A stretch of 64,000 bases of DNA from Paractinoplanes tereljensis (GTDB lineage Bacteria > Actinomycetota > Actinomycetes > Mycobacteriales > Micromonosporaceae), in the NCBI RefSeq assembly GCF_016862435.1, contig NZ_BOMY01000041.1:186001-250000 (forward strand). The letters run 5' to 3'. This document shows, in pieces, positions 1-64,000 of this stretch. The translations under genes and the position numbers were made by a program. Below the pieces are notes generated by a model, which was given only the letters and a program-made list of their open reading frames with translations, did no database searches and was not told where the DNA came from. The number at the start of each line of letters is the position of its first letter. The first letter of the stretch is position 1.

Positions 1-3000
1 GTCCATCAGGGCTTCGAAGACGTTGCAGCCCGTGCTGGCCGCCTGCTTCAGACGGTCGAGGGCGGCTGGGGCCTCGGTGGCGTGGCGGGCCTTGAAGTCG
101 GCCAGGCGGTCCAGTTGGGACTGCTTTTCGGGCTCGGTCGCTCGGGCCAGCTCCATGCCCTCCGCGGGGCCGGCGGAGCCGGCGTCGGTGTCGTTGCGGA
201 AGGTGTTGACGCCGATGATGGGCAGCGTGCCGTCGTGTTTGCGCTGTTCGTAGAGCATTGACTCGTCCTGGATGCGGCCTCGCTGGTAGCCGGTCTCCAT
301 CGCGCCCAGCACGCCGCCTCGGTCGGAGATGCGGTCGAACTCGTCCAGGACGGCCTGTTCGACCAGGTCGGTCAGCTGGTCGACGATGTAGGAGCCCTGC
401 AGCGCGTTCTCGGTGGCGGCCAGGCCCCACTCGGCGTCGATGATCATCTGGATGGCGAGGGCACGGCGTACCGACTGCGGGGTGGGGGTGGTTACCGCCT
501 CGTCGTACGCGTTGGTGTGCAGGCTGTTGGCGTTGTCGTAGATGGCGCAGAGCGCCTGCAGGGTGGTCCGGATGTCGTTGAAGTCCATCTCCTGGGCGTG
601 CAGCGACCGGCCGGAGGTCTGCACGTGGTACTTCAGCTTCTGGGAGCGTTCGTCGGCGCCGTAGAGCTCGCGCATCGCGATCGCCCAGATCCGGCGGGCG
701 ACCCGGCCGATGACGGTGTATTCGGCGTCCATGCCGTTGGAGAAGAAGAACGACAGGTTGGGCGCGAAGTCGTTCACGTCCATGCCGCGGGCGCGGTACG
801 CCTCCACATACGTCAAACCGTTCGCCAGCGTGAACGCCAGCTGGCTGATCGGGTTGGCCCCGGCCTCGGCGATGTGGTAGCCGCTGATGCTGACCGAGTA
901 GAAGTTGCGGACCCGGTGGGCGATGAACCATTCCTGGATGTCGGCCATGCAGCGCAGCGCGAACTCGGTGGAGAAGATGCAGGTGTTCTGGCCCTGATCC
1001 TCCTTGAGGATGTCGGCCTGCACGGTGCCGCGCACGGTGGACAGCGTGCGGGCGACGACCTTCTCGCGGGGCTCGTCGGGGTTGGCCGCGAGCTGCTGGT
1101 CGATGGCGGCGTTGAGGAACATGGCGAGGATCGTCGGGGCCGGCCCGTTGATCGTCATGGAGACCGAGGTCTTCGGGTCGCAGAGGTCGAAACCCGCGTA
1201 CAGCTCGCGCATGTCGTCCAGGGTCGCGATCGACACGCCCGAGGTGCCGACCTTGCCGTAGACGTCCGGCCGGGGGTCGGGATCGCGCCCGTACAGCGTC
1301 ACCGAGTCGAACGCGGTGGACAGGCGGGTGGCCGGCTGGCCGGCGCTGAGCAGGTGGAAGCGCCGGTTGGTGCGGAACGCGTCGCCCTCGCCCGCGAACA
1401 TCCGCGCGGGAGCCTCGCCGGTGCGCTTGAGTGGGAAGACCCCGGCCGCGAACGGGAACAGGCCGGGCAGGTTTTCCGCGCGCAGGAAGCGGACCAGTTC
1501 GCCGTCGTCGCCGTCGCGCGGCAGGGCCACCCGCGGGATGACGCTGCCGGACAGGGTCTGCCGGGTCAGCGGGGTGCGAATCTCGTTGTCCCGGACCCGG
1601 TAGACCAGCTCGGTGCCGGAATAGGCCTCGCGAGTGGCCGGCCACCCGGCGAGCAGTTCGCGGACCTCGCCGGACAGCTCCCCCTCGGTCGCCGCCAGCA
1701 GCTGCGCGACGGCCTCGTCGTCCGGCAGCAGTTCGTGAGTGGTCGCCAGGTGCTGCCGGCGCCGGGCCAGGGCCACCTGCTCCGCCGTGGTGGCGTGGTA
1801 GCGCCGGACCGTGTCGGCCACCTCGGACAGATAACGCTCACGGCCCCGAGGCAGCACCGACGTCAGCCCGGTCGAGACCCGCCCGGAAACCAACGGCAGA
1901 ACACCAGGAAAAGGCTCCATCCCGTACGCGTACAAAAGGTCCTTGATCTGGTGGTAAAGGCTTGTCACGCCATCGTCCGCGAAGCGGGCGGCGCTGGTGC
2001 CGAAGACCGGCATGTCCTCCCACGGGGTGCCGAACTGTTCGCGGTTGCGCACCAACTGCCGGGCGACGTCGCGGCGGGCGTCCTCACCACCGCGGCGCTC
2101 GAACTTGTTGATCGCGACGACGTCGGCCAGCTCCAGCATGTCGATCTTCTCGAGCTGGCTGGCCGAGCCGAACTCCGGGGTCATCACGTAGAGCGACACC
2201 GCCGAGTAGGACGTGATGGCCGCGTCGCCCTGGCCGATGCCGGGCGTCTCGACGATCACCAGGTCGTTTCCGGCGGCCTTGCAGGCGGCGATGACGTCAC
2301 CGAGGTGCTCGGGCACCGTGCCGTCCCGCCGCCGGGTGGCGAGCGAGCGGAAGTAGACGACGCCGGGGGCGATGCTGTTCATCCGGATGCGGTCGCCGAG
2401 CAGCGCGCCGTTGCCGCGCCGCCGGGTCGGGTCGATCGCGATCACCGCCACCCGCAGCTTGTCCTCGCAGTCGCGGCGCAGCCGCCGGATGAGCTCGTCG
2501 GTGAGCGACGACTTACCCGAACCGCCGGTGCCGGTGATGCCGAGCACCGGCACGTTGCGGCCGGCGGCGGCCTCGCCCACCGCGGCGGCCAGGGCCGAGC
2601 TGCCGCCGGCCTGCAGGACCGTGATCGCCCGGGCCAGCGCGGTCTCGTCGCCGGCCAGCAGCGCCGGCACGTCGACCGGCTGGCGCGACACGTCGACGTC
2701 GCACTCGCGGATCAAGACGTTGATCATCGCGGGCAGGCCGAGCTGCTGGCCGTCCTGCGGGCTGAAGATGCGCACGCCGCGCTCGGCCAGGGCGGCGATC
2801 TCGCCCGGCACGATGGTGCCACCCCCGCCGCCGTAGACCCGCACGTGCCCGGCACCGCGCTCGGCCAGGCGGTCGACCAGATAGCCGAAGTATTCGACGT
2901 GGCCGCCCTGGTAGGACGAGAGGGCGACGCCCTGCGCGTCCTCCTGGACGACGGCGGTGACGACGTCTTCGACGCTGCGGTCGTGGCCGAGGTGCACGAC

Positions 3001-3117
3001 CTCGGCACCCTGGGCCTGCAGCAGCCGCCGCATGACGTTGATGGCGGCGTCGTGGCCGTCGAAGAGGCTCGCCGCCGTCACGAAGCGGACGGGCCGGGCC
3101 GGCACGTGGAGCGTCAT
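1..3117 (-). CDS. icmF: Isobutyryl-CoA mutase fused to its G-protein chaperone (IcmF), 3' end cut by window edge
   Basis: Adenosylcobalamin-dependent carbon-skeleton mutase interconverting isobutyryl-CoA and n-butyryl-CoA; the fused GTPase protects and loads the cofactor. Seen in order: an N-terminal B12-binding domain with the motif DGHDAAI (His22 the expected cobalt ligand), a MeaB-type G domain with Walker A GTGGSGKSS near residue 195, then the (beta/alpha)8 mutase domain (for example FPFAAGVFPLKRTGE and the NGPAPTI stretch). This domain order is diagnostic for IcmF rather than two-subunit methylmalonyl-CoA mutase. About 1039 codons are present; the family is usually somewhat longer, so a short C-terminal piece lies off the left edge. 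The ATG at 3117 has no Shine-Dalgarno, but a TAGTAT -10 box (3125-3130, reverse) sits 7 bases upstream, so it is probably leaderless. Divergent MarR gene and palindrome next door suggest local repression. Confidence 0.95.
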   Translation of the reverse strand, partial: MTLHVPARPVRFVTAASLFDGHDAAINVMRRLLQAQGAEVVHLGHDRSVEDVVTAVVQEDAQGVALSSYQGGHVEYFGYLVDRLAERGAGHVRVYGGGGGTIVPGEIAALAERGVRIFSPQDGQQLGLPAMINVLIRECDVDVSRQPVDVPALLAGDETALARAITVLQAGGSSALAAAVGEAAAGRNVPVLGITGTGGSGKSSLTDELIRRLRRDCEDKLRVAVIAIDPTRRRGNGALLGDRIRMNSIAPGVVYFRSLATRRRDGTVPEHLGDVIAACKAAGNDLVIVETPGIGQGDAAITSYSAVSLYVMTPEFGSASQLEKIDMLELADVVAINKFERRGGEDARRDVARQLVRNREQFGTPWEDMPVFGTSAARFADDGVTSLYHQIKDLLYAYGMEPFPGVLPLVSGRVSTGLTSVLPRGRERYLSEVADTVRRYHATTAEQVALARRRQHLATTHELLPDDEAVAQLLAATEGELSGEVRELLAGWPATREAYSGTELVYRVRDNEIRTPLTRQTLSGSVIPRVALPRDGDDGELVRFLRAENLPGLFPFAAGVFPLKRTGEAPARMFAGEGDAFRTNRRFHLLSAGQPATRLSTAFDSVTLYGRDPDPRPDVYGKVGTSGVSIATLDDMRELYAGFDLCDPKTSVSMTINGPAPTILAMFLNAAIDQQLAANPDEPREKVVARTLSTVRGTVQADILKEDQGQNTCIFSTEFALRCMADIQEWFIAHRVRNFYSVSISGYHIAEAGANPISQLAFTLANGLTYVEAYRARGMDVNDFAPNLSFFFSNGMDAEYTVIGRVARRIWAIAMRELYGADERSQKLKYHVQTSGRSLHAQEMDFNDIRTTLQALCAIYDNANSLHTNAYDEAVTTPTPQSVRRALAIQMIIDAEWGLAATENALQGSYIVDQLTDLVEQAVLDEFDRISDRGGVLGAMETGYQRGRIQDESMLYEQRKHDGTLPIIGVNTFRNDTDAGSAGPAEGMELARATEPEKQSQLDRLADFKARHATEAPAALDRLKQAASTGCNVFEALMD

Positions 3118-3130
3118 GGCGAAAATACTA

Positions 3131-3153
3131 GGACGTCCGACTATCGGACGTCC
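3131..3153. promoter_or_regulatory. Perfect 23-bp palindrome, candidate MarR operator between icmF and marR
   Basis: Two 10-base arms, GGACGTCCGA and TCGGACGTCC, are exact reverse complements around the spacer CTA. Each arm itself contains the palindrome GGACGTCC. The element abuts the icmF -10 box (TAGTAT, 3125-3130 reverse) and covers the region where the -35 of the marR promoter (-10 TACGAT, 3172-3177) should lie, so one bound dimer could block both divergent promoters. Binding by the neighbouring MarR protein is inference. Confidence 0.75.
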
Positions 3154-3184
3154 ATCTATTCGGCGTGCCGTTACGATGACCTGC

Positions 3185-3688
3185 GTGCCGACCGCCGACC
3201 GCCGACCCGACCCGATCGCGGAAGCGCGCCGGCTCTGGTCCGAGCACGGCTGGGAGCACGCCGCCGACGGGATGGCCGCGATCACCTCGCTCATGCGCGC
3301 CCAGCGGATCGCGCTGGCCCGGGTCGAGGCCGTGCTCAAGCCGCACGCGATCACCTTTGCCCGCTACGAGCTGCTGATGCTGCTGTACTTCAGTCGTCGC
3401 GGCTCGCTGCCGATGGCCCTGATCAGCGAACGCCTCCAGGTGCACCCCACCAGCGTCACCAACGCGGTCGACCGGCTGCAGGCGGCCGGCCTGGTGCAGC
3501 GGTTGATGCACCCCGAGGACCGGCGCGCGACCATCATCGAGCTGCTCCCGCCCGGCCGCAAGCTCGCCGAGGCTGCCACCGCCGACCTCAACAGCCAGGT
3601 GTTCGGCGCGCCCTGGATCACTCCCGCGGCGGTCACCACCCTGGTCGACGTGATCACCGAGATCCGGCACGACACCGGCGACTTCTGA
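3185..3688 (+). CDS. MarR-family transcriptional regulator next to icmF
   Basis: Winged-helix MarR regulator, 167 aa from the GTG. The wing region PEDRRATIIELLPPGRKLA and recognition region LQVHPTSVTNAVDRLQAAGLVQR are typical, and the N-terminal HGWEHAADGMAAITSLMRAQ region matches the MarR subgroup found beside CoA mutase genes. An in-frame ATG at 3176 would add three residues, but the -10-like TACGAT at 3172-3177 overlaps it and places transcription start at about the GTG at 3185, so a leaderless GTG is preferred. The stop is directly followed by the stop of the convergent lipoprotein gene. Likely autoregulated and controlling icmF through the palindrome at 3131-3153; the ligand (perhaps an acyl-CoA) is unknown. 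Confidence 0.88.
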   Translation: MPTADRRPDPIAEARRLWSEHGWEHAADGMAAITSLMRAQRIALARVEAVLKPHAITFARYELLMLLYFSRRGSLPMALISERLQVHPTSVTNAVDRLQAAGLVQRLMHPEDRRATIIELLPPGRKLAEAATADLNSQVFGAPWITPAAVTTLVDVITEIRHDTGDF

Positions 3689-4732
3689 TCAGCTGACGTC
3701 GGACATCTGGCGGAGGTAGGAACCGTCGCTGAAGATCTTGTCGACCGTGGCCGCGACCGCGGTGGCGGTGGCGTCGGTGCTGGCCTGGCGGGTCAGGACG
3801 GCGTCGATGTTGGCCTGGTTGACCGCCAGGCCGGGGATGTAATACCAGCCCTTCGGCAGGTCCTTGCCGTCCTTCGCGTGCTGCGCCTGCAGCCGGCCGG
3901 CGACCTCGCCCTTCACGAAGTGCTCCGGTGACACCAGCGCCAGCTCGCCGGCCTTCACCGCGGCCAGCGACTTCGGGTCCAGGTCGAAGGCCCCGGCCAC
4001 CCAGGTGGCCTTGGCCTTGCGCTTGATCGCGGCCAGGTTCCAGCCGTCGGCGTCGCCGGTGCCCAGGAAGGCGATCGCGTCCTTGTTCACCGTGGTGAGC
4101 GTCTGCCAGGCGGCCAGGTTGGCGGAGGTCTCCTGCTTGGTGTCGAACGGGCCGACCACCGTCACCCCGGGCAGCTTCGCGGTCAGTTCGTCCCGGATGC
4201 CCTTGGCCCGGCGGTCGAGCACCTTCACGCCGGGCGCGGACGTACCGAGGATGATTTTGCCTTTGGCGTTGGCGGGAAGCTTCGCGATCGCCTCGCCGGC
4301 CAGCATCTTGCCGAGCTGGTAGTTGTCGTTGCCGACGTACAGCTTGACGTTCGACGCGGCCAGCGGCGGGTTGTCCACCACGATCAGCGGGATGTCGTCG
4401 CCGACTGCCTCGGCCATCGGCTGGGTGAAGATCTCCGGGGACAGCGTGAAGACCGAGATGCCGTCCTTCACCCGGGCCCGGAGGTCCTGGAACATCTTCA
4501 GCTCGCCCTGGCCGTCGACGATGTCCGGGCCGACCACCTCGCTGGTGACTCCGCCGACCCGGGCCACCCCGGCGGTGAAGCCGGCGCCCATCTGGATCGA
4601 GAAGCTCAGCTGGGTATTGGCCACCACGAACGCCACATGGGGTGCGTCGCTGCCGGCCGCGCTCTTCGCGCAACCGCCCTGCGAGATGGCGAGGAGCAGG
4701 ACGGTAATGGCGCAGATAATCCGAAATTTCAT
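3689..4732 (-). CDS. Sugar-type ABC transporter substrate-binding lipoprotein (Peripla_BP_4 family)
   Basis: 347-aa exported solute-binding protein. Residues 1-21 form a signal peptide ending in a Cys (SQGGC), a loose lipobox, so it is probably membrane-anchored. The mature part has the type I periplasmic-binding fold: two alpha/beta lobes with HVAFVVANTQLSFSIQMGAG at the start, a central IPLIVVDNPP strand and a YVGNDNYQLGKMLAGEAI hinge segment, resembling ribose/xylose-type binding proteins. No permease or ATPase gene lies beside it, so it is an orphan receptor that may serve a transporter elsewhere or a sensory role. It is divergent from the c-di-GMP enzyme gene by about 40 bases, which makes a sensing link conceivable but unproven. 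Start is the only good ATG before the signal peptide. Confidence 0.82.
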   Translation of the reverse strand: MKFRIICAITVLLLAISQGGCAKSAAGSDAPHVAFVVANTQLSFSIQMGAGFTAGVARVGGVTSEVVGPDIVDGQGELKMFQDLRARVKDGISVFTLSPEIFTQPMAEAVGDDIPLIVVDNPPLAASNVKLYVGNDNYQLGKMLAGEAIAKLPANAKGKIILGTSAPGVKVLDRRAKGIRDELTAKLPGVTVVGPFDTKQETSANLAAWQTLTTVNKDAIAFLGTGDADGWNLAAIKRKAKATWVAGAFDLDPKSLAAVKAGELALVSPEHFVKGEVAGRLQAQHAKDGKDLPKGWYYIPGLAVNQANIDAVLTRQASTDATATAVAATVDKIFSDGSYLRQMSDVS

Positions 4733-4770
4733 GTCAGCCTGATTATGAATGGCTCAAGCTACTACCGAAC

Positions 4771-6759
4771 GTGAATCCTCATTCCAGCCGGGGGGACGCC
4801 GGAGTGATCGCCAAGGCAGTCCGGAGCAAGGTGATGGCCCGCGCCGCCGTCATCGGACTCACCCTCGGCGTCACCGCCCTCGCCGCGCTGGCCGGCTACA
4901 GCATCAACGGCAACGTCGAAACCACCCGGCACGTACGGGAAACCGGCATGCAGAGCGACCAGTGGGGCGCCCTCACCCTGAACGTCAGCATCGAGTACGA
5001 GATGCTCGGCGACTACCTGCGGGCCAGCAGCGACGTCGGCCGCCAGCCCCTGCTGTCGGCGATGGGCTCGGCCACCGGCAACGTCAACTGGCTGGCCGAG
5101 AACGGCGACGAGACCGACCGGGAGGAAGCCGCCGACGTCGCCGACTCGTACGCCGCCTACACCGAGACCCTGCACGAACTGGTGGCGGCCGACGGCCGGG
5201 GCGACCTGGCGACCGTGGACGCCCTCGCCCAGCAGGCCAACTTGGCCGCGTCGACGCTGCGCAAGACCACCATCGCCCAGGTCGCCCGCAAGCGCCTGGA
5301 CATGGACCAGTACCTGCTGGACGTGGACGAGCGCAACAACAAGGCGCTGGTGGCCGCCGGTGCGATCGTCGCCGTCGACATGATGCTGCTGGTGCTGTGC
5401 GCCTTCGTGATGATCGGCCACCAGCGGCGGATCGAACGGCAGGCGCAGGAGAGCCGGTACCGCGCCGGGCACGACGGGCTCACCGGGCTCGCCAACCGCT
5501 CGCTGCTGGCCGAGCACGTCGAGCGGACGCTGAAACAGGCCGCGCGCCAGAACGCCCCGGTCGGTCTGCTGCTGCTCGACCTCAACAAGTTCAAGGAGGT
5601 CAACGACACCCTCGGCCACCACGCCGGCGACCTGCTGCTCACCGAGGTGGCAAGCCGGCTTTCCAGCGCGGTCCGGGAGTCGGACATCGTGGCCCGGCTG
5701 GGCGGCGACGAGTTCGCCGTGCTGCTGCCCAGCGTCGGCTCGGCCGAGGGCTGCCTGGAACTGGCCCGGCGGGTGCTGGACGCGGTGCAGGGACCGGCTG
5801 AGCTGGACGGGGTGCGGGTCGACATCAGCGGCAGCATCGGCGCCGCCGTCTACCCGCTGCACAGCGCGAACTCGGCCGAGCTGCTGCAGCACGCCGACAT
5901 CGCGATGTACACCGCCAAACGGAGCCGCTCGGGCACCGCGATCTACGACGCTGAGACGGACAGCCACCGCTCGGAACAGCTCGGCGTGATCGGCGAGCTG
6001 AACCGGGCCATCGCCGAGGACGAGCTGGTGCTGCACTATCAGCCCAAGGTCGCGACCGGCACCGGCGAGCTCGTCGGGGTCGAGGCCCTGGTGCGCTGGC
6101 AGCACCCGGACCGCGGCCTGCTGCCGCCGAGCGAGTTCATCCCGCAGGCCGAGGACGACGAGATCATCGTGGCGCTCACCGACGCCGTCCTGGAGATGGC
6201 GCTGGTCCAGCACCGGAGCTGGCGGGAGGCCGGCGCCGAACTACCGGTGGCGGTCAACATCGCGGCCGGCGGCCTCTACGACAATGCGTTCCCGGACCGG
6301 GTGGCGGCGGCGCTGGCCCGCCACGCCGTACCGGGGGCCATGCTCACCCTGGAGATCACCGAGACGTCGATCATCAGCGACCCGGCCGAGGTCCAGGCGA
6401 TCCTGGACCGCCTGCGGGACCTGGGCGTGAAGCTGTCGATCGACGACTTCGGCACCGGTTACTCGTCGATGGCGTACCTGCAGACCATGCCGCTGACCGA
6501 GTTGAAGATCGACCGCCGGTTCATCCGCAGCGTGCACGAGTCGGCCAGCGACGAGGCGATCGTGCGGGCGATCCTGCAGCTGGCCGCCGCGCTGAACCTC
6601 AAGGTCGTCGCCGAGGGCGTGGAGAGCGCGGCCGCCCTGGCCGTTCTGGAGACCATGGGCTGCTCGTACGCGCAGGGCTACCACATGTCCCGGCCGATGC
6701 CGGCCGACGAGGTACTCCCCTGGGCGGCCGGCCGGATCCGGGTGCCGGTGGGTTCCTGA
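4771..6759 (+). CDS. Membrane-bound GGDEF-EAL c-di-GMP turnover protein
   Basis: Bifunctional-type protein of up to 662 aa. One transmembrane helix near residues 20-42, an extracytoplasmic region of about 140 aa, a second helix near 190-212, then cytoplasmic GGDEF and EAL domains. The GGDEF signature is intact (residues 311-315) and is preceded by an intact RESD inhibitory site (302-305). The EAL domain has EAL at 438-440, ITETSIISD, DDFGTGYSS, KIDRRFI and AEGVES, so phosphodiesterase residues also look complete. Either or both activities are possible; direction cannot be read from sequence. Start is the GTG at 4771; an in-frame GTG at 4804 after a G-rich stretch is an alternative and removes only 11 residues. 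The next gene starts 21 bases after its stop but has its own promoter-like box. Confidence 0.93.
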   Translation: MNPHSSRGDAGVIAKAVRSKVMARAAVIGLTLGVTALAALAGYSINGNVETTRHVRETGMQSDQWGALTLNVSIEYEMLGDYLRASSDVGRQPLLSAMGSATGNVNWLAENGDETDREEAADVADSYAAYTETLHELVAADGRGDLATVDALAQQANLAASTLRKTTIAQVARKRLDMDQYLLDVDERNNKALVAAGAIVAVDMMLLVLCAFVMIGHQRRIERQAQESRYRAGHDGLTGLANRSLLAEHVERTLKQAARQNAPVGLLLLDLNKFKEVNDTLGHHAGDLLLTEVASRLSSAVRESDIVARLGGDEFAVLLPSVGSAEGCLELARRVLDAVQGPAELDGVRVDISGSIGAAVYPLHSANSAELLQHADIAMYTAKRSRSGTAIYDAETDSHRSEQLGVIGELNRAIAEDELVLHYQPKVATGTGELVGVEALVRWQHPDRGLLPPSEFIPQAEDDEIIVALTDAVLEMALVQHRSWREAGAELPVAVNIAAGGLYDNAFPDRVAAALARHAVPGAMLTLEITETSIISDPAEVQAILDRLRDLGVKLSIDDFGTGYSSMAYLQTMPLTELKIDRRFIRSVHESASDEAIVRAILQLAAALNLKVVAEGVESAAALAVLETMGCSYAQGYHMSRPMPADEVLPWAAGRIRVPVGS

Positions 6760-6780
6760 CCAGGCCTGCACAATGGCCGG

Positions 6781-7482
6781 ATGAGCCAACCCGATTCCTT
6801 CGACGCCGTACTGTTCGACTGCGACGGGGTCCTGGTCGACTCCGAGAGCATCACGAACGGGGTTCTCCGGTCGATGCTGCACGAACTCGGCTGGCAGATC
6901 AGCGCGGACGACTGCTTCCGCCTGTTCGTCGGCCGGGCGCTGCGCGACGAGACCGCGATCATCACCGCGCACACCGGCTTCGTGGTCACCGACGACTGGC
7001 TGCTCGACTTCCGGGACCGCCGCAACGCGGCCCTGACCGCCTCGCTGGAGCCGATCCCCGGCGCGGTGGCCGCGGTCCACGAGATCAACGCCCGGCTGGC
7101 CGGCATGATCGCCTGCGCCAGCGGCGCCGACCTCGGCAAGGTGCGGTTGCAGCTGCACAAGGTCGGCCTGGACCAGGTCTTCGCCGGCAAGATGTTCAGC
7201 GGCATGGACCAGCCGCACAGCAAGCCGGCCCCCGATGTCTACCTGGCCGCGGCGGCACACCTGGGCATCGACCCGGCCCGGGCGGCCGTGGTCGAGGACA
7301 CCGTTCCGGGCGTGACCGCGGGCGTGGCGGCCGGCGCGACCGTCTTCGGCTTCTGCCCGCCCGGCAGCCCCGCCCACCACCCGCCGAAGGCGCTGCTGGA
7401 CGCCGGCGCCACCCATATATTCAGGTCGATGCACGACCTGCCCACATTTTTCCGATTTAAACCAGTTGGTCCAACTTTGTGA
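6781..7482 (+). CDS. HAD superfamily IA hydrolase (phosphoglycolate/hexose-phosphate phosphatase-like)
   Basis: 233-aa phosphatase of the beta-phosphoglucomutase/phosphoglycolate phosphatase group. Motif I is DCDGVLVDSE with nucleophile Asp13 and acid Asp15; motif II is the Ser in CASGADLGKV; motif III Lys is in HSKPAPDVYL; motif IV is VVEDTVPG. A helical cap lies between motifs I and II. The natural substrate cannot be named. A CACAAT -10-like box (6769-6774) ends six bases before the ATG and there is no Shine-Dalgarno, so it may be transcribed as a leaderless mRNA rather than with the upstream gene. The last 20 codons are unusually AT-rich and carry a palindrome that probably belongs to the promoter of the next gene. 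Confidence 0.85.
   Translation: MSQPDSFDAVLFDCDGVLVDSESITNGVLRSMLHELGWQISADDCFRLFVGRALRDETAIITAHTGFVVTDDWLLDFRDRRNAALTASLEPIPGAVAAVHEINARLAGMIACASGADLGKVRLQLHKVGLDQVFAGKMFSGMDQPHSKPAPDVYLAAAAHLGIDPARAAVVEDTVPGVTAGVAAGATVFGFCPPGSPAHHPPKALLDAGATHIFRSMHDLPTFFRFKPVGPTL
7464..7476. promoter_or_regulatory. Palindrome AGTTGGTCCAACT, operator candidate upstream of the BTRD1 gene
   Basis: AGTTGG and CCAACT are exact reverse complements around a single T. The site lies in an AT-rich patch inside the 3' end of the phosphatase gene, about 65 bases upstream of the ATG at 7542. Size and symmetry resemble GntR/LacI-type operators; the cognate regulator is unknown. Confidence 0.4.
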
Positions 7483-7541
7483 GAGGGTCAGGCCGGACGC
7501 GTCCAGCCGAGGACGCGACATCGGGCCGTGGAGGCACCGCC

Positions 7542-8423
7542 ATGACACTCGACTCCGTTCTCTCCCGCCGCGCTCTGCTGATCGGCGCCGGGCTCACCGC
7601 CGGCGCCGGGGCCGGCCTGCTGAGGTCCGCTCCCGCGCTGGCCAAGGCTCCCGTGTTCAGCGCCTACCACGGGGTCTCCGGCGCGACCCACCAGCAGCGC
7701 TTCGACAGCCTGAGCCAGCAGGGCTACCGGATGGTCTCGGTCAGCGTCTACGGCGACCGGTTCAATCCGCTCTACGCCGCGGTCTGGGTGCAGCGCGGCG
7801 GACCGGCCTGGGCCGCCCTGCACGGCCTCGACGCCGCCGGGTACCAGGCGAGGTTCAACCAGCTCGCCGCGGACGGATACGTCGCGATCCGGGTGAGCGC
7901 CACCGGCAGCCGGGCCAACCCGGTGTTCGCCGCCATCTTCGAGAAGCGCCCGCCGGGCACCTGGAAGGCCCGGCACGGCCTGACCGACGGCCCCGCCACC
8001 ACCCCGGGGACGCTGGCCAACCTGATGAGCTGGGCCCGCAGCAACAACTGCATCCCCACCTCGCTGACGATCTACGGCGGCCCGGCCGACCGCTCCTATG
8101 CCGCCACCTGCGTGCCGAACCCGGCTCAGGTCGGCTGGCGGGCACACGCGATGGGCAACTCCGGCGATTACCAGGGTTGGTTCGACCGCTACAACGGGCT
8201 GGGGATGCGGCCCACGGTGGTCGACGCGTCCGACGACCTGCAGTACGCGGCGATCTTCACCAACGACAACATCGGCGCCTGGGTGGCCCGGCACGACCAG
8301 ACGTCCGCGCAGTACCAGGCCGAGTTCGACACCCAGGCGGGCCAAGGCCGCTACCCGATCTCGGTGCAGGGTGGCGGCCTCGGCGCGGGCATCCGGTACG
8401 CATCGGTCTTCGCCGGCGTCTGA
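7542..8423 (+). CDS. Tat-exported protein made of BTRD1-type tandem repeats, without a catalytic domain
   Basis: 293-aa exported protein. The N-terminus has a twin-arginine signal (SRRALLIGAGL) followed by a hydrophobic core and an AxA-type cleavage region. The mature part consists of about five repeats of roughly 50 residues with the pattern H/G-x-[QR]-F-x-x-L-x-x-x-G-Y-[RV]-x-x-x-[SI]-V-x-G...P-x-[YF]-A-A-[VI], seen for instance in HQQRFDSLSQQGYRMVSVSV and YQARFNQLAADGYVAIRVSA. This matches bacterial tandem repeat domain 1, which usually precedes a serine beta-lactamase/polyglycine-hydrolase domain; here nothing follows it. A GGAGG Shine-Dalgarno (7530-7534) fixes the ATG. Function unknown; a binding or inhibitory role outside the cell is inference. 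Confidence 0.78.
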   Translation: MTLDSVLSRRALLIGAGLTAGAGAGLLRSAPALAKAPVFSAYHGVSGATHQQRFDSLSQQGYRMVSVSVYGDRFNPLYAAVWVQRGGPAWAALHGLDAAGYQARFNQLAADGYVAIRVSATGSRANPVFAAIFEKRPPGTWKARHGLTDGPATTPGTLANLMSWARSNNCIPTSLTIYGGPADRSYAATCVPNPAQVGWRAHAMGNSGDYQGWFDRYNGLGMRPTVVDASDDLQYAAIFTNDNIGAWVARHDQTSAQYQAEFDTQAGQGRYPISVQGGGLGAGIRYASVFAGV

Positions 8424-8430
8424 GGCCCCT

Positions 8431-8453
8431 CAGAGCCGGGCTCAGAGCCGGGC

Positions 8454-8466
<13 letters not shown>
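8431..8466. repeat. Three 12-bp tandem copies of the end of the aldo/keto reductase gene
   Basis: Consecutive copies CAGAGCCGGGCT (last base differs in the third). Read on the reverse strand, each copy encodes Ala-Arg-Leu-stop in the reductase frame, so the natural stop (8454-8456) is followed by two more in-frame stops at 8442-8444 and 8430-8432. The repeat fills most of the 30 bases between two convergent genes. Confidence 0.9.
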
Positions 8467-9272
<806 letters not shown>

Positions 9273-9326
9273 GCGTCCCACCGTGCGTCCGGGGCATGCC
9301 GGTCGCCCAGACCCGGCTTTTGGTAC

Positions 9327-9337
9327 CCCTGGCAGGG
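9327..9337. promoter_or_regulatory. Inverted repeat CCCTG-G-CAGGG in the reductase/XRE divergent region
   Basis: Exact 5-base arms around one G, located about 38-48 bases upstream of the regulator start and 55 bases upstream of the reductase start. Position between divergent genes makes it a candidate operator for the XRE regulator. Confidence 0.4.
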
Positions 9338-9374
9338 TCAGGAAACCCGCCCGATGGCGACGCATACTTGCCTC

Positions 9375-10271
9375 ATGACGACGCCGAAGATCGCCGGCAC
9401 CCTCGGCGAGTTCCTGCAGTGGCACCGCGCCCGGGTCACCCCCGAACAGGCCGGCCTTCACCTGTACGGGGATCGGCGCCGCGTCGACGGCCTGCGGCGC
9501 GAGGAACTGGCGATGCTGGCCGGGGTCAGCTCGTCCTACTACACCCGGCTCGAACAGGGGCAGTCCCGCAACGCGTCCCCGCAGGTGCTCGACGCGCTGG
9601 CCGCGGCGCTGCGGCTGGACGAGACCGCGCGGATGCACCTGCACCGCCTCGGCACCGACGGCGCCGGCCCGCGTCGTGTCCGGCGGCCCGCGGTCGAGAA
9701 GCCCGAGCCCGGGTTGCTGGAGCTGCTGAACGCGCTGGCGACGGTGCCGGCGATGGTGGTCGGCGCCCGTAAGGACGTACTCGCCTGGAATCCGCTCGGG
9801 CACGCCCTGTTCGCCGGGCACCTCCCGGCCGACGCCCCGGCGTCGCCGGCGGCCCGGCCGAACATCGCCAAGCTGGTCTTCCTCGACCCGGAGACGCGCG
9901 AGCTGTTCGCCGACTGGGACGCCAAGGCCCGCGCCGACGTCGGCTGCCTGCGGCTGTTCGCCGGCCAGTTCCCGGACGACCCGGCCCTGGCCGAACTGGT
10001 CGGCGCCCTGGCGGTGGCGAGCCCGGAGTTCGCCGCGCTGTGGGCCGACCACCGGGTGACCGCCTGCACCTCGTCGATCCTCGAGCTGCGGCACCCGCTG
10101 GTGGGCCGGATCACCGTCACCGAACAGGGCCTGAGCACCGCCGACCCGATCGGCCAGCGCCTGGTGACATACACGGCCCCGGCCGGCTCCCCCTCCGCCG
10201 AGGCCCTGACTCTGCTGGCCCAACTGGTCGGCGACGCCGCGAGGATTGAGTACTCACCACTCAGGACATGA
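9375..10271 (+). CDS. XRE-family regulator with MmyB-type ligand-binding domain
   Basis: 298-aa regulator. Residues about 10-75 are a Cro/C1-type helix-turn-helix (VDGLRREELAMLAGVSSSYY and LEQGQSRNASPQVLDALAAAL). Residues about 105-290 match the MmyB ligand-binding domain: VPAMVVGARKDVLAWNPLGH, the FLDPETRELFADWD stretch, FAALWADHRV and HPLVGRITV. This family binds a small hydrophobic ligand and typically controls a neighbouring oxidoreductase, here the divergent aldo/keto reductase. The ATG at 9375 lies six bases after a CATACT -10-like box and lacks a Shine-Dalgarno, so it is probably leaderless; the in-frame ATG at 9354 lies upstream of that box and is less likely. Confidence 0.9.
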   Translation: MTTPKIAGTLGEFLQWHRARVTPEQAGLHLYGDRRRVDGLRREELAMLAGVSSSYYTRLEQGQSRNASPQVLDALAAALRLDETARMHLHRLGTDGAGPRRVRRPAVEKPEPGLLELLNALATVPAMVVGARKDVLAWNPLGHALFAGHLPADAPASPAARPNIAKLVFLDPETRELFADWDAKARADVGCLRLFAGQFPDDPALAELVGALAVASPEFAALWADHRVTACTSSILELRHPLVGRITVTEQGLSTADPIGQRLVTYTAPAGSPSAEALTLLAQLVGDAARIEYSPLRT

Positions 10272-10298
10272 GGGTGGGGGTTGCTTAGGTTCGCCGGC

Positions 10299-11684
10299 AT
10301 GACGTTATCTCGGGCCGCGCTGGCGGCCCTGACCTGCGGTGGCCTTCTGCTCTCGACCGTCCTCGCGGCGCCGGCCCGGGCCGATGACGGGCGGCGCTAC
10401 GAACTGTCCGATCTGCGGGTGTGTGACCTGTCCGCCTGCTACCTCGCGCTGGCCGTGGTGGACTCCGACGGTGACGGCACGGCCGACGCCGATGAGATCG
10501 CGCTCGGCACCGATCCGCTCGACGCGAGCAGCCGGCCGCCGCTGAAGCTGGTGCTGGACGCGACCCTCGACGGGAAGCTGCCCACCTACGAGCTCGGGTT
10601 CGGCACCTGGGGTGTGTTCCCGGAGGAGTTCGTCAAGGGCCTGGAGAAGAAGTGGTACGCGGGTGGCGGGTCGGGGCTGCCGTCCGAGGTCTTCGGGATC
10701 CCCACCCGCAAGGACACCTTCGCGCTGGCCGGGATCGACGCGGGGCTGCTCAAGGACGCCGGCATCGACCTGCCGTGGATCAACGGGCTGTCCTTCGGCC
10801 TGGCCGACCTCACCGGGTCCGGCAAGGATATGAAGATCGACCTCGGCCGGTTCAACCCCAGCTGGTACGGCGCATACGAGAACCCGACCGCGCTGTGGGA
10901 ATCCGACCACGGCGGCGTGGTGGATTCGGACTCCGACGAAACGAGAACGGCCAACAAGTACGTCGACGGAACCTACTCGATCACCAAGCCTGACTCGGCT
11001 GGGTGCGAGGACACCTGCATCAGCAGAACAACCACCGAGTACTACGACCCGGAACTGAACACGATCGGGTCGTCGACCGACGAGACATACATCGGCCTGG
11101 ACATGAAAAAACACCACGTCCAGACGCTGCGGGACAAGGACGGGACCATCCTGAAGCAGGTCGAGCTGCAGGAGCACGACGGCGCGTCCCGCAATGACGT
11201 CACCGATACCAGGGCCACCGGGAAGTCGAAGGAACACACGGATACGACGTCCGGCAAGGACGGCCAGGACACCTCGAGCACCACCCGGCAGAAGTGCGAC
11301 GCCAACGGCGAGAACTGCACCGACGGGATGACCACCGGTGACGACTACACCGGTCCGGCGCTTCCGGGCACGGCCTGGCTCTCGCACAAGGAGGCCGCCG
11401 CCGCGATGGCCAAGCTGCTCACCGCGAAGGGCACGACGGTCACCCCGGTCCAGTTCGCCCCGTCCGTGATCGGCGTGCTGACCGACGACGACGTCAACGA
11501 CCTCCTGCGCCGCCGGGACCTGATCTCGCTGTTCTCGGGCGACGACCTCAGCGCCAACGTCGGAGCGATAGTCATCGGGGGCGGCTGGAACGAAGCCGAC
11601 CCGGAGACCCGCCCCGACCTGCCCAACCCGCTCGACGGCGCGACCGGCAGCGGCGCCTGCACCTCCGACGGCGTCAAATGCTGA
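10299..11684 (+). CDS. Secreted protein of unknown function with one thrombospondin type-3-like calcium repeat
   Basis: 461-aa exported protein I do not recognise. Residues 1-29 are a signal peptide ending APARA. Residues about 55-75 hold a calcium-binding TSP3/EF-hand-like loop (DSDGDGTADADEIALGTDPL). The middle part is hydrophilic and rich in Thr, Asp, Ser and Lys (residues about 215-345), with several Cys pairs (VCDLSAC, GCEDTC, KCDANGENC) that could form disulfides. The C-terminus ends in Cys. Probably extracellular and calcium-stabilised. The start is the ATG seven bases after a TAGGTT -10-like box, suggesting a leaderless transcript. It overlaps the stop of the convergent LAL regulator gene by 11 bases. 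Confidence 0.75.
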   Translation: MTLSRAALAALTCGGLLLSTVLAAPARADDGRRYELSDLRVCDLSACYLALAVVDSDGDGTADADEIALGTDPLDASSRPPLKLVLDATLDGKLPTYELGFGTWGVFPEEFVKGLEKKWYAGGGSGLPSEVFGIPTRKDTFALAGIDAGLLKDAGIDLPWINGLSFGLADLTGSGKDMKIDLGRFNPSWYGAYENPTALWESDHGGVVDSDSDETRTANKYVDGTYSITKPDSAGCEDTCISRTTTEYYDPELNTIGSSTDETYIGLDMKKHHVQTLRDKDGTILKQVELQEHDGASRNDVTDTRATGKSKEHTDTTSGKDGQDTSSTTRQKCDANGENCTDGMTTGDDYTGPALPGTAWLSHKEAAAAMAKLLTAKGTTVTPVQFAPSVIGVLTDDDVNDLLRRRDLISLFSGDDLSANVGAIVIGGGWNEADPETRPDLPNPLDGATGSGACTSDGVKC

Positions 11685-14217
11685 GCTCACTCCGCGAGGT
11701 GATCCCGAGCTTCGCGTAGGCGCGGGACAGATGGTTCTCCACCGTCCGTACTGACAGGACCAGCCGCGCGGCGATCTCGGCGTTGTTCGCCCCGCCCGCC
11801 GCGAGCTCGGCGACGAGGCGTTCGCGGGCAGTCAGCGGATCGGTGGGTGTGGGTGCCCCGGCCAGTGGCGGCGTGGCCGGGTCACCCACCTCGTGCGCGA
11901 ACTCCGCGGCCCGGCGCCGGGCCGCGGCCGCGACCCGGCCGGAGGCGCACCGGGCGGCCATCGCGGCGGCCTCGGCCGCGTACAGCGGCGAGCCGGCGGC
12001 CCGGAACGCGGCCGCGGCTTCCAGCAGAATCTCGGAACTGGCCCGGTCCAGCCCGGTGGCCAGGGACAGCCGCGCCACCCCGATCGGCGAGTCCACGGCG
12101 AGCGCGGTCAGCCGGGCGAGCACCCCGGCGCCGTCGTGCATCCGCAGGCGCTCGTGCAGGATCCAGGACTCGGCCGCCACCGCCCGTTCCCGCGCGGCCT
12201 GGGCCTGACCCTGCCGCAGCGCGTCGCGGGCCTCGGCGTGCCGGCCCTCGGCGTACGCGGCCCAGCCCAGGGCGATCGGCACGGTGTGCCGCAGGAACCC
12301 CAGACCCGCCTCCGGCGACCGCAGGTGCGCCACCCACGCCGGATCCGGGGCCAGGCCGCGGCAGCCGTACGACACGGCCAGCACGCTCAGGCTGACCCGG
12401 GTGCAGTCGGTCATCCCGGCGGCCGCCGCCGTCACCAGGCTGCGCCGGGCCCAGCGAGCCGCGTCGTCCAGGTGCCCGGCCTGCAGGCGAGCCGCGCCGA
12501 CGCAGACGGCGGCCCAGGCCCGCTCGAAGACGACCCCGTCGGCCCGGGCGCCCTCGTAGGCCCGTTCGGCCGCGCGGGCCGCGTCGTCGAGCCGGCCGTG
12601 CTCGCGCAGCGCGTGGCTCGCGTACACCAGAAGTTTGTCGCGGGTGCCGGCATCGGCCTCCGGGCCGGCGCCGGTGACCCGGTCGAGCAGTTCCTCGACG
12701 ACGGCGACCGCCTCGCCGGTCCGGCCGATGTGGGCCAGCGCATTGCTGCGGCTGGTCGCCAGCATGGCCCGGACCGGCAGCGGCAGCCGGGCGCCGTCGC
12801 CGATCACCGCGGCGATGGCGAGGGCCTCGTCCGGGAACCCGGCGTAGGCCAGGGCGTCCGCCTCGGCCACCGCGAACAGGGCGCCGACCGGTGCCCCGGC
12901 CGGATACCGGGCGGACTGCTGCCGCAGCACCTCCCGGGCGGCCGGCAGGTCGTAGCGGCCCCAGAGGACCACCTTGTGCAGGGTCACCGCGAGCAGGGCG
13001 GAGTCCGGGCCGGGCGGGGTGCGGTCCAGCGCGTCACGCAGGACGGTCACCGCCTCGTCGGCCCGCCCGGTCTCCCAGAGGGTGACCGCGAGAACCAGGG
13101 CGGCACCCGGAATGGCCCCGAGACACGCCCGGGCCAGCCGTTCCGCGATGTCGGTGGCACCGCCGGCCGCCGCGACCCGGGCCGCCGCCAGCAGCCGCTC
13201 CGGTTCCACGGCTTCACCGGCGTCCAGGCTCAGCACGGTGCACCGGACGTGGTCGTGCGGGGCGAGCGTGCGGGCGACCGCGAGGTGCTCGCGGAGCACC
13301 GCCCGCCGCCGGGCCGGCGACAGCCCGTCCCACAGCACCTCGGCGAAGAGCGGGTGCACGAACCGCGCGGTCTCCCCCGCCCAGACCGCGATCCCGTGGG
13401 CGACCAGGCGCTCGGTTCCGGCGTGGTGCCCGGCCAGCTCGACCTCGCCGTCGGTGGCCCGGCCGGTGGCGGCCAGGAAGCGGGCGGCGGCGACCGCGTC
13501 GTCGGGCAGGCCTTCCAGCCGGGTCGGCAGGAGGCTGCGCAGCCCGGTCGGGACCGGCAGCGGCCCGGCGGCGTGCCAGCCGACCGCCGAGCGATGCAGC
13601 GCGCCGGAACGCCGCGCGCCGTCCAGCAGCTGGGTGACGAACAGGGCGTTGCCGCCGGTGCGGCGCCACACGTCGTCGACCACCCCGGCGTCGACCGGGC
13701 CGTCCAGCAGGGCGTCGACCAGTTCCTCGGTGGACGCCCGGTCGAACGCCGCGACCGGCAGGAGCACGGTGCTGGGCGAGGCCGCGAGCTCGGCCACCGC
13801 CGGCGGCACCCGGCCGTCGACGGTCCGCACGGTGCCGACCAGGGTGCGTCCGGCGTCGCGGGCGACCCGGACCGCGACGGCCAGCGAGACCTCGTCGCAC
13901 CCGTCCAGGTCGTCGACCGCGAGCACCGCGCCGGCCGGGACCGCGTCGAGCACCTGGGCGACCATCTTGGCCAGTGACGTCGTGGCCGGGTCGAGCAGGT
14001 GGGCCAGGGCGGCCAGCGGGACGTGCGCCAGGCCCCGGGTGCCCCAGGCGCGGACGGCCGGCAGCGCGGTGGACACGGCGTCGAGCAGGCGGGTCTTGCC
14101 CACCCCGGCCTCGCCGGTCACCAGGACCACATCCGTCCGTGGATCGCGCACCGCGGCGAGGACGTCGCCGAACTCCCGCGTCCGGCCGATCATCGTCATG
14201 CCGGGATCATCTCGCAT
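11674..14217 (-). CDS. LAL-type LuxR regulator (AAA ATPase plus C-terminal HTH)
   Basis: 847-aa STAND-class regulator. The Walker A motif GEAGVGKT is at residues 35-42 and a Walker B-like VLAVDDLDGCD follows. The long middle is alpha-helical and Ala-rich, consistent with TPR-like repeats. The C-terminal 55 residues form a GerE/LuxR HTH (LTARERLVAELAAGGANNAE... RTVENHLSRAYAKLGI). Members sense a ligand or partner and hydrolyse ATP to activate metabolic or secondary-metabolite genes. The ATG at 14217 has a GGAG Shine-Dalgarno eight to nine bases upstream; ATGs at 14199 and 14193 are alternatives. It is divergent from the GH85 glycosidase gene with about 58 bases between, so control of that gene is plausible. 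Confidence 0.9.
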   Translation of the reverse strand: MRDDPGMTMIGRTREFGDVLAAVRDPRTDVVLVTGEAGVGKTRLLDAVSTALPAVRAWGTRGLAHVPLAALAHLLDPATTSLAKMVAQVLDAVPAGAVLAVDDLDGCDEVSLAVAVRVARDAGRTLVGTVRTVDGRVPPAVAELAASPSTVLLPVAAFDRASTEELVDALLDGPVDAGVVDDVWRRTGGNALFVTQLLDGARRSGALHRSAVGWHAAGPLPVPTGLRSLLPTRLEGLPDDAVAAARFLAATGRATDGEVELAGHHAGTERLVAHGIAVWAGETARFVHPLFAEVLWDGLSPARRRAVLREHLAVARTLAPHDHVRCTVLSLDAGEAVEPERLLAAARVAAAGGATDIAERLARACLGAIPGAALVLAVTLWETGRADEAVTVLRDALDRTPPGPDSALLAVTLHKVVLWGRYDLPAAREVLRQQSARYPAGAPVGALFAVAEADALAYAGFPDEALAIAAVIGDGARLPLPVRAMLATSRSNALAHIGRTGEAVAVVEELLDRVTGAGPEADAGTRDKLLVYASHALREHGRLDDAARAAERAYEGARADGVVFERAWAAVCVGAARLQAGHLDDAARWARRSLVTAAAAGMTDCTRVSLSVLAVSYGCRGLAPDPAWVAHLRSPEAGLGFLRHTVPIALGWAAYAEGRHAEARDALRQGQAQAARERAVAAESWILHERLRMHDGAGVLARLTALAVDSPIGVARLSLATGLDRASSEILLEAAAAFRAAGSPLYAAEAAAMAARCASGRVAAAARRRAAEFAHEVGDPATPPLAGAPTPTDPLTARERLVAELAAGGANNAEIAARLVLSVRTVENHLSRAYAKLGITSRSELSI

Positions 14218-14275
14218 CGGGGCCGCTCCATCGCGGTACGCCCCAAGACATTGACGGATGTGAAATGGTTTGATC

Positions 14276-16303
14276 ATGCGGACGTTCCTGTGTGGACTCG
14301 TTACTGCGGTCCTGGTCGCGACGAACCCGGTCCCCGCCGTCGCGGCGGCGGGAAAGCAGCCCGCCGCGGCGGCAGCGGCGGGGAATCAGCCGTACGCCTC
14401 GTATTGGCACCCGAACGGCATCCTGTCCTGGGACCCGGCCACCGACCCGGACGCCCGCTTCAACCGCTCCCGGGTTCCGCTTGCCGCCCGTACCTCTGAT
14501 CCGGCCCTTAAAGCCAACGCCGGCGCCCGGGCCGGCGAAGGCCGGATCGCCTCCCTGGTCTCCTTCGCGCCGACGTCGAACAATCCGTCGCAGGGTGCGC
14601 TCGACCCGAACTACTACGCGTTCCCCTACTGGCAGTACATCGACTCGCTGGTCTTCTGGGGTGGCTCGGCCGGCGAGGGCCTGATCCTGGCCCCGAACCC
14701 GACCGTCATCGACGCCGCGCACCGCAACGGGGTGCGGGTGTACGGCACGGTGTTCTTCCCGCCGACCGCCTACGGCGGCCAGATCCAGTGGGTGCGCGAC
14801 TTCGTCCAGAAGTCCGGCAGCACCTATCCGGTGGCCGACAAACTCGTGCAGGTCGCGCGGTACTACGGCTTCGAGGGCTGGTTCATCAACCAGGAATCCG
14901 CCGGCGGCAACACCGAACTCGCCACCGAAGTACGCAACGCCATGACGTACGCGCGGGGCCAAGGCCCGGTCGAGTTCATGTGGTACGACGCGATGACCGA
15001 GAGCGGCTCAGTGTCCTGGCAGGACGGCCTGAACACGGCCAACGACGCCTTCCTGCAGGACGGCTCGACCCGGGTCGCCGACTCGATGTTCCTCGACTTC
15101 GGCTGGAGCGCAGCGAAGCAGAACACCTCGCGCAGCACCGCCCGCGGGCTCGGCCGCAGCGAGTACGACCTGTACGCCGGGATCGACACCGAGGCCAACG
15201 GATACAACACCGCGGTCGGCTGGAGCTCCGTCTTCCCGGCCGGCCAGCCGCACGTCACCGGGCTCGGCCTCTACCGTCCGGAATGGACATACAAGTCGGC
15301 CACCTCGCGCGCCGATTTCTACGCCCGCGACGCCCGCTACTGGGTAGGTGCCAACAGTGACCCGTCCGACACCACCACGACGTCGGCGTGGAAAGGGCTG
15401 GCCAGTTACGTCGCCGAGTCCACCCCGGTGACCACCAAGCCGTTCGTGACCAGCTTCAACGCCGGCCACGGCGACCTCTACGCGATCGACGGAACCGTCC
15501 TGGGCAACACCGGCTGGAACAACCTGTCGCTGCAGGACGTGCCGCCCACGTACCGCTGGATCGTGCAGTCGGCCGGTACCAGGCTGACGCCGAGCATCGA
15601 TTTCGCCGACGCCTACGAGGGTGGTAGCTCGCTGAAGCTGGCCGGCCGGCTGGACGCCGCCAACACCGTGCGGCTCTACCAGACCCGGCTGCCGGTGGCC
15701 GCCGACACCCGGCTGTCGGTCGTCGTCAAGAATCCGGCGCCCGGCCCGACGAACCTGTCGGCCGCGGTGTCCTTCGCCGACGATCCCACCGCGTTCACCT
15801 ATCTCGATCTGGGCGCCACCAGCGGCACGGGCTGGGAAACCAAAACCCTAGACCTCTCCGGGTACGCCGGACGCACGGTCACGCAGCTCGGGTTGCACGC
15901 GGAGGCCCCGGAACCGGTCGACTCCTACGCCGTGCGGGTCGGCCGGCTCGCCCTGTACGACGGTGAGGTGGACACCGTCGCCGCTCCTTCCGAGCTGACC
16001 GTGCTCGGCGCGACCGGCGTGTCGCTGCGCCTCGGTTGGATCGCAGCCGCCGGCCCGATACACCACTACGACGTCTTCGCCCGGCACAGCGACGGCACCC
16101 GCACCTATCTAGGCGGCACCACCAACGACGCGTACTTCGTACCCCGCTTGGACCGCACCGGCTCCGAATCCAGCACCACCGTCGAGGTCGAAGCGGTCGG
16201 CGCCGAAGGCGGCCGTTCCGCGGTCGCCAGCACCGAGGTGCCGTGGACCGACGAGCCCGTCCCGTCGAACCGGATCTACGAATTCGAGGCCTGGGGCATC
16301 TGA
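14276..16303 (+). CDS. Secreted GH85 endo-beta-N-acetylglucosaminidase
   Basis: 675-aa extracellular enzyme cleaving the chitobiose core of N-glycans and releasing oligosaccharide from glycoproteins. The signal peptide spans about residues 1-25 (FLCGLVTAVLVATNPVPAVA). The catalytic TIM barrel (about 40-360) has the GH85 hallmark GFEGWFINQE with Asn205 (oxazoline-orienting) and Glu207 (general acid/base), preceded by GVRVYGTVFFP and followed by FMWYDAMT. A beta-sandwich carbohydrate-binding-like region (about 400-560) and a fibronectin III-like domain (about 565-665) follow. The ATG at 14276 is chosen over a TTG two codons upstream; no strong Shine-Dalgarno is seen. The stop overlaps the convergent SARP gene by 28 bases. 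Likely used to scavenge glycans from eukaryotic or fungal glycoproteins. Confidence 0.92.
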   Translation: MRTFLCGLVTAVLVATNPVPAVAAAGKQPAAAAAAGNQPYASYWHPNGILSWDPATDPDARFNRSRVPLAARTSDPALKANAGARAGEGRIASLVSFAPTSNNPSQGALDPNYYAFPYWQYIDSLVFWGGSAGEGLILAPNPTVIDAAHRNGVRVYGTVFFPPTAYGGQIQWVRDFVQKSGSTYPVADKLVQVARYYGFEGWFINQESAGGNTELATEVRNAMTYARGQGPVEFMWYDAMTESGSVSWQDGLNTANDAFLQDGSTRVADSMFLDFGWSAAKQNTSRSTARGLGRSEYDLYAGIDTEANGYNTAVGWSSVFPAGQPHVTGLGLYRPEWTYKSATSRADFYARDARYWVGANSDPSDTTTTSAWKGLASYVAESTPVTTKPFVTSFNAGHGDLYAIDGTVLGNTGWNNLSLQDVPPTYRWIVQSAGTRLTPSIDFADAYEGGSSLKLAGRLDAANTVRLYQTRLPVAADTRLSVVVKNPAPGPTNLSAAVSFADDPTAFTYLDLGATSGTGWETKTLDLSGYAGRTVTQLGLHAEAPEPVDSYAVRVGRLALYDGEVDTVAAPSELTVLGATGVSLRLGWIAAAGPIHHYDVFARHSDGTRTYLGGTTNDAYFVPRLDRTGSESSTTVEVEAVGAEGGRSAVASTEVPWTDEPVPSNRIYEFEAWGI

Positions 16304-18999
16304 GCGCCCAGGCCCGCGAGGCGGCGGCGGAGGGTGGCGGCGGCGGACTCGTCGATCGCCGCCAGCAGCTCGATGGCCGGCCGCCAGGCCGCCCCGGCCG
16401 CCTTCCGGTCGCCGGCCGCGACGCAGGTGTCGCCGAGGTGGGTCAGCAGGGTGGCCTCGGCGAAGCGGTCCTCGGCCCGGCGGGCCATCGCGACCGCCGT
16501 GCGGTAGGCGTCCGCGGCCCGGTCGTACTCGCCGAGATGGTGGTGGGCGTAGCCGATGCTGTCCCAGGTCTCGCCCAGGCTGCGGTGGTCGGCCGGGTCG
16601 ATCAGGGCCAGCGCCCGCCGGCAGTAGGTGAGCGCCCGGGCATGGTCGCCGAGCCGGCCGTGGCACCAGCCCACGGCGTTGAGCGCGGTGGCCAGCTCCG
16701 CGGTGTCGCCGGCCTGTTCCGAGCAGGCCAGGGCCAGCTCGGAGTGGTGCAGCGCCCGTTCGACGTCGTCGCGGGTGTCGTACATGTAGGACAGCGAATG
16801 GTGGGTGACGGCCTGGCCGGTCAGGTCGCCCGCCTGCTCGTACAGTCGCAGCACCTCCTGCAACTGGGCCTCGGCCTCGGCGTCCCGGCCCAGCAGGGTG
16901 AAGCCGTGGGCGAGCCGGCGGTGGGCGTACGCCCGCGCGGCGGTGTCCGGGGCGACGCGTAGCGCCCGTTCCCACGAGCTGACCAGGTCGTGCCAGTGGC
17001 CGAGCCGTTCCAGAGCGGTGTCGGCGGCCCAGGCCAGCTGCCACGCCGCCCGGCCCTGGCCGGTCTCGGCGGCCCGGCCCAGGACGGCGAGCAGGTTGGC
17101 TCGTTCGACGGCGAACCAGGCGGCCGGGTCGGCCGGATCGTCCGTGCTCGTGCCGTGGGCCGGCGCGGTGATCGGGAGGACGCTGGCCCGGCGCAGCGGG
17201 TTCAGCAGCCGGTCGGCGGCGGCTGCGGAGTGCAGGTAGTGGTCGGCGAGCCGGGCGAACGCCTCCTCCGGCCGGTCGGCCGAAGTCATCAGCTCCATCG
17301 CGTACGCCCGGAGCAGGTCGTGCAGGGCGTACCGGCCGGGGCGGTACTCGACCAGCAGGGACGCCCGGGTCAGTTCGGCCAGGCCGGCCCGGACGTCGGT
17401 GCCGGCCAGGCTCTCGGCCGCACGTCGGCCGAAGTCGGGTCCGGGGTGCAGGCCGAGAAGGCGGAACAGGTGAGCGCCGGCTGCGGTGAGGGCCTGATAG
17501 GACCAGGAGAACACGGCCCGCACCTCGGTCCGCGAGTCGCCGGCGTCGAGCGAGTCCAGTTGCCGTCCGCCCCGGACCAGCTCGTCGGCGAGCGCCGCGA
17601 AGCTCGACTCCTGGGCGCGAGCGGCGACGATCGCCAGGGCGAGCGGCAGTCCGGCGCACAGGGTGACGACCCGGTCGGGGACCCGCTCGGCCCCGAGGCG
17701 CCGCTGCAGCAGCTCGCGCGACTCGGCCGGGGACAGCACGTCGAGGGCTAGGGGCCGCGCGCCGTCCACGGCGACCAGCCCGGTCAGCCGGTTGCGGCTG
17801 GTCACCAGGACGACGACGGACGAGGTGCCGGGCAGCAGCGGCCGGACCTGGTCGGCGTCGCGCGCGTTGTCGAGCACGACCAGCATCCGGCGGCCGCTGA
17901 TCAGGCTCCGGTACCGGGCCGCCTGCGCTTCCAGGCCCTGGGGCACGCCGGCGGCCGGCACGCCCAGCGCGTCGAGGAACCGGCGGACCGCGTCGACCGG
18001 CTCCGTGGTGCGGCCGCCCGGGTCGAACCCGCGCAGATTGACGTAGAGCTGCCCGTCCGGGAAACGGGCCGCCACCCGGTGCGCCCAGTGGACGGCCAGC
18101 GTGGTCTTGCCGACCCCGGGCGGCCCGGTGATCAGGCCGATCGGTACGGCGGTGGGCTGCTCGGCGCTGCCGGCGAGGACCTCGTCCAGCCGGGCCAGCT
18201 GCGGTTCCCGGCCGGTGAACCCCCACGCGTCGGACGGCAGCAGGGCCGGTCCGCGGCGGGCGGCCGGAACCGGCAGCGGCTCCTCACTCAGCAGTTCCCG
18301 GTGGACCTGCCGGAGCGCGGCACCCGGCTCGGTGCCGAGGTCGTCGACGAACCGGGCGCGCACCGTCCGGTAATGCTCCAGTGCCCGGGCCCGCTGCCCG
18401 CCGGCGGCGAGGGTGTGCATCAGCTCGGCCGCGACCGCCTCGTCGTACGGATGGTCGGCGGACAGCCGCAGCAGTGCCTCGACCGCGCCGTCCAGGTCGC
18501 CGCCCTGCCGTTTCGCGGCGGCCCACGACAGGATCGCCTCGACGTAGCGCCGCTGCCACGCCTCCCGTTCCCGCTCGGCCCACTCGCCCGCCAGGCCACT
18601 CAGCGGTTCGCCCCGCCACAGCGCGATCGCCTCGCCGAGCAGTCGCACCCGGTCGGCCGGAGCAACGCCGGCCCGGGCCACCAGATCGCGGAAGCGGCCG
18701 GTGTCGGTCGCCCCGGGCGGCAGGTCCAGCACGTAACCGCCCGAGCGCCGGACCACCGCGGCGGGCGCTCCGGCGGCCGCGCAGAGCTGCCGGATGCGCG
18801 AGATGTAGACGTGCAGGCTGTGCCGCACCCGCTGGGGCGGGTCGGCGCCCCAGACCCGTTCGAGCAGCACGCCCGGCGAGACCGGCCGCCCGGCCTCGAT
18901 CGCGAGCACGGCCAGCACCGCGCGTTGCCGGGACGCTCCGGCGTCGACCGGGGAGCCCGCCACGCACACCTCGATCGGTCCGAGGACTCGAACCTCCAT
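16276..18999 (-). CDS. AfsR/SARP-family regulator with NB-ARC and TPR domains
   Basis: 907-aa regulator. Residues about 1-95 form an OmpR-type winged helix (MEVRVLGPIEVCV... SRQRAVLAVLAIEAG), about 100-245 the BTAD domain (RARFVDDLGTEPGAALRQVH), then an NB-ARC ATPase with Walker A GPPGVGKTT near 290-300 and a GLPLALAI motif, and a C-terminal TPR region (residues about 650-890, HHSLSYMYD and HHHLGEYDRAADAYRTAV). SARPs bind direct repeats near -35 boxes and activate secondary-metabolite genes. GGGGGATGG lies before the ATG at 18999. The nearest genes are the GH85 enzyme (convergent) and the FG-GAP exoprotein upstream; the target is unknown. Confidence 0.92.
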   Translation of the reverse strand: MEVRVLGPIEVCVAGSPVDAGASRQRAVLAVLAIEAGRPVSPGVLLERVWGADPPQRVRHSLHVYISRIRQLCAAAGAPAAVVRRSGGYVLDLPPGATDTGRFRDLVARAGVAPADRVRLLGEAIALWRGEPLSGLAGEWAEREREAWQRRYVEAILSWAAAKRQGGDLDGAVEALLRLSADHPYDEAVAAELMHTLAAGGQRARALEHYRTVRARFVDDLGTEPGAALRQVHRELLSEEPLPVPAARRGPALLPSDAWGFTGREPQLARLDEVLAGSAEQPTAVPIGLITGPPGVGKTTLAVHWAHRVAARFPDGQLYVNLRGFDPGGRTTEPVDAVRRFLDALGVPAAGVPQGLEAQAARYRSLISGRRMLVVLDNARDADQVRPLLPGTSSVVVLVTSRNRLTGLVAVDGARPLALDVLSPAESRELLQRRLGAERVPDRVVTLCAGLPLALAIVAARAQESSFAALADELVRGGRQLDSLDAGDSRTEVRAVFSWSYQALTAAGAHLFRLLGLHPGPDFGRRAAESLAGTDVRAGLAELTRASLLVEYRPGRYALHDLLRAYAMELMTSADRPEEAFARLADHYLHSAAAADRLLNPLRRASVLPITAPAHGTSTDDPADPAAWFAVERANLLAVLGRAAETGQGRAAWQLAWAADTALERLGHWHDLVSSWERALRVAPDTAARAYAHRRLAHGFTLLGRDAEAEAQLQEVLRLYEQAGDLTGQAVTHHSLSYMYDTRDDVERALHHSELALACSEQAGDTAELATALNAVGWCHGRLGDHARALTYCRRALALIDPADHRSLGETWDSIGYAHHHLGEYDRAADAYRTAVAMARRAEDRFAEATLLTHLGDTCVAAGDRKAAGAAWRPAIELLAAIDESAAATLRRRLAGLGAQMPQASNS

Positions 19000-19084
19000 G
19001 CCACCATCCCCCGCGCCGGTGGGCCAACCGCGCGGATGATGCTATTCGGCCGGGTGTGTACAAGCTACGCAGCGTCGGGTTTTC

Positions 19085-19101
19085 GATAACGCGGCGTTAT
19101 C
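19085..19101. repeat. Inverted repeat GATAACG-CGG-CGTTATC at the end of the FG-GAP gene
   Basis: Exact 7-base arms. It overlaps the TAA stop (19097-19099) of the reverse-strand FG-GAP gene and lies about 85 bases upstream of the SARP gene. It could be a weak terminator (no clear U tract) or an operator for the SARP promoter. Confidence 0.4.
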
Positions 19102-22100
19102 CGGCGGCGACCGGCCGCAGGAACCAGGACTGGGCAATTCCGCCGTTGCAGCCGTACTCCCAGATGGTCGTGCCCGGCGTCGCCCGGGCGTTGTCGAGGT
19201 CGAAGCACTTGCCGGACAGCGGGGTGGTCAACCGCACCGCCGGCGCCGACGGCGGCCCGGAGAGGTACTCGACCGTCCAGTACTGCGCGAGCATGTACAG
19301 CTGGGTCGCGACACCGTGGCAGGTGATCGGGCCGATCGGGGTCTGGTCGGCACTGTTGGCGTAATTGATGTCGTAGCAGGCCGCCGGGTTGTCCTTCGGA
19401 TGGATCGACACGTACTGCGCGCCGCGCCGCTCGACCGTCACCAGTTGGTGCGTGGTCGGCGCGCACGGCTGCCCGACCAGGAGACCGGTCGTATCGTCGG
19501 CGCAGGTCCCGGCGCTCGCGTTGACGACCTGGTAGGTCGTCTGCCCGGTACCGAGCCGGGTGTCGAGGTCGACCGACGCCGCCCCGACCGGGCCCAGCCC
19601 ACCGGCGGCGACCTCGACCGGGGCGGCGAACCCGGGGCCGGTGGACAGGGCCGTCCAGGCCTGCGCCTGATAGGGGCCGCAGCAGCGGTACACGAGTCCG
19701 ATGTCGACGTTGCCGTCCCCGTTGAAGTCACCCGGCTGCGGCGTCACCGCCGCGGTGCACCAGGCGTTCGGTCCCGAGTCCCAGGCGGTGACCGGCGCAC
19801 CGAGCGTCGACGCGTCGGCCGTCGTCCACCGCCACAGCTGCGTCTGGCAGACGGTGCGGTCCACGGTCGCGGCCAGGTCGGCCCGGCCGTCGTGGTTGAA
19901 GTCGCCGGCGACGAACTTGGCCGGACCCCAGCACAGCGTGTTCGCGCCCGAGCTGTAGCGCAGCTGGCCCCAGCCCGAGGTGAGGGTGGCCGACGTCTGG
20001 TGGAACCGCATCTCGGTGCCGCAACTCCCGGCGTCGGAGATCTCGTAGACGTCGGCACGCTGGTCGCCGTCGAAGTCGCCCACCGCCACCGCGATCGTCG
20101 ACCAGCCGAAGGCGCCGCCGGTGAAGCTCAGCGGGGCGGCGAACGCCGGTGCCTCCGGCCCGCCCGTGGCCACGAACAGGTAGCCGAGCCAGCCGTTGCC
20201 GTTGTCGTACGCGGCGAGCACGTCGTCCTTGCCGTCGGCGTTGAAGTCGCCGGCCGCCGCCTTGATCTTCCCGGCCTGCCAGCCCGCCATCCGCCGCAGT
20301 TCCGGGCTGCTGAGCAACTGGTTGCCGTCCGATCGTTGCACCGACAGCAGGGCGTCCGAGCCGGACTGGGTGAAGGTCGCCACGTCGGACCGGCCGTCGC
20401 CGTCGAAGTCGCCCGGGGTGGCCGCGAACTGGCCGTTGACGTAGATGCCGGCATTGCCCTGCGGCGCCTGGGCCGGGCCGAAGACGGCGGGGGCCGCGGT
20501 CGAACCCCACCGCCACAGCGTGCTGCGACCGCCGCCCACGTCCCCGGCCACGGTGAGGTCGGCCCGGCCGTCACCGGTGGCGTCGCCCGGCACGTGCGGC
20601 GTGCCGGTCGCCGGGTCGGCCCGGAAGCGGGCGGTGGTGGCGGTGCCGATCGTGCCGTCGGCCTTGACCGAGGCGACCGACAGGCTCGCGTAGGCCAGCG
20701 CCGGAGGCGGCACCACGGTCGCCGTCGCGGTGCCGCCGAGCCCGGCCGGCACCCACTGGCCGAGGGCCGCGTCGGCGTCGGCGGCGACGCCGTACCGGTA
20801 GCCGACGATCCGGCCCGCGTCGGCACCGGCCGGGGCGAACGTCACCGCGGCGCTCTGCCCGGCGATCGAGTGTGGGCCGACCGGGGGCGGGATGCCGAGG
20901 CCGATCCGCAGGATCAGATCGGTGCTGCTGAGCGCGGGTGGCTGCGGGGCCACGTTGTCCACCACCAGATAGCAGCTCGGGCTGGGCGCGCCGGCCATCC
21001 CGCTGTCGGTGTCCAGGCCCTGCACCTGCCAGGAGACCGCGGCGCCGTCGGCGAACGCCGCCGCCGGGATCGTGGTGGCGTGCGCCGAACCCGAGGTCAG
21101 GCCGGCCGCCTCGTCCAGCGGGGCGTACTGCGGCGCGACGCCGGTCACCGACCAGCGGGCTCGCACCAGGTCACCGAGGCCGGCATCGGCGTCGGTCAGC
21201 ACGGCCGACAGCTTGAGGCCGTTTGTGGTGTTGACGTGGGTGGCGCTCGCGGCCGACGCGCCGCAGACCGTCTCGGCCGACGGCCCGACCCGCAGGTCGC
21301 CGAGCGACGGCTGGGCCGGTGCGTGGTCGTAGCGGATGCGCAGGACCGCCGTCCCGGAGTCGAACCGCTTCCACTGCAGGTTGGTGCCCTCGTTGACCGC
21401 GCGCAGGCCGAGAGTCAGGTCGGACCAGCCCTGACTGAAGCCGTACTGCACCAGGCCGGTCGCATCGAAGCTCACCGTGCCCGGTCCGGCGCAGCCGTTG
21501 GCGTTGCCGACGGCGTGATTGCCGGCCGCCTCCGCGGTATGGCCGTCCCAGAAGGGCTGGGAGTTCCAGGTGGTCGTGGACGAGATGCCGCCGGTGATCC
21601 ACAGCTTCGCGTTGGAGGCGGTGTTGCAGGTCCACGACCACTTCTGGGTGATCTCGAAGTTCGAGCTGAGAACGGTCGCCCCGGCCGCGCCGTAGGTCTC
21701 CATCCGGAACAGCGAGCGGACCACGTACGGCGTGCTGTTGCAGGTGTTGCCGGTGTAGCTGTCGCAGGTCAGGCCGGCGCCCGCGTCGCCGTAGGTCGCG
21801 GCGTTGCTCATGAACGTCCGCTGCCAGAACGCCGAGCCGGCCAGGTCGGAGCGGCTGGCCACGACCGACCAGGCGTTGCCCGACTTACCGCCGGTGAAGA
21901 TCGGGTCGATCGACACCGGATAGCGCGTCGCCGGGTCGGCCAGAAAACCCTTGTCCGGTACGACGTGCAGGTTCGCGCCGTCGAGACGCTCCCCCATCGC
22001 GCGCATCCTCGGCGGCGCGCCGGTGAGCGCGTTACCGCTCGCGTCCCACATCATCGCCCGAGGCGAGGTGAACACTTCCGCACCGGACCCGTCGACCGCC

Positions 22101-22753
22101 CGCACGCCCCCGTCGGCCGCCGCGGACAGCTTCACCCCGTTCGCCGAGGTCCCGAATGTCACCGTCGACAGCTTCGGGTTGGCCGCCGCGGCCGCCGATT
22201 TCACCACCAGCACCTCGGAGAACCCCTGGGCCAGCGCGGTGACCTTCAGGTCGACCCCGGGCAGCACCTCGGGGTAGGTCGCCGACGGTCCGGCGACGAC
22301 CGGTTCCGGGAGTGGGGCGGGCCAGGTCAGCGCCACGCTGCGGGTGCCGGACGCGATGGTGGCGAACGGCCCCGAACCGCCGGCCGAGAACGTCACCGGC
22401 AGCAGCGTGGCCACCGGGGTCAGGGTGTCGCCGGTGCGCCGCAGGGTCGTGTCGAGCCCGGTCCACGACCCGTCGGCCCGGCGCACCCAGCGCGGCGTGA
22501 CGTAGTTCTCGGTCGTCGCGGTCCCGTCCCGCTCGATCACCGTCCGGGACGCCTCGGTACGCCGGTCGAGCGCCTCGACGCCCCCGCCGCACGACTTGGC
22601 CACCGCCGCGGCCGCCCCCGCGTCGGCCGCCGCGTCGGGACAGGAGGAGGGCGCCGCGTGCGCCGGCCGGGCCGGGACGAACGGCAGGGTGAGGGCCGCG
22701 AGCGTCACGGCGAGAACGAGCGCACGTCCTGATCGAAACGTCTGAGTCAGCAC
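19097..22753 (-). CDS. Secreted FG-GAP repeat protein with C-terminal ricin-type lectin domain (copy 1)
   Basis: About 1218-aa exoprotein. A signal peptide (ALVLAVTLAALTLPF then ARPAHA) is followed by an N-terminal beta-rich region, a DNRLRE-like beta-sandwich (about residues 285-480), an Ig-like stretch, six FG-GAP/VCBS calcium repeats (about 720-1025; for example GDFDGDGRSDVATF, GDFNADGKDDVLAA, GDFNGDGNVDIGLV) that should form a propeller, and a ricin B-like domain with QSWFL near the end. Role is probably binding of surface glycans; no catalytic residues are evident. Start is uncertain: GTGs at 22780, 22759 and 22753 are in frame, and a TTGACA box just before 22780 suggests translation begins downstream, so 22753 is used. 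It is a close paralogue of the gene at 24401-28042 in inverted orientation but has no RHS partner. Confidence 0.85.
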   Translation of the reverse strand: MLTQTFRSGRALVLAVTLAALTLPFVPARPAHAAPSSCPDAAADAGAAAAVAKSCGGGVEALDRRTEASRTVIERDGTATTENYVTPRWVRRADGSWTGLDTTLRRTGDTLTPVATLLPVTFSAGGSGPFATIASGTRSVALTWPAPLPEPVVAGPSATYPEVLPGVDLKVTALAQGFSEVLVVKSAAAAANPKLSTVTFGTSANGVKLSAAADGGVRAVDGSGAEVFTSPRAMMWDASGNALTGAPPRMRAMGERLDGANLHVVPDKGFLADPATRYPVSIDPIFTGGKSGNAWSVVASRSDLAGSAFWQRTFMSNAATYGDAGAGLTCDSYTGNTCNSTPYVVRSLFRMETYGAAGATVLSSNFEITQKWSWTCNTASNAKLWITGGISSTTTWNSQPFWDGHTAEAAGNHAVGNANGCAGPGTVSFDATGLVQYGFSQGWSDLTLGLRAVNEGTNLQWKRFDSGTAVLRIRYDHAPAQPSLGDLRVGPSAETVCGASAASATHVNTTNGLKLSAVLTDADAGLGDLVRARWSVTGVAPQYAPLDEAAGLTSGSAHATTIPAAAFADGAAVSWQVQGLDTDSGMAGAPSPSCYLVVDNVAPQPPALSSTDLILRIGLGIPPPVGPHSIAGQSAAVTFAPAGADAGRIVGYRYGVAADADAALGQWVPAGLGGTATATVVPPPALAYASLSVASVKADGTIGTATTARFRADPATGTPHVPGDATGDGRADLTVAGDVGGGRSTLWRWGSTAAPAVFGPAQAPQGNAGIYVNGQFAATPGDFDGDGRSDVATFTQSGSDALLSVQRSDGNQLLSSPELRRMAGWQAGKIKAAAGDFNADGKDDVLAAYDNGNGWLGYLFVATGGPEAPAFAAPLSFTGGAFGWSTIAVAVGDFDGDQRADVYEISDAGSCGTEMRFHQTSATLTSGWGQLRYSSGANTLCWGPAKFVAGDFNHDGRADLAATVDRTVCQTQLWRWTTADASTLGAPVTAWDSGPNAWCTAAVTPQPGDFNGDGNVDIGLVYRCCGPYQAQAWTALSTGPGFAAPVEVAAGGLGPVGAASVDLDTRLGTGQTTYQVVNASAGTCADDTTGLLVGQPCAPTTHQLVTVERRGAQYVSIHPKDNPAACYDINYANSADQTPIGPITCHGVATQLYMLAQYWTVEYLSGPPSAPAVRLTTPLSGKCFDLDNARATPGTTIWEYGCNGGIAQSWFLRPVAAG
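21318..21898 (-). repeat. Inverted repeat arm 1: DNRLRE-like module shared by the two FG-GAP paralogues
   Basis: The encoded stretch from FTGGKSGNAW to RIRYDHAP is nearly the same as in the paralogue at 25244-25830. Bases 21606-21711 are an exact 106-base reverse complement of 25431-25536, including third codon positions. Confidence 0.85.
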
Positions 22754-22878
22754 CGGCACAGCATCGGCCGCACCCCTCACGGCACTGTCAACAGAACCTC
22801 AATTGCCTGGTCAGAGGGCCGACTCGGGATCGGCGACGAGACTATTGTGGACGGTCAGCAGGGGAAGGCCGGTGGACG

Positions 22879-24297
22879 ATGACACTGGTGGCGGACGAGA
22901 TGGCGCGGTCGGCGCGCCGGCACCTGAGCCTGCCCGATCCGGGGCGGGCCACCACCCTCGACGATCTGGTGCAGAGGCTGCGGGCCCTGAAGGTCTGGGC
23001 CGGCGATCCGTCGTTCGAGACCATCAAGGAGCGGGTCAACGCCCGCTGGGCCGCCGCCGGGCGCCCGGAGCGCGAGATGGCGGCCAAGACCACGGTGGTG
23101 GACTGCTTCCGGCCCGGCCGGCGGCGGGTCAACACCGATCTCGTGCTGGCGCTGGTGGAGGCGCTGCACACCGATCCGGGCTATGTGGCGCAATGGCGCC
23201 AGGCGCTGCAGGTCGTGGGCGGCGAGCGCAGTGCCGCGGCCCAGGTCCGGGTGCAGGACTGCGCACCATCGGGGGCGGCCGGGTTCACCGGCCGGGCGGC
23301 CGAGCTCGACCGCCTGCGCGGGCTGCTGACCGGTACGGGCGGGCTGGCCGCGGTCGAGGGCATGGCCGGGGTCGGCAAGACCCAGCTGGCCCGGCAGGCC
23401 GGGTACGCCCTGCATCGCGACCGGGTGTTCGACCGCGTCCTCACCGTCGACCTGCGCGGCTTCCACCCCGACCCGGCCCAGCCGCCGGCCGACCCGGCCG
23501 CCGTCCTCGACGGGTTCCTCCGGGTGCTCGGCACGCCGGGCCGGAAGCTGCCGTACGACGTGGCCGGCCGCGCCCGCGACTACCGCTCGTTGCTGACCGG
23601 CACCCGGACGCTTGTCGTGCTCGACAACGCCGCCGATGACGCCCAGGTCCGGTTGCTGCTGCCGCGCACCGCCGGTTGTGCCGCGCTGATCACCAGCCGC
23701 CGGACGCTGACCGGGCCCCCGCCGGCGGCCCACCTCCCGCTCGGCGTGTTCACCCCGGCCGAGGCCCGGCGGTTCCTCACCCGGGCCGCGCCGGAGGTCG
23801 AGACCGGTGCCGACCCGGCGGCCGGCACCCGGATAGCCGACCGCTGCGGCCACCTCCCGCTGGCACTCGGCCTGGTCGCCGGCCACCTGCGGGCCAAGCC
23901 CGGCTGGACGCTGACCGACCACGCCGACTGGCTGGACGAGCGGCACGCGGGCGGCCGGCTGGAGACCGGCATCGAGCTTGCGATCGACCTGTCCTATCAG
24001 CACCTGACCACGGTCCGGCGGCGGGTGCTGCGGCTGCTGGCCCTGCATGCCGGGCCCGGCCTGGACGTCCCGGCGGCGGCCGCGCTGACCGGGCTCGGCC
24101 TCGCCGCCGCCGAGGCGCACCTGCGCGAGCTGGCCGGCGACCACCTGCTGCAGGCCGGTTCGCCGGGACGCTGGTCGTTGCACGGTCTGGTTCGCACGTA
24201 CGCGCTCAACCGCGCTCTCGACGAGGACCGCCGGCCCGAGCGGGAGGCGGCGCTGGCCCGGCTGGCCGCCGCCGGACTGAACGTCGTCGATTTCTGA
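22879..24297 (+). CDS. NB-ARC regulator with N-terminal HTH-like domain, no TPR domain
   Basis: 472-aa STAND-type protein. Residues about 25-115 look like the XRE-like module found ahead of actinobacterial NB-ARC proteins (TLDDLVQRLRALKVWAG, FETIKERVN, then NTDLVLALVEALHTDPGYVAQW). NB-ARC spans about 135-470 with Walker A GMAGVGKTQ near residue 163, LVVLDNA as Walker B and GHLPLALGLVA. Unlike the SARPs in this window it lacks a BTAD domain and ends without TPRs at LAAAGLNVVDF. GGTGGA precedes the ATG and a TATTGT -10-like box is at 22843-22848. It sits between the two inverted FG-GAP paralogues, divergent from copy 1 and about 100 bases ahead of copy 2, so it may regulate both. Confidence 0.82.
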   Translation: MTLVADEMARSARRHLSLPDPGRATTLDDLVQRLRALKVWAGDPSFETIKERVNARWAAAGRPEREMAAKTTVVDCFRPGRRRVNTDLVLALVEALHTDPGYVAQWRQALQVVGGERSAAAQVRVQDCAPSGAAGFTGRAAELDRLRGLLTGTGGLAAVEGMAGVGKTQLARQAGYALHRDRVFDRVLTVDLRGFHPDPAQPPADPAAVLDGFLRVLGTPGRKLPYDVAGRARDYRSLLTGTRTLVVLDNAADDAQVRLLLPRTAGCAALITSRRTLTGPPPAAHLPLGVFTPAEARRFLTRAAPEVETGADPAAGTRIADRCGHLPLALGLVAGHLRAKPGWTLTDHADWLDERHAGGRLETGIELAIDLSYQHLTTVRRRVLRLLALHAGPGLDVPAAAALTGLGLAAAEAHLRELAGDHLLQAGSPGRWSLHGLVRTYALNRALDEDRRPEREAALARLAAAGLNVVDF

Positions 24298-24400
24298 CCG
24301 TTCGGATTCGGTCGGGATTTCGCGGCCGTCCGTGCTCGGCTGCCAACTTGATATTGCTCGCGGCGACTGGGGACCGCGGCGTTTCACGGGGGAACCAAAT

Positions 24401-27400
24401 ATGGCTGACACGACGAAAAGTCGTGCGCGCACGGTGCTGCGCGCACTGCTCACTCTCTCTCTGGCCGCCGCCGCGGCCCCGTTCGCCGGTGCGGCCGCGG
24501 CGCCGGCGGCCTGTCCCGCGTCGCGGGCGATCACCGCCGGCGCGGTCGCCGCCGCCCGCACCTGCGGTGGCCCGGTGGAGGCGCTCGACCGGCGCACCAA
24601 CTCGTCCCGCACGGTGATCGCGGCCGACGGTTCGGCCACCGTCGAGCAGTTCGCGGCGCCGCGCTGGGTGCAACGGGCCGACGGGTCGTGGACCGATCTG
24701 GACACCGGCCTGCACTTCGCCGGCGACACCGTGGTGCCCGGCGCGACGCTGCTTCCGGTCGCCTTCTCCGCCGGCGGGAGCACGGAGCCGCTGGCCACGC
24801 TGGCCGACGGGGACCGGAGCGTGGCGTTGTCCTGGCCCGCCGCGCTGCCCGAGCCGGTGCTCGCCGGCGCCACCGCGACCTATCCGGAGGTGCTGCCGGA
24901 CGTCGACCTCCAGGTGACCGCGCTCGCCGACGGCTTCTCCGAGGTGCTGGTGGTCAAGAACGCACAGGCCGCGGCCAACCCGGCGCTGACCGAGCTGGGC
25001 TTCGGCATGACGACCACCGGCGTACAGCTCAAGAGCGCCGCGGACGGCGGCGTGACCGCCACCGACAGCTCGGGAAACGAGGTCTTCACCTCCCCCCGGG
25101 CGCTGATGTGGGACTCGGCGCAGCGGACCCCGCGGGTGCGGAAGATGGGCGAGCGGATCGCCGGCCGGAAGCTGCACGTCGCGCCGGACCGGAACTTCCT
25201 GACCGACCCGGCGACCAAGTACCCGGTCTACCTCGACCCGACCTTCACCGGCGGCAAGTCGGGCAACGCCTGGTCGGTCGTGGCCAGCCGCTCCGACCTG
25301 GCCGGCTCGGCGTTCTGGCAGCGGACGTTCATGAACAACTCGGCCACCTACGGTGACGCCGGGGCCGGCGCGACCTGCGACAGCTACAGCGGGAACACCT
25401 GCACCAGCGCGCTCTACAAGGTCCGTTCGATGTTCCGGATGGAGACCTACGGCGCGGCCGGGGCGACCGTTCTCAGCTCGAACTTCGAGATCACCCAGAA
25501 GTGGTCGTGGACCTGCAACACCGCCTCCAACGCGAAACTCTGGGTCATCGCCGGCGCCATCTCGTCCGGCACCACCTGGAACAACCAGCCGGCCTGGGAC
25601 GGCGGGCACACCGCGCAGGCGGCCGGCAACCACGCCGTCGGCAACGCCAACGGCTGCGCCGGACCGGGCACGGTCAGCTTCGACACGACCGGAATGGTGC
25701 AGTACGCGTACAGCCAGGGCTGGGGTGACCTGACGCTCGGCCTGCAGGCCGTCAACGAGGGCACCAACCAGCAGTGGAAGCGGTTCGACTCGGCCACCGC
25801 GGTGCTGCACATCCGCTACGACCACGCGCCGGACACTCCCGCGCTGGCCGACCTCAAGGTCGGTCCGGCCGCCCAGACCAGCTGCGGCCTCTCGGCGGCG
25901 AGCCCGACCCGGGTCAGCACCGCCAACGGCCTCAAACTCAGCGCGGTGCTCACCGACGCCGACGCGGGCGCCGGTGACCTGGTCAAAGCGGAGTGGTCGG
26001 TGACCGGTATCCCGGCCGGGTACGCCCCCGCCCCGGAGACCGCGGGGATGACCTCCGGATCGGTGCACCAGACCACCATTCCGGCCGTCGCCTTCGCCGA
26101 CGGCGCCGCGGTGTCCTGGCAGGTCCGGGGCGTCGACAACGACAGCAACATGGCCGGCGGCTTGAGCCCGGCCTGCTACCTGCTGGTCGACAACACCGCC
26201 CCGCTGCCACCCGGCCTCACCAGCACCGACCTGGCGCTGCGGATCGGGCCGGGCATCCCGCCGCCACCCGCCGCCACCGCGATCGCCGGGCAGACCGCCC
26301 GGGTGACCCTCACGCCCGATCCGGCCGACGCCGGCCGGGTGGTCGGGTACCGGTACGGCGTCACTCCCGACGCCGACGCCCAGCCGACCAGCTGGGTGGC
26401 GGCCGGACCGGACGGCACGGCCACCGCCGCGATCGTCCCGCCGGCCGGGTCGATCTCCTACGACGGCATCGTGGCCCAGGCCGTGAAGGCCGACGGCACG
26501 GCCGGCGCCACCACCGCCGCCCGGTTCCTGGCGAACGCCGGCACGGCGCCGCCGAAGGTCACCGGGGACGCGACCGGGGACGGCCGGGCCGACCTGACCG
26601 TCGCCTCCGATGTGGGCGGTGGCCGCAGCGCGTTCTGGCGGTGGGACTCCACCCCGTCCGGTGCGCTGGCCGGAGCGATCGCCCCGCAGCTCAACGACGG
26701 CGCCTTCGCCAACGGCAGCTTCCAGACCGCCCACGGGGACTTCGACGGCGACGGCCTGTCCGACGTCGCGACCCTCACCCAGTCCGGCTCGAACGTGCTG
26801 CTCGGCGTCCAGCGGTCGGACGGCAACGCGCTGCTGAGCTCGGTCGTGCTGCGGACGCTGCCGGGCTGGTCGCTGGCGAACATCAAGATGGTCGCCGGGG
26901 ACTTCGACGGCAACGGCCGGGCCGACGTCGCCGCCCTCTACAACCTCGGCAACGCCGCCTGGGAGTACCGGGTGATGCTGTCCGCCTCGGCCGGGCTCGC
27001 CTTCGGGGAGCCGTCGGTGTGGCACGCGGCGGCGCCCGGGCAGTCCGACTGGAACCGCATCAAGATCGTCGCCGGGGACATGAACGGCGACCGGCTGGCC
27101 GACGTGGCCGAGTTCTACGACTACGGCAGCGAGCAGACCAAGCTCTGGATGCACTACTCGACCGGTTTCATCCTGACCACCGGGGCGATGCAGTGGGACT
27201 CCACCGCGGGCGGGTTCGCCTGGAGCCACGCCAAGTTCGTGGCCGGCGACTTCACCGGTGACGGCAAGAGCGACGTGGCCGCGTTCTACGACTACAACAG
27301 CTCCAACGTCAGCCTGCTGGTGTTCACCGCCAAGGCCGACGGCACGATGAACGGCTGGTCGTCCTGGTGGAACGGCGGCGGCGCCTGGTCGTGGAACTGG

Positions 27401-28042
27401 CCGGCGACCGAGCCGGCGGCCGGTGACTACAACGGTGACGGCCGGGCCGACGTCGGGCTGGTCTATCACTGCTGCGGCGCGTACCAGACCCGGGCCTGGA
27501 CGGTTTCCTCGACCGGCGCCGCGTTCGGCGCCGCGGTCACCCACTGGTCCGGCGCCACCGGACCGGTCGGCGCCGGTTCCCTGCCACCCGACAACCCCGA
27601 TCAGAAGTACGAGATCAGGGCGCTGCACTCGGGCCGGTGCCTGGACGTGTTCAGCGCCGGCACCGGCGAGAACGTACGGGTCCAGCAGTGGGGTTGCTCG
27701 GGCGTGGCCCAGCAGCGGTTCACCCTGCACGTCAACGGCGGCGGCCAGGCCTGGATCGAGCCGGCGCACACCACCGGCAAGTGCCTCGGCGTGCCCGGCG
27801 GCCCGCTCACCAACGGCGCCCAGGTCGACTCCAACTCGTGCGGCCCGCAGTGGCAGAACCTGCAGCTCTGGTACCAGTCCGGCGGGCAGCCGGGCGTCGA
27901 CGCGGTGGTCAGCATCCGCCCGATGTACAGCGGCTCCTGCTTCGACGTGATCGGGGCCGGCACCGCCGACGGGGTGTTCGTCCAGCAGTGGGCCTGCACC
28001 GGCGTCAACCAGCAGCTCTTCACCCTCCACCCGGTCGCCTGA
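24401..28042 (+). CDS. Secreted FG-GAP repeat protein with ricin-type lectin domain (copy 2, upstream of RHS gene)
   Basis: 1213-aa exoprotein with the same architecture as copy 1. A signal peptide (VLRALLTLSLAAAAAPFAGA) precedes an N-terminal beta region, a DNRLRE-like module (about residues 280-480), an Ig-like segment, six FG-GAP repeats (about 720-1030; GDATGDGRADLTVA, GDFDGDGLSDVATL, GDFDGNGRADVAAL, GDMNGDRLADVAEF, GDFTGDGKSDVAAF, GDYNGDGRADVGLV) and a ricin B-like trefoil (about 1065-1213, with QQRF, WQNLQLW and QQLF in place of QxW). The C-terminal lectin is longer and more complete than in copy 1. GGGGGA eight bases before the ATG sets the start. Its stop is 13 bases before the RHS start, so the two are almost surely cotranscribed; it may act as an adhesion or delivery partner. 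Confidence 0.88.
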   Translation: MADTTKSRARTVLRALLTLSLAAAAAPFAGAAAAPAACPASRAITAGAVAAARTCGGPVEALDRRTNSSRTVIAADGSATVEQFAAPRWVQRADGSWTDLDTGLHFAGDTVVPGATLLPVAFSAGGSTEPLATLADGDRSVALSWPAALPEPVLAGATATYPEVLPDVDLQVTALADGFSEVLVVKNAQAAANPALTELGFGMTTTGVQLKSAADGGVTATDSSGNEVFTSPRALMWDSAQRTPRVRKMGERIAGRKLHVAPDRNFLTDPATKYPVYLDPTFTGGKSGNAWSVVASRSDLAGSAFWQRTFMNNSATYGDAGAGATCDSYSGNTCTSALYKVRSMFRMETYGAAGATVLSSNFEITQKWSWTCNTASNAKLWVIAGAISSGTTWNNQPAWDGGHTAQAAGNHAVGNANGCAGPGTVSFDTTGMVQYAYSQGWGDLTLGLQAVNEGTNQQWKRFDSATAVLHIRYDHAPDTPALADLKVGPAAQTSCGLSAASPTRVSTANGLKLSAVLTDADAGAGDLVKAEWSVTGIPAGYAPAPETAGMTSGSVHQTTIPAVAFADGAAVSWQVRGVDNDSNMAGGLSPACYLLVDNTAPLPPGLTSTDLALRIGPGIPPPPAATAIAGQTARVTLTPDPADAGRVVGYRYGVTPDADAQPTSWVAAGPDGTATAAIVPPAGSISYDGIVAQAVKADGTAGATTAARFLANAGTAPPKVTGDATGDGRADLTVASDVGGGRSAFWRWDSTPSGALAGAIAPQLNDGAFANGSFQTAHGDFDGDGLSDVATLTQSGSNVLLGVQRSDGNALLSSVVLRTLPGWSLANIKMVAGDFDGNGRADVAALYNLGNAAWEYRVMLSASAGLAFGEPSVWHAAAPGQSDWNRIKIVAGDMNGDRLADVAEFYDYGSEQTKLWMHYSTGFILTTGAMQWDSTAGGFAWSHAKFVAGDFTGDGKSDVAAFYDYNSSNVSLLVFTAKADGTMNGWSSWWNGGGAWSWNWPATEPAAGDYNGDGRADVGLVYHCCGAYQTRAWTVSSTGAAFGAAVTHWSGATGPVGAGSLPPDNPDQKYEIRALHSGRCLDVFSAGTGENVRVQQWGCSGVAQQRFTLHVNGGGQAWIEPAHTTGKCLGVPGGPLTNGAQVDSNSCGPQWQNLQLWYQSGGQPGVDAVVSIRPMYSGSCFDVIGAGTADGVFVQQWACTGVNQQLFTLHPVA
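25244..25830 (+). repeat. Inverted repeat arm 2: DNRLRE-like module shared by the two FG-GAP paralogues
   Basis: Counterpart of 21318-21898 in opposite orientation. Its first 85 or so bases differ at about one position, and 25431-25536 is identical to the reverse complement of 21606-21711. Confidence 0.85.
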
Positions 28043-28055
28043 CAGGAGAGGTCCG

Positions 28056-31000
28056 ATGAAGAAGATCGCACTCGTGGTGGCCCTGGCCATCACGGCGAAC
28101 GCCCTCTCGGCACCGGCCTACGCCGCCGTGCCCAAGACCATCGCCAAACCCAAGGCGGTGCCGTCGGCGCCGGGAAAGTACGTGAAGCCCGGCGCCGCGG
28201 TCACCGACCCGACCGCCGACCGGAACATGCGCGCGGCGCCCGCGGTCACCTGGCCGTCGACCGTGAGCAAGGCCGCCGCGTCCATCAAGGTTTCGTCGGC
28301 GGACGTGCGGACGGAGGTCGTCGACCGGTCGAAGACCGCCGGACGGCCACTGGTCGTCAAGCTGTCCCGCACGGACAGCGCCAAGGCGGCCGCCGGCGGC
28401 TCGGCCCGGGTCACCATCGACACGTCCGGCTTCCGGGACGCCTACGGCGGCGACTGGGCCGGCCGGCTGCGGCTGGTCAGCCTGCCCGAGTGCGCGCTGA
28501 CCACCCCGGACGCGGCCGGGTGCGCGCAGACCGACCTGGCCACCACCCGGGACGCGAGCGGCGCGGCGCTGAGCGCGACCGTCCCGCTCGCGGCCGGCTC
28601 GATGGTGGCCCTGGCGTCCGGGCCGCAGTCGACCGGCGGTGGTGGCGACTACTCGGCCACCGCGCTCTCGCCGACCAGCACCTGGAGCGCGGGCGGGCAG
28701 TCGGGCGACTTCAGCTGGTCCTACCCGATGGCCACACCGAACGCGTTCGGCGGCCCCTCGCCCTCGGTCGGACTGTCCTATTCCGCGCAATCGCTGGACG
28801 GAAAGACCGCGGCGTCCAACAGCCAGCCGTCCTGGATCGGGGACGGCTTCGACTACTCCTCCGGGGCGATCAGCCGCACCTATCCGGCCTGCGCCGACGA
28901 CGGCAAGACCGGGATCGGCGACCTCTGCTGGGGCACCGACAACGCGGCCATCTCGTTGCCGGGACACTCCGGCGAGCTGATCCAGGTCTCCACCAGCCCG
29001 GACGTGTGGAAGCTGAAGAACGACGACGGGACCCGGGTCGAGCGCCTGACCGGGGCGAGCAACGGCGCCCGCAACGGCGAGCACTGGAAGGTCTCCACCA
29101 CCGACGGCTGGGAGTACTGGTTCGGTCTCAACCAGCTCCCCGGCTGGAGCACCGGCAAGGCCACCACCCAGTCCGTCTACACCGTGCCGGTGTTCGGCAA
29201 CAACGCGGGCGAGCCGTGCTATAACGCCACCTTCGCCAGCGCCTGGTGCACCCAGGCGTACAGCTGGAATTTGGACTATGTCGTTGATCCGCACAACAAC
29301 AGCGAGAGCTTCTGGTACGCCCCCGAGACCAACAATTACGCCCGCAACGTCACCGCTTCCTCGGTGTCGACGTACACCCGGGGCGGCCACCTGGACCGCA
29401 TCGAGTACGGCACCCGGCGCGAGGGTGGGGTGGACAGCACCTACTCGGTCGGCGCCGCTCCGGCCCGGGTGCTGTTCGGCGTGCAGGACCGATGTGTGAC
29501 CCAGGGTTCGACCTGCACCTCGTCGACCCCGTCGAACTGGCCGGACGTGCCGTGGGACATGCAGTGCACGTCGGCCACGTCCTGCTCGACCGTGTTCGCG
29601 CCGGGCTTCTTCACCCAGAAGATGCTGGCCACGGTGACCACCCAGGTCTGGAGCGGCACCGGCACCGACTACCGGGACGTGCAGCGCTGGACGCTCGACC
29701 ACGTCTTCAAGGACCCCGGTGACGGGCGGGCCAAGACCCTCTGGCTCAACGGCGTCGGCGTCACCGGCCTGAACGGAACGCCGGTCAGCACCCCGGGGGT
29801 GACCTTCACCGGCGTGCAGCTCGGCAACCGGGTCGACAAGGCCGCGACCAAGGACCCGATCATCCGGTTCCGGATCTCCTCGGTGGTCAACGAGGCCGGC
29901 GGCGTGGTGGCGGTGACCTACTCGCAGCCGGAGTGCGTGCTCGGCTCGAACATGCCGGCCGCCGCCGACACCAACACCAAACGCTGCTATCCGGTCTGGT
30001 GGACGCCGTACGGCGGCACGGCCGCCACGTTCGACTGGTTCCACAAGTACGTGGTGACCGGCGTGACCGTGGCCGACCCGACCGGGCACAACGCGACCCA
30101 GGTCACCACCTACAGCTACGACAGTCCGGCCTGGCACGCCGACGACAGCGAGCTGGTGCCGGCCAACCACCGCTCGTGGGGACAGTGGCGCGGTTACTCC
30201 CGGGTGCGGACGGTGACCGGCGCCGCCGACAGCAACCGGCAACAGGCCGACACCATCTACTTCCGCGGCATGCACGGCGACAAGACCAGCTCCGGCACCC
30301 GGACGGTCACCATCCCGGCCGACCCGGACTTCGGCGGCGATGCGGTCAACGACGAGAACTGGCTCTACGGCCAGAGCCGGGAGACCATCGTCTACAACGG
30401 CGTCGGGGACACCGCCCCGGTCCTGTCCAAGACGCTGACCACGCCGTGGGCGCACGGGCCCACCGCGACCCGCACCCGCAACGGCATCACCACCAGCGCG
30501 TACGTGGTGAACACCAAGTCGTCCACCACCAAGATGGCGCTCGACGCGGCCCGCGGCTGGCTCACCAGCTCGACCAGCAACACGTTCGACTTCGACGCCG
30601 GTACGGCCGATCCGATCGGCCGGATCGTCCGGACCGAGGACCTCAACGACGTCTCGACCGCCGACGACGACCGGTGCACCACGACGACGTACGCCACCGA
30701 CCCGGCCGGGCGGATCCGGAACGCCGTGGCCGAGCAACGCAAGGTCGCGGTGAACTGCTCCACCACCCCGAACCTGGCCACCGACGTTGTCTCGGACACC
30801 CGCACCATTTACGACCAAGCCACCACCTTCGACCAGAAGGTCACCCTCGGCGAAGTCGCCCAGAGTGAACAGTTGGCCGACGTCACTGGCGGCACGCCGC
30901 GCTACCTGGCCAAGAACAAGGCCACCTACGACAAGTACGGCCGGGTGCTCACCTCGAAGGACACCCTCGGCTACCAGACCACCACCGAGTACACGCCCAA

Positions 31001-34000
31001 GGCCGGTTCGCTGCCCACCGGCGTGCTCACCACCAACGCGAAGGGCTGGGTCAGTTCGACCACGCTCGATCCCGCATACGGAAACCCGGTCTCCAAGCTC
31101 GACCCGAACGGGGCCCGGACCGATCTCGAGTACGACGCGCTCGGCCGGCTCGTCCGGGTGTGGGAGCCCGGGCGGGACCGGGCGACGCAGAGCCCGAGCG
31201 CGCAGTACGCGTACGTGCTGGGCGGCACCACCTCCGCCTCCTCGGTCGCCACCGCGACGCTGAACACCGACGGCACCGGCTACAACACCACCTACCAGGT
31301 GTACGACGGGCAGCTGCGGCCGCGCCAGACGCAGACGCCAGCGCCCGGCGGTGGCGTGATCCTGACCGACACCCTGTACGACTCGCGCGGACTCGCGGTG
31401 CAGGCGAACGCGGCCTACTTCCAGGCCGGGATCTCCTGGGGGCAGCTGTTCGTCCCCAGCTCACCGACGCCAGGACGGACGATCACCGGGTACGACAACG
31501 CGGGCCGTGCCACCGACGTGGTCTTCCAGGCCAACGGCGTGGAGAAGTATCGAACCACCACGAGGTTCGGCGGTGACCACACCGACGCCTCGGCCCCACC
31601 GGGCGGCACCGCTACGACCACCTGGATGAACGCGATCGGGCAGGTCACCAAGCACGTCCAGTACCACTCGAACGTGCCGGCCGGGGACCAGGCCGTCACC
31701 CGGTACGAGTTCGACAAGCGCGGGAACAGCTCGAAGATCACCGACCCGATGGGGAGCGTCTGGACCTTCGAGTACGACCAGCGCGGCCGGTTGACCGCGA
31801 CCGACGACCCGGACCGTGGCGCCACCACGTACACCTACGACGACGCCGACCAGCAGCTCACCGTGACCGATGCGCGGCACATCACCCGCACGAACGTCTA
31901 CGACGAGCTGGGCCGGGTGGCCGACCGCTGGCAGGGCCCGGCGGGCACCGGAACACTGCTGTCCCGGACCACCTTCGACACGCTGCGCAAAGGACTGCAG
32001 ACCGCCAGCACGAGGTACGCCGACGACGGCTCGCAGTACACGTCCTCGATCGGCGGGTACGACGCCGCCGGCCAGGTGACCAGCGCGTCGGTCACCATCC
32101 CGGCCACCGAGGGACTACTGGCCGGCACGTACACCACCACGACCCGGTACAACGCGGACGGTTCGGTGAAGTCGGCGACACTGCCACGGATCGGCGGCAA
32201 CGCGGTCGCCGCGCTTCCCGAGGAGACGATCCAGTACGGCTACAACAGCCTGGGCCTGCCGACCACGCTGTCCGGCCTGAACACGTACGTGACCGGGACT
32301 GCGTACGACAGCTTCGGCCGGCTCAGCACCACCGTCTACTCCGACGGCGGCGGCAAGGAACTGGCCCAGCTCTACGCCTACGACCCGGCCACCGGCCGGC
32401 TGGCCGAGCACGGCGTCTTCAACAACAAGACCGGGGCCGTCTTCCAGGACGAGTACCCGGAGTACGACGCGGCCGGCAACGTGCTGTCGATCAAGGACAA
32501 GACCGCGCAGTACGGCGCCGGCCCGGACGACAACCAGTGCTTCCAGTACGACTACTACAGTCGGCTCACCCAGGCGTGGACTCCGGCCGACGGCAACTGT
32601 GGCACGGCCGAACCGGTCAACCCGGTCCTCGGTGGCCCGGCCCCGTACTGGCAGACCTGGAAGTACTACGAGAACGGCGACCGCCTCTCGCAGACCGACC
32701 ACGTGAGCGGCGGCACCACCACCGCCACGTCGGCCTATCCGGCGGCGACCGCGGACAGGCCGCACGCGCAGACCCGGGTCGACTACACCGGCGTCGGCGG
32801 GACGAAGACCAACACCTACGCCTACGACGAGGCCGGCAATCTGGTCGGCCGCAACGTCGCCGGGACGCCGGCGCAGGCGCTGACCTGGGATGCCGAGGGC
32901 CATCTGGCCAAGGTCAAGGACACCAACGGCACCACCTCCTACGTGTACGACGCCGGCGGCTCCCGGCTGATCGCCCACGACTCCACCGGGGCGACGCTCT
33001 ACCTGGGCAGTCAGCAGCTGCACGTGTCACTGGGCAACCAGGTGGCAGCCACCCGGTTCTACGGCTCCGGGGCGGTCCGCACCTCGACCGACGGGCTGTG
33101 CTGGCTGACCTCGGACCACCACGGCACCAACAATCTGACGTTCCAGGCGGCGACGCTGGCGAAGTCCCAGCGGCGCTCGACGCCGTTCGGCTCGTCCCGG
33201 GACGCCACCACCAGCTGGGTCACCGATCGGGGCTTCGTCGGCGGCTACACCGATCCGACCGGGCTCACCCAGCTCGGGGCGCGGCCGTATGACACGTCGC
33301 TGGGCCGGTTCGTCTCGGTCGACCCGGTGTTCGACTCGGGTGACCCGCAGAGCTTCAACGGGTACGCCTACTCGCACAACAACCCGGTGACCAACTCCGA
33401 CCCGAGCGGTCTGATGGACACGTTCTTCGTCTATCTGGGCAGCAGCTTCGGAAGCTTCACCAGCGGCGGCTACCGCTACTACTACGAGAAGGACTACTAC
33501 GCGCTCTGCCGTTCGGACGGCGCCTGCCTGTACTCCGGCGACCGGCTGGTCGTCTTCGTCGACTTCTACCTGCTGTTCCGGGTCAAGATCCCGGTGAAGA
33601 TGACGTACGGGCCGCTCGCCGCGCCCAAACCGGTCATCCCGCTCGACCGCTGCATCACCCCGCCGCCCCCGCCCCCGCCGCCGCCGAGCTGCGGGTTCTG
33701 GGACTTCAAGTGCGGCGTGAAGCATCCCGGCTGGTGGTGGAGCGGTAACAAGGGCTGGGTTCAGGGTGCCGTCGCCGTGGCGGGCGTCGGGGTGTGCGTC
33801 TTCACGGCCGGGGCGGGCTGCGTGATCGCCGGCGCGGTCGGGGCGGGCATCTCGATGGCCGACCGCACCTACGACTTCGTCCACAACAAGAAATACAACG
33901 ACGGCGCCGCGGCCTGGGGCGGGTTCGCCCTGGGTATGGGAGTCGACACGCTCGGCATGGTGCCGGCCGTCCGAGGGCTGGGCGCTTACGCCGGGCGGAT

Positions 34001-34409
34001 CAAGAATCCGGCGCTCGCGGCGCTCGTCAAGGAAGGCGACGAGGCGATCGACGTCGGGAGCAACGCGCACCTGGCTCTGGGAGTCGACGACTACCTCGAC
34101 GATTTCGCCCGGGAGGTCGGCGGGAAGACCTGGAAGCAGTCGCCGTTCAGCAAGTTCTGGAAAGGCGGAGCCAGCGTCGACCCGGAGAACCTCAAGCCGA
34201 TGATCGATTCGGTGGTCCGGTCCAAGGGCGGCAAGATGAGCTTCAACATGCAGGGCATGGATGACGTCGAGGGCATCGTGGCCGGAACGTCCAACCTCGG
34301 GTACAAGATGACCAGCAAGGAGCTCCAGCACATCTGTGGAAGCTCCGCCGCGCTGGCAATCACCACGTTCTACGCCAACAAAACCACTCTCGCGTCCGCA
34401 CCCTGTTAA
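28056..34409 (+). CDS. Secreted RHS-repeat protein with variable C-terminal tail (polymorphic-toxin type)
   Basis: 2117-aa exported protein. A signal peptide (residues 1-24, ending APAYA) precedes an N-terminal region with PSVGLSYSAQSLDG and WIGDGFDY typical of actinobacterial RHS proteins, then YD/RHS repeats (about 950-1650; EYDQRGRLTATDD, TYDDADQQLTVTD, YDELGRVADRW). The RHS core signature GRFVSVDPVFDS...YSHNNPVTNSDPSG ends near residue 1786. The remaining 330 residues vary in such proteins: a Tyr-rich linker, a polyproline run, a hydrophobic Gly/Ala segment (about 1905-1935) and a basic C-terminal 120 residues ending in Cys with no family I recognise. AGGAGAGG (28044-28051) precedes the ATG. 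It forms an operon with the FG-GAP gene before and the small gene after. Toxin activity is inferred from architecture only. Confidence 0.9.
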   Translation: MKKIALVVALAITANALSAPAYAAVPKTIAKPKAVPSAPGKYVKPGAAVTDPTADRNMRAAPAVTWPSTVSKAAASIKVSSADVRTEVVDRSKTAGRPLVVKLSRTDSAKAAAGGSARVTIDTSGFRDAYGGDWAGRLRLVSLPECALTTPDAAGCAQTDLATTRDASGAALSATVPLAAGSMVALASGPQSTGGGGDYSATALSPTSTWSAGGQSGDFSWSYPMATPNAFGGPSPSVGLSYSAQSLDGKTAASNSQPSWIGDGFDYSSGAISRTYPACADDGKTGIGDLCWGTDNAAISLPGHSGELIQVSTSPDVWKLKNDDGTRVERLTGASNGARNGEHWKVSTTDGWEYWFGLNQLPGWSTGKATTQSVYTVPVFGNNAGEPCYNATFASAWCTQAYSWNLDYVVDPHNNSESFWYAPETNNYARNVTASSVSTYTRGGHLDRIEYGTRREGGVDSTYSVGAAPARVLFGVQDRCVTQGSTCTSSTPSNWPDVPWDMQCTSATSCSTVFAPGFFTQKMLATVTTQVWSGTGTDYRDVQRWTLDHVFKDPGDGRAKTLWLNGVGVTGLNGTPVSTPGVTFTGVQLGNRVDKAATKDPIIRFRISSVVNEAGGVVAVTYSQPECVLGSNMPAAADTNTKRCYPVWWTPYGGTAATFDWFHKYVVTGVTVADPTGHNATQVTTYSYDSPAWHADDSELVPANHRSWGQWRGYSRVRTVTGAADSNRQQADTIYFRGMHGDKTSSGTRTVTIPADPDFGGDAVNDENWLYGQSRETIVYNGVGDTAPVLSKTLTTPWAHGPTATRTRNGITTSAYVVNTKSSTTKMALDAARGWLTSSTSNTFDFDAGTADPIGRIVRTEDLNDVSTADDDRCTTTTYATDPAGRIRNAVAEQRKVAVNCSTTPNLATDVVSDTRTIYDQATTFDQKVTLGEVAQSEQLADVTGGTPRYLAKNKATYDKYGRVLTSKDTLGYQTTTEYTPKAGSLPTGVLTTNAKGWVSSTTLDPAYGNPVSKLDPNGARTDLEYDALGRLVRVWEPGRDRATQSPSAQYAYVLGGTTSASSVATATLNTDGTGYNTTYQVYDGQLRPRQTQTPAPGGGVILTDTLYDSRGLAVQANAAYFQAGISWGQLFVPSSPTPGRTITGYDNAGRATDVVFQANGVEKYRTTTRFGGDHTDASAPPGGTATTTWMNAIGQVTKHVQYHSNVPAGDQAVTRYEFDKRGNSSKITDPMGSVWTFEYDQRGRLTATDDPDRGATTYTYDDADQQLTVTDARHITRTNVYDELGRVADRWQGPAGTGTLLSRTTFDTLRKGLQTASTRYADDGSQYTSSIGGYDAAGQVTSASVTIPATEGLLAGTYTTTTRYNADGSVKSATLPRIGGNAVAALPEETIQYGYNSLGLPTTLSGLNTYVTGTAYDSFGRLSTTVYSDGGGKELAQLYAYDPATGRLAEHGVFNNKTGAVFQDEYPEYDAAGNVLSIKDKTAQYGAGPDDNQCFQYDYYSRLTQAWTPADGNCGTAEPVNPVLGGPAPYWQTWKYYENGDRLSQTDHVSGGTTTATSAYPAATADRPHAQTRVDYTGVGGTKTNTYAYDEAGNLVGRNVAGTPAQALTWDAEGHLAKVKDTNGTTSYVYDAGGSRLIAHDSTGATLYLGSQQLHVSLGNQVAATRFYGSGAVRTSTDGLCWLTSDHHGTNNLTFQAATLAKSQRRSTPFGSSRDATTSWVTDRGFVGGYTDPTGLTQLGARPYDTSLGRFVSVDPVFDSGDPQSFNGYAYSHNNPVTNSDPSGLMDTFFVYLGSSFGSFTSGGYRYYYEKDYYALCRSDGACLYSGDRLVVFVDFYLLFRVKIPVKMTYGPLAAPKPVIPLDRCITPPPPPPPPPSCGFWDFKCGVKHPGWWWSGNKGWVQGAVAVAGVGVCVFTAGAGCVIAGAVGAGISMADRTYDFVHNKKYNDGAAAWGGFALGMGVDTLGMVPAVRGLGAYAGRIKNPALAALVKEGDEAIDVGSNAHLALGVDDYLDDFAREVGGKTWKQSPFSKFWKGGASVDPENLKPMIDSVVRSKGGKMSFNMQGMDDVEGIVAGTSNLGYKMTSKELQHICGSSAALAITTFYANKTTLASAPC

Positions 34410-34422
34410 CGAGGCCGACCAG

Positions 34423-34977
34423 ATGACCGACGTCCGTTCCGAGCCGGATCCGTTCTCCTTCGAGTCCGTTGTCCGGCGCCGGCCCACCGACCGCGAATAT
34501 GTGCCTCTGCACATCATCATGGCCGCGGCGCGGGAGCCCGGGACGGTCGTCGGCTTCTCCTTGGCCGATTTCACCGAGATCATGCGGAAGGCCGGCATGC
34601 TCGGCCTGCGCGACGCCAACCGGTTCATCGGCGACTTCGTCTTCGGGTTCTTCCCGGCCAAGGCGCCCCGCACCTACCTCACCTGGCCGGCACCGTTCCT
34701 GCTGGTGCCGGCCAGCCTCGGTGTCGATGTCGGCGCGACCGTGGCGGCCATCCGCCGGCAGTCGGCGGGCCGCCGGCTGGAGCTGAAACCCGGTGTGACC
34801 GCCGAGCTGCGGATCGGCGCCGGAGTGGCCGACTTCGACGGTGTCCACGACGACGCGGTCGTCGACGCGATCGAGCGGTTGAACGAGGACCTGCGCCGGC
34901 TCGACCCCGACAGCCCGGCGATCCTTCCCGAGCCCGACGACTGGCGACCCTTCTTTCCGGCCGACCGCACGCCGTGA
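34423..34977 (+). CDS. Unknown small protein, candidate immunity partner of the RHS tail
   Basis: 184-aa cytoplasmic protein with no signal peptide or membrane helix. It is acidic at its C-terminus (LRRLDPDSPAILPEPDDW) and has a central hydrophobic stretch (FIGDFVFGFFPAKAPRTYLT). I do not recognise a family. A GAGG Shine-Dalgarno (34411-34414) sits eight bases before the ATG and the gene begins 13 bases after the RHS stop, the position where immunity genes of RHS/polymorphic toxins are usually found. The immunity role is inference from position, size and acidity. Confidence 0.7.
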   Translation: MTDVRSEPDPFSFESVVRRRPTDREYVPLHIIMAAAREPGTVVGFSLADFTEIMRKAGMLGLRDANRFIGDFVFGFFPAKAPRTYLTWPAPFLLVPASLGVDVGATVAAIRRQSAGRRLELKPGVTAELRIGAGVADFDGVHDDAVVDAIERLNEDLRRLDPDSPAILPEPDDWRPFFPADRTP

Positions 34978-34999
34978 TTCTCCGGTTAGGGTCGAGGGC

Positions 35000-35659
35000 A
35001 TGACGCCAGCCGTTACCGCCAGCGCCTTCGACTCGCTGCGCCTCGACGCCGTGACCGACCAGGAGGCGCTGCGCCAGGCCTACGCCCTGCCCAGCGACGC
35101 GGCCGTGCGCAAGCAGATGATCGAGCTCACCGCGCAGACCCGGCAGCTGATCGCCTGCTCATCGCTGGTCCTGGTGGCCAGCGTCGACGCCGCGGGCAAC
35201 TGTGACGTCTCCCCGCGTGGCGGCCCGGCCGGGTTCGTCGCCGTCCTGGACGACCGGACGCTGGCGATCCCGGACGCGACCGGCAACAAGCGCCTGGACA
35301 CCCTGCAGAACGTCCTCGCCACCGGGCGGGCGGGGCTGCTGTTCATCATCCCGGGGCGCACCACGACGCTCCGGGTGAACGGCCGGGCCTGCGTCTCCAC
35401 CCGCCCCGACCTGCTGTCCCAGCTGACCGCGGTGGGCAAGCCGCCGGCCAGCGCGCTGGTGGTGGGGATCGAGGAGGCCTATCCGCACTGCCCGAAGGCG
35501 CTGCTGCGCGGCGGGGTATGGAAACCGGAGCAGTGGTTGCCGGCCGACGCCCAGCCGACCTCGGCCGAGGTGACGCTGGCCCAGTTGCGGATGCCGGGGC
35601 TGACCATCGCCGACATCGAGCAGAACGAGGCGGACGCGCTGAAGTACCGGTACGAGTAG
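35000..35659 (+). CDS. PPOX-class FMN-dependent flavoprotein, MSMEG_1061 type
   Basis: 219-aa split-barrel protein of the pyridoxamine-5'-phosphate oxidase-like superfamily. The sequence has the family features CSSLVLVASVDAAGNCDVSPRGGPAGFV, LAIPDATGNKRLDTLQNVLATGRAGLLFIIPG and LRVNGRACVST, followed by YPHCPKALLRGGVWKPEQW, which are the marks of the MSMEG_1061 subgroup. These are flavin-binding oxidoreductases of uncertain substrate. The ATG at 35000 lies seven bases after a TAGGGT -10-like box (34987-34992), suggesting its own leaderless promoter despite being only 22 bases after the previous stop. It is convergent with the GlxA-type regulator gene. Confidence 0.88.
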   Translation: MTPAVTASAFDSLRLDAVTDQEALRQAYALPSDAAVRKQMIELTAQTRQLIACSSLVLVASVDAAGNCDVSPRGGPAGFVAVLDDRTLAIPDATGNKRLDTLQNVLATGRAGLLFIIPGRTTTLRVNGRACVSTRPDLLSQLTAVGKPPASALVVGIEEAYPHCPKALLRGGVWKPEQWLPADAQPTSAEVTLAQLRMPGLTIADIEQNEADALKYRYE

Positions 35660-35666
35660 CGAACGC

Positions 35667-36632
35667 TCAGCGCGCCCGGCTGGTGCGGAAGACGTGCCGG
35701 TAGGTCTGCGGAGAGAGCGCCACCGACCGCTGAAAATGCATCCGCAGCGCCCCGGACGACCCGAATCCGGCCCGCTGCGCGACGGATTCGATCGTGTCAT
35801 CGGTCGACTCCAGCAGTTCCTGGGCGCAGCGGATGCGCTGCTGGAGCAGCCAGCGCAGCGGGCTGACCCCGGTCGCCTCGGCGAACCGGCGGGCGAAGGT
35901 GCGCCGGCTCATGCCGGCCTGCCGCGCCAGGTCGGACACGGTGAGTTGCTCGGCCAGGTGGCGCCGGGCCCAGTCCAGCACCGGGCTCAGGTCGGACCGG
36001 CGGGCGAGGCCGGCCGGCGGCTCGACGTACTGCGCCTGGGCGCCGTCGCGCTGCGGTGGCACCACCATCCGCCGGGCCACCGCGTCGGCCACCGTCGCGC
36101 CGTGGTCCGACGCGACAAGGTGCAGGCAGGCGTCCACGGCGGCGCCGGTGCCGGCCGAGGTGAGCACGTCGCCCTCGTCGACGAAGAGCACCCCGCCGTC
36201 GACCCGGACCCGCGGGAAGCGGTGCGCGAAGTCGACGACGTTCATCCAGTGCGTGGTGGCCCGCCGGCCGTCGAGCAGGCCAGCCGCGGCCAGCAGATAG
36301 GCGCCGGTGCAGATCGAGACCAGGCGGGCGCCGCGCCGGTGCGCCCGGCGCAGCCCGTCGAGCAGGTGACCGGGCGGGTCCAGCTGGGTCGGCCGGGCGC
36401 AGGCGGGGACGATGACCGTGTCCGCTGTCTCGAGCGCGTCCAGGTCGTACGGAACGTCGATGCTCATCCCGGCCGCGCTGCGCAACCGGCCCGGGGAAGC
36501 GGCGCACAGGCGCAGTTCGTACCACGGGTCGGCGAGGTCGGAGCGATCGATGCCGAAGACCTCGCAGGGCACCGCGAGCTCGAAGAGGGGCATCTGATCG
36601 GTCACCGGGATCGCCACGATGTGCGCGGGCAT
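35667..36632 (-). CDS. GlxA-family regulator (DJ-1/PfpI domain plus AraC HTH)
   Basis: 321-aa regulator. Residues about 1-190 form a class I glutamine amidotransferase-like/DJ-1 domain with the nucleophile-elbow Cys108 in VSICTGAYLLA. Residues about 215-315 hold two AraC helix-turn-helix motifs (LTVSDLARQAGMSRRTFARRF and TIESVAQRAGFGSSGALRMHF). The family responds to amides, nitriles or small metabolites, and the ligand here is unknown. The ATG at 36632 is six bases after a TAGGTT -10-like box (36639-36644, reverse) and lacks a Shine-Dalgarno, suggesting a leaderless message; an in-frame TTG at 36638 overlaps the spacer and is unlikely. It is divergent from the APC transporter by about 70 bases, which may be its target. 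Confidence 0.9.
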   Translation of the reverse strand: MPAHIVAIPVTDQMPLFELAVPCEVFGIDRSDLADPWYELRLCAASPGRLRSAAGMSIDVPYDLDALETADTVIVPACARPTQLDPPGHLLDGLRRAHRRGARLVSICTGAYLLAAAGLLDGRRATTHWMNVVDFAHRFPRVRVDGGVLFVDEGDVLTSAGTGAAVDACLHLVASDHGATVADAVARRMVVPPQRDGAQAQYVEPPAGLARRSDLSPVLDWARRHLAEQLTVSDLARQAGMSRRTFARRFAEATGVSPLRWLLQQRIRCAQELLESTDDTIESVAQRAGFGSSGALRMHFQRSVALSPQTYRHVFRTSRAR

Positions 36633-36703
36633 GGCCAAAACCTAGCGCCCTTTGGCCGCCCGGCGGCTGTCGGCGATCGGTCCGGCCCGCGAGGGTGATG
36701 GTC

Positions 36704-38011
36704 ATGCCGCCACCCGCACGAGGACTCACCTTCCCCCAGGGCACCGCCCTGTACGTGGGCGCGGTGCTGGGCAGCGGCGCGATCGCGCTGCCGGCCCTGG
36801 CCGCCCGGGCCGCCGGACCGGCCTCGCTGCTGGCCTGGCTCGGGCTGGTGCTCATGTCGATCCCGCTGGCCGCCACGTTCGCCGCGCTCGGCTCCCGCTT
36901 CCCGGACTCCGGTGGCGTGTCGACGTACGTGCGGCGGGCCTTCGGGGCGAACTGGGCCGGTCTGGTGGGGTGGTGCTTCTACCTGACGGTCCCGCCCGCG
37001 ATGGCCGCCGCGGCCATCTTCGCCGGCTCGTATGTGGCCGCCGCGGCGGGCGGCGGCACCGGCACCGTCCTGGGCACCGCCACCGCCCTGATCGCGACCG
37101 TCACCGTCGCGAACGTCTTCGGCCTGCGCGTCTCCGGCCGGCTCGCCCTCGGCCTCACCGTGGTGCTGGCATTGCTGCTGCTCACGGCGACGCTGACCGC
37201 GCTGCCGCACGCCGACGCCGACAACCTGCGCCCGTTCGCGCCGCACGGCTGGGCCGCCATCGGTTCGGCCGCCGCCCTGCTGGTCTGGAGCTTCTCCGGC
37301 TGGGAGGCGATGACGCACCTGTCGGGCGACTTCCGCCGGCCGGAGCGCGACATCGCCCGCACCACGAGCGCGGCCGTCGTCATCGTCGGCACGCTCTACC
37401 TGGCCGTCGCGACCGCGAGCATCCTGGTCCTCGGCCCGGCCGCGGGTGAGTCCGCCGCTCCCCTGGCGGACCTGCTGGCCCGGGGCATCGGCGGGGCCGG
37501 CAACACCCTCGGCGCGATCCTGGCCGTGCTTCTCACCCTGGGCGTGATGAACACCTACCAGGCCGGCGCGGCCAAGCTCGGCGCGGCCCTCGGCCGGGAC
37601 GCCGCCCTGCCTCGGTGGCTCGCCCCCGGCAGCGCGCCGGGCGACGTCCCGGTGCGCAGCGTGCTCGTCCTGGCCACCCTGGCCGGCCTGGCCCTGCTGG
37701 CGGTGGCCGTCTTCCACCACGCCGACCCGGAACCGCTTGTCCTGCTCACCACCGGCGCGTTCACCACGGTGTACGTCCTCGGCTCGGCCGCCGCCGTCCG
37801 GCTGCTGCCCCGGCGCTCGCCCGGCCGGCTGGCCGCGGTCATCTCGCTGATCGCGTCGCTGGCCCTGCTGACCACCACCGGCCGTTACCTGCTCTGGCCC
37901 CTGCTGCTCGCCGCCGCCTGCCTGCTCTACCTGCGACGAACGGCAGCTACCGAGAACGGGCGCGGAAACCGGGAAGCAACCCGGTCAGCGCCGCTCCCGC
38001 CGCGACGATGA
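36704..38011 (+). CDS. APC-superfamily amino acid permease
   Basis: 435-aa integral membrane protein with about 12 predicted helices. The N-terminal QGTALYVGAVLGSGAIALPALAA carries the Gly-rich unwound TM1 substrate motif of APC transporters, and WSFSGWEAMTHLSGDFRRPERDI is the TM6/loop signature. Best fit is the YjeH-like group, which exports neutral amino acids such as methionine and branched-chain amino acids; direction is inference. GAGGG (36691-36695) is eight bases before the ATG at 36704, favouring it over the ATG at 36698. The gene runs 65 bases into the convergent MFS gene. Confidence 0.88.
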   Translation: MPPPARGLTFPQGTALYVGAVLGSGAIALPALAARAAGPASLLAWLGLVLMSIPLAATFAALGSRFPDSGGVSTYVRRAFGANWAGLVGWCFYLTVPPAMAAAAIFAGSYVAAAAGGGTGTVLGTATALIATVTVANVFGLRVSGRLALGLTVVLALLLLTATLTALPHADADNLRPFAPHGWAAIGSAAALLVWSFSGWEAMTHLSGDFRRPERDIARTTSAAVVIVGTLYLAVATASILVLGPAAGESAAPLADLLARGIGGAGNTLGAILAVLLTLGVMNTYQAGAAKLGAALGRDAALPRWLAPGSAPGDVPVRSVLVLATLAGLALLAVAVFHHADPEPLVLLTTGAFTTVYVLGSAAAVRLLPRRSPGRLAAVISLIASLALLTTTGRYLLWPLLLAAACLLYLRRTAATENGRGNREATRSAPLPPRR

Positions 38012-39302
38012 CCGACGCGGTGAACAGCGCCGGGTTCAGCCCGTCGACGAACGTCGCCGGGGTGTAGCCGCCCTGGGTGGCGAAGATCGAGACAAGCATC
38101 GCCACGCCGACAGCCACGCCCAGCTCGCGGGCGGTGTTGTTGACGCCCGCCGCGACCGCCCGTTCGCCCTCCGGGACCGCCTCCAGGGCGATCGCGCTGA
38201 TCGGCGGATAGCTCAGCCCCAGCCCGATGCCGGCCAGCAGGAACGGCCCGAACAGCCAGCCGAAGGCGACCTCGGCGGAGAAGGCCGAGGCCATCCAGAC
38301 CAGCGAGACCGCCACCATCACCTGCCCGGCCAGGACCAGCCGGGCAGCACCCCACCGGGCCATCAGCAGGCCGGTGGCCGGCCCGACGAACAGCGGAACC
38401 AACGAGCAGGGAAGCGTACGCAGACCGGCCTGCAACGGGCTGGCCCCCTGTACGACCTGGAAGAACTGGGCGAGCAGGAAGATGCTGCCGTACACCCCGA
38501 TGTTGAGGCTGAACGACAGGGTGTTGATGACGCTGAACACCCGCGAGCGGAACAGGCGCAGCGGCAGCATCGGGTCCTTGCCGCGCGCCTGCCAGCCGAG
38601 GAACAGCGCGAAGATCGCCGCGCCGCCGGCCAGGGTGAGCAGGACCCGCGGCGAACTCCACCCGTGGGTCGGCGCCTCCACCACGCCCCAGACCAGCACG
38701 AAGATGGACCCGGTCAGCAGAGCGATCCCGGCCAGGTCGATCCGCCGCGCGGCGCCCCGGGACTCGCTCAGCAACCGCCCCGCGAGGACCATCGCGACCA
38801 GGCCGACCGGGACGTTGAGCCAGAAGATCCAGGTCCAGTGCAGGCCCTCCACCACGGCCCCGCCGAGCACCGGCCCGATCGCGACACCCAGGCCGGTGAA
38901 GCCGCTCCAGAGGGCGATGGCGAGGGGCCGCCGCCCGGCCGGCACCGCGGCGGCCAGCAGGGCCAGCGACAACGTCATGACGAACGCACCCGAGGCGCCC
39001 TGCACGGCCCGGGCCACCTTCAGCTCACCGACCGTGCCGGCCAGCGCACACCCGGCCGAGGCGAGCGTGAAGACACCGATCGCGGCGATGAAGATCAGCC
39101 GCCGGCCGAACCGGTCGCCGAGGGCCGCCGCGGTGAGCAGCAGGGCGGCGTACGGCAGGGTGTACGCGTCGACGATCCACTGCAGGTCGCTGGTGGAGGC
39201 GTCGAACGCGGTCCGCATCGCCGGCAACGCCGTCGTGACCACCAGGTTGTCCAGCGAAACCATGAACGCGGGCAGCCCCACCGCGGCGATGGCCGCCTTC
39301 AC
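37947..39302 (-). CDS. DHA2-type MFS exporter, translationally coupled to the FAAL gene
   Basis: 451-aa multidrug-type transporter of the DHA2 (14-helix) group: FMVSLDNLVVTTALPAM in TM1, ALGDRFGRRLIF as motif A, LSLALLAAAVPAGRRPLAIALW and GPVLGGAVVEGLHWTWIFWLNVPVG (motif C region). The likely start is the GTG at 39302, which overlaps the TGA of the FAAL-ACP-C gene as GTGA; this gives a normal N-terminus for the family and implies translational coupling. Longer in-frame starts read back into the FAAL gene and lack hydrophobic character. Cotranscription with the acyl-activating protein makes export of an acylated product its probable job. Its 3' end overlaps the convergent APC permease gene by 65 bases. 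Confidence 0.9.
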   Translation of the reverse strand: MKAAIAAVGLPAFMVSLDNLVVTTALPAMRTAFDASTSDLQWIVDAYTLPYAALLLTAAALGDRFGRRLIFIAAIGVFTLASAGCALAGTVGELKVARAVQGASGAFVMTLSLALLAAAVPAGRRPLAIALWSGFTGLGVAIGPVLGGAVVEGLHWTWIFWLNVPVGLVAMVLAGRLLSESRGAARRIDLAGIALLTGSIFVLVWGVVEAPTHGWSSPRVLLTLAGGAAIFALFLGWQARGKDPMLPLRLFRSRVFSVINTLSFSLNIGVYGSIFLLAQFFQVVQGASPLQAGLRTLPCSLVPLFVGPATGLLMARWGAARLVLAGQVMVAVSLVWMASAFSAEVAFGWLFGPFLLAGIGLGLSYPPISAIALEAVPEGERAVAAGVNNTARELGVAVGVAMLVSIFATQGGYTPATFVDGLNPALFTASVIVAAGAALTGLLPGFRARSR

Positions 39303-42300
39303 GACCGGTCGGTCATCAGGCCGCGCAACTCGCCGGAGAACCGGGCCGTCCACTCGTCGATCTCCGTTCCCGACCAGCCCAGATGGCCGGGCGAGTAGTA
39401 CCAGTCGAGGCGCGTGGCTCCATCCACGATGGAGCATTCGAGGTAGAGCGGCGGCTGCTTCTCGCCGGCCTCGGGATCCCACATGTCGCCGAGCGATCCC
39501 TCGCGCGGCGAGAACAGGCCGCTCCGGCTCCGCGCCGGCGCCTCACCCTGAAAGTTGAACCACACCGTCGGCATCGGCGCGTCCGCCAGGCCGCTCGGCT
39601 CATCGCCAAGAAAGAGCAAAGGCTCAAAGGACAACCCCGCCGAGGGTACGGAGGTGAGCCGTTCCGCCACCGCGGTCAGCGTCTCGCCCGGGCTCTGGGT
39701 GGAACTGTCCGCGAAGGCGAGCGGGAACGTGCAGTGCATGTTGCCGGCCGTCCGGGACAGGTCGAGGCCGTGCACCGCGGTCTGCCGTCCTGAGCTGGAG
39801 AGCCGGACCGCGAGCGGTCCGCAGTCCCACTGCCGCTGGGCGGTCCGGACCAGGGCGGTCAGCAACGTGGTGGCGATCGGCGCCCGGCGCCCCGGCGGAC
39901 CGTCCATGCGCACGGTACGCAGTTCGCGCGTCTCGTCGGGACGTAGCAGTCGCCGTACGGTGCGAAGGTCTTTTTCTTTGAGGCCCGGATGCTCGCGGGA
40001 GTCGTAGCCGGTCGGCGGTGGAACGTCGAGCTGCGCCCGCCAGAAGCCGAGATCGGCGGCCGCGTCCCCGCGCGCGAAGTCGTGCATCCAGCGGGTGAAC
40101 TCGTCGAACCGGGCCGAGGTGCGCGCCAGCACCAGCGGCTCGCCGCGCTCGTCGAGCCGGCAGAGCTGGTCCAGGTCGTCGACCAGGATGCCGAGCGTGA
40201 CGCCGTCCATGACAAGGTGGTTGACGGTGAGGAAGAGCCGCTGCTCCATCTGCAGCAACCGCAGCACCGGGCCGTGCTCCAGGCTGAGGCGGCGATGCTG
40301 GTCGGTCAGGAGCTCTTCACCGGTTGCGGCCGTCTCGATGGCGAAGCTGCTCTCGAAGTCCCCGTAGTACTGGGCAAACCGGCCGTCCTCCCGGCGGACC
40401 CGCAGCCGCAGCGCGTCGTGCTGGCTGACCAGCGCGGACACGGCCCGGCGAAGCCGCTCCACCGGGAGCGGCCGGTGCACGTCGAGCAGGACAGCGCGGT
40501 TCCACCAGTCCCACTGCCCCAGCCGCAGCGCGTCCACCTGAGCGGCGCTGAACGGCACGTCGCCGGTGACCGCTTCCCCGCGCGGCCCGGCCGGCGCCGG
40601 TTCGAGGCTGCTCGCCAGGTCACGCAGGGTGGAGCCGTCCGAGACGGTGGCCGGCGACAGGTGGGTGCCGGTCCGGTCCTCGATGCGTTTGGCCAGATCC
40701 ATCAGGCCGAGCGAGTCCAGTCCGGCGTCGCGCAGCGGCAGGTCCACCGGCACCTCGCCGGGATCGGCCAGCTGCAACAGGGCGGCGACCTCGGCCTGGA
40801 GGAGCTGGAGCAGGGTGACGTCCTCGGCCTTCGGTCCGTCCGGTCCGGCCAGGGCGGCCGAGCGCAGCGAGCCACTGACCCACAGTTCCCGGCACTCGCC
40901 GCGCCGCAGCTTGCCGCTCGTCGTCTTGGGCAGACGGCCGGGCCGGGTGAGCACGACCTCGTGACACTGCACGCCGCTGTGCGCGGCCACCGCGGCCCGG
41001 ATCGCGGCCACCGCCCGGCCGAGCGGCAGCGATTCCCCGCCTTCCAAGGCCTTCTTACGCACCTCGGCCGCCACCACCACCCGCTCGACGCCGCCGACCC
41101 GCACCCCGAAGGCGACCGCGCTGCCCGGCCGCAGAATCGGATCGGCCGCCACCACCGCCGCCTCCAGGTCCTGCGGGTGGATGTTGCGGCCGCCGACGAT
41201 GATCAGGTCTTTGCGGCGGCCGCAGATGAACACCTCGCCGTCCGCGCCGATCACCCCGAGGTCACCGGTGCGCAGGAAGCGCCGCTCGTCCCCGTCCGCC
41301 AGCCGCGCGGCGAAGACGGCCGCGTTCTCCTCGTCGCCGCGCCCCCAGTAGCCGCTGGACACGCTGTCGCTCGACACCCAGAGTTCGCCGACGACGTGCG
41401 GTGGCTGCGGCTGCCGCGTTTCCGGGTCGACGGCCAGCACCGACACGCCCAGCTCCGCGTCGGGGACGCCGCTGCCCACCAGCGTCACCTCCGGCGCGCC
41501 GGGCGCGGCCGGGACGATCACGCCGTCCCGGTCCAGCACGACCCGGTCGCCGCGCAGCAGGGTCGGCTTCCGGCCGACCGGGCCGCTGATGAACAGAACC
41601 GCCTCGGCCATGCCGTAGACGTTGACGAACGACGCCGGATCGAAGCCCATCCGGGCGGTCTCGGCGGCGAAGCGTTCCATCGTGGCCGGGAGCATCGGCT
41701 CGCCGCCCTGCAGGGTCGCCCGCAGCGAGGAGAGATCGAACGCGTCACCGTCGCGCAGCCCTCGCAGTACGTACTCGTAGCCGAAGTTCGGGCCGGCGAT
41801 GTGCGTTCCGCGATAGCGGTCGATCGCCTCGAGCCAGAGGCGCGGCGCGGTCAGGAAGGTCAGCGGGGAGAACACCACGCACCGCGCCCCGGTGTACATC
41901 GCGTTCAGAATGCCGCCGGCCAGCCCCATGTCGTGGAACAGCGGCACCCAGCCGACAAGCACCGAGTCGCCGTCGACCCGGGTGTTGCGGGCGATGAGCT
42001 CCAGGTTGTGCACGAGGTTCCGATGCCGCACCATGACGCCCTTGGGGGCCGACGTCGAACCGGACGTGTATTGCAGGTAGACGATGTCGTCGGGGCCGAA
42101 CCGGCTCGCCGCGGCGGTCAGCAGTGCGGCGGCCGCCGGCAGATCGGCGCGCTTGATGCGATGCGACAGCAGCCAGGAGAGCTTGGGCCAGCTCGGGGCG
42201 TCGCGGCCACGCAGCCGGTTCGCCACCGACGCGAGCCGCGCGAGGGCCCGGTATTTCGGGTGGGTGAGCGCGAACCGGGCGCCGCTGTCCTCGACGACGT

Positions 42301-42622
42301 GCCGGAGCTTCGGCAGTTCCCGGTCGAGATGCCGCGGATCGGGGCTGGCCACCGGCACCGCGATCGCGCCGAGCAGCATGCACCCGAAGAAGCCGGCGAC
42401 GAACTCCAGGCCGTCGTCGGGCGGGAAGACCAGCAGGACGCGGTCGCCCGGCTCGACCCCGGCGGCCCGGAGCAGGTCAGCGGCGCCGGCGGCGAGGCGC
42501 ACGACCTCGGCGCAGTCGGCCGCGGCCGTCTGTTTGCCGTGCCGATCGAGGAACGAGTAGAGCGGCGTGTGCGGAGCGACGTCGAGGCGCTCGACCATCC
42601 TGGTGAGCAGGCTCGAGATCAC
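39299..42622 (-). CDS. FAAL-ACP-condensation domain protein (fatty acyl-AMP ligase, carrier, terminal C domain)
   Basis: 1107-aa three-domain protein. Residues about 1-580 are a fatty acyl-AMP ligase: YLQYTSGSTSAPKG near 181-194, NVYGMAEAVLF, RTGDLGVI and KTTSGKLRR. Residues about 600-670 are a carrier domain with phosphopantetheine Ser637 in DAGLDSLGLMDL. Residues about 690-1100 are an NRPS condensation-like domain whose catalytic motif reads NHLVMDG (His802 kept, first His replaced by Asn), with later WFNFQGE. No adenylation or thioesterase domain follows. FAAL activates a free fatty acid as acyl-AMP and loads the ACP; the C domain would pass the acyl group to an amine or alcohol. Start is the GTG at 42622, six bases after a TAAGAT -10 box, so probably leaderless; ATG at 42598 is an alternative. 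Divergent from the Pfa-like operon and coupled to an MFS exporter. Confidence 0.92.
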   Translation of the reverse strand: MISSLLTRMVERLDVAPHTPLYSFLDRHGKQTAAADCAEVVRLAAGAADLLRAAGVEPGDRVLLVFPPDDGLEFVAGFFGCMLLGAIAVPVASPDPRHLDRELPKLRHVVEDSGARFALTHPKYRALARLASVANRLRGRDAPSWPKLSWLLSHRIKRADLPAAAALLTAAASRFGPDDIVYLQYTSGSTSAPKGVMVRHRNLVHNLELIARNTRVDGDSVLVGWVPLFHDMGLAGGILNAMYTGARCVVFSPLTFLTAPRLWLEAIDRYRGTHIAGPNFGYEYVLRGLRDGDAFDLSSLRATLQGGEPMLPATMERFAAETARMGFDPASFVNVYGMAEAVLFISGPVGRKPTLLRGDRVVLDRDGVIVPAAPGAPEVTLVGSGVPDAELGVSVLAVDPETRQPQPPHVVGELWVSSDSVSSGYWGRGDEENAAVFAARLADGDERRFLRTGDLGVIGADGEVFICGRRKDLIIVGGRNIHPQDLEAAVVAADPILRPGSAVAFGVRVGGVERVVVAAEVRKKALEGGESLPLGRAVAAIRAAVAAHSGVQCHEVVLTRPGRLPKTTSGKLRRGECRELWVSGSLRSAALAGPDGPKAEDVTLLQLLQAEVAALLQLADPGEVPVDLPLRDAGLDSLGLMDLAKRIEDRTGTHLSPATVSDGSTLRDLASSLEPAPAGPRGEAVTGDVPFSAAQVDALRLGQWDWWNRAVLLDVHRPLPVERLRRAVSALVSQHDALRLRVRREDGRFAQYYGDFESSFAIETAATGEELLTDQHRRLSLEHGPVLRLLQMEQRLFLTVNHLVMDGVTLGILVDDLDQLCRLDERGEPLVLARTSARFDEFTRWMHDFARGDAAADLGFWRAQLDVPPPTGYDSREHPGLKEKDLRTVRRLLRPDETRELRTVRMDGPPGRRAPIATTLLTALVRTAQRQWDCGPLAVRLSSSGRQTAVHGLDLSRTAGNMHCTFPLAFADSSTQSPGETLTAVAERLTSVPSAGLSFEPLLFLGDEPSGLADAPMPTVWFNFQGEAPARSRSGLFSPREGSLGDMWDPEAGEKQPPLYLECSIVDGATRLDWYYSPGHLGWSGTEIDEWTARFSGELRGLMTDRS

Positions 42623-42684
42623 TACACCATCTTAAATGGACTTCGGCTAACGTAAGACCCGCCTACCGGGGGGAGGTGGTGCTG
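42623..42684. promoter_or_regulatory. 62-base divergent promoter region of FAAL and Pfa-like operons
   Basis: On the reverse strand TAAGAT (42629-42634) lies six bases before the FAAL GTG. On the forward strand TAACGT (42648-42653) is a -10 candidate for the PfaD operon, followed by the Shine-Dalgarno GGGGGGAGG ending at 42676. The two promoters are so close that both operons can share one control site. Confidence 0.6.
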
Positions 42685-44202
42685 GTGATTCTCGACGGGG
42701 TTCGCCGCTTTCGCGAGCCCGTGCACATCGTGCGCGACCGGCCCGGCCAGGAACCCGGGATCGGGTTCGGCGATCACCCACACGCCGAGATGCTCGGCAC
42801 GCTGCCGCCGCTCTATCCCGAGTGGCTCGGCGAGCGGTCCTTCAATCAAACCCACAACGTCCGCTTTCCGTACGTCGCTGGGGAGATGGCCAACGGCATC
42901 GCGACCGTCGCGTCGGTGGTGGCGATGGCCCGCGCGCGGATGCTCGGATTCTTCGGCGCCGCCGGGCTTGCCCTGCCGGCCATCGAGCGGGCCGTGACCG
43001 AGTTGCGCGCCGCCCTGCCCGGCCGGGACAACTGGGGTGTCAACCTCATCCACTCGCCGTCCGAGCCCGGTCACGAGGAACACCTGGTCGATCTGCTGAT
43101 CCGCGCCGCCGTACCCAAGGTCTCGGCTTCTGCCTTTTTGGAATTGACCCCGGCCGTGGTCCGCTGCGCGGTGGCCGGGCTGCGGCCGGAGGGCCGGGCC
43201 CGGCAGCTGTTCGCCAAGGTCTCCCGGCCCGAGGTGGCCGCGCGGTTCCTCTCCCCCGCGCCGCCCGAGATCCTGCGCCGGCTGGTCGAACGCGGGCAGA
43301 TCACCCGGGACGAGGCCGACCTGGCGGCGCGGATGCCACTGGCCGAGGACGTCACGGTCGAGGCGGACAGCGGCGGCCACACCGACAACCGGCCGCTCGC
43401 CGTCGTGCTCCCGGTGATCATGGCGCTACGCGACGAACTGACCCGGCGGTACGGATACGCCCGGCCGATCCGGGTCGGGGCGGCCGGCGGGCTCGGCGAC
43501 CCGGCCGGGGTGGCGGCCGCGTTCGCCGCCGGGGCCGCCTACGTCGTGACCGGCACCATCAACCAGCTCGCCCGCGAGGCCGGGCTGTCCGACGCGGCGA
43601 AGGACCTGCTCGCGCGGGCCGACCTGGCCGACGTCGCGATGGCGCCGGCCGCCGACATGTTCGAGTACGGCATCAAGGTGCAGGTGCTGCGGCGCGGCAC
43701 CATGTTCGCGGCGCGGGCCGGCCAGCTCTACGAGACCTACCTGGCCTACGGGTCCCTCGACGAGGTGCCCGACGCGACCCGCGAGCGGATCGAGAAGGAC
43801 GTCCTGCGCGGCACGTTCGAGGACTGCTGGCAGCAGACCCGGCAGTTCTGGCTCGGCCGGGACCCGCGCGAGGTCGACCGGGCCGAGCGGGACCCGCGCC
43901 ACCGGATGGCCCTGGTGTTCCGCTCCTACCTGGGGTTGTCGAGCCAGTGGGCGATCACCGGGGAGCCGACCCGGGTGACCGATTACCAGATCTGGTGCGG
44001 ACCGGCGATCGGCGCCTTCAACCGGTGGACGGCGGGCAGCCCGCTGGCTCAGCCGGCCCGGCGCACGGTCGTGCAGATCGCCCTCAACCTGCTGGAAGGC
44101 GCGGCCATGGTGACCCGTGCCCATCAGTTGCGCTCGTACGGCGTACCCGTGCCTGGGGAAGGTTTTGCCCCTCGCCCTCGCCTTTTGTCCCTAGGAGCAT
44201 GA
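42685..44202 (+). CDS. pfaD: PfaD-family trans-acting enoyl reductase
   Basis: 505-aa FMN-dependent reductase of the nitronate monooxygenase fold, the enoyl-reductase component of PUFA and some polyketide synthases. Visible marks are PEWLGERSFNQTHNVRFPYVAGEMANGIA at the start, VSASAFLELTPAVVR, the active-site EADSGGHTDNRP, RVGAAGGLGDP for FMN phosphate binding, and the C-terminal QIWCGPAIGAFNRW segment typical of PfaD but absent from plain monooxygenases. It should reduce selected enoyl-ACP intermediates made by the next two proteins. Start is the GTG at 42685 eight bases after the strong GGGGGGAGG. Its TGA overlaps the ATG of the next gene, so the operon is tightly coupled. Confidence 0.93.
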   Translation: MILDGVRRFREPVHIVRDRPGQEPGIGFGDHPHAEMLGTLPPLYPEWLGERSFNQTHNVRFPYVAGEMANGIATVASVVAMARARMLGFFGAAGLALPAIERAVTELRAALPGRDNWGVNLIHSPSEPGHEEHLVDLLIRAAVPKVSASAFLELTPAVVRCAVAGLRPEGRARQLFAKVSRPEVAARFLSPAPPEILRRLVERGQITRDEADLAARMPLAEDVTVEADSGGHTDNRPLAVVLPVIMALRDELTRRYGYARPIRVGAAGGLGDPAGVAAAFAAGAAYVVTGTINQLAREAGLSDAAKDLLARADLADVAMAPAADMFEYGIKVQVLRRGTMFAARAGQLYETYLAYGSLDEVPDATRERIEKDVLRGTFEDCWQQTRQFWLGRDPREVDRAERDPRHRMALVFRSYLGLSSQWAITGEPTRVTDYQIWCGPAIGAFNRWTAGSPLAQPARRTVVQIALNLLEGAAMVTRAHQLRSYGVPVPGEGFAPRPRLLSLGA

Positions 44203-47200
44203 TGGAGCCGATCGCTGTCGTGGGGTTGGCCGCGCTGATGCCCGGGGCGCGCGACACGAGCGAATTCTGGGCCAACATCGTGGCCGGGCGCGATCTGATC
44301 ACCGAGGTGCCGGCCGGGCGCTGGCCCGCCGACGGGTTCTACGACCCCGATCCGGCGACGCCCGACACGACCTACAGCAACCGCGGCGCGTTCCTGCCGG
44401 ACATCGAGTTCGACGCCCTCGCCCACGGACTGCCGCCGGCCACCCTCGGGGCCATCGACCCCGCCCAGCTGCTGGGTCTGACCGTGGCCGACGCGCTGCT
44501 GGCCGACCTCGGCCGCAACCTGGCCGGCCCGCCCGACCGGGAGCGGGTGAGCGTCATCCTGGGCAGCTCCACCCTCAGCCGGGTCGGCACGATGGACGCG
44601 CGCATCCAGCGCCCGGTCTGGCTCGCGGCGTTGCGGGATCTCGGTGTTGGGGATGAAGACGCGCGGCGGATCTGCGACCGGATCGCCGACCGGTACGCAC
44701 CGTGGCAGGAAGATTCCTTCCCCGGCCTGCTGTCCAATGTGGTGGCCGGGCGGATCGCCAACCGGCTCGACCTGCACGGCACCAACTGCACGGTCGACGC
44801 CGCCTGCGCCAGCTCGCTCGCGGCCCTGTCGGCCGGGGTGAACGAGCTGGCCCTGGGCCAGGCCGACCTGGTCATCACCGGCGGGGTGGACGTGACCAAC
44901 AACCCGCTGATGTACGTGTGCTTCAGCAAGACACCGGCCCTGTCCCCCACCGGCGACGCCCGCCCGTTCGCGGCGGACGCCGACGGCACGATGCTCGGCG
45001 AGGGCCTGGCGATGGTGGGCCTCCGGCGCCTGGCGGACGCCGAACGCGACGGCGACCGGGTCTACGCGGTGATCAGAGGGCTCGGCACCTCCTCGGACGG
45101 CCGGGGCGGCGCGATCTACGCGCCGATGGCCAACGGGCAGGTCCGGGCGCTGCGGCGGGCGTACGAGGCGGCGGGCTACGGCCCGGACACCGTCGACCTG
45201 GTCGAGGCGCACGGCACCGCGACCCGGGCCGGGGACGCCGCCGAGTTCGAGTCGCTGCGCCGCGTTTTCGGCGAGACCGGGCGGCCGGACCGTGGCTGGT
45301 GCGCGCTCGGCAGCATCAAGTCCCAGATCGGGCACACCAAGGCCGCGGCGGGCGCGGCCGGGCTGGTCAAGACGGTGCTGGCGCTGCATCAACGGACGCT
45401 GCCGCCGACCATCAAGGTGCGCGAACCCAACCCCGCCCTCGGTATCGAGGGCAGCCCGTTCTACCTGAACACGGTCGCCCGCCCATGGACCCGGCGCGCT
45501 TCGCACGCCCGGCGGGCCGCGGTCTCCAGCTTCGGTTTCGGTGGGGCCAACTTCCATCTAACCCTCGAGGAGTACGGCGGTGCCAACTCGCCCGCGCGAA
45601 TCGGGGCCGGCGAGCTCGTCCTGCGCAGTGCCGGGTCGCCGGCCGATCTGATCGGGAGCGACCACTTCGACGCCGGTGACCCGCATCGGTTGGCCGTGGT
45701 CGACGGCGGCGACCTGCCCGAGAAGCTCGACCGGGCGGCCGAGATGATGGCCCGGCAGCCCGGCGTGCCGTTCACCCTGCCCGGCGGCGTCTCCTACTCG
45801 TGCGGGCCGGCCGATCCCGGCCGGGTCGCGTTCCTGTTCCCCGGGCAGGGTTCGCAGTACGTCGGGATGGGCGGTTCGATCGCCCAGGCCCTGCCGACGG
45901 CGCAGGACGTGTGGGATTTCGTGGCCGGGCCCGATCTGGCCGACGTGGTCTTCCCGCCGCCGGTCTTCGGCGACGAACAGCATGCGGCGCAGGAACGCCG
46001 GCTCACCGACACCCGCTGGGCGCAGCCGGCGCTGGCCGCACACAGCCTGTCGCTGCTCGCGCTGCTCGACTCGATCGGGCTCGCACCCGACTGCGTGGCC
46101 GGTCACAGCCTCGGCGAGCTGGTCGCGCTGCACGCGGCCGGCGTCCTGGACGCGACGAGCCTGCTGCGCCTGGCCCGGCACCGGGGTTCGCTGCTGGCCG
46201 ACGCCTCCGTGTCGCCGGGCGCGATGCTCGCGGTCGACGCGGAGGCGGCCGTGGTGGAGGCGGCGCTCAAGGGCGACGTCTGGATCGCGAACCGGAACGC
46301 ACCCCGCCAGACCGTCGTCTCCGGAACCGCTACGGCGATCGACGCGCTGGAAGAGCGACTATCCGCGGACGGCGTCACCGCCCGCCGGCTGGCGGTATCC
46401 GCCGCCTTCCACAGCCCGATGATGCGGTCGGCCGAGGTGCCGATGCACGACTTCTTGGCGACGCTCTCCCTGGCCGCACCGCGCATCGACGTGTATGCGA
46501 ACGAGGACGCCGCGATCTACGACCCATCGCCCGCCGCGATTCGCCGCGCTCTGGCGCGGCACCCCGGCGTCCCGGTGCGGTTCCAGGACCAGATCGAAGC
46601 GATGTACGCCGCCGGAGCCCGAACGTTCGTCGAGGTGGGTCCCGGCGCCGTGCTGACCGGCCTGGTCGGACGGATTCTCGGCGACCGGCCGCACTTGGCG
46701 GTCAGCCTGGACCGTCGCGGCCGGGACGGCGTTGCCGCGTTCCACGAGGGCGTCGGCCGGCTGGCCGTGCACGGCGTCGCAATGACCCTGCCACCGACCG
46801 AGAAGCCGGCGCCGACCGAGCGGCCCCGAATGCCGGTCCGCGTCAACGGCACAGGCTACGTCGCACCGCCGGCGCCGGCGCCGGCGCCGAGCTTGCCCGC
46901 CACCGCGCAGACCCTGCCGACCCCCGCCCAGCCGGCCCTGCCCACCTTCGCGCGGACCCTGCCCGCCTCCGCCCAAACCCTGCCCGCGCAGACCCCGGCC
47001 GCCTCCACCCCGCCAACCCATTTGGAGCCCGTCGCCCCGATGACCAAGCCAGAGCACAACGCCGATTGGCTGGCCGCAATGCAGGAGATGCAGCGCCAGA
47101 CGGCCGAGGCGCACATGCATTTCCAGCGCACTCTCGCCGAGTCGCACCAGGCCTTCTTGCAGATGGCCGAGAACACGTTCGCCGCCTTCGCCGGACAAAC

Positions 47201-50015
47201 CCCGCGAAAGGACCAGCTGCCTCGGCCGGCCCAGCCACCTCTCACGCCAACGGTTTCCGCGTTCGCGCCCCTGGCGCCTGCGCCTGCCGCGCCCGCACCC
47301 CTCACGCCCGCACCCCTTGCGGCAGCGCCGATCCAACCCTCACCCCTCGCGCCCACGCCCCCTCCAGCAGCGCCGAACCAACCCGCGCCCTCCGCGGCTG
47401 CGCCGACCCAAGCCGTGCCCATTGCGGCCGTGCCCATTGCGGCATCGGAGCTTCACCAGCCCGTGGCCGCGCCGGTGGCCCCGGCCGCGCGGGTCACTGA
47501 GCCGGTGAGCCTGACGCTTCTGCTGGCCGTGGTCGCGGACAAGACCGGCTATCCGGCGGACATGCTGAACGGCGGCATGGATCTGGAGGCGGACCTCGGC
47601 ATCGACTCGATCAAGAAGGTGGAGATCTTCGCGGCGGTCCGGGAGCGCGCGGAAGGGCTGCCCGACACCGACTCGGCCCAGATGGCCCAGCTGTTCCAGG
47701 CGCGCACGCTGGACGAGGTCATGCGCGGCATCACCGCCGAACCGAACCTTCCCGGCCTGCCTCGATTACAGGTCCAGCCGGTCGCCGCGCCGGCATGCGG
47801 GCTGACTCTGGCCGGCCTCCGGGACGGACCGATCACCGTCGTCGACGGCGGCAGCGCGCTCGCGCCCGCCGTGGTCGAGCAGCTTCGCGCGCACGGCATC
47901 ACAGCGACCGCCGCGGACCTGCCCGCCAGCGACGCGCACGGCGCCATCCAGCCCGACGGGGACGCACACGGCGTCCCCCTGCTCGGCGGCGACGTACACG
48001 GCGTCATCCTGCTCGGCGGCATGGCACCGGCCGCGGACGCCCGGCGCGGGTTCCAGGCCGCTCGGGTCGTCGCGGCCGCGATGACCGAACGCGGCGGTGT
48101 CTTCGTCACCGTGCAGGACACCGGCGGCTGTTTCGGGCTGGCCGAACCGAAGCCGGCTGCGAAGGAGACCGAGACCGACCTCGGCGGTCCGCAACGCGCC
48201 TGGCTCGGCGGCTTCGCGGCACTCACCCGGACCGCCGCCCAGGAGTGGCCGGCGGCCGCGGCCAAGGCGATCGACTGCGAGCGCGGCGGCCGCGGCCCGG
48301 ACGAGGTGGCCGCCGCCATCGTCACCGAGCTGCTGACCGGCGGGCCGACCCTCGACGTCGGCCTGCGCGCGGACGGAACGCGATGGACATTGACGGAAAT
48401 CGAGGCACCGCCGGATCCGTCCGACCCGCGGATCACCGACCGGTCGGTCCTCGTAGTCAGCGGCGGCGCCCGCGGTGTCACCGCGGCCGCGCTGCTGGCG
48501 CTGGCGGCCGAAGGCAAGCCACGAATGCTGCTGCTCGGGCGCACCGAGCTCGCCGACGAGCCCGAGTTCCTCGCGGCAGCCCACGACGAGCCGTCCCTCA
48601 CCCGCCTGCTGGCCAACCACGAGCCGGCCGCCACGCCGGCCCAGCTGACCGCTCGGGCGCGGGTCGTCCTTGCCGTCCGGGAGGTGCGTGCGACGCTCGC
48701 CGGGCTCGAACGGGCCGGGGCAACCGTGCGCTATGCGGCCGTCGACGTCACCGACCGGGCCGCCCTGGACCGCGAGCTGGCCCGGGTGCGCCGCGAATGG
48801 GGTGCGGTCACCGGGCTCGTGCACGGCGCCGGAGTGCTCGCCGACAAACGGATCGCCGACAAGACCGACGACCAGTTCGACCGGGTCTACGCCACCAAGG
48901 TTGCCGGGCTCCACGCGCTGCTCGACGCGACCGCCGACGATCCGCTCGACGTACTGTGCCTGTTCTCGTCCGTCGCGGCCCGCTTCGGCAATCCCGGACA
49001 GTGCGACTACGCGATGGCCAACGAGGTACTCAACCAGGTGGCCCTGGCCGAGCAGCGGCGGCGGCCGGCCTGCCGGGTCCGGGCGATCGGCTGGGGACCG
49101 TGGGAGGCCGGCATGGTCACCCCGGCCCACGCCGCGCACTTCCGAGACCTAAAAATCCCGCTCATCCCGCTCGACGCGGGCGCACGCGCCTTCGTCGCGG
49201 AGTTGAGCACGCCCGGCGACGTGGTCCAGGTGCTCATCACCGGCGGCGAGACCGCCGAAGCGGGCCGGCCGCGGCTCCGGGCCGAAGCCCGTACGGATGA
49301 TTTCCTGACCGACCACGCCCCGGCCGGTGTGCCCGTGCTTCCGCTGGCCATGGCGGTGGAATGGTTCGCGGCGGCCGGGCAGGCGCGCTACCCGGGCCGT
49401 CCGACCGCGTTGGGCGGCCTCCGGGTTCTCCACCGGATCGAACTGCCCGACCTGGCCAACGGCGGTCACCGGTTCACGATCGAGGTAACTCCGGCCGACG
49501 AACTGCGGCTCGGGAACCACTACCGCGCCCGGCTCGCCGCCCCGGAACGCCCACGCACCTGGAGCACGCCGACCGCGCTGGAACCCTTCAACGGATCGGT
49601 CTACGACTCCGACGTGCTGTTCCACGGTCCCCGGTTCCAGATGCTGCGAGAGGTGCGAGGGCTGTCCCGCGAGGGCGCCGAAGCGCAGGTCGTCGGAGTG
49701 CGGGCAGTCGGCTGGCCAGACGCTCCCTGGTGGTCGGACCCGGCCGCGGTCGACGGCGCCCTGCAGACCGCGGTGCTGTGGGCCCGGCACACCACCGGCC
49801 ACGCGACCCTGCCGATGGGCGTCGAGGCGATCCACGTTCACCGCCCCGGACCGGCGCCGGCGACGCTGCGCTGCCTGGTCCGGGCCACCTCGGTCGCCAC
49901 CGACGAGACACGCTGCGACATCGCGCTGTTCGACGGGGACGGGGAGATCCGCACCGAACTGCTCGGCGTCAGCCTCATCCGGCGCCCCGACGTCGCGCCG
50001 GCGGGTCGCCGGTGA
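44202..50015 (+). CDS. PfaA-like iterative synthase: KS-AT-ACP-KR-DH with a single ACP
   Basis: 1937-aa multidomain enzyme. Ketosynthase (1-460) with Cys202 in DAACASS, EAHGTAT and SQIGHTKAAAG; malonyl-type acyltransferase (about 540-840) with Ser636 in GHSLGE and AAFHSP; a Pro/Ala-rich linker; one ACP with Ser1136 in LGIDSIKKVEI, the PUFA-synthase ACP signature; ketoreductase (about 1400-1640) with GGARGVT and FSSVAARFGNPGQCDYAMANE; and a C-terminal PKS-type dehydratase with HAPAGVPVLP (His1705) and DGALQTAVLW. Pfa synthases normally carry several tandem ACPs; here there is one. ATGs at 44199 and 44202 are adjacent after AGGAG; either overlaps the PfaD stop. Its TGA overlaps the GTG of the next gene. 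Makes an acyl chain from malonyl units with the partner proteins; product unknown. Confidence 0.93.
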   Translation: MEPIAVVGLAALMPGARDTSEFWANIVAGRDLITEVPAGRWPADGFYDPDPATPDTTYSNRGAFLPDIEFDALAHGLPPATLGAIDPAQLLGLTVADALLADLGRNLAGPPDRERVSVILGSSTLSRVGTMDARIQRPVWLAALRDLGVGDEDARRICDRIADRYAPWQEDSFPGLLSNVVAGRIANRLDLHGTNCTVDAACASSLAALSAGVNELALGQADLVITGGVDVTNNPLMYVCFSKTPALSPTGDARPFAADADGTMLGEGLAMVGLRRLADAERDGDRVYAVIRGLGTSSDGRGGAIYAPMANGQVRALRRAYEAAGYGPDTVDLVEAHGTATRAGDAAEFESLRRVFGETGRPDRGWCALGSIKSQIGHTKAAAGAAGLVKTVLALHQRTLPPTIKVREPNPALGIEGSPFYLNTVARPWTRRASHARRAAVSSFGFGGANFHLTLEEYGGANSPARIGAGELVLRSAGSPADLIGSDHFDAGDPHRLAVVDGGDLPEKLDRAAEMMARQPGVPFTLPGGVSYSCGPADPGRVAFLFPGQGSQYVGMGGSIAQALPTAQDVWDFVAGPDLADVVFPPPVFGDEQHAAQERRLTDTRWAQPALAAHSLSLLALLDSIGLAPDCVAGHSLGELVALHAAGVLDATSLLRLARHRGSLLADASVSPGAMLAVDAEAAVVEAALKGDVWIANRNAPRQTVVSGTATAIDALEERLSADGVTARRLAVSAAFHSPMMRSAEVPMHDFLATLSLAAPRIDVYANEDAAIYDPSPAAIRRALARHPGVPVRFQDQIEAMYAAGARTFVEVGPGAVLTGLVGRILGDRPHLAVSLDRRGRDGVAAFHEGVGRLAVHGVAMTLPPTEKPAPTERPRMPVRVNGTGYVAPPAPAPAPSLPATAQTLPTPAQPALPTFARTLPASAQTLPAQTPAASTPPTHLEPVAPMTKPEHNADWLAAMQEMQRQTAEAHMHFQRTLAESHQAFLQMAENTFAAFAGQTPRKDQLPRPAQPPLTPTVSAFAPLAPAPAAPAPLTPAPLAAAPIQPSPLAPTPPPAAPNQPAPSAAAPTQAVPIAAVPIAASELHQPVAAPVAPAARVTEPVSLTLLLAVVADKTGYPADMLNGGMDLEADLGIDSIKKVEIFAAVRERAEGLPDTDSAQMAQLFQARTLDEVMRGITAEPNLPGLPRLQVQPVAAPACGLTLAGLRDGPITVVDGGSALAPAVVEQLRAHGITATAADLPASDAHGAIQPDGDAHGVPLLGGDVHGVILLGGMAPAADARRGFQAARVVAAAMTERGGVFVTVQDTGGCFGLAEPKPAAKETETDLGGPQRAWLGGFAALTRTAAQEWPAAAAKAIDCERGGRGPDEVAAAIVTELLTGGPTLDVGLRADGTRWTLTEIEAPPDPSDPRITDRSVLVVSGGARGVTAAALLALAAEGKPRMLLLGRTELADEPEFLAAAHDEPSLTRLLANHEPAATPAQLTARARVVLAVREVRATLAGLERAGATVRYAAVDVTDRAALDRELARVRREWGAVTGLVHGAGVLADKRIADKTDDQFDRVYATKVAGLHALLDATADDPLDVLCLFSSVAARFGNPGQCDYAMANEVLNQVALAEQRRRPACRVRAIGWGPWEAGMVTPAHAAHFRDLKIPLIPLDAGARAFVAELSTPGDVVQVLITGGETAEAGRPRLRAEARTDDFLTDHAPAGVPVLPLAMAVEWFAAAGQARYPGRPTALGGLRVLHRIELPDLANGGHRFTIEVTPADELRLGNHYRARLAAPERPRTWSTPTALEPFNGSVYDSDVLFHGPRFQMLREVRGLSREGAEAQVVGVRAVGWPDAPWWSDPAAVDGALQTAVLWARHTTGHATLPMGVEAIHVHRPGPAPATLRCLVRATSVATDETRCDIALFDGDGEIRTELLGVSLIRRPDVAPAGRR

Positions 50016-53000
50016 CCGAGCCGATCGCCATCGTGGGCCGCGGCTGCGTGCTGCCCGGCGCGCTGAGCCCCGACCAATTCTGGGACAACATCAAGAAAGG
50101 CCAGATCAACCTCGATGCCGTACGGCCTGAGGAGTGGCGAATGCCGCCGGGCTCACTCCCGGCCGGCACGACGGCCGGCCTGGTCCGAGGCTTCGCCGAC
50201 GTCTTCGATCCGGACGGCTTCACCGCCGAGGCCGGGGCCGTCACCGCGTACGATCCGGCTCTGCAATGGGTTTTGCATGCCGGCCGGACCGCCCTGCGCG
50301 AGGCCGGCGAGCACGCGAGCCCGGCCCGCACCGGCCTGATCCTCGGCAACCTGGGTTACCCCAGCCGGAGCCTGGCCGCGTACGCCGAACGAATCTGGCT
50401 GGACGGCCATCCCGGCGGCCTGGACCCGCGGTCCCGTTTTTGCTCCGGCCTCTGGGCGCACACCGCGGCGAACGCCCTAGGTCTTACCGGCGGTTCGTTC
50501 GCCCTCGACGCGGCCTGCGCCTCCGCGCTGTACGCCATCAAGATCGCCTGCGACCGCCTGCACGACGGCCGGGCCGACCTCATGCTGGCCGGTGCGGTGA
50601 GCGGCTGCGACGGCCTGATCATCGACTCCGGCTTCGCCGCGCTCGGCGCACTGAGCCCGTCCGGCCGCAGCCGCCCGTTGCAGCGCGGCGCCGACGGCCT
50701 GATCCCCGCCGAGGGCGCGGCCCTGCTCGCGTTCATGCGCCTGCCCGACGCGGTGGCCGCGCACGTGCCGGTCCTCGGCGTCATCCGAGGCATCGGCCTG
50801 TCGAACGACGGCCGAACCGGCGGCTTCCTGGTCCCCGCGGAGGGCGGCCAGATCCGGGCCATGGACGCCGCATACCGCGCGGCGGGCTTCACCCCGGACA
50901 CGGTGGAACTACTGGAATGCCACGCCACAGGTACGCCGGTAGGCGACGCCGTGGAGGCCCGCTCAACCGCCCGCTTCTTCGGCGACCGACCCGCGCCCTT
51001 GCCGATCGGCTCAGCCAAGTCAAACGTAGGCCACCTGCTGACCGCCTCCGGCGCAGCCGGCCTGCTGAAGCTCCTGAGCGCGATCGAGCACGGCACCCTC
51101 CCGGCCACGGCCGGCGCCACCGACCCCATCGACGACCTACGCGACGCCCCGCTGCGCCTGCTCCAATCCAGCGAACCGTGGCCGAGCGGGCGACGGCGGG
51201 CGGCGATAAGCGCGTTCGGCTTCGGCGGCAACAACGCCCACCTGATCGTCGAGGCCTACGACGACCACCCCGCAACGAGCATCGCGATGCCCAGCGCGCC
51301 CACCCCGGCCCCGAACTCGGCCCCGGATTCGGCCTCAGACCCAGACCCGACGCCGGCCACAGACCTGGACCCGGCCTCGGATTCGGCCCCGGACCCGGAC
51401 CCGGGCTTGGGCTCGGACCCGGCCTCGGACTTGGTCTCGGACCCGGCCCCTGATTCGGCGGAGGCCGCGATCGCGATCGTCGCGATTGGCACTCGCGTCG
51501 GGGATGTGGACGCGGGTGGGCTCCGGGACGCCGTTCTCAGCGGGCGGGTGCCGGGCGAGGCGCCGGACACCGTCGAGGTCGCGCTCGACGACCTGCGCTA
51601 CCCGCCGCGCGACCTTGGCGAGACGCTGGGCCAGCAGCTCCTCGTGCTGGAGGCCGCCCGGGAAGCGGTGCGCGGCATCGCGCTTCCGCCGGAGCGCACG
51701 GCCGTCCTGATGGGCATGGGATGCGACCCCGAGATCGCGCGGGCTCACGCCCGCCGGCGGCTTGAGGCCGCCGGCCAGGCCGGCGACGAGTTCAGCCCGG
51801 CGCTCACCGCCGCCCGCGTGCTGGGCGCCATGGCGAACATCGTGGCCAACCGCATCGGCGGCCAACTCGGACTGTCCGGACCGGGCTTCGCCGTCAGCGC
51901 CGAAGAGGCCTCCGGAATCATGGCGCTGGAGTTGGCGGCACGGGCCCTCCGAACCGGCGAGATCGACGCCGCGCTGGTCGGCGCGGTCGACCTGGCCGAC
52001 GAACCCGTGCATCGCACCGCCCTCGCCCAGCTCGGCCGAACCGCGAAGCCGACCGACGCGGCCATCGTCCTGGTACTCAAACGCCACGACGACGCCCAAC
52101 GCGACGGCGACCCCATCATTGCCTTGCTCGACCGCGACGCTCAGAGCAATCGCGACGGCGACGACGACGCCCAACACAACCAGAGCGCCCAACCCGCCCG
52201 CGGCGCGCGGAACGACCGCGACGCCCAGCACAACCGGGGCGCTCAGAGCGACCGCGACGCGCTGAATGACCGTGACGCTCAGGGTGACTGGCACGGCCTT
52301 GTCGACGGGGAAACGCTGGGCGCGGACGCGGGCTGGCTGTTGCCGAGTGGGCTGTTTGGGTTGCCGCATGCTGCTGTTGGGCTGCTTGACGTTGCGGTTG
52401 CGGCGCTGGCGCTGCGGCATCGGGTTCGGCCCCGGGCGGGGCTGCCCGCTCGGCCGGACCTCGGTGCTACGACCGTGGACGTCGTCACGTCGGTGCTCGG
52501 GGCTGCGCCCGTTCGGGTTCGGCTTCGGGCCGGTGACGCCGCGCCTTGGGCGCCTGGGCCCCTCGCCCGGCTGCACCTCTACTCGGGCGCGGACCGGGCG
52601 GGTGTGCTCGTCGCTGCCCGGGACGGCGTCGAGAGCGACACGGGGCCGGCTCGCCTTGCTGTCCTCGCCCGCGATTCGGGGCACCTCGCCGATCAGCTGG
52701 CGCGTGCTCGTGCCTGGCTTGGCGGCGAGGCGCTGCGGCCGGCCGGGGTGGCCTTCCGGGAGAGTCCGATCGGTGGTGAGACGGCGTTCGTCTATCCGAT
52801 GAGCTCGTCGTTCTACCCGGGGATGGGCGCCGACCTCGCGCTCGCGTTCGCGCCGATCGCCGCCGCCGCGGACGGGGCTTCGCTGGTGTCCTGGCTGTAC
52901 AAAGCGCAAACCGAACGGCCCGAGCCTCTGGACGAGATCCTCGCGGTCGGCTTCCTCTCCGGCTTGCAGACGAGGATCTCGCGCACGGTGCTGGGCATCG

Positions 53001-56000
53001 AGCCGCAGGCCGCGATCGGGTACTCCTCCGGGGAATCGGCCGCGCTCGTCGCCCTGGGGGCCTGGACCGACGGGGCGGCCATGGCCGCTGACGCCCGGGC
53101 CGACGGGCTGTTCACCCACGATCTGAGTGGCGAGCTGCGGGCGGTTCGGCGGTTCTGGGAACGGCGCGGGATCGACGGCGAGCGGTGGATCGGCTATCTG
53201 CTCGCGGCCGACCCGGAAGTGGTGCGGGCCATGGTCAAGGACGAGCCGGCCGTACACCTGTCGGCGGTTTGTGCTCCCGGAGCGTGCGTGGTCTCCGGGG
53301 AAGAGCGGGCCTGTACCGCTTTCGCCGAAGGGTTCGAGCGGATCCGGCTTCAGCTGCTGGTGGCGCACGTTCCCGAGGTGGCCGAGGTGCGTGACCGCTG
53401 GCACGCCCTGCACCGGCGGCCCACGGCCGGCGTGCCCGGCGTGCGGTTCTATCGAGGCGCGACCGGCGACTGGTACCACCCGACCGAGGAGTCGGCCGCC
53501 GACGCGATCACCGAGCAGATGCTCGCGCCGGTCAACTTCCCCAACCTGATCGAGCGTGCCTGGCAGGACGGGGTCCGGGTCTTCATCGAGCACGGACCGG
53601 CTGCCCAGTGCACCGGCTGGATCCGCCGCATCCTCGGCGACCGGGAGCACGTCGCGGTGGCGCTGGACGCCGTACCGGGTCAGGGTTTGTGGTCGTTGTC
53701 GGTGGCGGTCGCGGAGCTGGCCGCAGCCGGCGTCCCGGTGCGGCCCGACGCGCTGGCGGCCTACTTCGCGACGCCGGCGCCCGCCGGCCCTGGCGCCGGC
53801 ATCACCATCGACCTGCCCAAACGGCTGCCCGCCCCGGTGCTGACCGAACCGGCCGGAGAGTACGAGGTGATGGCGCCCGCCCCGGATCTCACGCGGATGC
53901 CGGCCTCGGCCGCGCCCGCGGCCCAGACCGTGCACGAAGTGGACGAGGCCGCCCAGGCCGTGGACGAAATCGCCGCCCCCGCCCCCGCGCGGTCGCCGGA
54001 ACCGGCCGCCTCGCCGGCTCTGGCCTGGTATGCCGCCATCACCGCCGCACACCACCAATACTTGGAGCTGCAGGCTGCCGCGCACCGGCAATTCCTGAGC
54101 GGCCGCTCCGCCGCCGTCGCCGCGATCACCCCGGCAGCAAACCCAACCGCCGCGATCGCCCCGGCGGCCAGCCCAATCGCCGCGATCACCCCGGTCGACG
54201 ACGGGTGGCCCGGGCCGAAATTTGGCCGTGCGCAACTCGAACACCTCGCGTCGGGACGGATCTCCGAGGTGTTCGGGCCCGTGTTCGCGGCGCAGGATGA
54301 CGACGTGCGGCAGACCCGGATGCCGCGGCCACCCCTGCTGCTGGCCGATCGGGTCCTCGGGATCGATGCCGCGCCGGGCGCGATGGGCACCGGCGTCATC
54401 TGGACCGAGACCGACGTACAGGCTGATTCCTGGTACCTCGACCAGGCCGGGCGGATGCCCGCCGGGCTCGTCGTCGAGGCCGGGCAGGCCGACCTGCTGC
54501 TGATCAGCTGGCTCGGCGCTGACCTGCACAACCGGGGTGAGCGGGTCTACCGCCTGCTCGGCAGCGACGTCACGTTCCACGGCCCGCCGCCGGGGCCCGG
54601 CCAGACCCTCCGCTTCGAGATCCGGATCGTCCGGCACGTCGCGCACGGCCCGATCCGCCTCTTCTTCTTCGAGTACGACTGCCACGTGGGCGACGCGTTA
54701 CTGCTGACGGTCCGGGACGGCCAGGCGGGATTCTTCACCGACGAGGAGCTGAGCCGTACGGGTGGAGTGCTCTGGGAGGCAAAAGCCGACCGGCCGGCCG
54801 GGGCCGTGCGGTCCTTCGATGCCGCCGCGGTCGCGGCCTTCGCGGAGGGCCGCCCCGACGAGTGTTTCGGCCCGAAGTGGGCGGTAACCCGCGCGCACGT
54901 GCGCACCCCGCGCATCGGCTCGGGCCGGCTGCGCCTGCTCGACGAGGTGCCGGTCCTCGATCCGGCCGGCTACCTCCGGGCCGAGACGGCGGTCCGCCCG
55001 GACGACTGGTTCTTCGACGGCCACTTCCACAACGACCCCTGCATGCCCGGCACCCTGATGTCGGAGGGCTGCCTGCAGGCGGTCTCGTTCTACCTGGCCG
55101 CCGCCGGTCACACGATCGACCGCGACGGCTGGCGGTTCGAACCGGTGCCGGGACGCGTCGCGCGGATGCGCTGCCGGGGCCAGGTCACTCCGGACAGTCG
55201 GCGGCTGACCTACGAGGTCTTCGTCACCGAGATGTCGGCCGACCCGTTCCCGACCGTGGTCGCGGACGTGCTGGTCACCGTCGACGGCGTGAAGGCCCTG
55301 CACGTCGCGGATTGCGCGGTGCGGCTGGTGCCGGACTGGCCGCTCGAACACTGGCGGCATCTCGGACCGCCCACCGTGCAGCAAACCGAGCAGCCCGTGC
55401 CGCTCCCGGCGCTGGGCGGGCTCGCCGGGCACCACGAAACCCAGCCGGTGGCGTGGATCGGGGATCTGCCGCTCGGCTACGCCTCGTTGCTGGCCTGCGC
55501 CTGGGGCCGGCCGACCGACGGGCTCGGGCCGATGGCCGAGGCGTTCACCGGCAGCCGCCGAGGACCACGGCTGCCCGGGCCGCCGTACCACTTCATCAGC
55601 CGGATCGTCGCGGTCGACGGCCCGTACCAGGGCATGGCGGTCGGCAGTGCGGTTGTCGCGGAGTACGACGTACCGGATGAGGCCTGGTTTTTCGAAGGCG
55701 CGGCCGCCGCCCTGATGGAGATCGCCCTGCAGCCCTGCGGATGGCTGGGTTGTTATGTCGGCAGCCCGGTGCAGATCGACGCCGAGCTGCTGTTCCGCAA
55801 CCTCGACGGCGACCTGCGGGTCCATCGCGCGGTGCGGCCGGCCAACCGCGTCGTGCGCACCCGCGCCGAGATCACCAACATCTCCCGGGCCGCCGGAATG
55901 ATCATCGAGACGTTCCGGATCGAGTGCCAGGTGGACGGTGAGCTGCTGCTGAGCGGCACCGCCGTCTTCGGCTATTTCCTGACCACGGCCTTCGCGCAGC

Positions 56001-56464
56001 AGCCCGGTCTGCCACCGACCGCAGCCGAGCGCGAGCCGGTGACCGAGGTGCGCGAAAACCCTCCGGCAATGGGCCCGATGCTCACGATGCTCGACCGGAT
56101 CACCGGATATTCACCCGCTGGCGGGGCAGCCGGCCTCGGCCGGTTGCGCGCCGAGAAGGACATCGACCCGGGCGACTGGTATTTCAAGGCCCACTTCTTC
56201 CAGGACCCGGTCATGCCCGGCTCGCTCGGCGTCGAGGCGATGACTCAGCTGCTGCGGTGGTACCTGGGCGAGCCGGTTGCTCTCGAGACGGCGCTGACCT
56301 GGACATATCGCGGCCAGGTGGTGCCCACCGACCGGCTGCTCACGGTCGAGGTGGAAATTCTCGAGATCAAGGACCGGAGCGTGTACGCCCGGGGCTGGCT
56401 CTGGATCGACGGCCGCCGGATCTATCGCGTCGACCGGCTCGGGGTCCGACTTGACGGCCAGTGA
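50012..56464 (+). CDS. PfaC/PfaB-like synthase: KS-CLF-AT-DH-DH
   Basis: 2150-aa protein. First KS (1-420) is intact: Cys169 in DAACASAL, ECHATGT and KSNVGHL. The second KS-like domain (about 490-720) is a chain-length factor: the Cys motif is replaced by SAEEASG near residue 631. Next is an acyltransferase (about 920-1250) with Ser1005 in GYSSGE, corresponding to PfaB. The C-terminus has four hot-dog units forming two FabA-like dehydratases; catalytic His1671 (GHFHNDPCMPG) and His2061 (AHFFQDPVMPG) are in units two and four, the first and third being degenerate as in PfaC. There is no ACP and no ER. Two hydrophilic low-complexity linkers interrupt the CLF area. GTG start overlaps the previous stop (GTGA). 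Confidence 0.92.
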   Translation: MTEPIAIVGRGCVLPGALSPDQFWDNIKKGQINLDAVRPEEWRMPPGSLPAGTTAGLVRGFADVFDPDGFTAEAGAVTAYDPALQWVLHAGRTALREAGEHASPARTGLILGNLGYPSRSLAAYAERIWLDGHPGGLDPRSRFCSGLWAHTAANALGLTGGSFALDAACASALYAIKIACDRLHDGRADLMLAGAVSGCDGLIIDSGFAALGALSPSGRSRPLQRGADGLIPAEGAALLAFMRLPDAVAAHVPVLGVIRGIGLSNDGRTGGFLVPAEGGQIRAMDAAYRAAGFTPDTVELLECHATGTPVGDAVEARSTARFFGDRPAPLPIGSAKSNVGHLLTASGAAGLLKLLSAIEHGTLPATAGATDPIDDLRDAPLRLLQSSEPWPSGRRRAAISAFGFGGNNAHLIVEAYDDHPATSIAMPSAPTPAPNSAPDSASDPDPTPATDLDPASDSAPDPDPGLGSDPASDLVSDPAPDSAEAAIAIVAIGTRVGDVDAGGLRDAVLSGRVPGEAPDTVEVALDDLRYPPRDLGETLGQQLLVLEAAREAVRGIALPPERTAVLMGMGCDPEIARAHARRRLEAAGQAGDEFSPALTAARVLGAMANIVANRIGGQLGLSGPGFAVSAEEASGIMALELAARALRTGEIDAALVGAVDLADEPVHRTALAQLGRTAKPTDAAIVLVLKRHDDAQRDGDPIIALLDRDAQSNRDGDDDAQHNQSAQPARGARNDRDAQHNRGAQSDRDALNDRDAQGDWHGLVDGETLGADAGWLLPSGLFGLPHAAVGLLDVAVAALALRHRVRPRAGLPARPDLGATTVDVVTSVLGAAPVRVRLRAGDAAPWAPGPLARLHLYSGADRAGVLVAARDGVESDTGPARLAVLARDSGHLADQLARARAWLGGEALRPAGVAFRESPIGGETAFVYPMSSSFYPGMGADLALAFAPIAAAADGASLVSWLYKAQTERPEPLDEILAVGFLSGLQTRISRTVLGIEPQAAIGYSSGESAALVALGAWTDGAAMAADARADGLFTHDLSGELRAVRRFWERRGIDGERWIGYLLAADPEVVRAMVKDEPAVHLSAVCAPGACVVSGEERACTAFAEGFERIRLQLLVAHVPEVAEVRDRWHALHRRPTAGVPGVRFYRGATGDWYHPTEESAADAITEQMLAPVNFPNLIERAWQDGVRVFIEHGPAAQCTGWIRRILGDREHVAVALDAVPGQGLWSLSVAVAELAAAGVPVRPDALAAYFATPAPAGPGAGITIDLPKRLPAPVLTEPAGEYEVMAPAPDLTRMPASAAPAAQTVHEVDEAAQAVDEIAAPAPARSPEPAASPALAWYAAITAAHHQYLELQAAAHRQFLSGRSAAVAAITPAANPTAAIAPAASPIAAITPVDDGWPGPKFGRAQLEHLASGRISEVFGPVFAAQDDDVRQTRMPRPPLLLADRVLGIDAAPGAMGTGVIWTETDVQADSWYLDQAGRMPAGLVVEAGQADLLLISWLGADLHNRGERVYRLLGSDVTFHGPPPGPGQTLRFEIRIVRHVAHGPIRLFFFEYDCHVGDALLLTVRDGQAGFFTDEELSRTGGVLWEAKADRPAGAVRSFDAAAVAAFAEGRPDECFGPKWAVTRAHVRTPRIGSGRLRLLDEVPVLDPAGYLRAETAVRPDDWFFDGHFHNDPCMPGTLMSEGCLQAVSFYLAAAGHTIDRDGWRFEPVPGRVARMRCRGQVTPDSRRLTYEVFVTEMSADPFPTVVADVLVTVDGVKALHVADCAVRLVPDWPLEHWRHLGPPTVQQTEQPVPLPALGGLAGHHETQPVAWIGDLPLGYASLLACAWGRPTDGLGPMAEAFTGSRRGPRLPGPPYHFISRIVAVDGPYQGMAVGSAVVAEYDVPDEAWFFEGAAAALMEIALQPCGWLGCYVGSPVQIDAELLFRNLDGDLRVHRAVRPANRVVRTRAEITNISRAAGMIIETFRIECQVDGELLLSGTAVFGYFLTTAFAQQPGLPPTAAEREPVTEVRENPPAMGPMLTMLDRITGYSPAGGAAGLGRLRAEKDIDPGDWYFKAHFFQDPVMPGSLGVEAMTQLLRWYLGEPVALETALTWTYRGQVVPTDRLLTVEVEILEIKDRSVYARGWLWIDGRRIYRVDRLGVRLDGQ
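51280..51470 (+). repeat. Asp/Pro/Ser/Ala-rich repetitive linker between KS and CLF
   Basis: The encoded stretch is made of short repeats such as SAPDSASDPDP, DLDPASDSAPDPDPG and SDPASDLVSDPAPDS with near-identical codons (gcctcggacc type units). It separates the active KS from the chain-length-factor domain and probably acts as a flexible acidic linker. Confidence 0.7.
52090..52305 (+). repeat. DRDAQ-type imperfect repeats inside the CLF region
   Basis: About six to eight units built on N-D-R-D-A-Q (RDAQSNRDGD, NDRDAQHNRGAQSDRDALNDRDAQGD). The following 250 bases use TTG, TTT, GTT and GGG codons more than the rest of the operon, so this segment looks like a repeat expansion or insertion in the gene. 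Confidence 0.7.
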
Positions 56465-56485
56465 GCAGCCGTCAAGTGCCGATAA

Positions 56486-57523
<1,038 letters not shown>

Positions 57524-57535
57524 GCGGAGCGAGCA

Positions 57536-59095
57536 ATGACCCACAGCTTCCTGTTCCGCGGGACCAGGCAGGCCTATCACGTGGCCGGCACCGGCCCGAT
57601 GCTTGTCGCGCACTCCGGCGGGCCCGGTGTCGACTACTCCTACCTGCGCTCGCCGGCCCTCGAAGAGCACTTCACCGTGGTCTACCCGGAACCGGTCGGC
57701 ACCGGCGACTCCCGGCCGCTGCCCGCCGGTGCGACGTACGTGGACACCTACGTCGACTTCCTGGCCGCCCTGGTCGAGCACCTGGGCGTGCCGCGGGTGC
57801 ACCTGCTCGGCCACTCGCACGGCGGCATCGTCACGCAGCGGTTCGCGGTCCGGTATCCCGAGCGGGTCGCCGGCCTCGCCCTGTACAGCTCGACGCCGGT
57901 CATGAACGCGGAGTTCTGGGCGGCCGCCCGGGCCGAGGCGGCCGCGTACCCGGGCCGGAATCCCGGGGTACCGGAGGCGGTCGCGGTGTGGGAGGCCTTC
58001 GACAGCGCCGAACCCGAGCGCACCGACGAGGAGATGACCGCCGGTCTGCGGGCCATCCTGCCGGTCTACTTCGCCGACTTCTGGGGGCGGCGCGCGGAGT
58101 TCGAGCCGCTCCGGGAAGACCTTCGGTGCTGGCTCGTCAACTTCGCCTCGACCGTCGTCGACACCCGGCCCGACCTGGGCGCGATCACCGCCCCGACGGT
58201 GGTGATCTGCGGGCGGCACGACTTCGCCTGCGGCCCGGTCTGGGCCGGGATGCTGCACGACGGCATCACCGGCTCGCGCCTGGCGATGCTGGAAAACAGC
58301 GGCCACTTCGGGCATCTGGAGGAGCCGGAACGGTTTGTTGAGGCGGTGCGCGGGCTGATCGGCCGGAGCTTCGCCGAAGAAATCAGAGCGACCTTCCGTA
58401 ACGGCGACGACGCGGCGGTGACCCGGATGGCGCGGGCCGAGATCGACCGGGCCCGGGCCGCCGGGGAGCCGGCCGGGGAGGTCGAGGGGCTGTACGCGAT
58501 CGCCCGGGTCGCGTTACGTGCCAACGATCTGCCCCGGGCCGAGGATCTCGCCTCAGCCGCCCTCGACGTCGCGGTGAAGTCGGGTGACCGGCGCCTGGAG
58601 GAGCGTCCGCGGCACGTGCTGGCCGCGGTGGCCCGGCTGTCCGGCGACCACGCCGAGGCGCGCATCCGCTACCTGGCCAGTATCGAGCTGAACGAGCTTC
58701 TCGGGCAGCCCGAGCTGGTCAACGCGGAGTACCACAACCTGGCCTTCACCGAGCTGCACCTGGGCCACCTCGACCGGGCCCGGGAACTGTTCGCCGAGGG
58801 GCGCGAGCGAGTGTTCGCCCACGGCTACCGGGACTTCCTGCCGTACCTCGGGGTGGCCGCCGCCGCGATGGCCTCGGCCGACGGTGACCACCGGCGCGCG
58901 GCCCGGATGGCCGGCTTCACCGACAGCGCCTACGCCACCATCACCCAGGTGCCCGACCCGGACGACGCCGCGGAACTGGCGAACGTACGGGCGGCGGCCA
59001 CGGTCGCGCTGGGCGAGTCGGAATACGCCCACGAGTACGCGGCCGGCGCCGTCCTGGACACGTACGGCGCCTTCGGCCTGGAGTGGCGCAATTAG
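57536..59095 (+). CDS. Alpha/beta hydrolase fused to a TPR-like helical domain
   Basis: 519-aa protein. Residues about 1-285 form an alpha/beta hydrolase of the proline iminopeptidase-like group: oxyanion-hole AHSGGPGVDY, nucleophile Ser94 in GHSHGG, acid Asp in CGRHDFACG and catalytic His in NSGHFGHLEEP. Residues about 300-519 are an all-helical TPR-like region (ALRANDLPRAEDLASAALDVA, FTELHLGHLDRARELFAEGR) similar to the C-terminal halves of STAND regulators. Fusion of these parts in one chain is uncommon. GGAG lies before the ATG, 12 bases after the ilvC stop, so it is likely cotranscribed with ilvC. It could act as a thioesterase or hydrolase for the pathway; no direct evidence. The stop overlaps the convergent SARP gene by four bases. 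Confidence 0.82.
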   Translation: MTHSFLFRGTRQAYHVAGTGPMLVAHSGGPGVDYSYLRSPALEEHFTVVYPEPVGTGDSRPLPAGATYVDTYVDFLAALVEHLGVPRVHLLGHSHGGIVTQRFAVRYPERVAGLALYSSTPVMNAEFWAAARAEAAAYPGRNPGVPEAVAVWEAFDSAEPERTDEEMTAGLRAILPVYFADFWGRRAEFEPLREDLRCWLVNFASTVVDTRPDLGAITAPTVVICGRHDFACGPVWAGMLHDGITGSRLAMLENSGHFGHLEEPERFVEAVRGLIGRSFAEEIRATFRNGDDAAVTRMARAEIDRARAAGEPAGEVEGLYAIARVALRANDLPRAEDLASAALDVAVKSGDRRLEERPRHVLAAVARLSGDHAEARIRYLASIELNELLGQPELVNAEYHNLAFTELHLGHLDRARELFAEGRERVFAHGYRDFLPYLGVAAAAMASADGDHRRAARMAGFTDSAYATITQVPDPDDAAELANVRAAATVALGESEYAHEYAAGAVLDTYGAFGLEWRN

Positions 59096-61920
59096 CGGGA
59101 CAGCCGGGCGGCCAGCCGGCGCAGCTCGGCCTGCATCCGGCGGGGACCGCCGCCCTGGAACGACTGGAGCACCGCGCTGGCCCGGTCGAACGCCTCCCGC
59201 GCCCCCGGCAGGTCGTGGGTTTCGATAAGCAGCTCGGACAGACTCCGGAAGGCCTCGAAATGGTACGGACCCTGGCCCACCGACCGGGCGGCCTCGACCG
59301 CCCGCCTCAACTCGGCGGTGGCGTCGGCGGTGCGGCCGAGCTCGATCAGGTTGTGCGCGATCGACACCCGGATCATGGCTTCCTCGTGCCGGCGACCGAC
59401 TGCGAGGTTGAGGTCCAGCGCGTGCTGCAGCTCGACGGCGGCCCGCTCGTACTGACCGAGGTGGGTCAGCGACCGCCCCTTGCAGTCGAGGCTGCGCATC
59501 TCGGCCTTCTGGTTGCCGACCGCGTGGCACAGCGACACCGCGATCTCGGCACGTTCCAGGGCCCGTTCGTGCTCGCCCAGCGCGGTGTACGCCGAGTGGA
59601 AGTTGATCTGCGTCAACGCCTGCTCGAGCAGCATGCCGCGCTCGACGAACACCCGCAGGGCGGCCGCCAGCAGCTCCAGGGATTCCTCGTTGGCGCCGAA
59701 GAACCACCGGGCCCCGGCCAGGCTGCGCAGCACGTGCGCCTCACCGACCGGGTCGCCACCCTCGCGGGCGGCCCGCAACGCGAACCGCATCACGTCCTCC
59801 CAGTCCTGGAAGTGACCGAACCACTCGAAGTACTGCTGCAGGGTGATGGCCAGCTGCCAGGGGACGATGCCGTAGCCGAGGTCGGCCGCGACCCGGACCG
59901 CCTCCTTGAGCACCTCGCGCTGGTCGGCGAACCAGTCGATGGCCTCCCGGTAGGACGCCGGCCGCTGCGGAACCACCCCCGGTTCGGCCGGGCCGGGCGC
60001 GATCGGAGTGCGGTTCGGTTCCAGTACGACCTGGGCGTGATAGCTGCTGTGCAGGTAGTACTGCAGCAGCCGGGTGACCGCGGCCCGCTGCTCGGCGACC
60101 GGATCAACGCTGCGGAAGAGCTCGTCGGCGTACGCCCGGACCAGCACGTGCGAGGTGAAGCACCCGCTGACGTCCTCGGCCACCAGCGCCGCCTCGGCCA
60201 GCTCCTCCAGCTCGGCCCGGGTCCGGCCGGCGTCCTGCCCGGCGAGGCTCACGCAGGCCTCGAGCGTGATGCCCGGGGTCAGCGCGACCGACAGCAGCCG
60301 GAACAGCCGGGCCGCGCCGGGGCTGAGCTGCCGGTAGGACCAGGAGAACGCGGTACGCGGATCGGTGACGCCGCGGCCGTTCGGGAAGGCGGCCAGCCGC
60401 TGGGCGCCGTCGCGCAGCTCGGCCGCGACGGTGGCCAGGGACAGATTCGGCCGTACGCTCAGCCGCGCCGCCAGGATCGCCAGCGCCAGCGGCAGCCGGC
60501 CGCACAGCTCGATGATCTCGTCGAGGACCGCGCCGTCGATGCTGCTGCGGGCCCGGCTCGGCAGGGTGGCCAGCCGGGTGGTCAGGATCTCGCGGGCATC
60601 CGGCAGGTCCGGGACGTACGCGCGGTAGAGCCGGGCGCCGTCGGAGGCGGCCAGGCCGACCAGCGGCCGGCGGCTGGTGATCAGCACCAGGCTGTCGACG
60701 GAGTTCGGCAGCAGCGGGCGCACCTGCGCAGCGTCGTGCACGTCGTCGAGCATCACCAGGATCCGCTGCCCGGCGGTCAGGCTGCGGTACGTGCCGACCA
60801 GCGCGTCGAAGGTGTCCGGCACGTCGGCCGCGCGCAGGCCCAGGCCGTACAGCAGGGACCGCAACGCGTCCGCGGCCAGCACGCTGCCGTCCTCCCCCTC
60901 GTGCCCGCGCAGGTCGAGAAAGAGCTGACCGTCGGTGAAGTCGGCGGCGACCTGGTGCGCGAAGTGGGTGACGATGGTCGACTTGCCGACGCCGCCCATG
61001 CCGTCCACCGCGACCACCATCGGGCTGGTGCGCCGGGTGTCGCGGGTGGAGCGCACCAGATCGTGCAGGACCCGCAACTCGTAGGTGCGGCCCACGAACA
61101 TCGGCTGGTCCGGCGGCAACTGCGCCGGGCGCAGCAGCGGGAGCGCCTCGGGCTCCGCGATCGGGGCCACCGCCTGCATCAGTACCTGCTGGTGCGCCTC
61201 CTGCAGCTCACGTCCCGGGTCGATGCCGAGTTCCTCGACGAGGTGGTCCCGGATGTTCCGGTAGGTCTCGAGCGCCTCGGCCTGGTGCCCGGCGGCGGCC
61301 AGCGCCGTCATCAGGGCGGCGTGCACCGGCTCGTGCAGCCGGCCGATCCGGGCGGCGAGCCGCAGCGCGGCGAGGGCCTGAGCCGGCCGGCCGGCCCGCA
61401 CCGCGACCTCGCCGGCCGCGATCGACGCGTCGAGAAACTCCCCGTCGATGCCGGCGAACACCGCGGTGGCACCGGGGCTGTCCGCGAGGCTGTCCCCGGC
61501 CGGCCCGTCGCACAGCCGCAACGCCTCGAGGTACTCATCGAGCGCCCGGTCCATGCGGTCCTGGCCGACGCTCTCCTTCGCACCGGCCACCAGCTGACGA
61601 AACGCGACGAGATCGAGGTTGTCCGGCCCGGCCAGGAAGCGGTATCCGCTGTCCCGCCGGGTGATGAACGCCCCGCCGGCGCGGGGCGGCAGGCCCGGTT
61701 CGAGCAGGCGGCGCAGGGCACCGACGTACTTGTGGATGACGTTGACCGCGCTGATCGGCGACTCCGAACCCCAGATCAGATTGATCAGCTCGCCCATGCC
61801 GACCGGGCGGCCCTCCCGGGCGGCCAGCAGCGCCAGCAGACAGCGCTGCTGGCGGGGGCCCGCATCGAGTTCGACGTCACCGCGCCAGACCCGCAACGGT
61901 CCCATGATCTGTAGGCGCAC
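59092..61920 (-). CDS. AfsR/SARP-family regulator with NB-ARC and TPR domains (second in window)
   Basis: About 942-aa regulator. N-terminal winged helix (VRLQIMGPLRVWRGDVELDAGPRQQRCLLALLAAR), BTAD (LVEELGIDPGRELQEAHQQVL, ending near 245), NB-ARC with Walker A DGMGGVGKSTI near residue 310, ILVMLDDVHDA and GRLPLALAILAARL, and a TPR region from about 700 (HEEAMIRVSIAHNLIELGRT). The start is uncertain: GTG at 61920 fits the family N-terminus, ATG at 61905 would shorten the first strand. It lies beside the ilvC-hydrolase pair and is the closest pathway-type regulator to the Pfa/FAAL cluster, so it is a candidate activator. It is divergent from the acetyltransferase gene by 72 bases. Confidence 0.9.
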   Translation of the reverse strand: MRLQIMGPLRVWRGDVELDAGPRQQRCLLALLAAREGRPVGMGELINLIWGSESPISAVNVIHKYVGALRRLLEPGLPPRAGGAFITRRDSGYRFLAGPDNLDLVAFRQLVAGAKESVGQDRMDRALDEYLEALRLCDGPAGDSLADSPGATAVFAGIDGEFLDASIAAGEVAVRAGRPAQALAALRLAARIGRLHEPVHAALMTALAAAGHQAEALETYRNIRDHLVEELGIDPGRELQEAHQQVLMQAVAPIAEPEALPLLRPAQLPPDQPMFVGRTYELRVLHDLVRSTRDTRRTSPMVVAVDGMGGVGKSTIVTHFAHQVAADFTDGQLFLDLRGHEGEDGSVLAADALRSLLYGLGLRAADVPDTFDALVGTYRSLTAGQRILVMLDDVHDAAQVRPLLPNSVDSLVLITSRRPLVGLAASDGARLYRAYVPDLPDAREILTTRLATLPSRARSSIDGAVLDEIIELCGRLPLALAILAARLSVRPNLSLATVAAELRDGAQRLAAFPNGRGVTDPRTAFSWSYRQLSPGAARLFRLLSVALTPGITLEACVSLAGQDAGRTRAELEELAEAALVAEDVSGCFTSHVLVRAYADELFRSVDPVAEQRAAVTRLLQYYLHSSYHAQVVLEPNRTPIAPGPAEPGVVPQRPASYREAIDWFADQREVLKEAVRVAADLGYGIVPWQLAITLQQYFEWFGHFQDWEDVMRFALRAAREGGDPVGEAHVLRSLAGARWFFGANEESLELLAAALRVFVERGMLLEQALTQINFHSAYTALGEHERALERAEIAVSLCHAVGNQKAEMRSLDCKGRSLTHLGQYERAAVELQHALDLNLAVGRRHEEAMIRVSIAHNLIELGRTADATAELRRAVEAARSVGQGPYHFEAFRSLSELLIETHDLPGAREAFDRASAVLQSFQGGGPRRMQAELRRLAARLSR

Positions 61921-61992
61921 CGGTGAGTTGATCGCTCGACGGTAGTAAGCCGTAGTGAAGGACTTGTGGAATACGACTGAATCGGGAGACAG

Positions 61993-62739
61993 ATGACGAC
62001 GACCGGCGATCGGATCGCGGACGCGTGGCTCGACGCGATGACGGTGCTGTGCGAGCTGACTCCGCACGGCTGGCACGCCGAGCGGGGTGACGCCCGGGCC
62101 CTGGTGTCGGGGGTCGGGGTGGGCTCGCTCAACATCGCGGTCAGCACCGCCCGCGAACCCGGACCGGACTCGCTGCGGTCCCTGGACGAGGCGGCCCGGG
62201 ACGTCGCGAAGCACGGGCTGCCGTGGTCGATCGTCGTGCTCGGCGAGGCCGGCGCCGACCTGGCCGGCCTGGCCGACCGGCACGGCCTGACCGGCGGCGG
62301 CCCGATCACGGTGATGGTCTGCGACGCCGACCGGGCCGACCTGCGCGCCAAGCCCGCGCTCATCGACCGGGTCGGGCCGCACCGCAGCCAGGACTACACC
62401 GAGGTGCTGGCCGCCGGATTCGAGACTCCGGCCGGCATCTTCGGCGACCTGATGGGCGGCGGCGTGCTCGACGACCCCCGGATCGCGGGCTATCTAACGG
62501 AATCCGCCACCGGGCTCGGCATCCGCACCGGCGGCCTGATCGGCGTCTACAACATCGCGGTCCGCCCCGAGGCGCGCAGTCAGGGCCTGGGCCGGGCGAT
62601 GACCGCCCGGGTCATGGCCGACGGATTCGCCGCCGGCGCCACGTCGGCCTACCTGCAGACCAGCACGGTCGGACGGCCACTCTACGAGTCGATGGGATTC
62701 CGCACCGTGCAGACGTGGGCGACCTTCTTCACGACGTGA
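61993..62739 (+). CDS. GNAT-family N-acetyltransferase
   Basis: 248-aa protein. The C-terminal half has the acetyl-CoA-binding motif A (YNIAVRPEARSQGLGRAMTARVM) and a conserved LYESMGFRTVQTW end typical of GNAT enzymes. The N-terminal 110 residues are diverged and may form a second, degenerate GNAT-like fold or a substrate domain. Substrate unknown. A GGGAG Shine-Dalgarno is six bases before the ATG. It is divergent from the SARP regulator and about 70 bases ahead of the kinase-like gene. Confidence 0.85.
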   Translation: MTTTGDRIADAWLDAMTVLCELTPHGWHAERGDARALVSGVGVGSLNIAVSTAREPGPDSLRSLDEAARDVAKHGLPWSIVVLGEAGADLAGLADRHGLTGGGPITVMVCDADRADLRAKPALIDRVGPHRSQDYTEVLAAGFETPAGIFGDLMGGGVLDDPRIAGYLTESATGLGIRTGGLIGVYNIAVRPEARSQGLGRAMTARVMADGFAAGATSAYLQTSTVGRPLYESMGFRTVQTWATFFTT

Positions 62740-62811
62740 CCGAAGTGACGCCTGACGCAGTTTCCGCAGGGTTTCCGCCGGGTAAGCTGTCGCCACCACG
62801 GGGAGGTCGCA

Positions 62812-63939
62812 GTGCAGATGCTGGCGGGGCGCTACGGGTTGGGCGACCCTGTCGGCCGGGTCGGCGGCGCCGTCGTGCACCACGGTTTCGACACCGTCCT
62901 GCGACGCTCGGTAGCCGTCAAGATCTTCCTTCCGTACGGGGTGGAAGCCACCGACGTCCTGCACGAGGCCCGCATCGCGGCCGGACTGAGCCACCCGAAC
63001 ATCGCCCAGATCTACGACTACGGCGAGATCCTCGACGGCCACCGCCGTACCCCGTACCTGGTCATGGAATTTCTCGAGGGTGAGACCCTGGCCGATCGAC
63101 TGACCCGCACCGGCGGCCTGCGATGGCGCGAAGCGGCCGAGATCGGTGCCGGCATCGCCGGCGCGCTGGCCGCCGCCCACGCGCAAGACCTGGTCCACGG
63201 TGACGTCAGCACGCGCAGCGTGATGCTCACCCCGGACGGGGTAAAGGTTCTCGACTTCGAGACGGCCACCGCCACCGGCCGGAACGACGCCGACGTGGCC
63301 GCGCTCGCCTCGCTGATCCTCGAATGCCTCGATGGCGCGCCCGGACGCAACCTGCCGCGCGACCTCAGCCGCCTGCTCGAGGAGTGCGCGACCGAGAGTG
63401 GGCTGACGGCCGCGTCGGTCGCGGAAGCCCTCCGGCAGATCGCCGGGCCGGTCTCGATCCCCCGCTCGGTCCCACCGGCCCGCACCCGCTCTCGGCGGCG
63501 GACCGCGGTCCTGGCGTCGGCGGCGGCCGTCGCGGCGGTGCTGAGCATCCTCGGACTGCAGCTGGCGAACGGCACCGACACACCGGGCGGCCGGTCGGCC
63601 GAGGCCGCCGTGGAGGGCCCGCACCCGGCCACCACCACGCCGCTGATCACCAGCCTCGCGCCGACGTCCCGGCCGACCGTCACCGCCACGGTGCGCAAGC
63701 CCGCCGCGACGAGCGCGGGCCACGTTCGCAAGAAGGCCCCGACCCCGCGGCCGACCACGCCGTCGGCGTCTCCGAGCCCGACCGAGCCGACAGCGTCCCC
63801 GAGCCCGACCGAGCCGACGCCGTCGCCCACCCCGGATGACAGCCCGGCCCCGACCAAAACCGCGGAGCCGACCGCCGAGCCGACCACGCCGGCTCCCGAG
63901 GACACCCCGCCGACGACCGCCACCCCCGAAGCGCCCTGA
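62812..63939 (+). CDS. Membrane-anchored Ser/Thr kinase-like protein, probably degenerate (pseudokinase)
   Basis: 375-aa protein. The N-lobe keeps VAVK (Lys37) and a helix C Glu (HEARIA, Glu51), but the catalytic loop reads HGDVSTRSVML (HGD at 128-130, with the Lys and Asn positions changed to Ser) and the DFG motif is DFE (147-149). No activation segment, APE motif or full C-lobe follows; the chain passes quickly to a transmembrane helix (about 228-248, VLASAAAVAAVLSILGL) and a 120-residue Thr/Pro/Ser-rich extracellular tail with repeats of SPSPTEPT type. This resembles MviN-type pseudokinases of actinobacteria. It may bind ATP or a partner rather than phosphorylate. GTG at 62812 follows GGGAGG; ATG at 62818 is an alternative. 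A TAAGCT -10-like box is at 62783-62788. Confidence 0.82.
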   Translation: MQMLAGRYGLGDPVGRVGGAVVHHGFDTVLRRSVAVKIFLPYGVEATDVLHEARIAAGLSHPNIAQIYDYGEILDGHRRTPYLVMEFLEGETLADRLTRTGGLRWREAAEIGAGIAGALAAAHAQDLVHGDVSTRSVMLTPDGVKVLDFETATATGRNDADVAALASLILECLDGAPGRNLPRDLSRLLEECATESGLTAASVAEALRQIAGPVSIPRSVPPARTRSRRRTAVLASAAAVAAVLSILGLQLANGTDTPGGRSAEAAVEGPHPATTTPLITSLAPTSRPTVTATVRKPAATSAGHVRKKAPTPRPTTPSASPSPTEPTASPSPTEPTPSPTPDDSPAPTKTAEPTAEPTTPAPEDTPPTTATPEAP

Positions 63940-63964
63940 TGGACTTTTGAGGGTTTCCGGGGGG

Positions 63965-63987
63965 ATGAACGCACGGTCACCGTTCAT
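63965..63987. repeat. Inverted repeat ATGAACG-N9-CGTTCAT at right edge
   Basis: Exact 7-base arms around nine bases, 25 bases after the kinase-like stop. It may be an operator or a terminator stem for the flanking gene beyond the window; too little sequence to decide. Confidence 0.3.
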
Positions 63988-64000
63988 ACGCTGAGCGGTA

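Follow-up and report, generated by a model that had tools for sequence, protein, structure and literature searches.

The window analysed here, a stretch of 64,000 nucleotides from the soil actinomycete Paractinoplanes tereljensis, carries at positions 42676-56464 an intact, real operon for a PUFA-type synthase. Its three genes follow the Pfa1-Pfa2-Pfa3 layout; the synthase has a single ACP and no AGPAT domain. A divergent neighbouring gene encodes a protein with fatty acyl-AMP ligase, carrier and condensation domains (FAAL-PCP-C), and we consider it probable that the synthase hands its acyl chain to this conjugating enzyme.

The operon and its catalytic domains

The operon consists of pfaD, pfaA and pfaC, which overlap by 1 to 4 bases at their junctions:

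42676-44202, + strand: PfaD / Pfa1, stand-alone enoyl reductase (TIGR02814 pfaD_fam; NMO domain PF03060)
44199-50015, + strand: PfaA / Pfa2, KS-AT-ACP-KR-PKS-type DH, 1938 aa (TIGR02813; Pfam domains)
50012-56464, + strand: PfaC / Pfa3, fused PfaBC, KS-CLF-AT-DH-DH, 2150 aa (domain and family models, alignment)

PfaD scored 622.5 bits against TIGR02814 (cut-off 449.25) and PfaA 1167 bits against TIGR02813 (cut-off 1010.1). These family scores and the 173 KS-encoding relatives found among the scanned stretches rule out chance. KS, CLF, MAT, AT, KR, DH/I, ER and ACP were all found with intact catalytic motifs, the ER from its family model alone. The initial annotation had described a PUFA-synthase-like operon with junction overlaps of 4 bases or less and had proposed a domain search against Pfa systems. 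Family models and Pfam domains matched the Pfa layout, and the junctions proved to be an ATGA overlap between pfaD and pfaA and a GTGA overlap between pfaA and pfaC. The latter gene runs from GTG 50012 to 56464, and pfaA starts at ATG 44199, within the overlap, or at ATG 44202. The pfaD gene also stood, with its start moved from 42685 to 42676; this start is uncertain, as there are several GTGs, with further ones downstream of 42676. The domains are as follows:

44202-45596, + strand: KS1 of PfaA, active Cys in DAACAS at 44796-44813 (residues 2-460; Pfam, motif)
45825-46706, + strand: AT1 of PfaA, malonyl-type, GHSLG at 46101 (residues 543-836; domain models, motif)
47496-47723, + strand: ACP, the sole one of the synthase, LGIDSIKK at 47595-47618 (residues 1100-1175; clade ACP profile)
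48450-49106, + strand: KR of PfaA, YAMAN at 49008 (residues 1418-1636; PF08659, 1.6e-37)
49284-49997, + strand: DH1 of PfaA, PKS-type, HxxxGxxxxP at 49314 and DGALQ at 49752 (residues 1696-1933)
50018-51265, + strand: KS2 of PfaC, DAACAS at 50507 (residues about 3-423; Pfam, motif)
51461-52591, + strand: CLF of PfaC, bounds approximate (second PF00109 ketoacyl-synt stretch; clade alignment)
52739-53638, + strand: AT2 of PfaC, PfaB-like GYSSG at 53018 (residues about 910-1209; alignment)
54449-56452, + strand: FabA-type DH block of DH2, pseudo-DH and DH3, bounds approximate (three PF07977 stretches; alignment)

Counted from ATG 44199, the PfaA motifs DAACAS, GHSLGE, LGIDSIKK, YAMAN and HxxxGxxxxP lie at residues 200, 635, 1133, 1604 and 1706, and the catalytic residues are Cys203, Ser637, Ser1137 and His1706. 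The residues annotated earlier are present, numbered one lower, which fits a count from ATG 44202; those given for PfaC (Cys169, Ser1005, His1671 and His2061) matched exactly. The active His residues of the FabA-type block are encoded at 55022 and 56192. As annotated, the CLF Cys is replaced, here by Glu in AEEASG at 51890, a residue common to the aligned actinobacterial relatives. The GHSxG motif seen in AT1 is of the MAT type (PMC12895367). DH1 scored above the cut-off of PF14765 (54.8 bits) and below that of PF21089 (23.6 bits, cut-off 27), while the ACP fell slightly below that of PF00550 (20.5 bits, cut-off 20.8).

The AT placed by the initial annotation inside the PfaC-like subunit was found there, between CLF and DH. 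This AT2 reached 65.5 bits against TIGR02816 pfaB_fam, below the cut-off of 144.3, and its GYSSG motif recurs in the aligned AT2 of Minicystis rosea. Bacterial PfaB, for which a role as a terminal acyltransferase is reported, conserves the Tyr that precedes the Ser (PMC12895367). Since AT2 carries the PfaB-like GYSxG, it may be the terminal acyltransferase of this synthase; the residues ahead of its aligned His, VAHV, deviate from the published PfaB motif III, [NT]A[IM]H[ST] (PMC12895367). A GASWGE hit for AT2 in Sorangium came from a spurious regex match; no AT2 is seen for it in the alignment, and S. cellulosum is likewise reported to lack one.

ACP number, layout and KS phylogeny

One ACP had been annotated, and a search of PfaA and PfaC with a purpose-built clade ACP profile, filters off, gave one match in total; we accordingly rejected a hidden ACP in either protein. 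A further carrier domain lies next door, inside the FAAL-PCP-C protein. All nine countable members of the actinobacterial clade have a single ACP, although counts from short-read assemblies may miss tandem repeats that have collapsed. Single-ACP clusters are also present in other relatives, and the same profile found three ACPs in M. rosea; the comparison set was without A. fasciculatus and marine PfaA. A 2011 survey treats multiple tandem ACPs, which the window operon lacks, as distinguishing for the Pfa type, yet admits single-ACP clusters (Shulse and Allen 2011, PMC3098273). The initial annotation had expected a non-standard product from a single ACP. In the synthases tested in PMC5067506, ACP number altered yield and not the product profile, so a single ACP alone predicts no such product.

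The argument for novelty mostly fails, and the earlier interpretation as a whole was partly supported. It had held that the Pfa systems described so far either encode PfaB separately or place AT before ER, but fused pfaBC layouts are published (PMC3098273, PMC8436480, PMC6731297). We rejected a novel layout: the Pfa1-Pfa2-Pfa3 arrangement of Aetherobacter and Minicystis (ER / KS-MAT-ACP-KR-PS-DH / KS-CLF-AT-DH-DH'; PMC8436480, PMC6731297) and Type D, in which pfaBC is fused in the order KS-CLF-AT-DH2 (Shulse and Allen 2011, PMC3098273), are already described. Because Pfa1-3 has the same DH set, the three dehydratase sites, from which an unusual product had been deduced, are normal and no sign of one. 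The synthases of Aetherobacter and M. rosea make C20-C22 PUFAs (PMC8436480, PMC6731297), and the M. rosea cluster in yeast gives AA/DTA-type PUFAs (PMC6731297).

The window shares with myxobacterial Pfa1-3, as described in these sources, the order ER, PfaA, PfaC, the AT2 between CLF and DH, the PKS-type DH ending PfaA and the two FabA-type DH sites. It differs from M. rosea in having one ACP instead of three, a KS about 65% identical and a FAAL-PCP-C neighbour. The end of PfaC differs as well. M. rosea Pfa3 continues beyond the FabA block with weak PKS-type DH matches and then a PF01553 acyltransferase, whereas window PfaC ends after DH3, without the second PKS-type DH (DH4) or the C-terminal AGPAT (PF01553) of Pfa3. 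The synthase itself would therefore put no chain on glycerol phosphate. Both this absence and the divergent FAAL-PCP-C gene had been overlooked in the initial annotation.

In the survey's scheme (PMC3098273), Type L, to which Sorangium, Plesiocystis and S. coelicolor belong among others, likewise has pfaD first and a fused pfaBC, but its order is given as KS-CLF-DH2-AT; according to the survey, S. coelicolor had not been demonstrated to make PUFAs. Type D shares the KS-CLF-AT-DH2 order but has a split pfaA. The marine EPA/DHA PfaA-E systems (Types A and B) contain the same domain kinds and a PfaB-like AT motif but a separate pfaB, and Type A has 4-6 ACPs. Mycobacterial clade IV hybrids, as described in PMC13291983, likewise place Pfa-like genes near an acyl-activating (coenzyme A) ligase and condensation chemistry; they have NRPS and PKS modules and an ICMT-like gene, whereas the window has one FAAL-PCP-C protein, which lacks an amino-acid A domain, and its relatives have a PEMT-like gene.

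In a quick KS tree with long branches and SH-aLRT support only, KS1 fell in a 10-row actinobacterial clade (support 100) within a 79-row clade (97) that also holds M. rosea, Sorangium and Plesiocystis; the tree was built without the S. coelicolor, heterocyst and zeamine KS. The KS phylogeny proposed as a check on the initial annotation has a divided outcome: the broad clade is shared with Minicystis and Sorangium, yet the sub-clade is its own and uncharacterised. We know of no product for any member of this sub-clade, which counts against our preferred explanation. Our literature search found nothing pairing PfaD with Actinoplanes.

The FAAL-PCP-C neighbour and its distribution

Two genes upstream of pfaD, on the opposite strand, bear on the fate of the chain:

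39299-42622, - strand: FAAL-PCP-C protein, divergent from pfaD, with fatty acyl-AMP ligase, carrier (GLDSLG) and condensation (NHLVMDG) domains
37947-39482, - strand, start possibly 39302: DHA2-family MFS efflux permease (TIGR00711, 257 bits, cut-off 230.2)

The best solved relatives of the FAAL part are FAALs and that of the C part is PvdL. Pfam alone would read an amino-acid NRPS (A-PCP-C); we rejected this, as the nearest NCBIfam models, none of the FAAL models being above cut-off, and the top structures are FAALs. All 5 aligned FAAL-PCP-C proteins retain the PCP Ser as well as the His and Asp of the C domain. The usual C-domain motif is HHxxxDG, and here Asn takes the place of the first His.

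Genes in relatives were called with our own codon-usage script. MFS, FAAL-PCP-C, PfaD, PfaA and PfaC stay together in the window and in P. toevensis, where the immediate flanking genes on both sides differ; the permease, which shares its position and 91% identity between the two, possibly exports the product. FAAL-PCP-C also flanks the pfa genes in P. rishiriensis and two Asanoa species: it adjoins pfaD in all three Actinoplanes-group genomes found with such pfa genes and lies on the opposite side of the operon in the two Asanoa. Drift alone is a difficult explanation for this pairing. This argues against the strongest alternative, in which the same synthase makes a plain membrane PUFA that AT2 and housekeeping acyltransferases transfer to CoA or lipids, FAAL-PCP-C being an unrelated neighbour. 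Such an outcome, which we regard as possible but doubtful, is favoured by the distribution of the genes. FAAL-PCP-C occurs in 15/67 genomes of the genus and the window-type pfa KS, patchily, in 3/67, all among those 15; the 12 other carriers weaken the idea of a pfa-specific enzyme. Conversely, scoring 63 candidates in each genome brought up no close FAAL-PCP-C in pfa-bearing Rugosimonospora, Actinocrispum and a Streptosporangiaceae MAG, the best reaching 37-41% identity. In marine bacteria, moreover, the final PUFA is reportedly determined by PfaB (PMC12895367).

In P. rishiriensis and Asanoa, FAAL-PCP-C stands with BtaA-type (DUF3419), methyltransferase, hydrolase and PEMT-like genes. This cassette occurs without window-type pfa in one Actinoplanes-group genome; of the seven inspected among the 12 other carriers, the remaining six lack its other genes in the fetched stretch. 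The adjoining DUF3419 and methyltransferase genes resemble the BtaA/BtaB betaine-lipid pathway, but the relatives combine them with FAAL-PCP-C and a PUFA-type synthase, and the window's genome has no DUF3419 match (strong matches in four cluster-bearing relatives). The papers listed by a joint literature search on PUFA synthases, pfa gene clusters and these subjects included none with betaine lipids or fatty acyl-AMP ligases.

Two observations speak against our preferred explanation: no acceptor-supplying gene was evident in the 64-kb window, and we recognised no PPTase gene next to the operon; there are three PPTase places elsewhere in the genome. Downstream lies an alpha/beta hydrolase-TPR protein (57536-59095); its similarity to the hydrolases of the P. 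rishiriensis and Asanoa cassettes is only about 27-31%, and at most a remote link is conceivable. KARI (56516-57523) was rejected as a cluster member, having no counterpart at the relatives' loci, as were the + strand ORFs 39989-42655 and 59083-61914 as genes: they have no Pfam match and lie opposite FAAL-PCP-C and an AfsR-type regulator.

A proposed route from synthase to conjugate

In the route we favour, AT1 would admit malonyl units, and KS1 and the KS2-CLF pair would extend the chain on the single ACP. KR and PfaD would perform the reductions, and the one PKS-type and two FabA-type DH sites would dehydrate or isomerise, yielding a long polyunsaturated acyl chain. AT2 would remove the finished chain from the ACP. 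FAAL-PCP-C would most likely collect it, as the free acid via AMP or by relay, and its C domain would link it to an amine or alcohol acceptor for export by the MFS pump.

A non-PUFA product, a reduced or partly hydroxylated polyketide lipid like those of heterocyst glycolipid, zeamine-type or enediyne-type synthases, seems improbable. Recruitment of Pfa-like synthases to zeamine-type and other specialised lipids is described (PMC13291983), but the DH, KR, KS and CLF parts show the expected motifs, and among those compared the KS is nearest the Minicystis/Sorangium type (65% for M. rosea); enediyne-labelled rows from a plasmid search were just 39-41% identical among the matches listed (25 of 66). 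A silent or decaying cluster, suggested by its patchy occurrence and by expanded repeats, absent from the aligned relatives, in the KS-CLF linker (51304-51459) and within CLF (52133-52282), is very improbable given frames open across 13.8 kb, conserved motifs and retained 4-base overlaps.

Tentatively, the conjugation route can be extended to its origin. A single-ACP PUFA synthase could have arisen in the Actinoplanes group and Asanoa to supply acyl chains to a dedicated lipid-conjugating line (FAAL-PCP-C, joined in 4/6 carriers seen by BtaA-type aminocarboxypropyl transferase, methyltransferases and hydrolase). Its products would form a new family of acyl-homoserine or betaine-type lipids with polyunsaturated chains, and a shortened version, held by the window and P. 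toevensis, would end in a different acceptor and an exporter.

The operon offers natural tests of whether one ACP suffices for a PUFA synthase and of what substitutes for AGPAT in a synthase without a built-in offloading domain. The same system is present in named strains (P. toevensis, P. rishiriensis and Asanoa species), which makes the product question answerable. If the link to FAAL-PCP-C is true, the specialised lipids surveyed in 2026 (PMC13291983) would gain a PUFA-to-conjugate route, possibly with betaine-lipid chemistry.

The pfa operon and its layout

Positions 42676 to 56464 hold three genes in the same direction, each overlapping the next. The operon is real and intact, and it is one of the PUFA-synthase-type secondary-lipid synthases. 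The operon and its divergent neighbor are as follows:

39299-42622, minus strand: FAAL-PCP-C, with adenylating, carrier and condensation domains
42676-44202, plus strand: PfaD
44199-50015, plus strand: PfaA
50012-56464, plus strand: PfaC, a fused PfaBC protein

PfaD and PfaA passed the NCBI PUFA-synthase protein models. By Pfam, the domain order of PfaA is KS-AT-ACP-KR-DH. In PfaC, Pfam recognizes a KS, the CLF as another KS-like stretch, an AT with a weak match, and DH stretches of the FabA type. All catalytic residues named in the initial annotation were found; two adjacent ATGs account for an offset of one in the PfaA numbering. The replacement of the CLF Cys was also confirmed: Glu occupies the position within AEEASG, a motif common to the aligned actinobacterial relatives. 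PfaC additionally carries repeat expansions, absent from the aligned relatives, in the KS-CLF linker (51304-51459) and within the CLF domain (52133-52282).

The initial annotation had considered this layout novel. This view fails, since Shulse and Allen (2011), who described 20 types, reported fused pfaBC proteins and pfaD-first clusters in actinobacteria and accepted single-ACP clusters (PMC3098273), and the same layout is published for Aetherobacter and Minicystis as ER / KS-MAT-ACP-KR-PS-DH / KS-CLF-AT-DH-DH' plus an AGPAT (PMC8436480, PMC6731297). The layout is therefore known; the single ACP and the lack of an AGPAT make the operon a variant. Expressed in yeast, the Minicystis rosea cluster yielded AA- and DTA-type PUFAs, and its product was reported to be strongly affected by the DH domains (PMC6731297). 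Beyond the DH block, M. rosea Pfa3 has weak matches to PKS-type DH and a PF01553 acyltransferase domain, whereas PfaC in the window stops after DH3. Its DH set is thus like that of Aetherobacter fasciculatus, reported to be without DH4.

Several other genes surround the operon. Directly behind pfaC lies a ketol-acid reductoisomerase gene (56516-57523), a second copy in the genome, for which the related loci contained no counterpart. An AfsR/SARP-type protein (59092-62382, minus strand; Trans_reg_C-BTAD-NB-ARC-TPR) is a possible cluster regulator; it is only 32 to 34% similar to the regulators near the P. toevensis and Asanoa ishikariensis clusters. Upstream, an RHS-repeat protein of 2117 aa (28056-34409) has a counterpart about 90% identical in P. 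toevensis, also upstream of the cluster.

ACP number and acyltransferases

To count ACPs, we used a profile made from the ACPs of this group, with filters off; the clade ACPs are themselves the profile seeds. The search found one ACP in the window PfaA, in agreement with the earlier claim and with no hidden copies, and Pfam's own model likewise gave a single stretch, slightly below its cutoff. All nine actinobacterial PfaA proteins having the region carried a single ACP: those of the window, P. toevensis, P. rishiriensis, A. ishikariensis, A. hainanensis, A. iriomotensis (cut by a contig end), a Streptosporangiaceae MAG (L010), Actinocrispum, and Rugosimonospora (gene split over two contigs). 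One stretch, L009, was omitted, its contig stopping short of the ACP. By the same profile, M. rosea has three ACPs, Sorangium four, and Mycobacterium ahvazicum one clear ACP. A wider set comprised 77 loci with a PfaA-type KS frame; excluding the 26 whose frame ran off a contig end left 51 closed frames. These had one (13 frames), two (14), three (7), four (7), five (3), six (1), or no (6) ACPs, the last being short (980 to 1227 aa). Six of the 13 single-ACP frames came from the window's clade, and the other seven included M. ahvazicum and two short frames. The single ACP is therefore a steady trait of the clade, yet not unique to it. Tandem ACP repeats could conceivably have collapsed in the short-read assemblies.

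The AT of PfaA has the malonyl-type motif GHSLG, and that of PfaC has GYSSG, as in bacterial PfaB, for which a role as terminal acyltransferase of long chains has been reported (PMC12895367). The Ser and candidate His of the PfaC AT align with those of M. rosea. In the alignment, the residues flanking this His did not fit the PfaB motif III given in that report, and the PfaB model scored below its cutoff; this domain is therefore at most "PfaB-like."

Ketosynthase relatives

The organism belongs within the Actinoplanes/Paractinoplanes group. Of the 80 best loci retained, nine actinobacterial ones were the nearest KS relatives (80 to 92% identity), after which identity dropped to 66%; a further genome of the same order had a KS at 67%. 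In a tree of 106 rows built by a quick method with SH-aLRT support, the window KS fell in a 10-row actinobacterial clade (support of 100). This clade lies within a 79-row clade (support of 97) with M. rosea, Sorangium, and Plesiocystis. The M. rosea paper argues that pfa genes moved from actinobacteria to myxobacteria (PMC8436480). Within the genus, 3 of 67 genomes have a window-type KS (at least 90% identical): the window's own, P. toevensis, and P. rishiriensis.

The window's genome also encodes a second Pfa-type cluster (G000:C55; L086:5368-17099, minus strand), consisting of a fused ER-KS-AT-ACP2-KR protein (2359 aa) and a KS-AT-DH-PPTase protein (1605 aa). Its KS falls in a separate clade containing 12 rows of the genus, its own included. 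The genome has PPTases in three places, this fused one among them.

The neighboring FAAL-PCP-C gene

The FAAL-PCP-C gene beside the operon was missed by the initial annotation. The nearest specific models for its adenylating part are fatty acyl-AMP ligases, none exceeding its own cutoff; the top solved relatives are FAALs for the first part and PvdL for the last. In all five proteins aligned, the carrier Ser (GLDSLG) and the His and Asp of the C domain are intact. In the C-domain motif, NHLVMDG (NHLVMDA in Asanoa), Asn stands where the usual motif has its first His. In the window, P. toevensis (85%), and P. rishiriensis (74%), the gene and pfaD are divergent neighbors. Two Asanoa species carry it (72 to 74%) at the opposite end of the operon, and in A. 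iriomotensis it is on a separate contig with DUF3419. No close counterpart was found in Rugosimonospora, Actinocrispum, or the Streptosporangiaceae MAG.

P. rishiriensis and Asanoa have four further genes accompanying FAAL-PCP-C. A scan of the A. ishikariensis proteins showed these to encode DUF3419, a methyltransferase, an alpha/beta hydrolase, and a PEMT-domain protein of 569 aa; elsewhere they were assigned by similarity. DUF3419 has been linked to betaine-lipid synthase (PMC10685587), and aminocarboxypropyl transfer by BtaA has been described (PMC10491745). Among 12 distinct genomes (14 entries, two of them duplicates), 4 had a strong DUF3419 match and Rugosimonospora a weak, partial one; none was found in the window's genome.

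A survey published in 2026 on hybrid PKS-NRPS-PUFA-like clusters required both PKS and NRPS genes (PMC13291983), a pair that the window locus lacks, and its main text does not mention Actinoplanes, Asanoa, or FAAL. The nearest functional parallel that we noticed is the survey's clade IV from mycobacteria, which contains a coenzyme A ligase and an ICMT-like gene. Among the loci compared here, the Pfa cluster of M. ahvazicum (L140:3881-12174) has behind it an AMP-binding ligase and a PKS, the latter above the Pks2-type model cutoff. Upstream of the single-ACP pfa cluster of a Streptosporangiaceae MAG (L133:661-10961) are two halogenase-like flavoproteins and a PKS ending in a thioester reductase.

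FAAL-PCP-C occurs in 15 of the 67 genus genomes. Of 394 genomes sampled from the class, with the threshold unchanged and two candidates scored in each, one had it, the window's own. In a KS search scoring up to 16 candidates per genome, twelve of the 15 were without window-type pfa. Among seven of these examined, one has the cassette and six have no other cassette genes within the fetched stretch; two of the stretches examined for these genes lie near contig ends. The one with the cassette is G045, which has FAAL-PCP-C and the four cassette genes without window-type pfa; by similarity to Asanoa, its locus (L166:9288-16709) comprises FAAL-PCP-C, DUF3419, methyltransferase, hydrolase, and PEMT-like genes, with no pfa operon. 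FAAL-PCP-C is thus a stand-alone module that appears to have been joined to the PUFA synthase, and this partner is the most interesting part of the locus.
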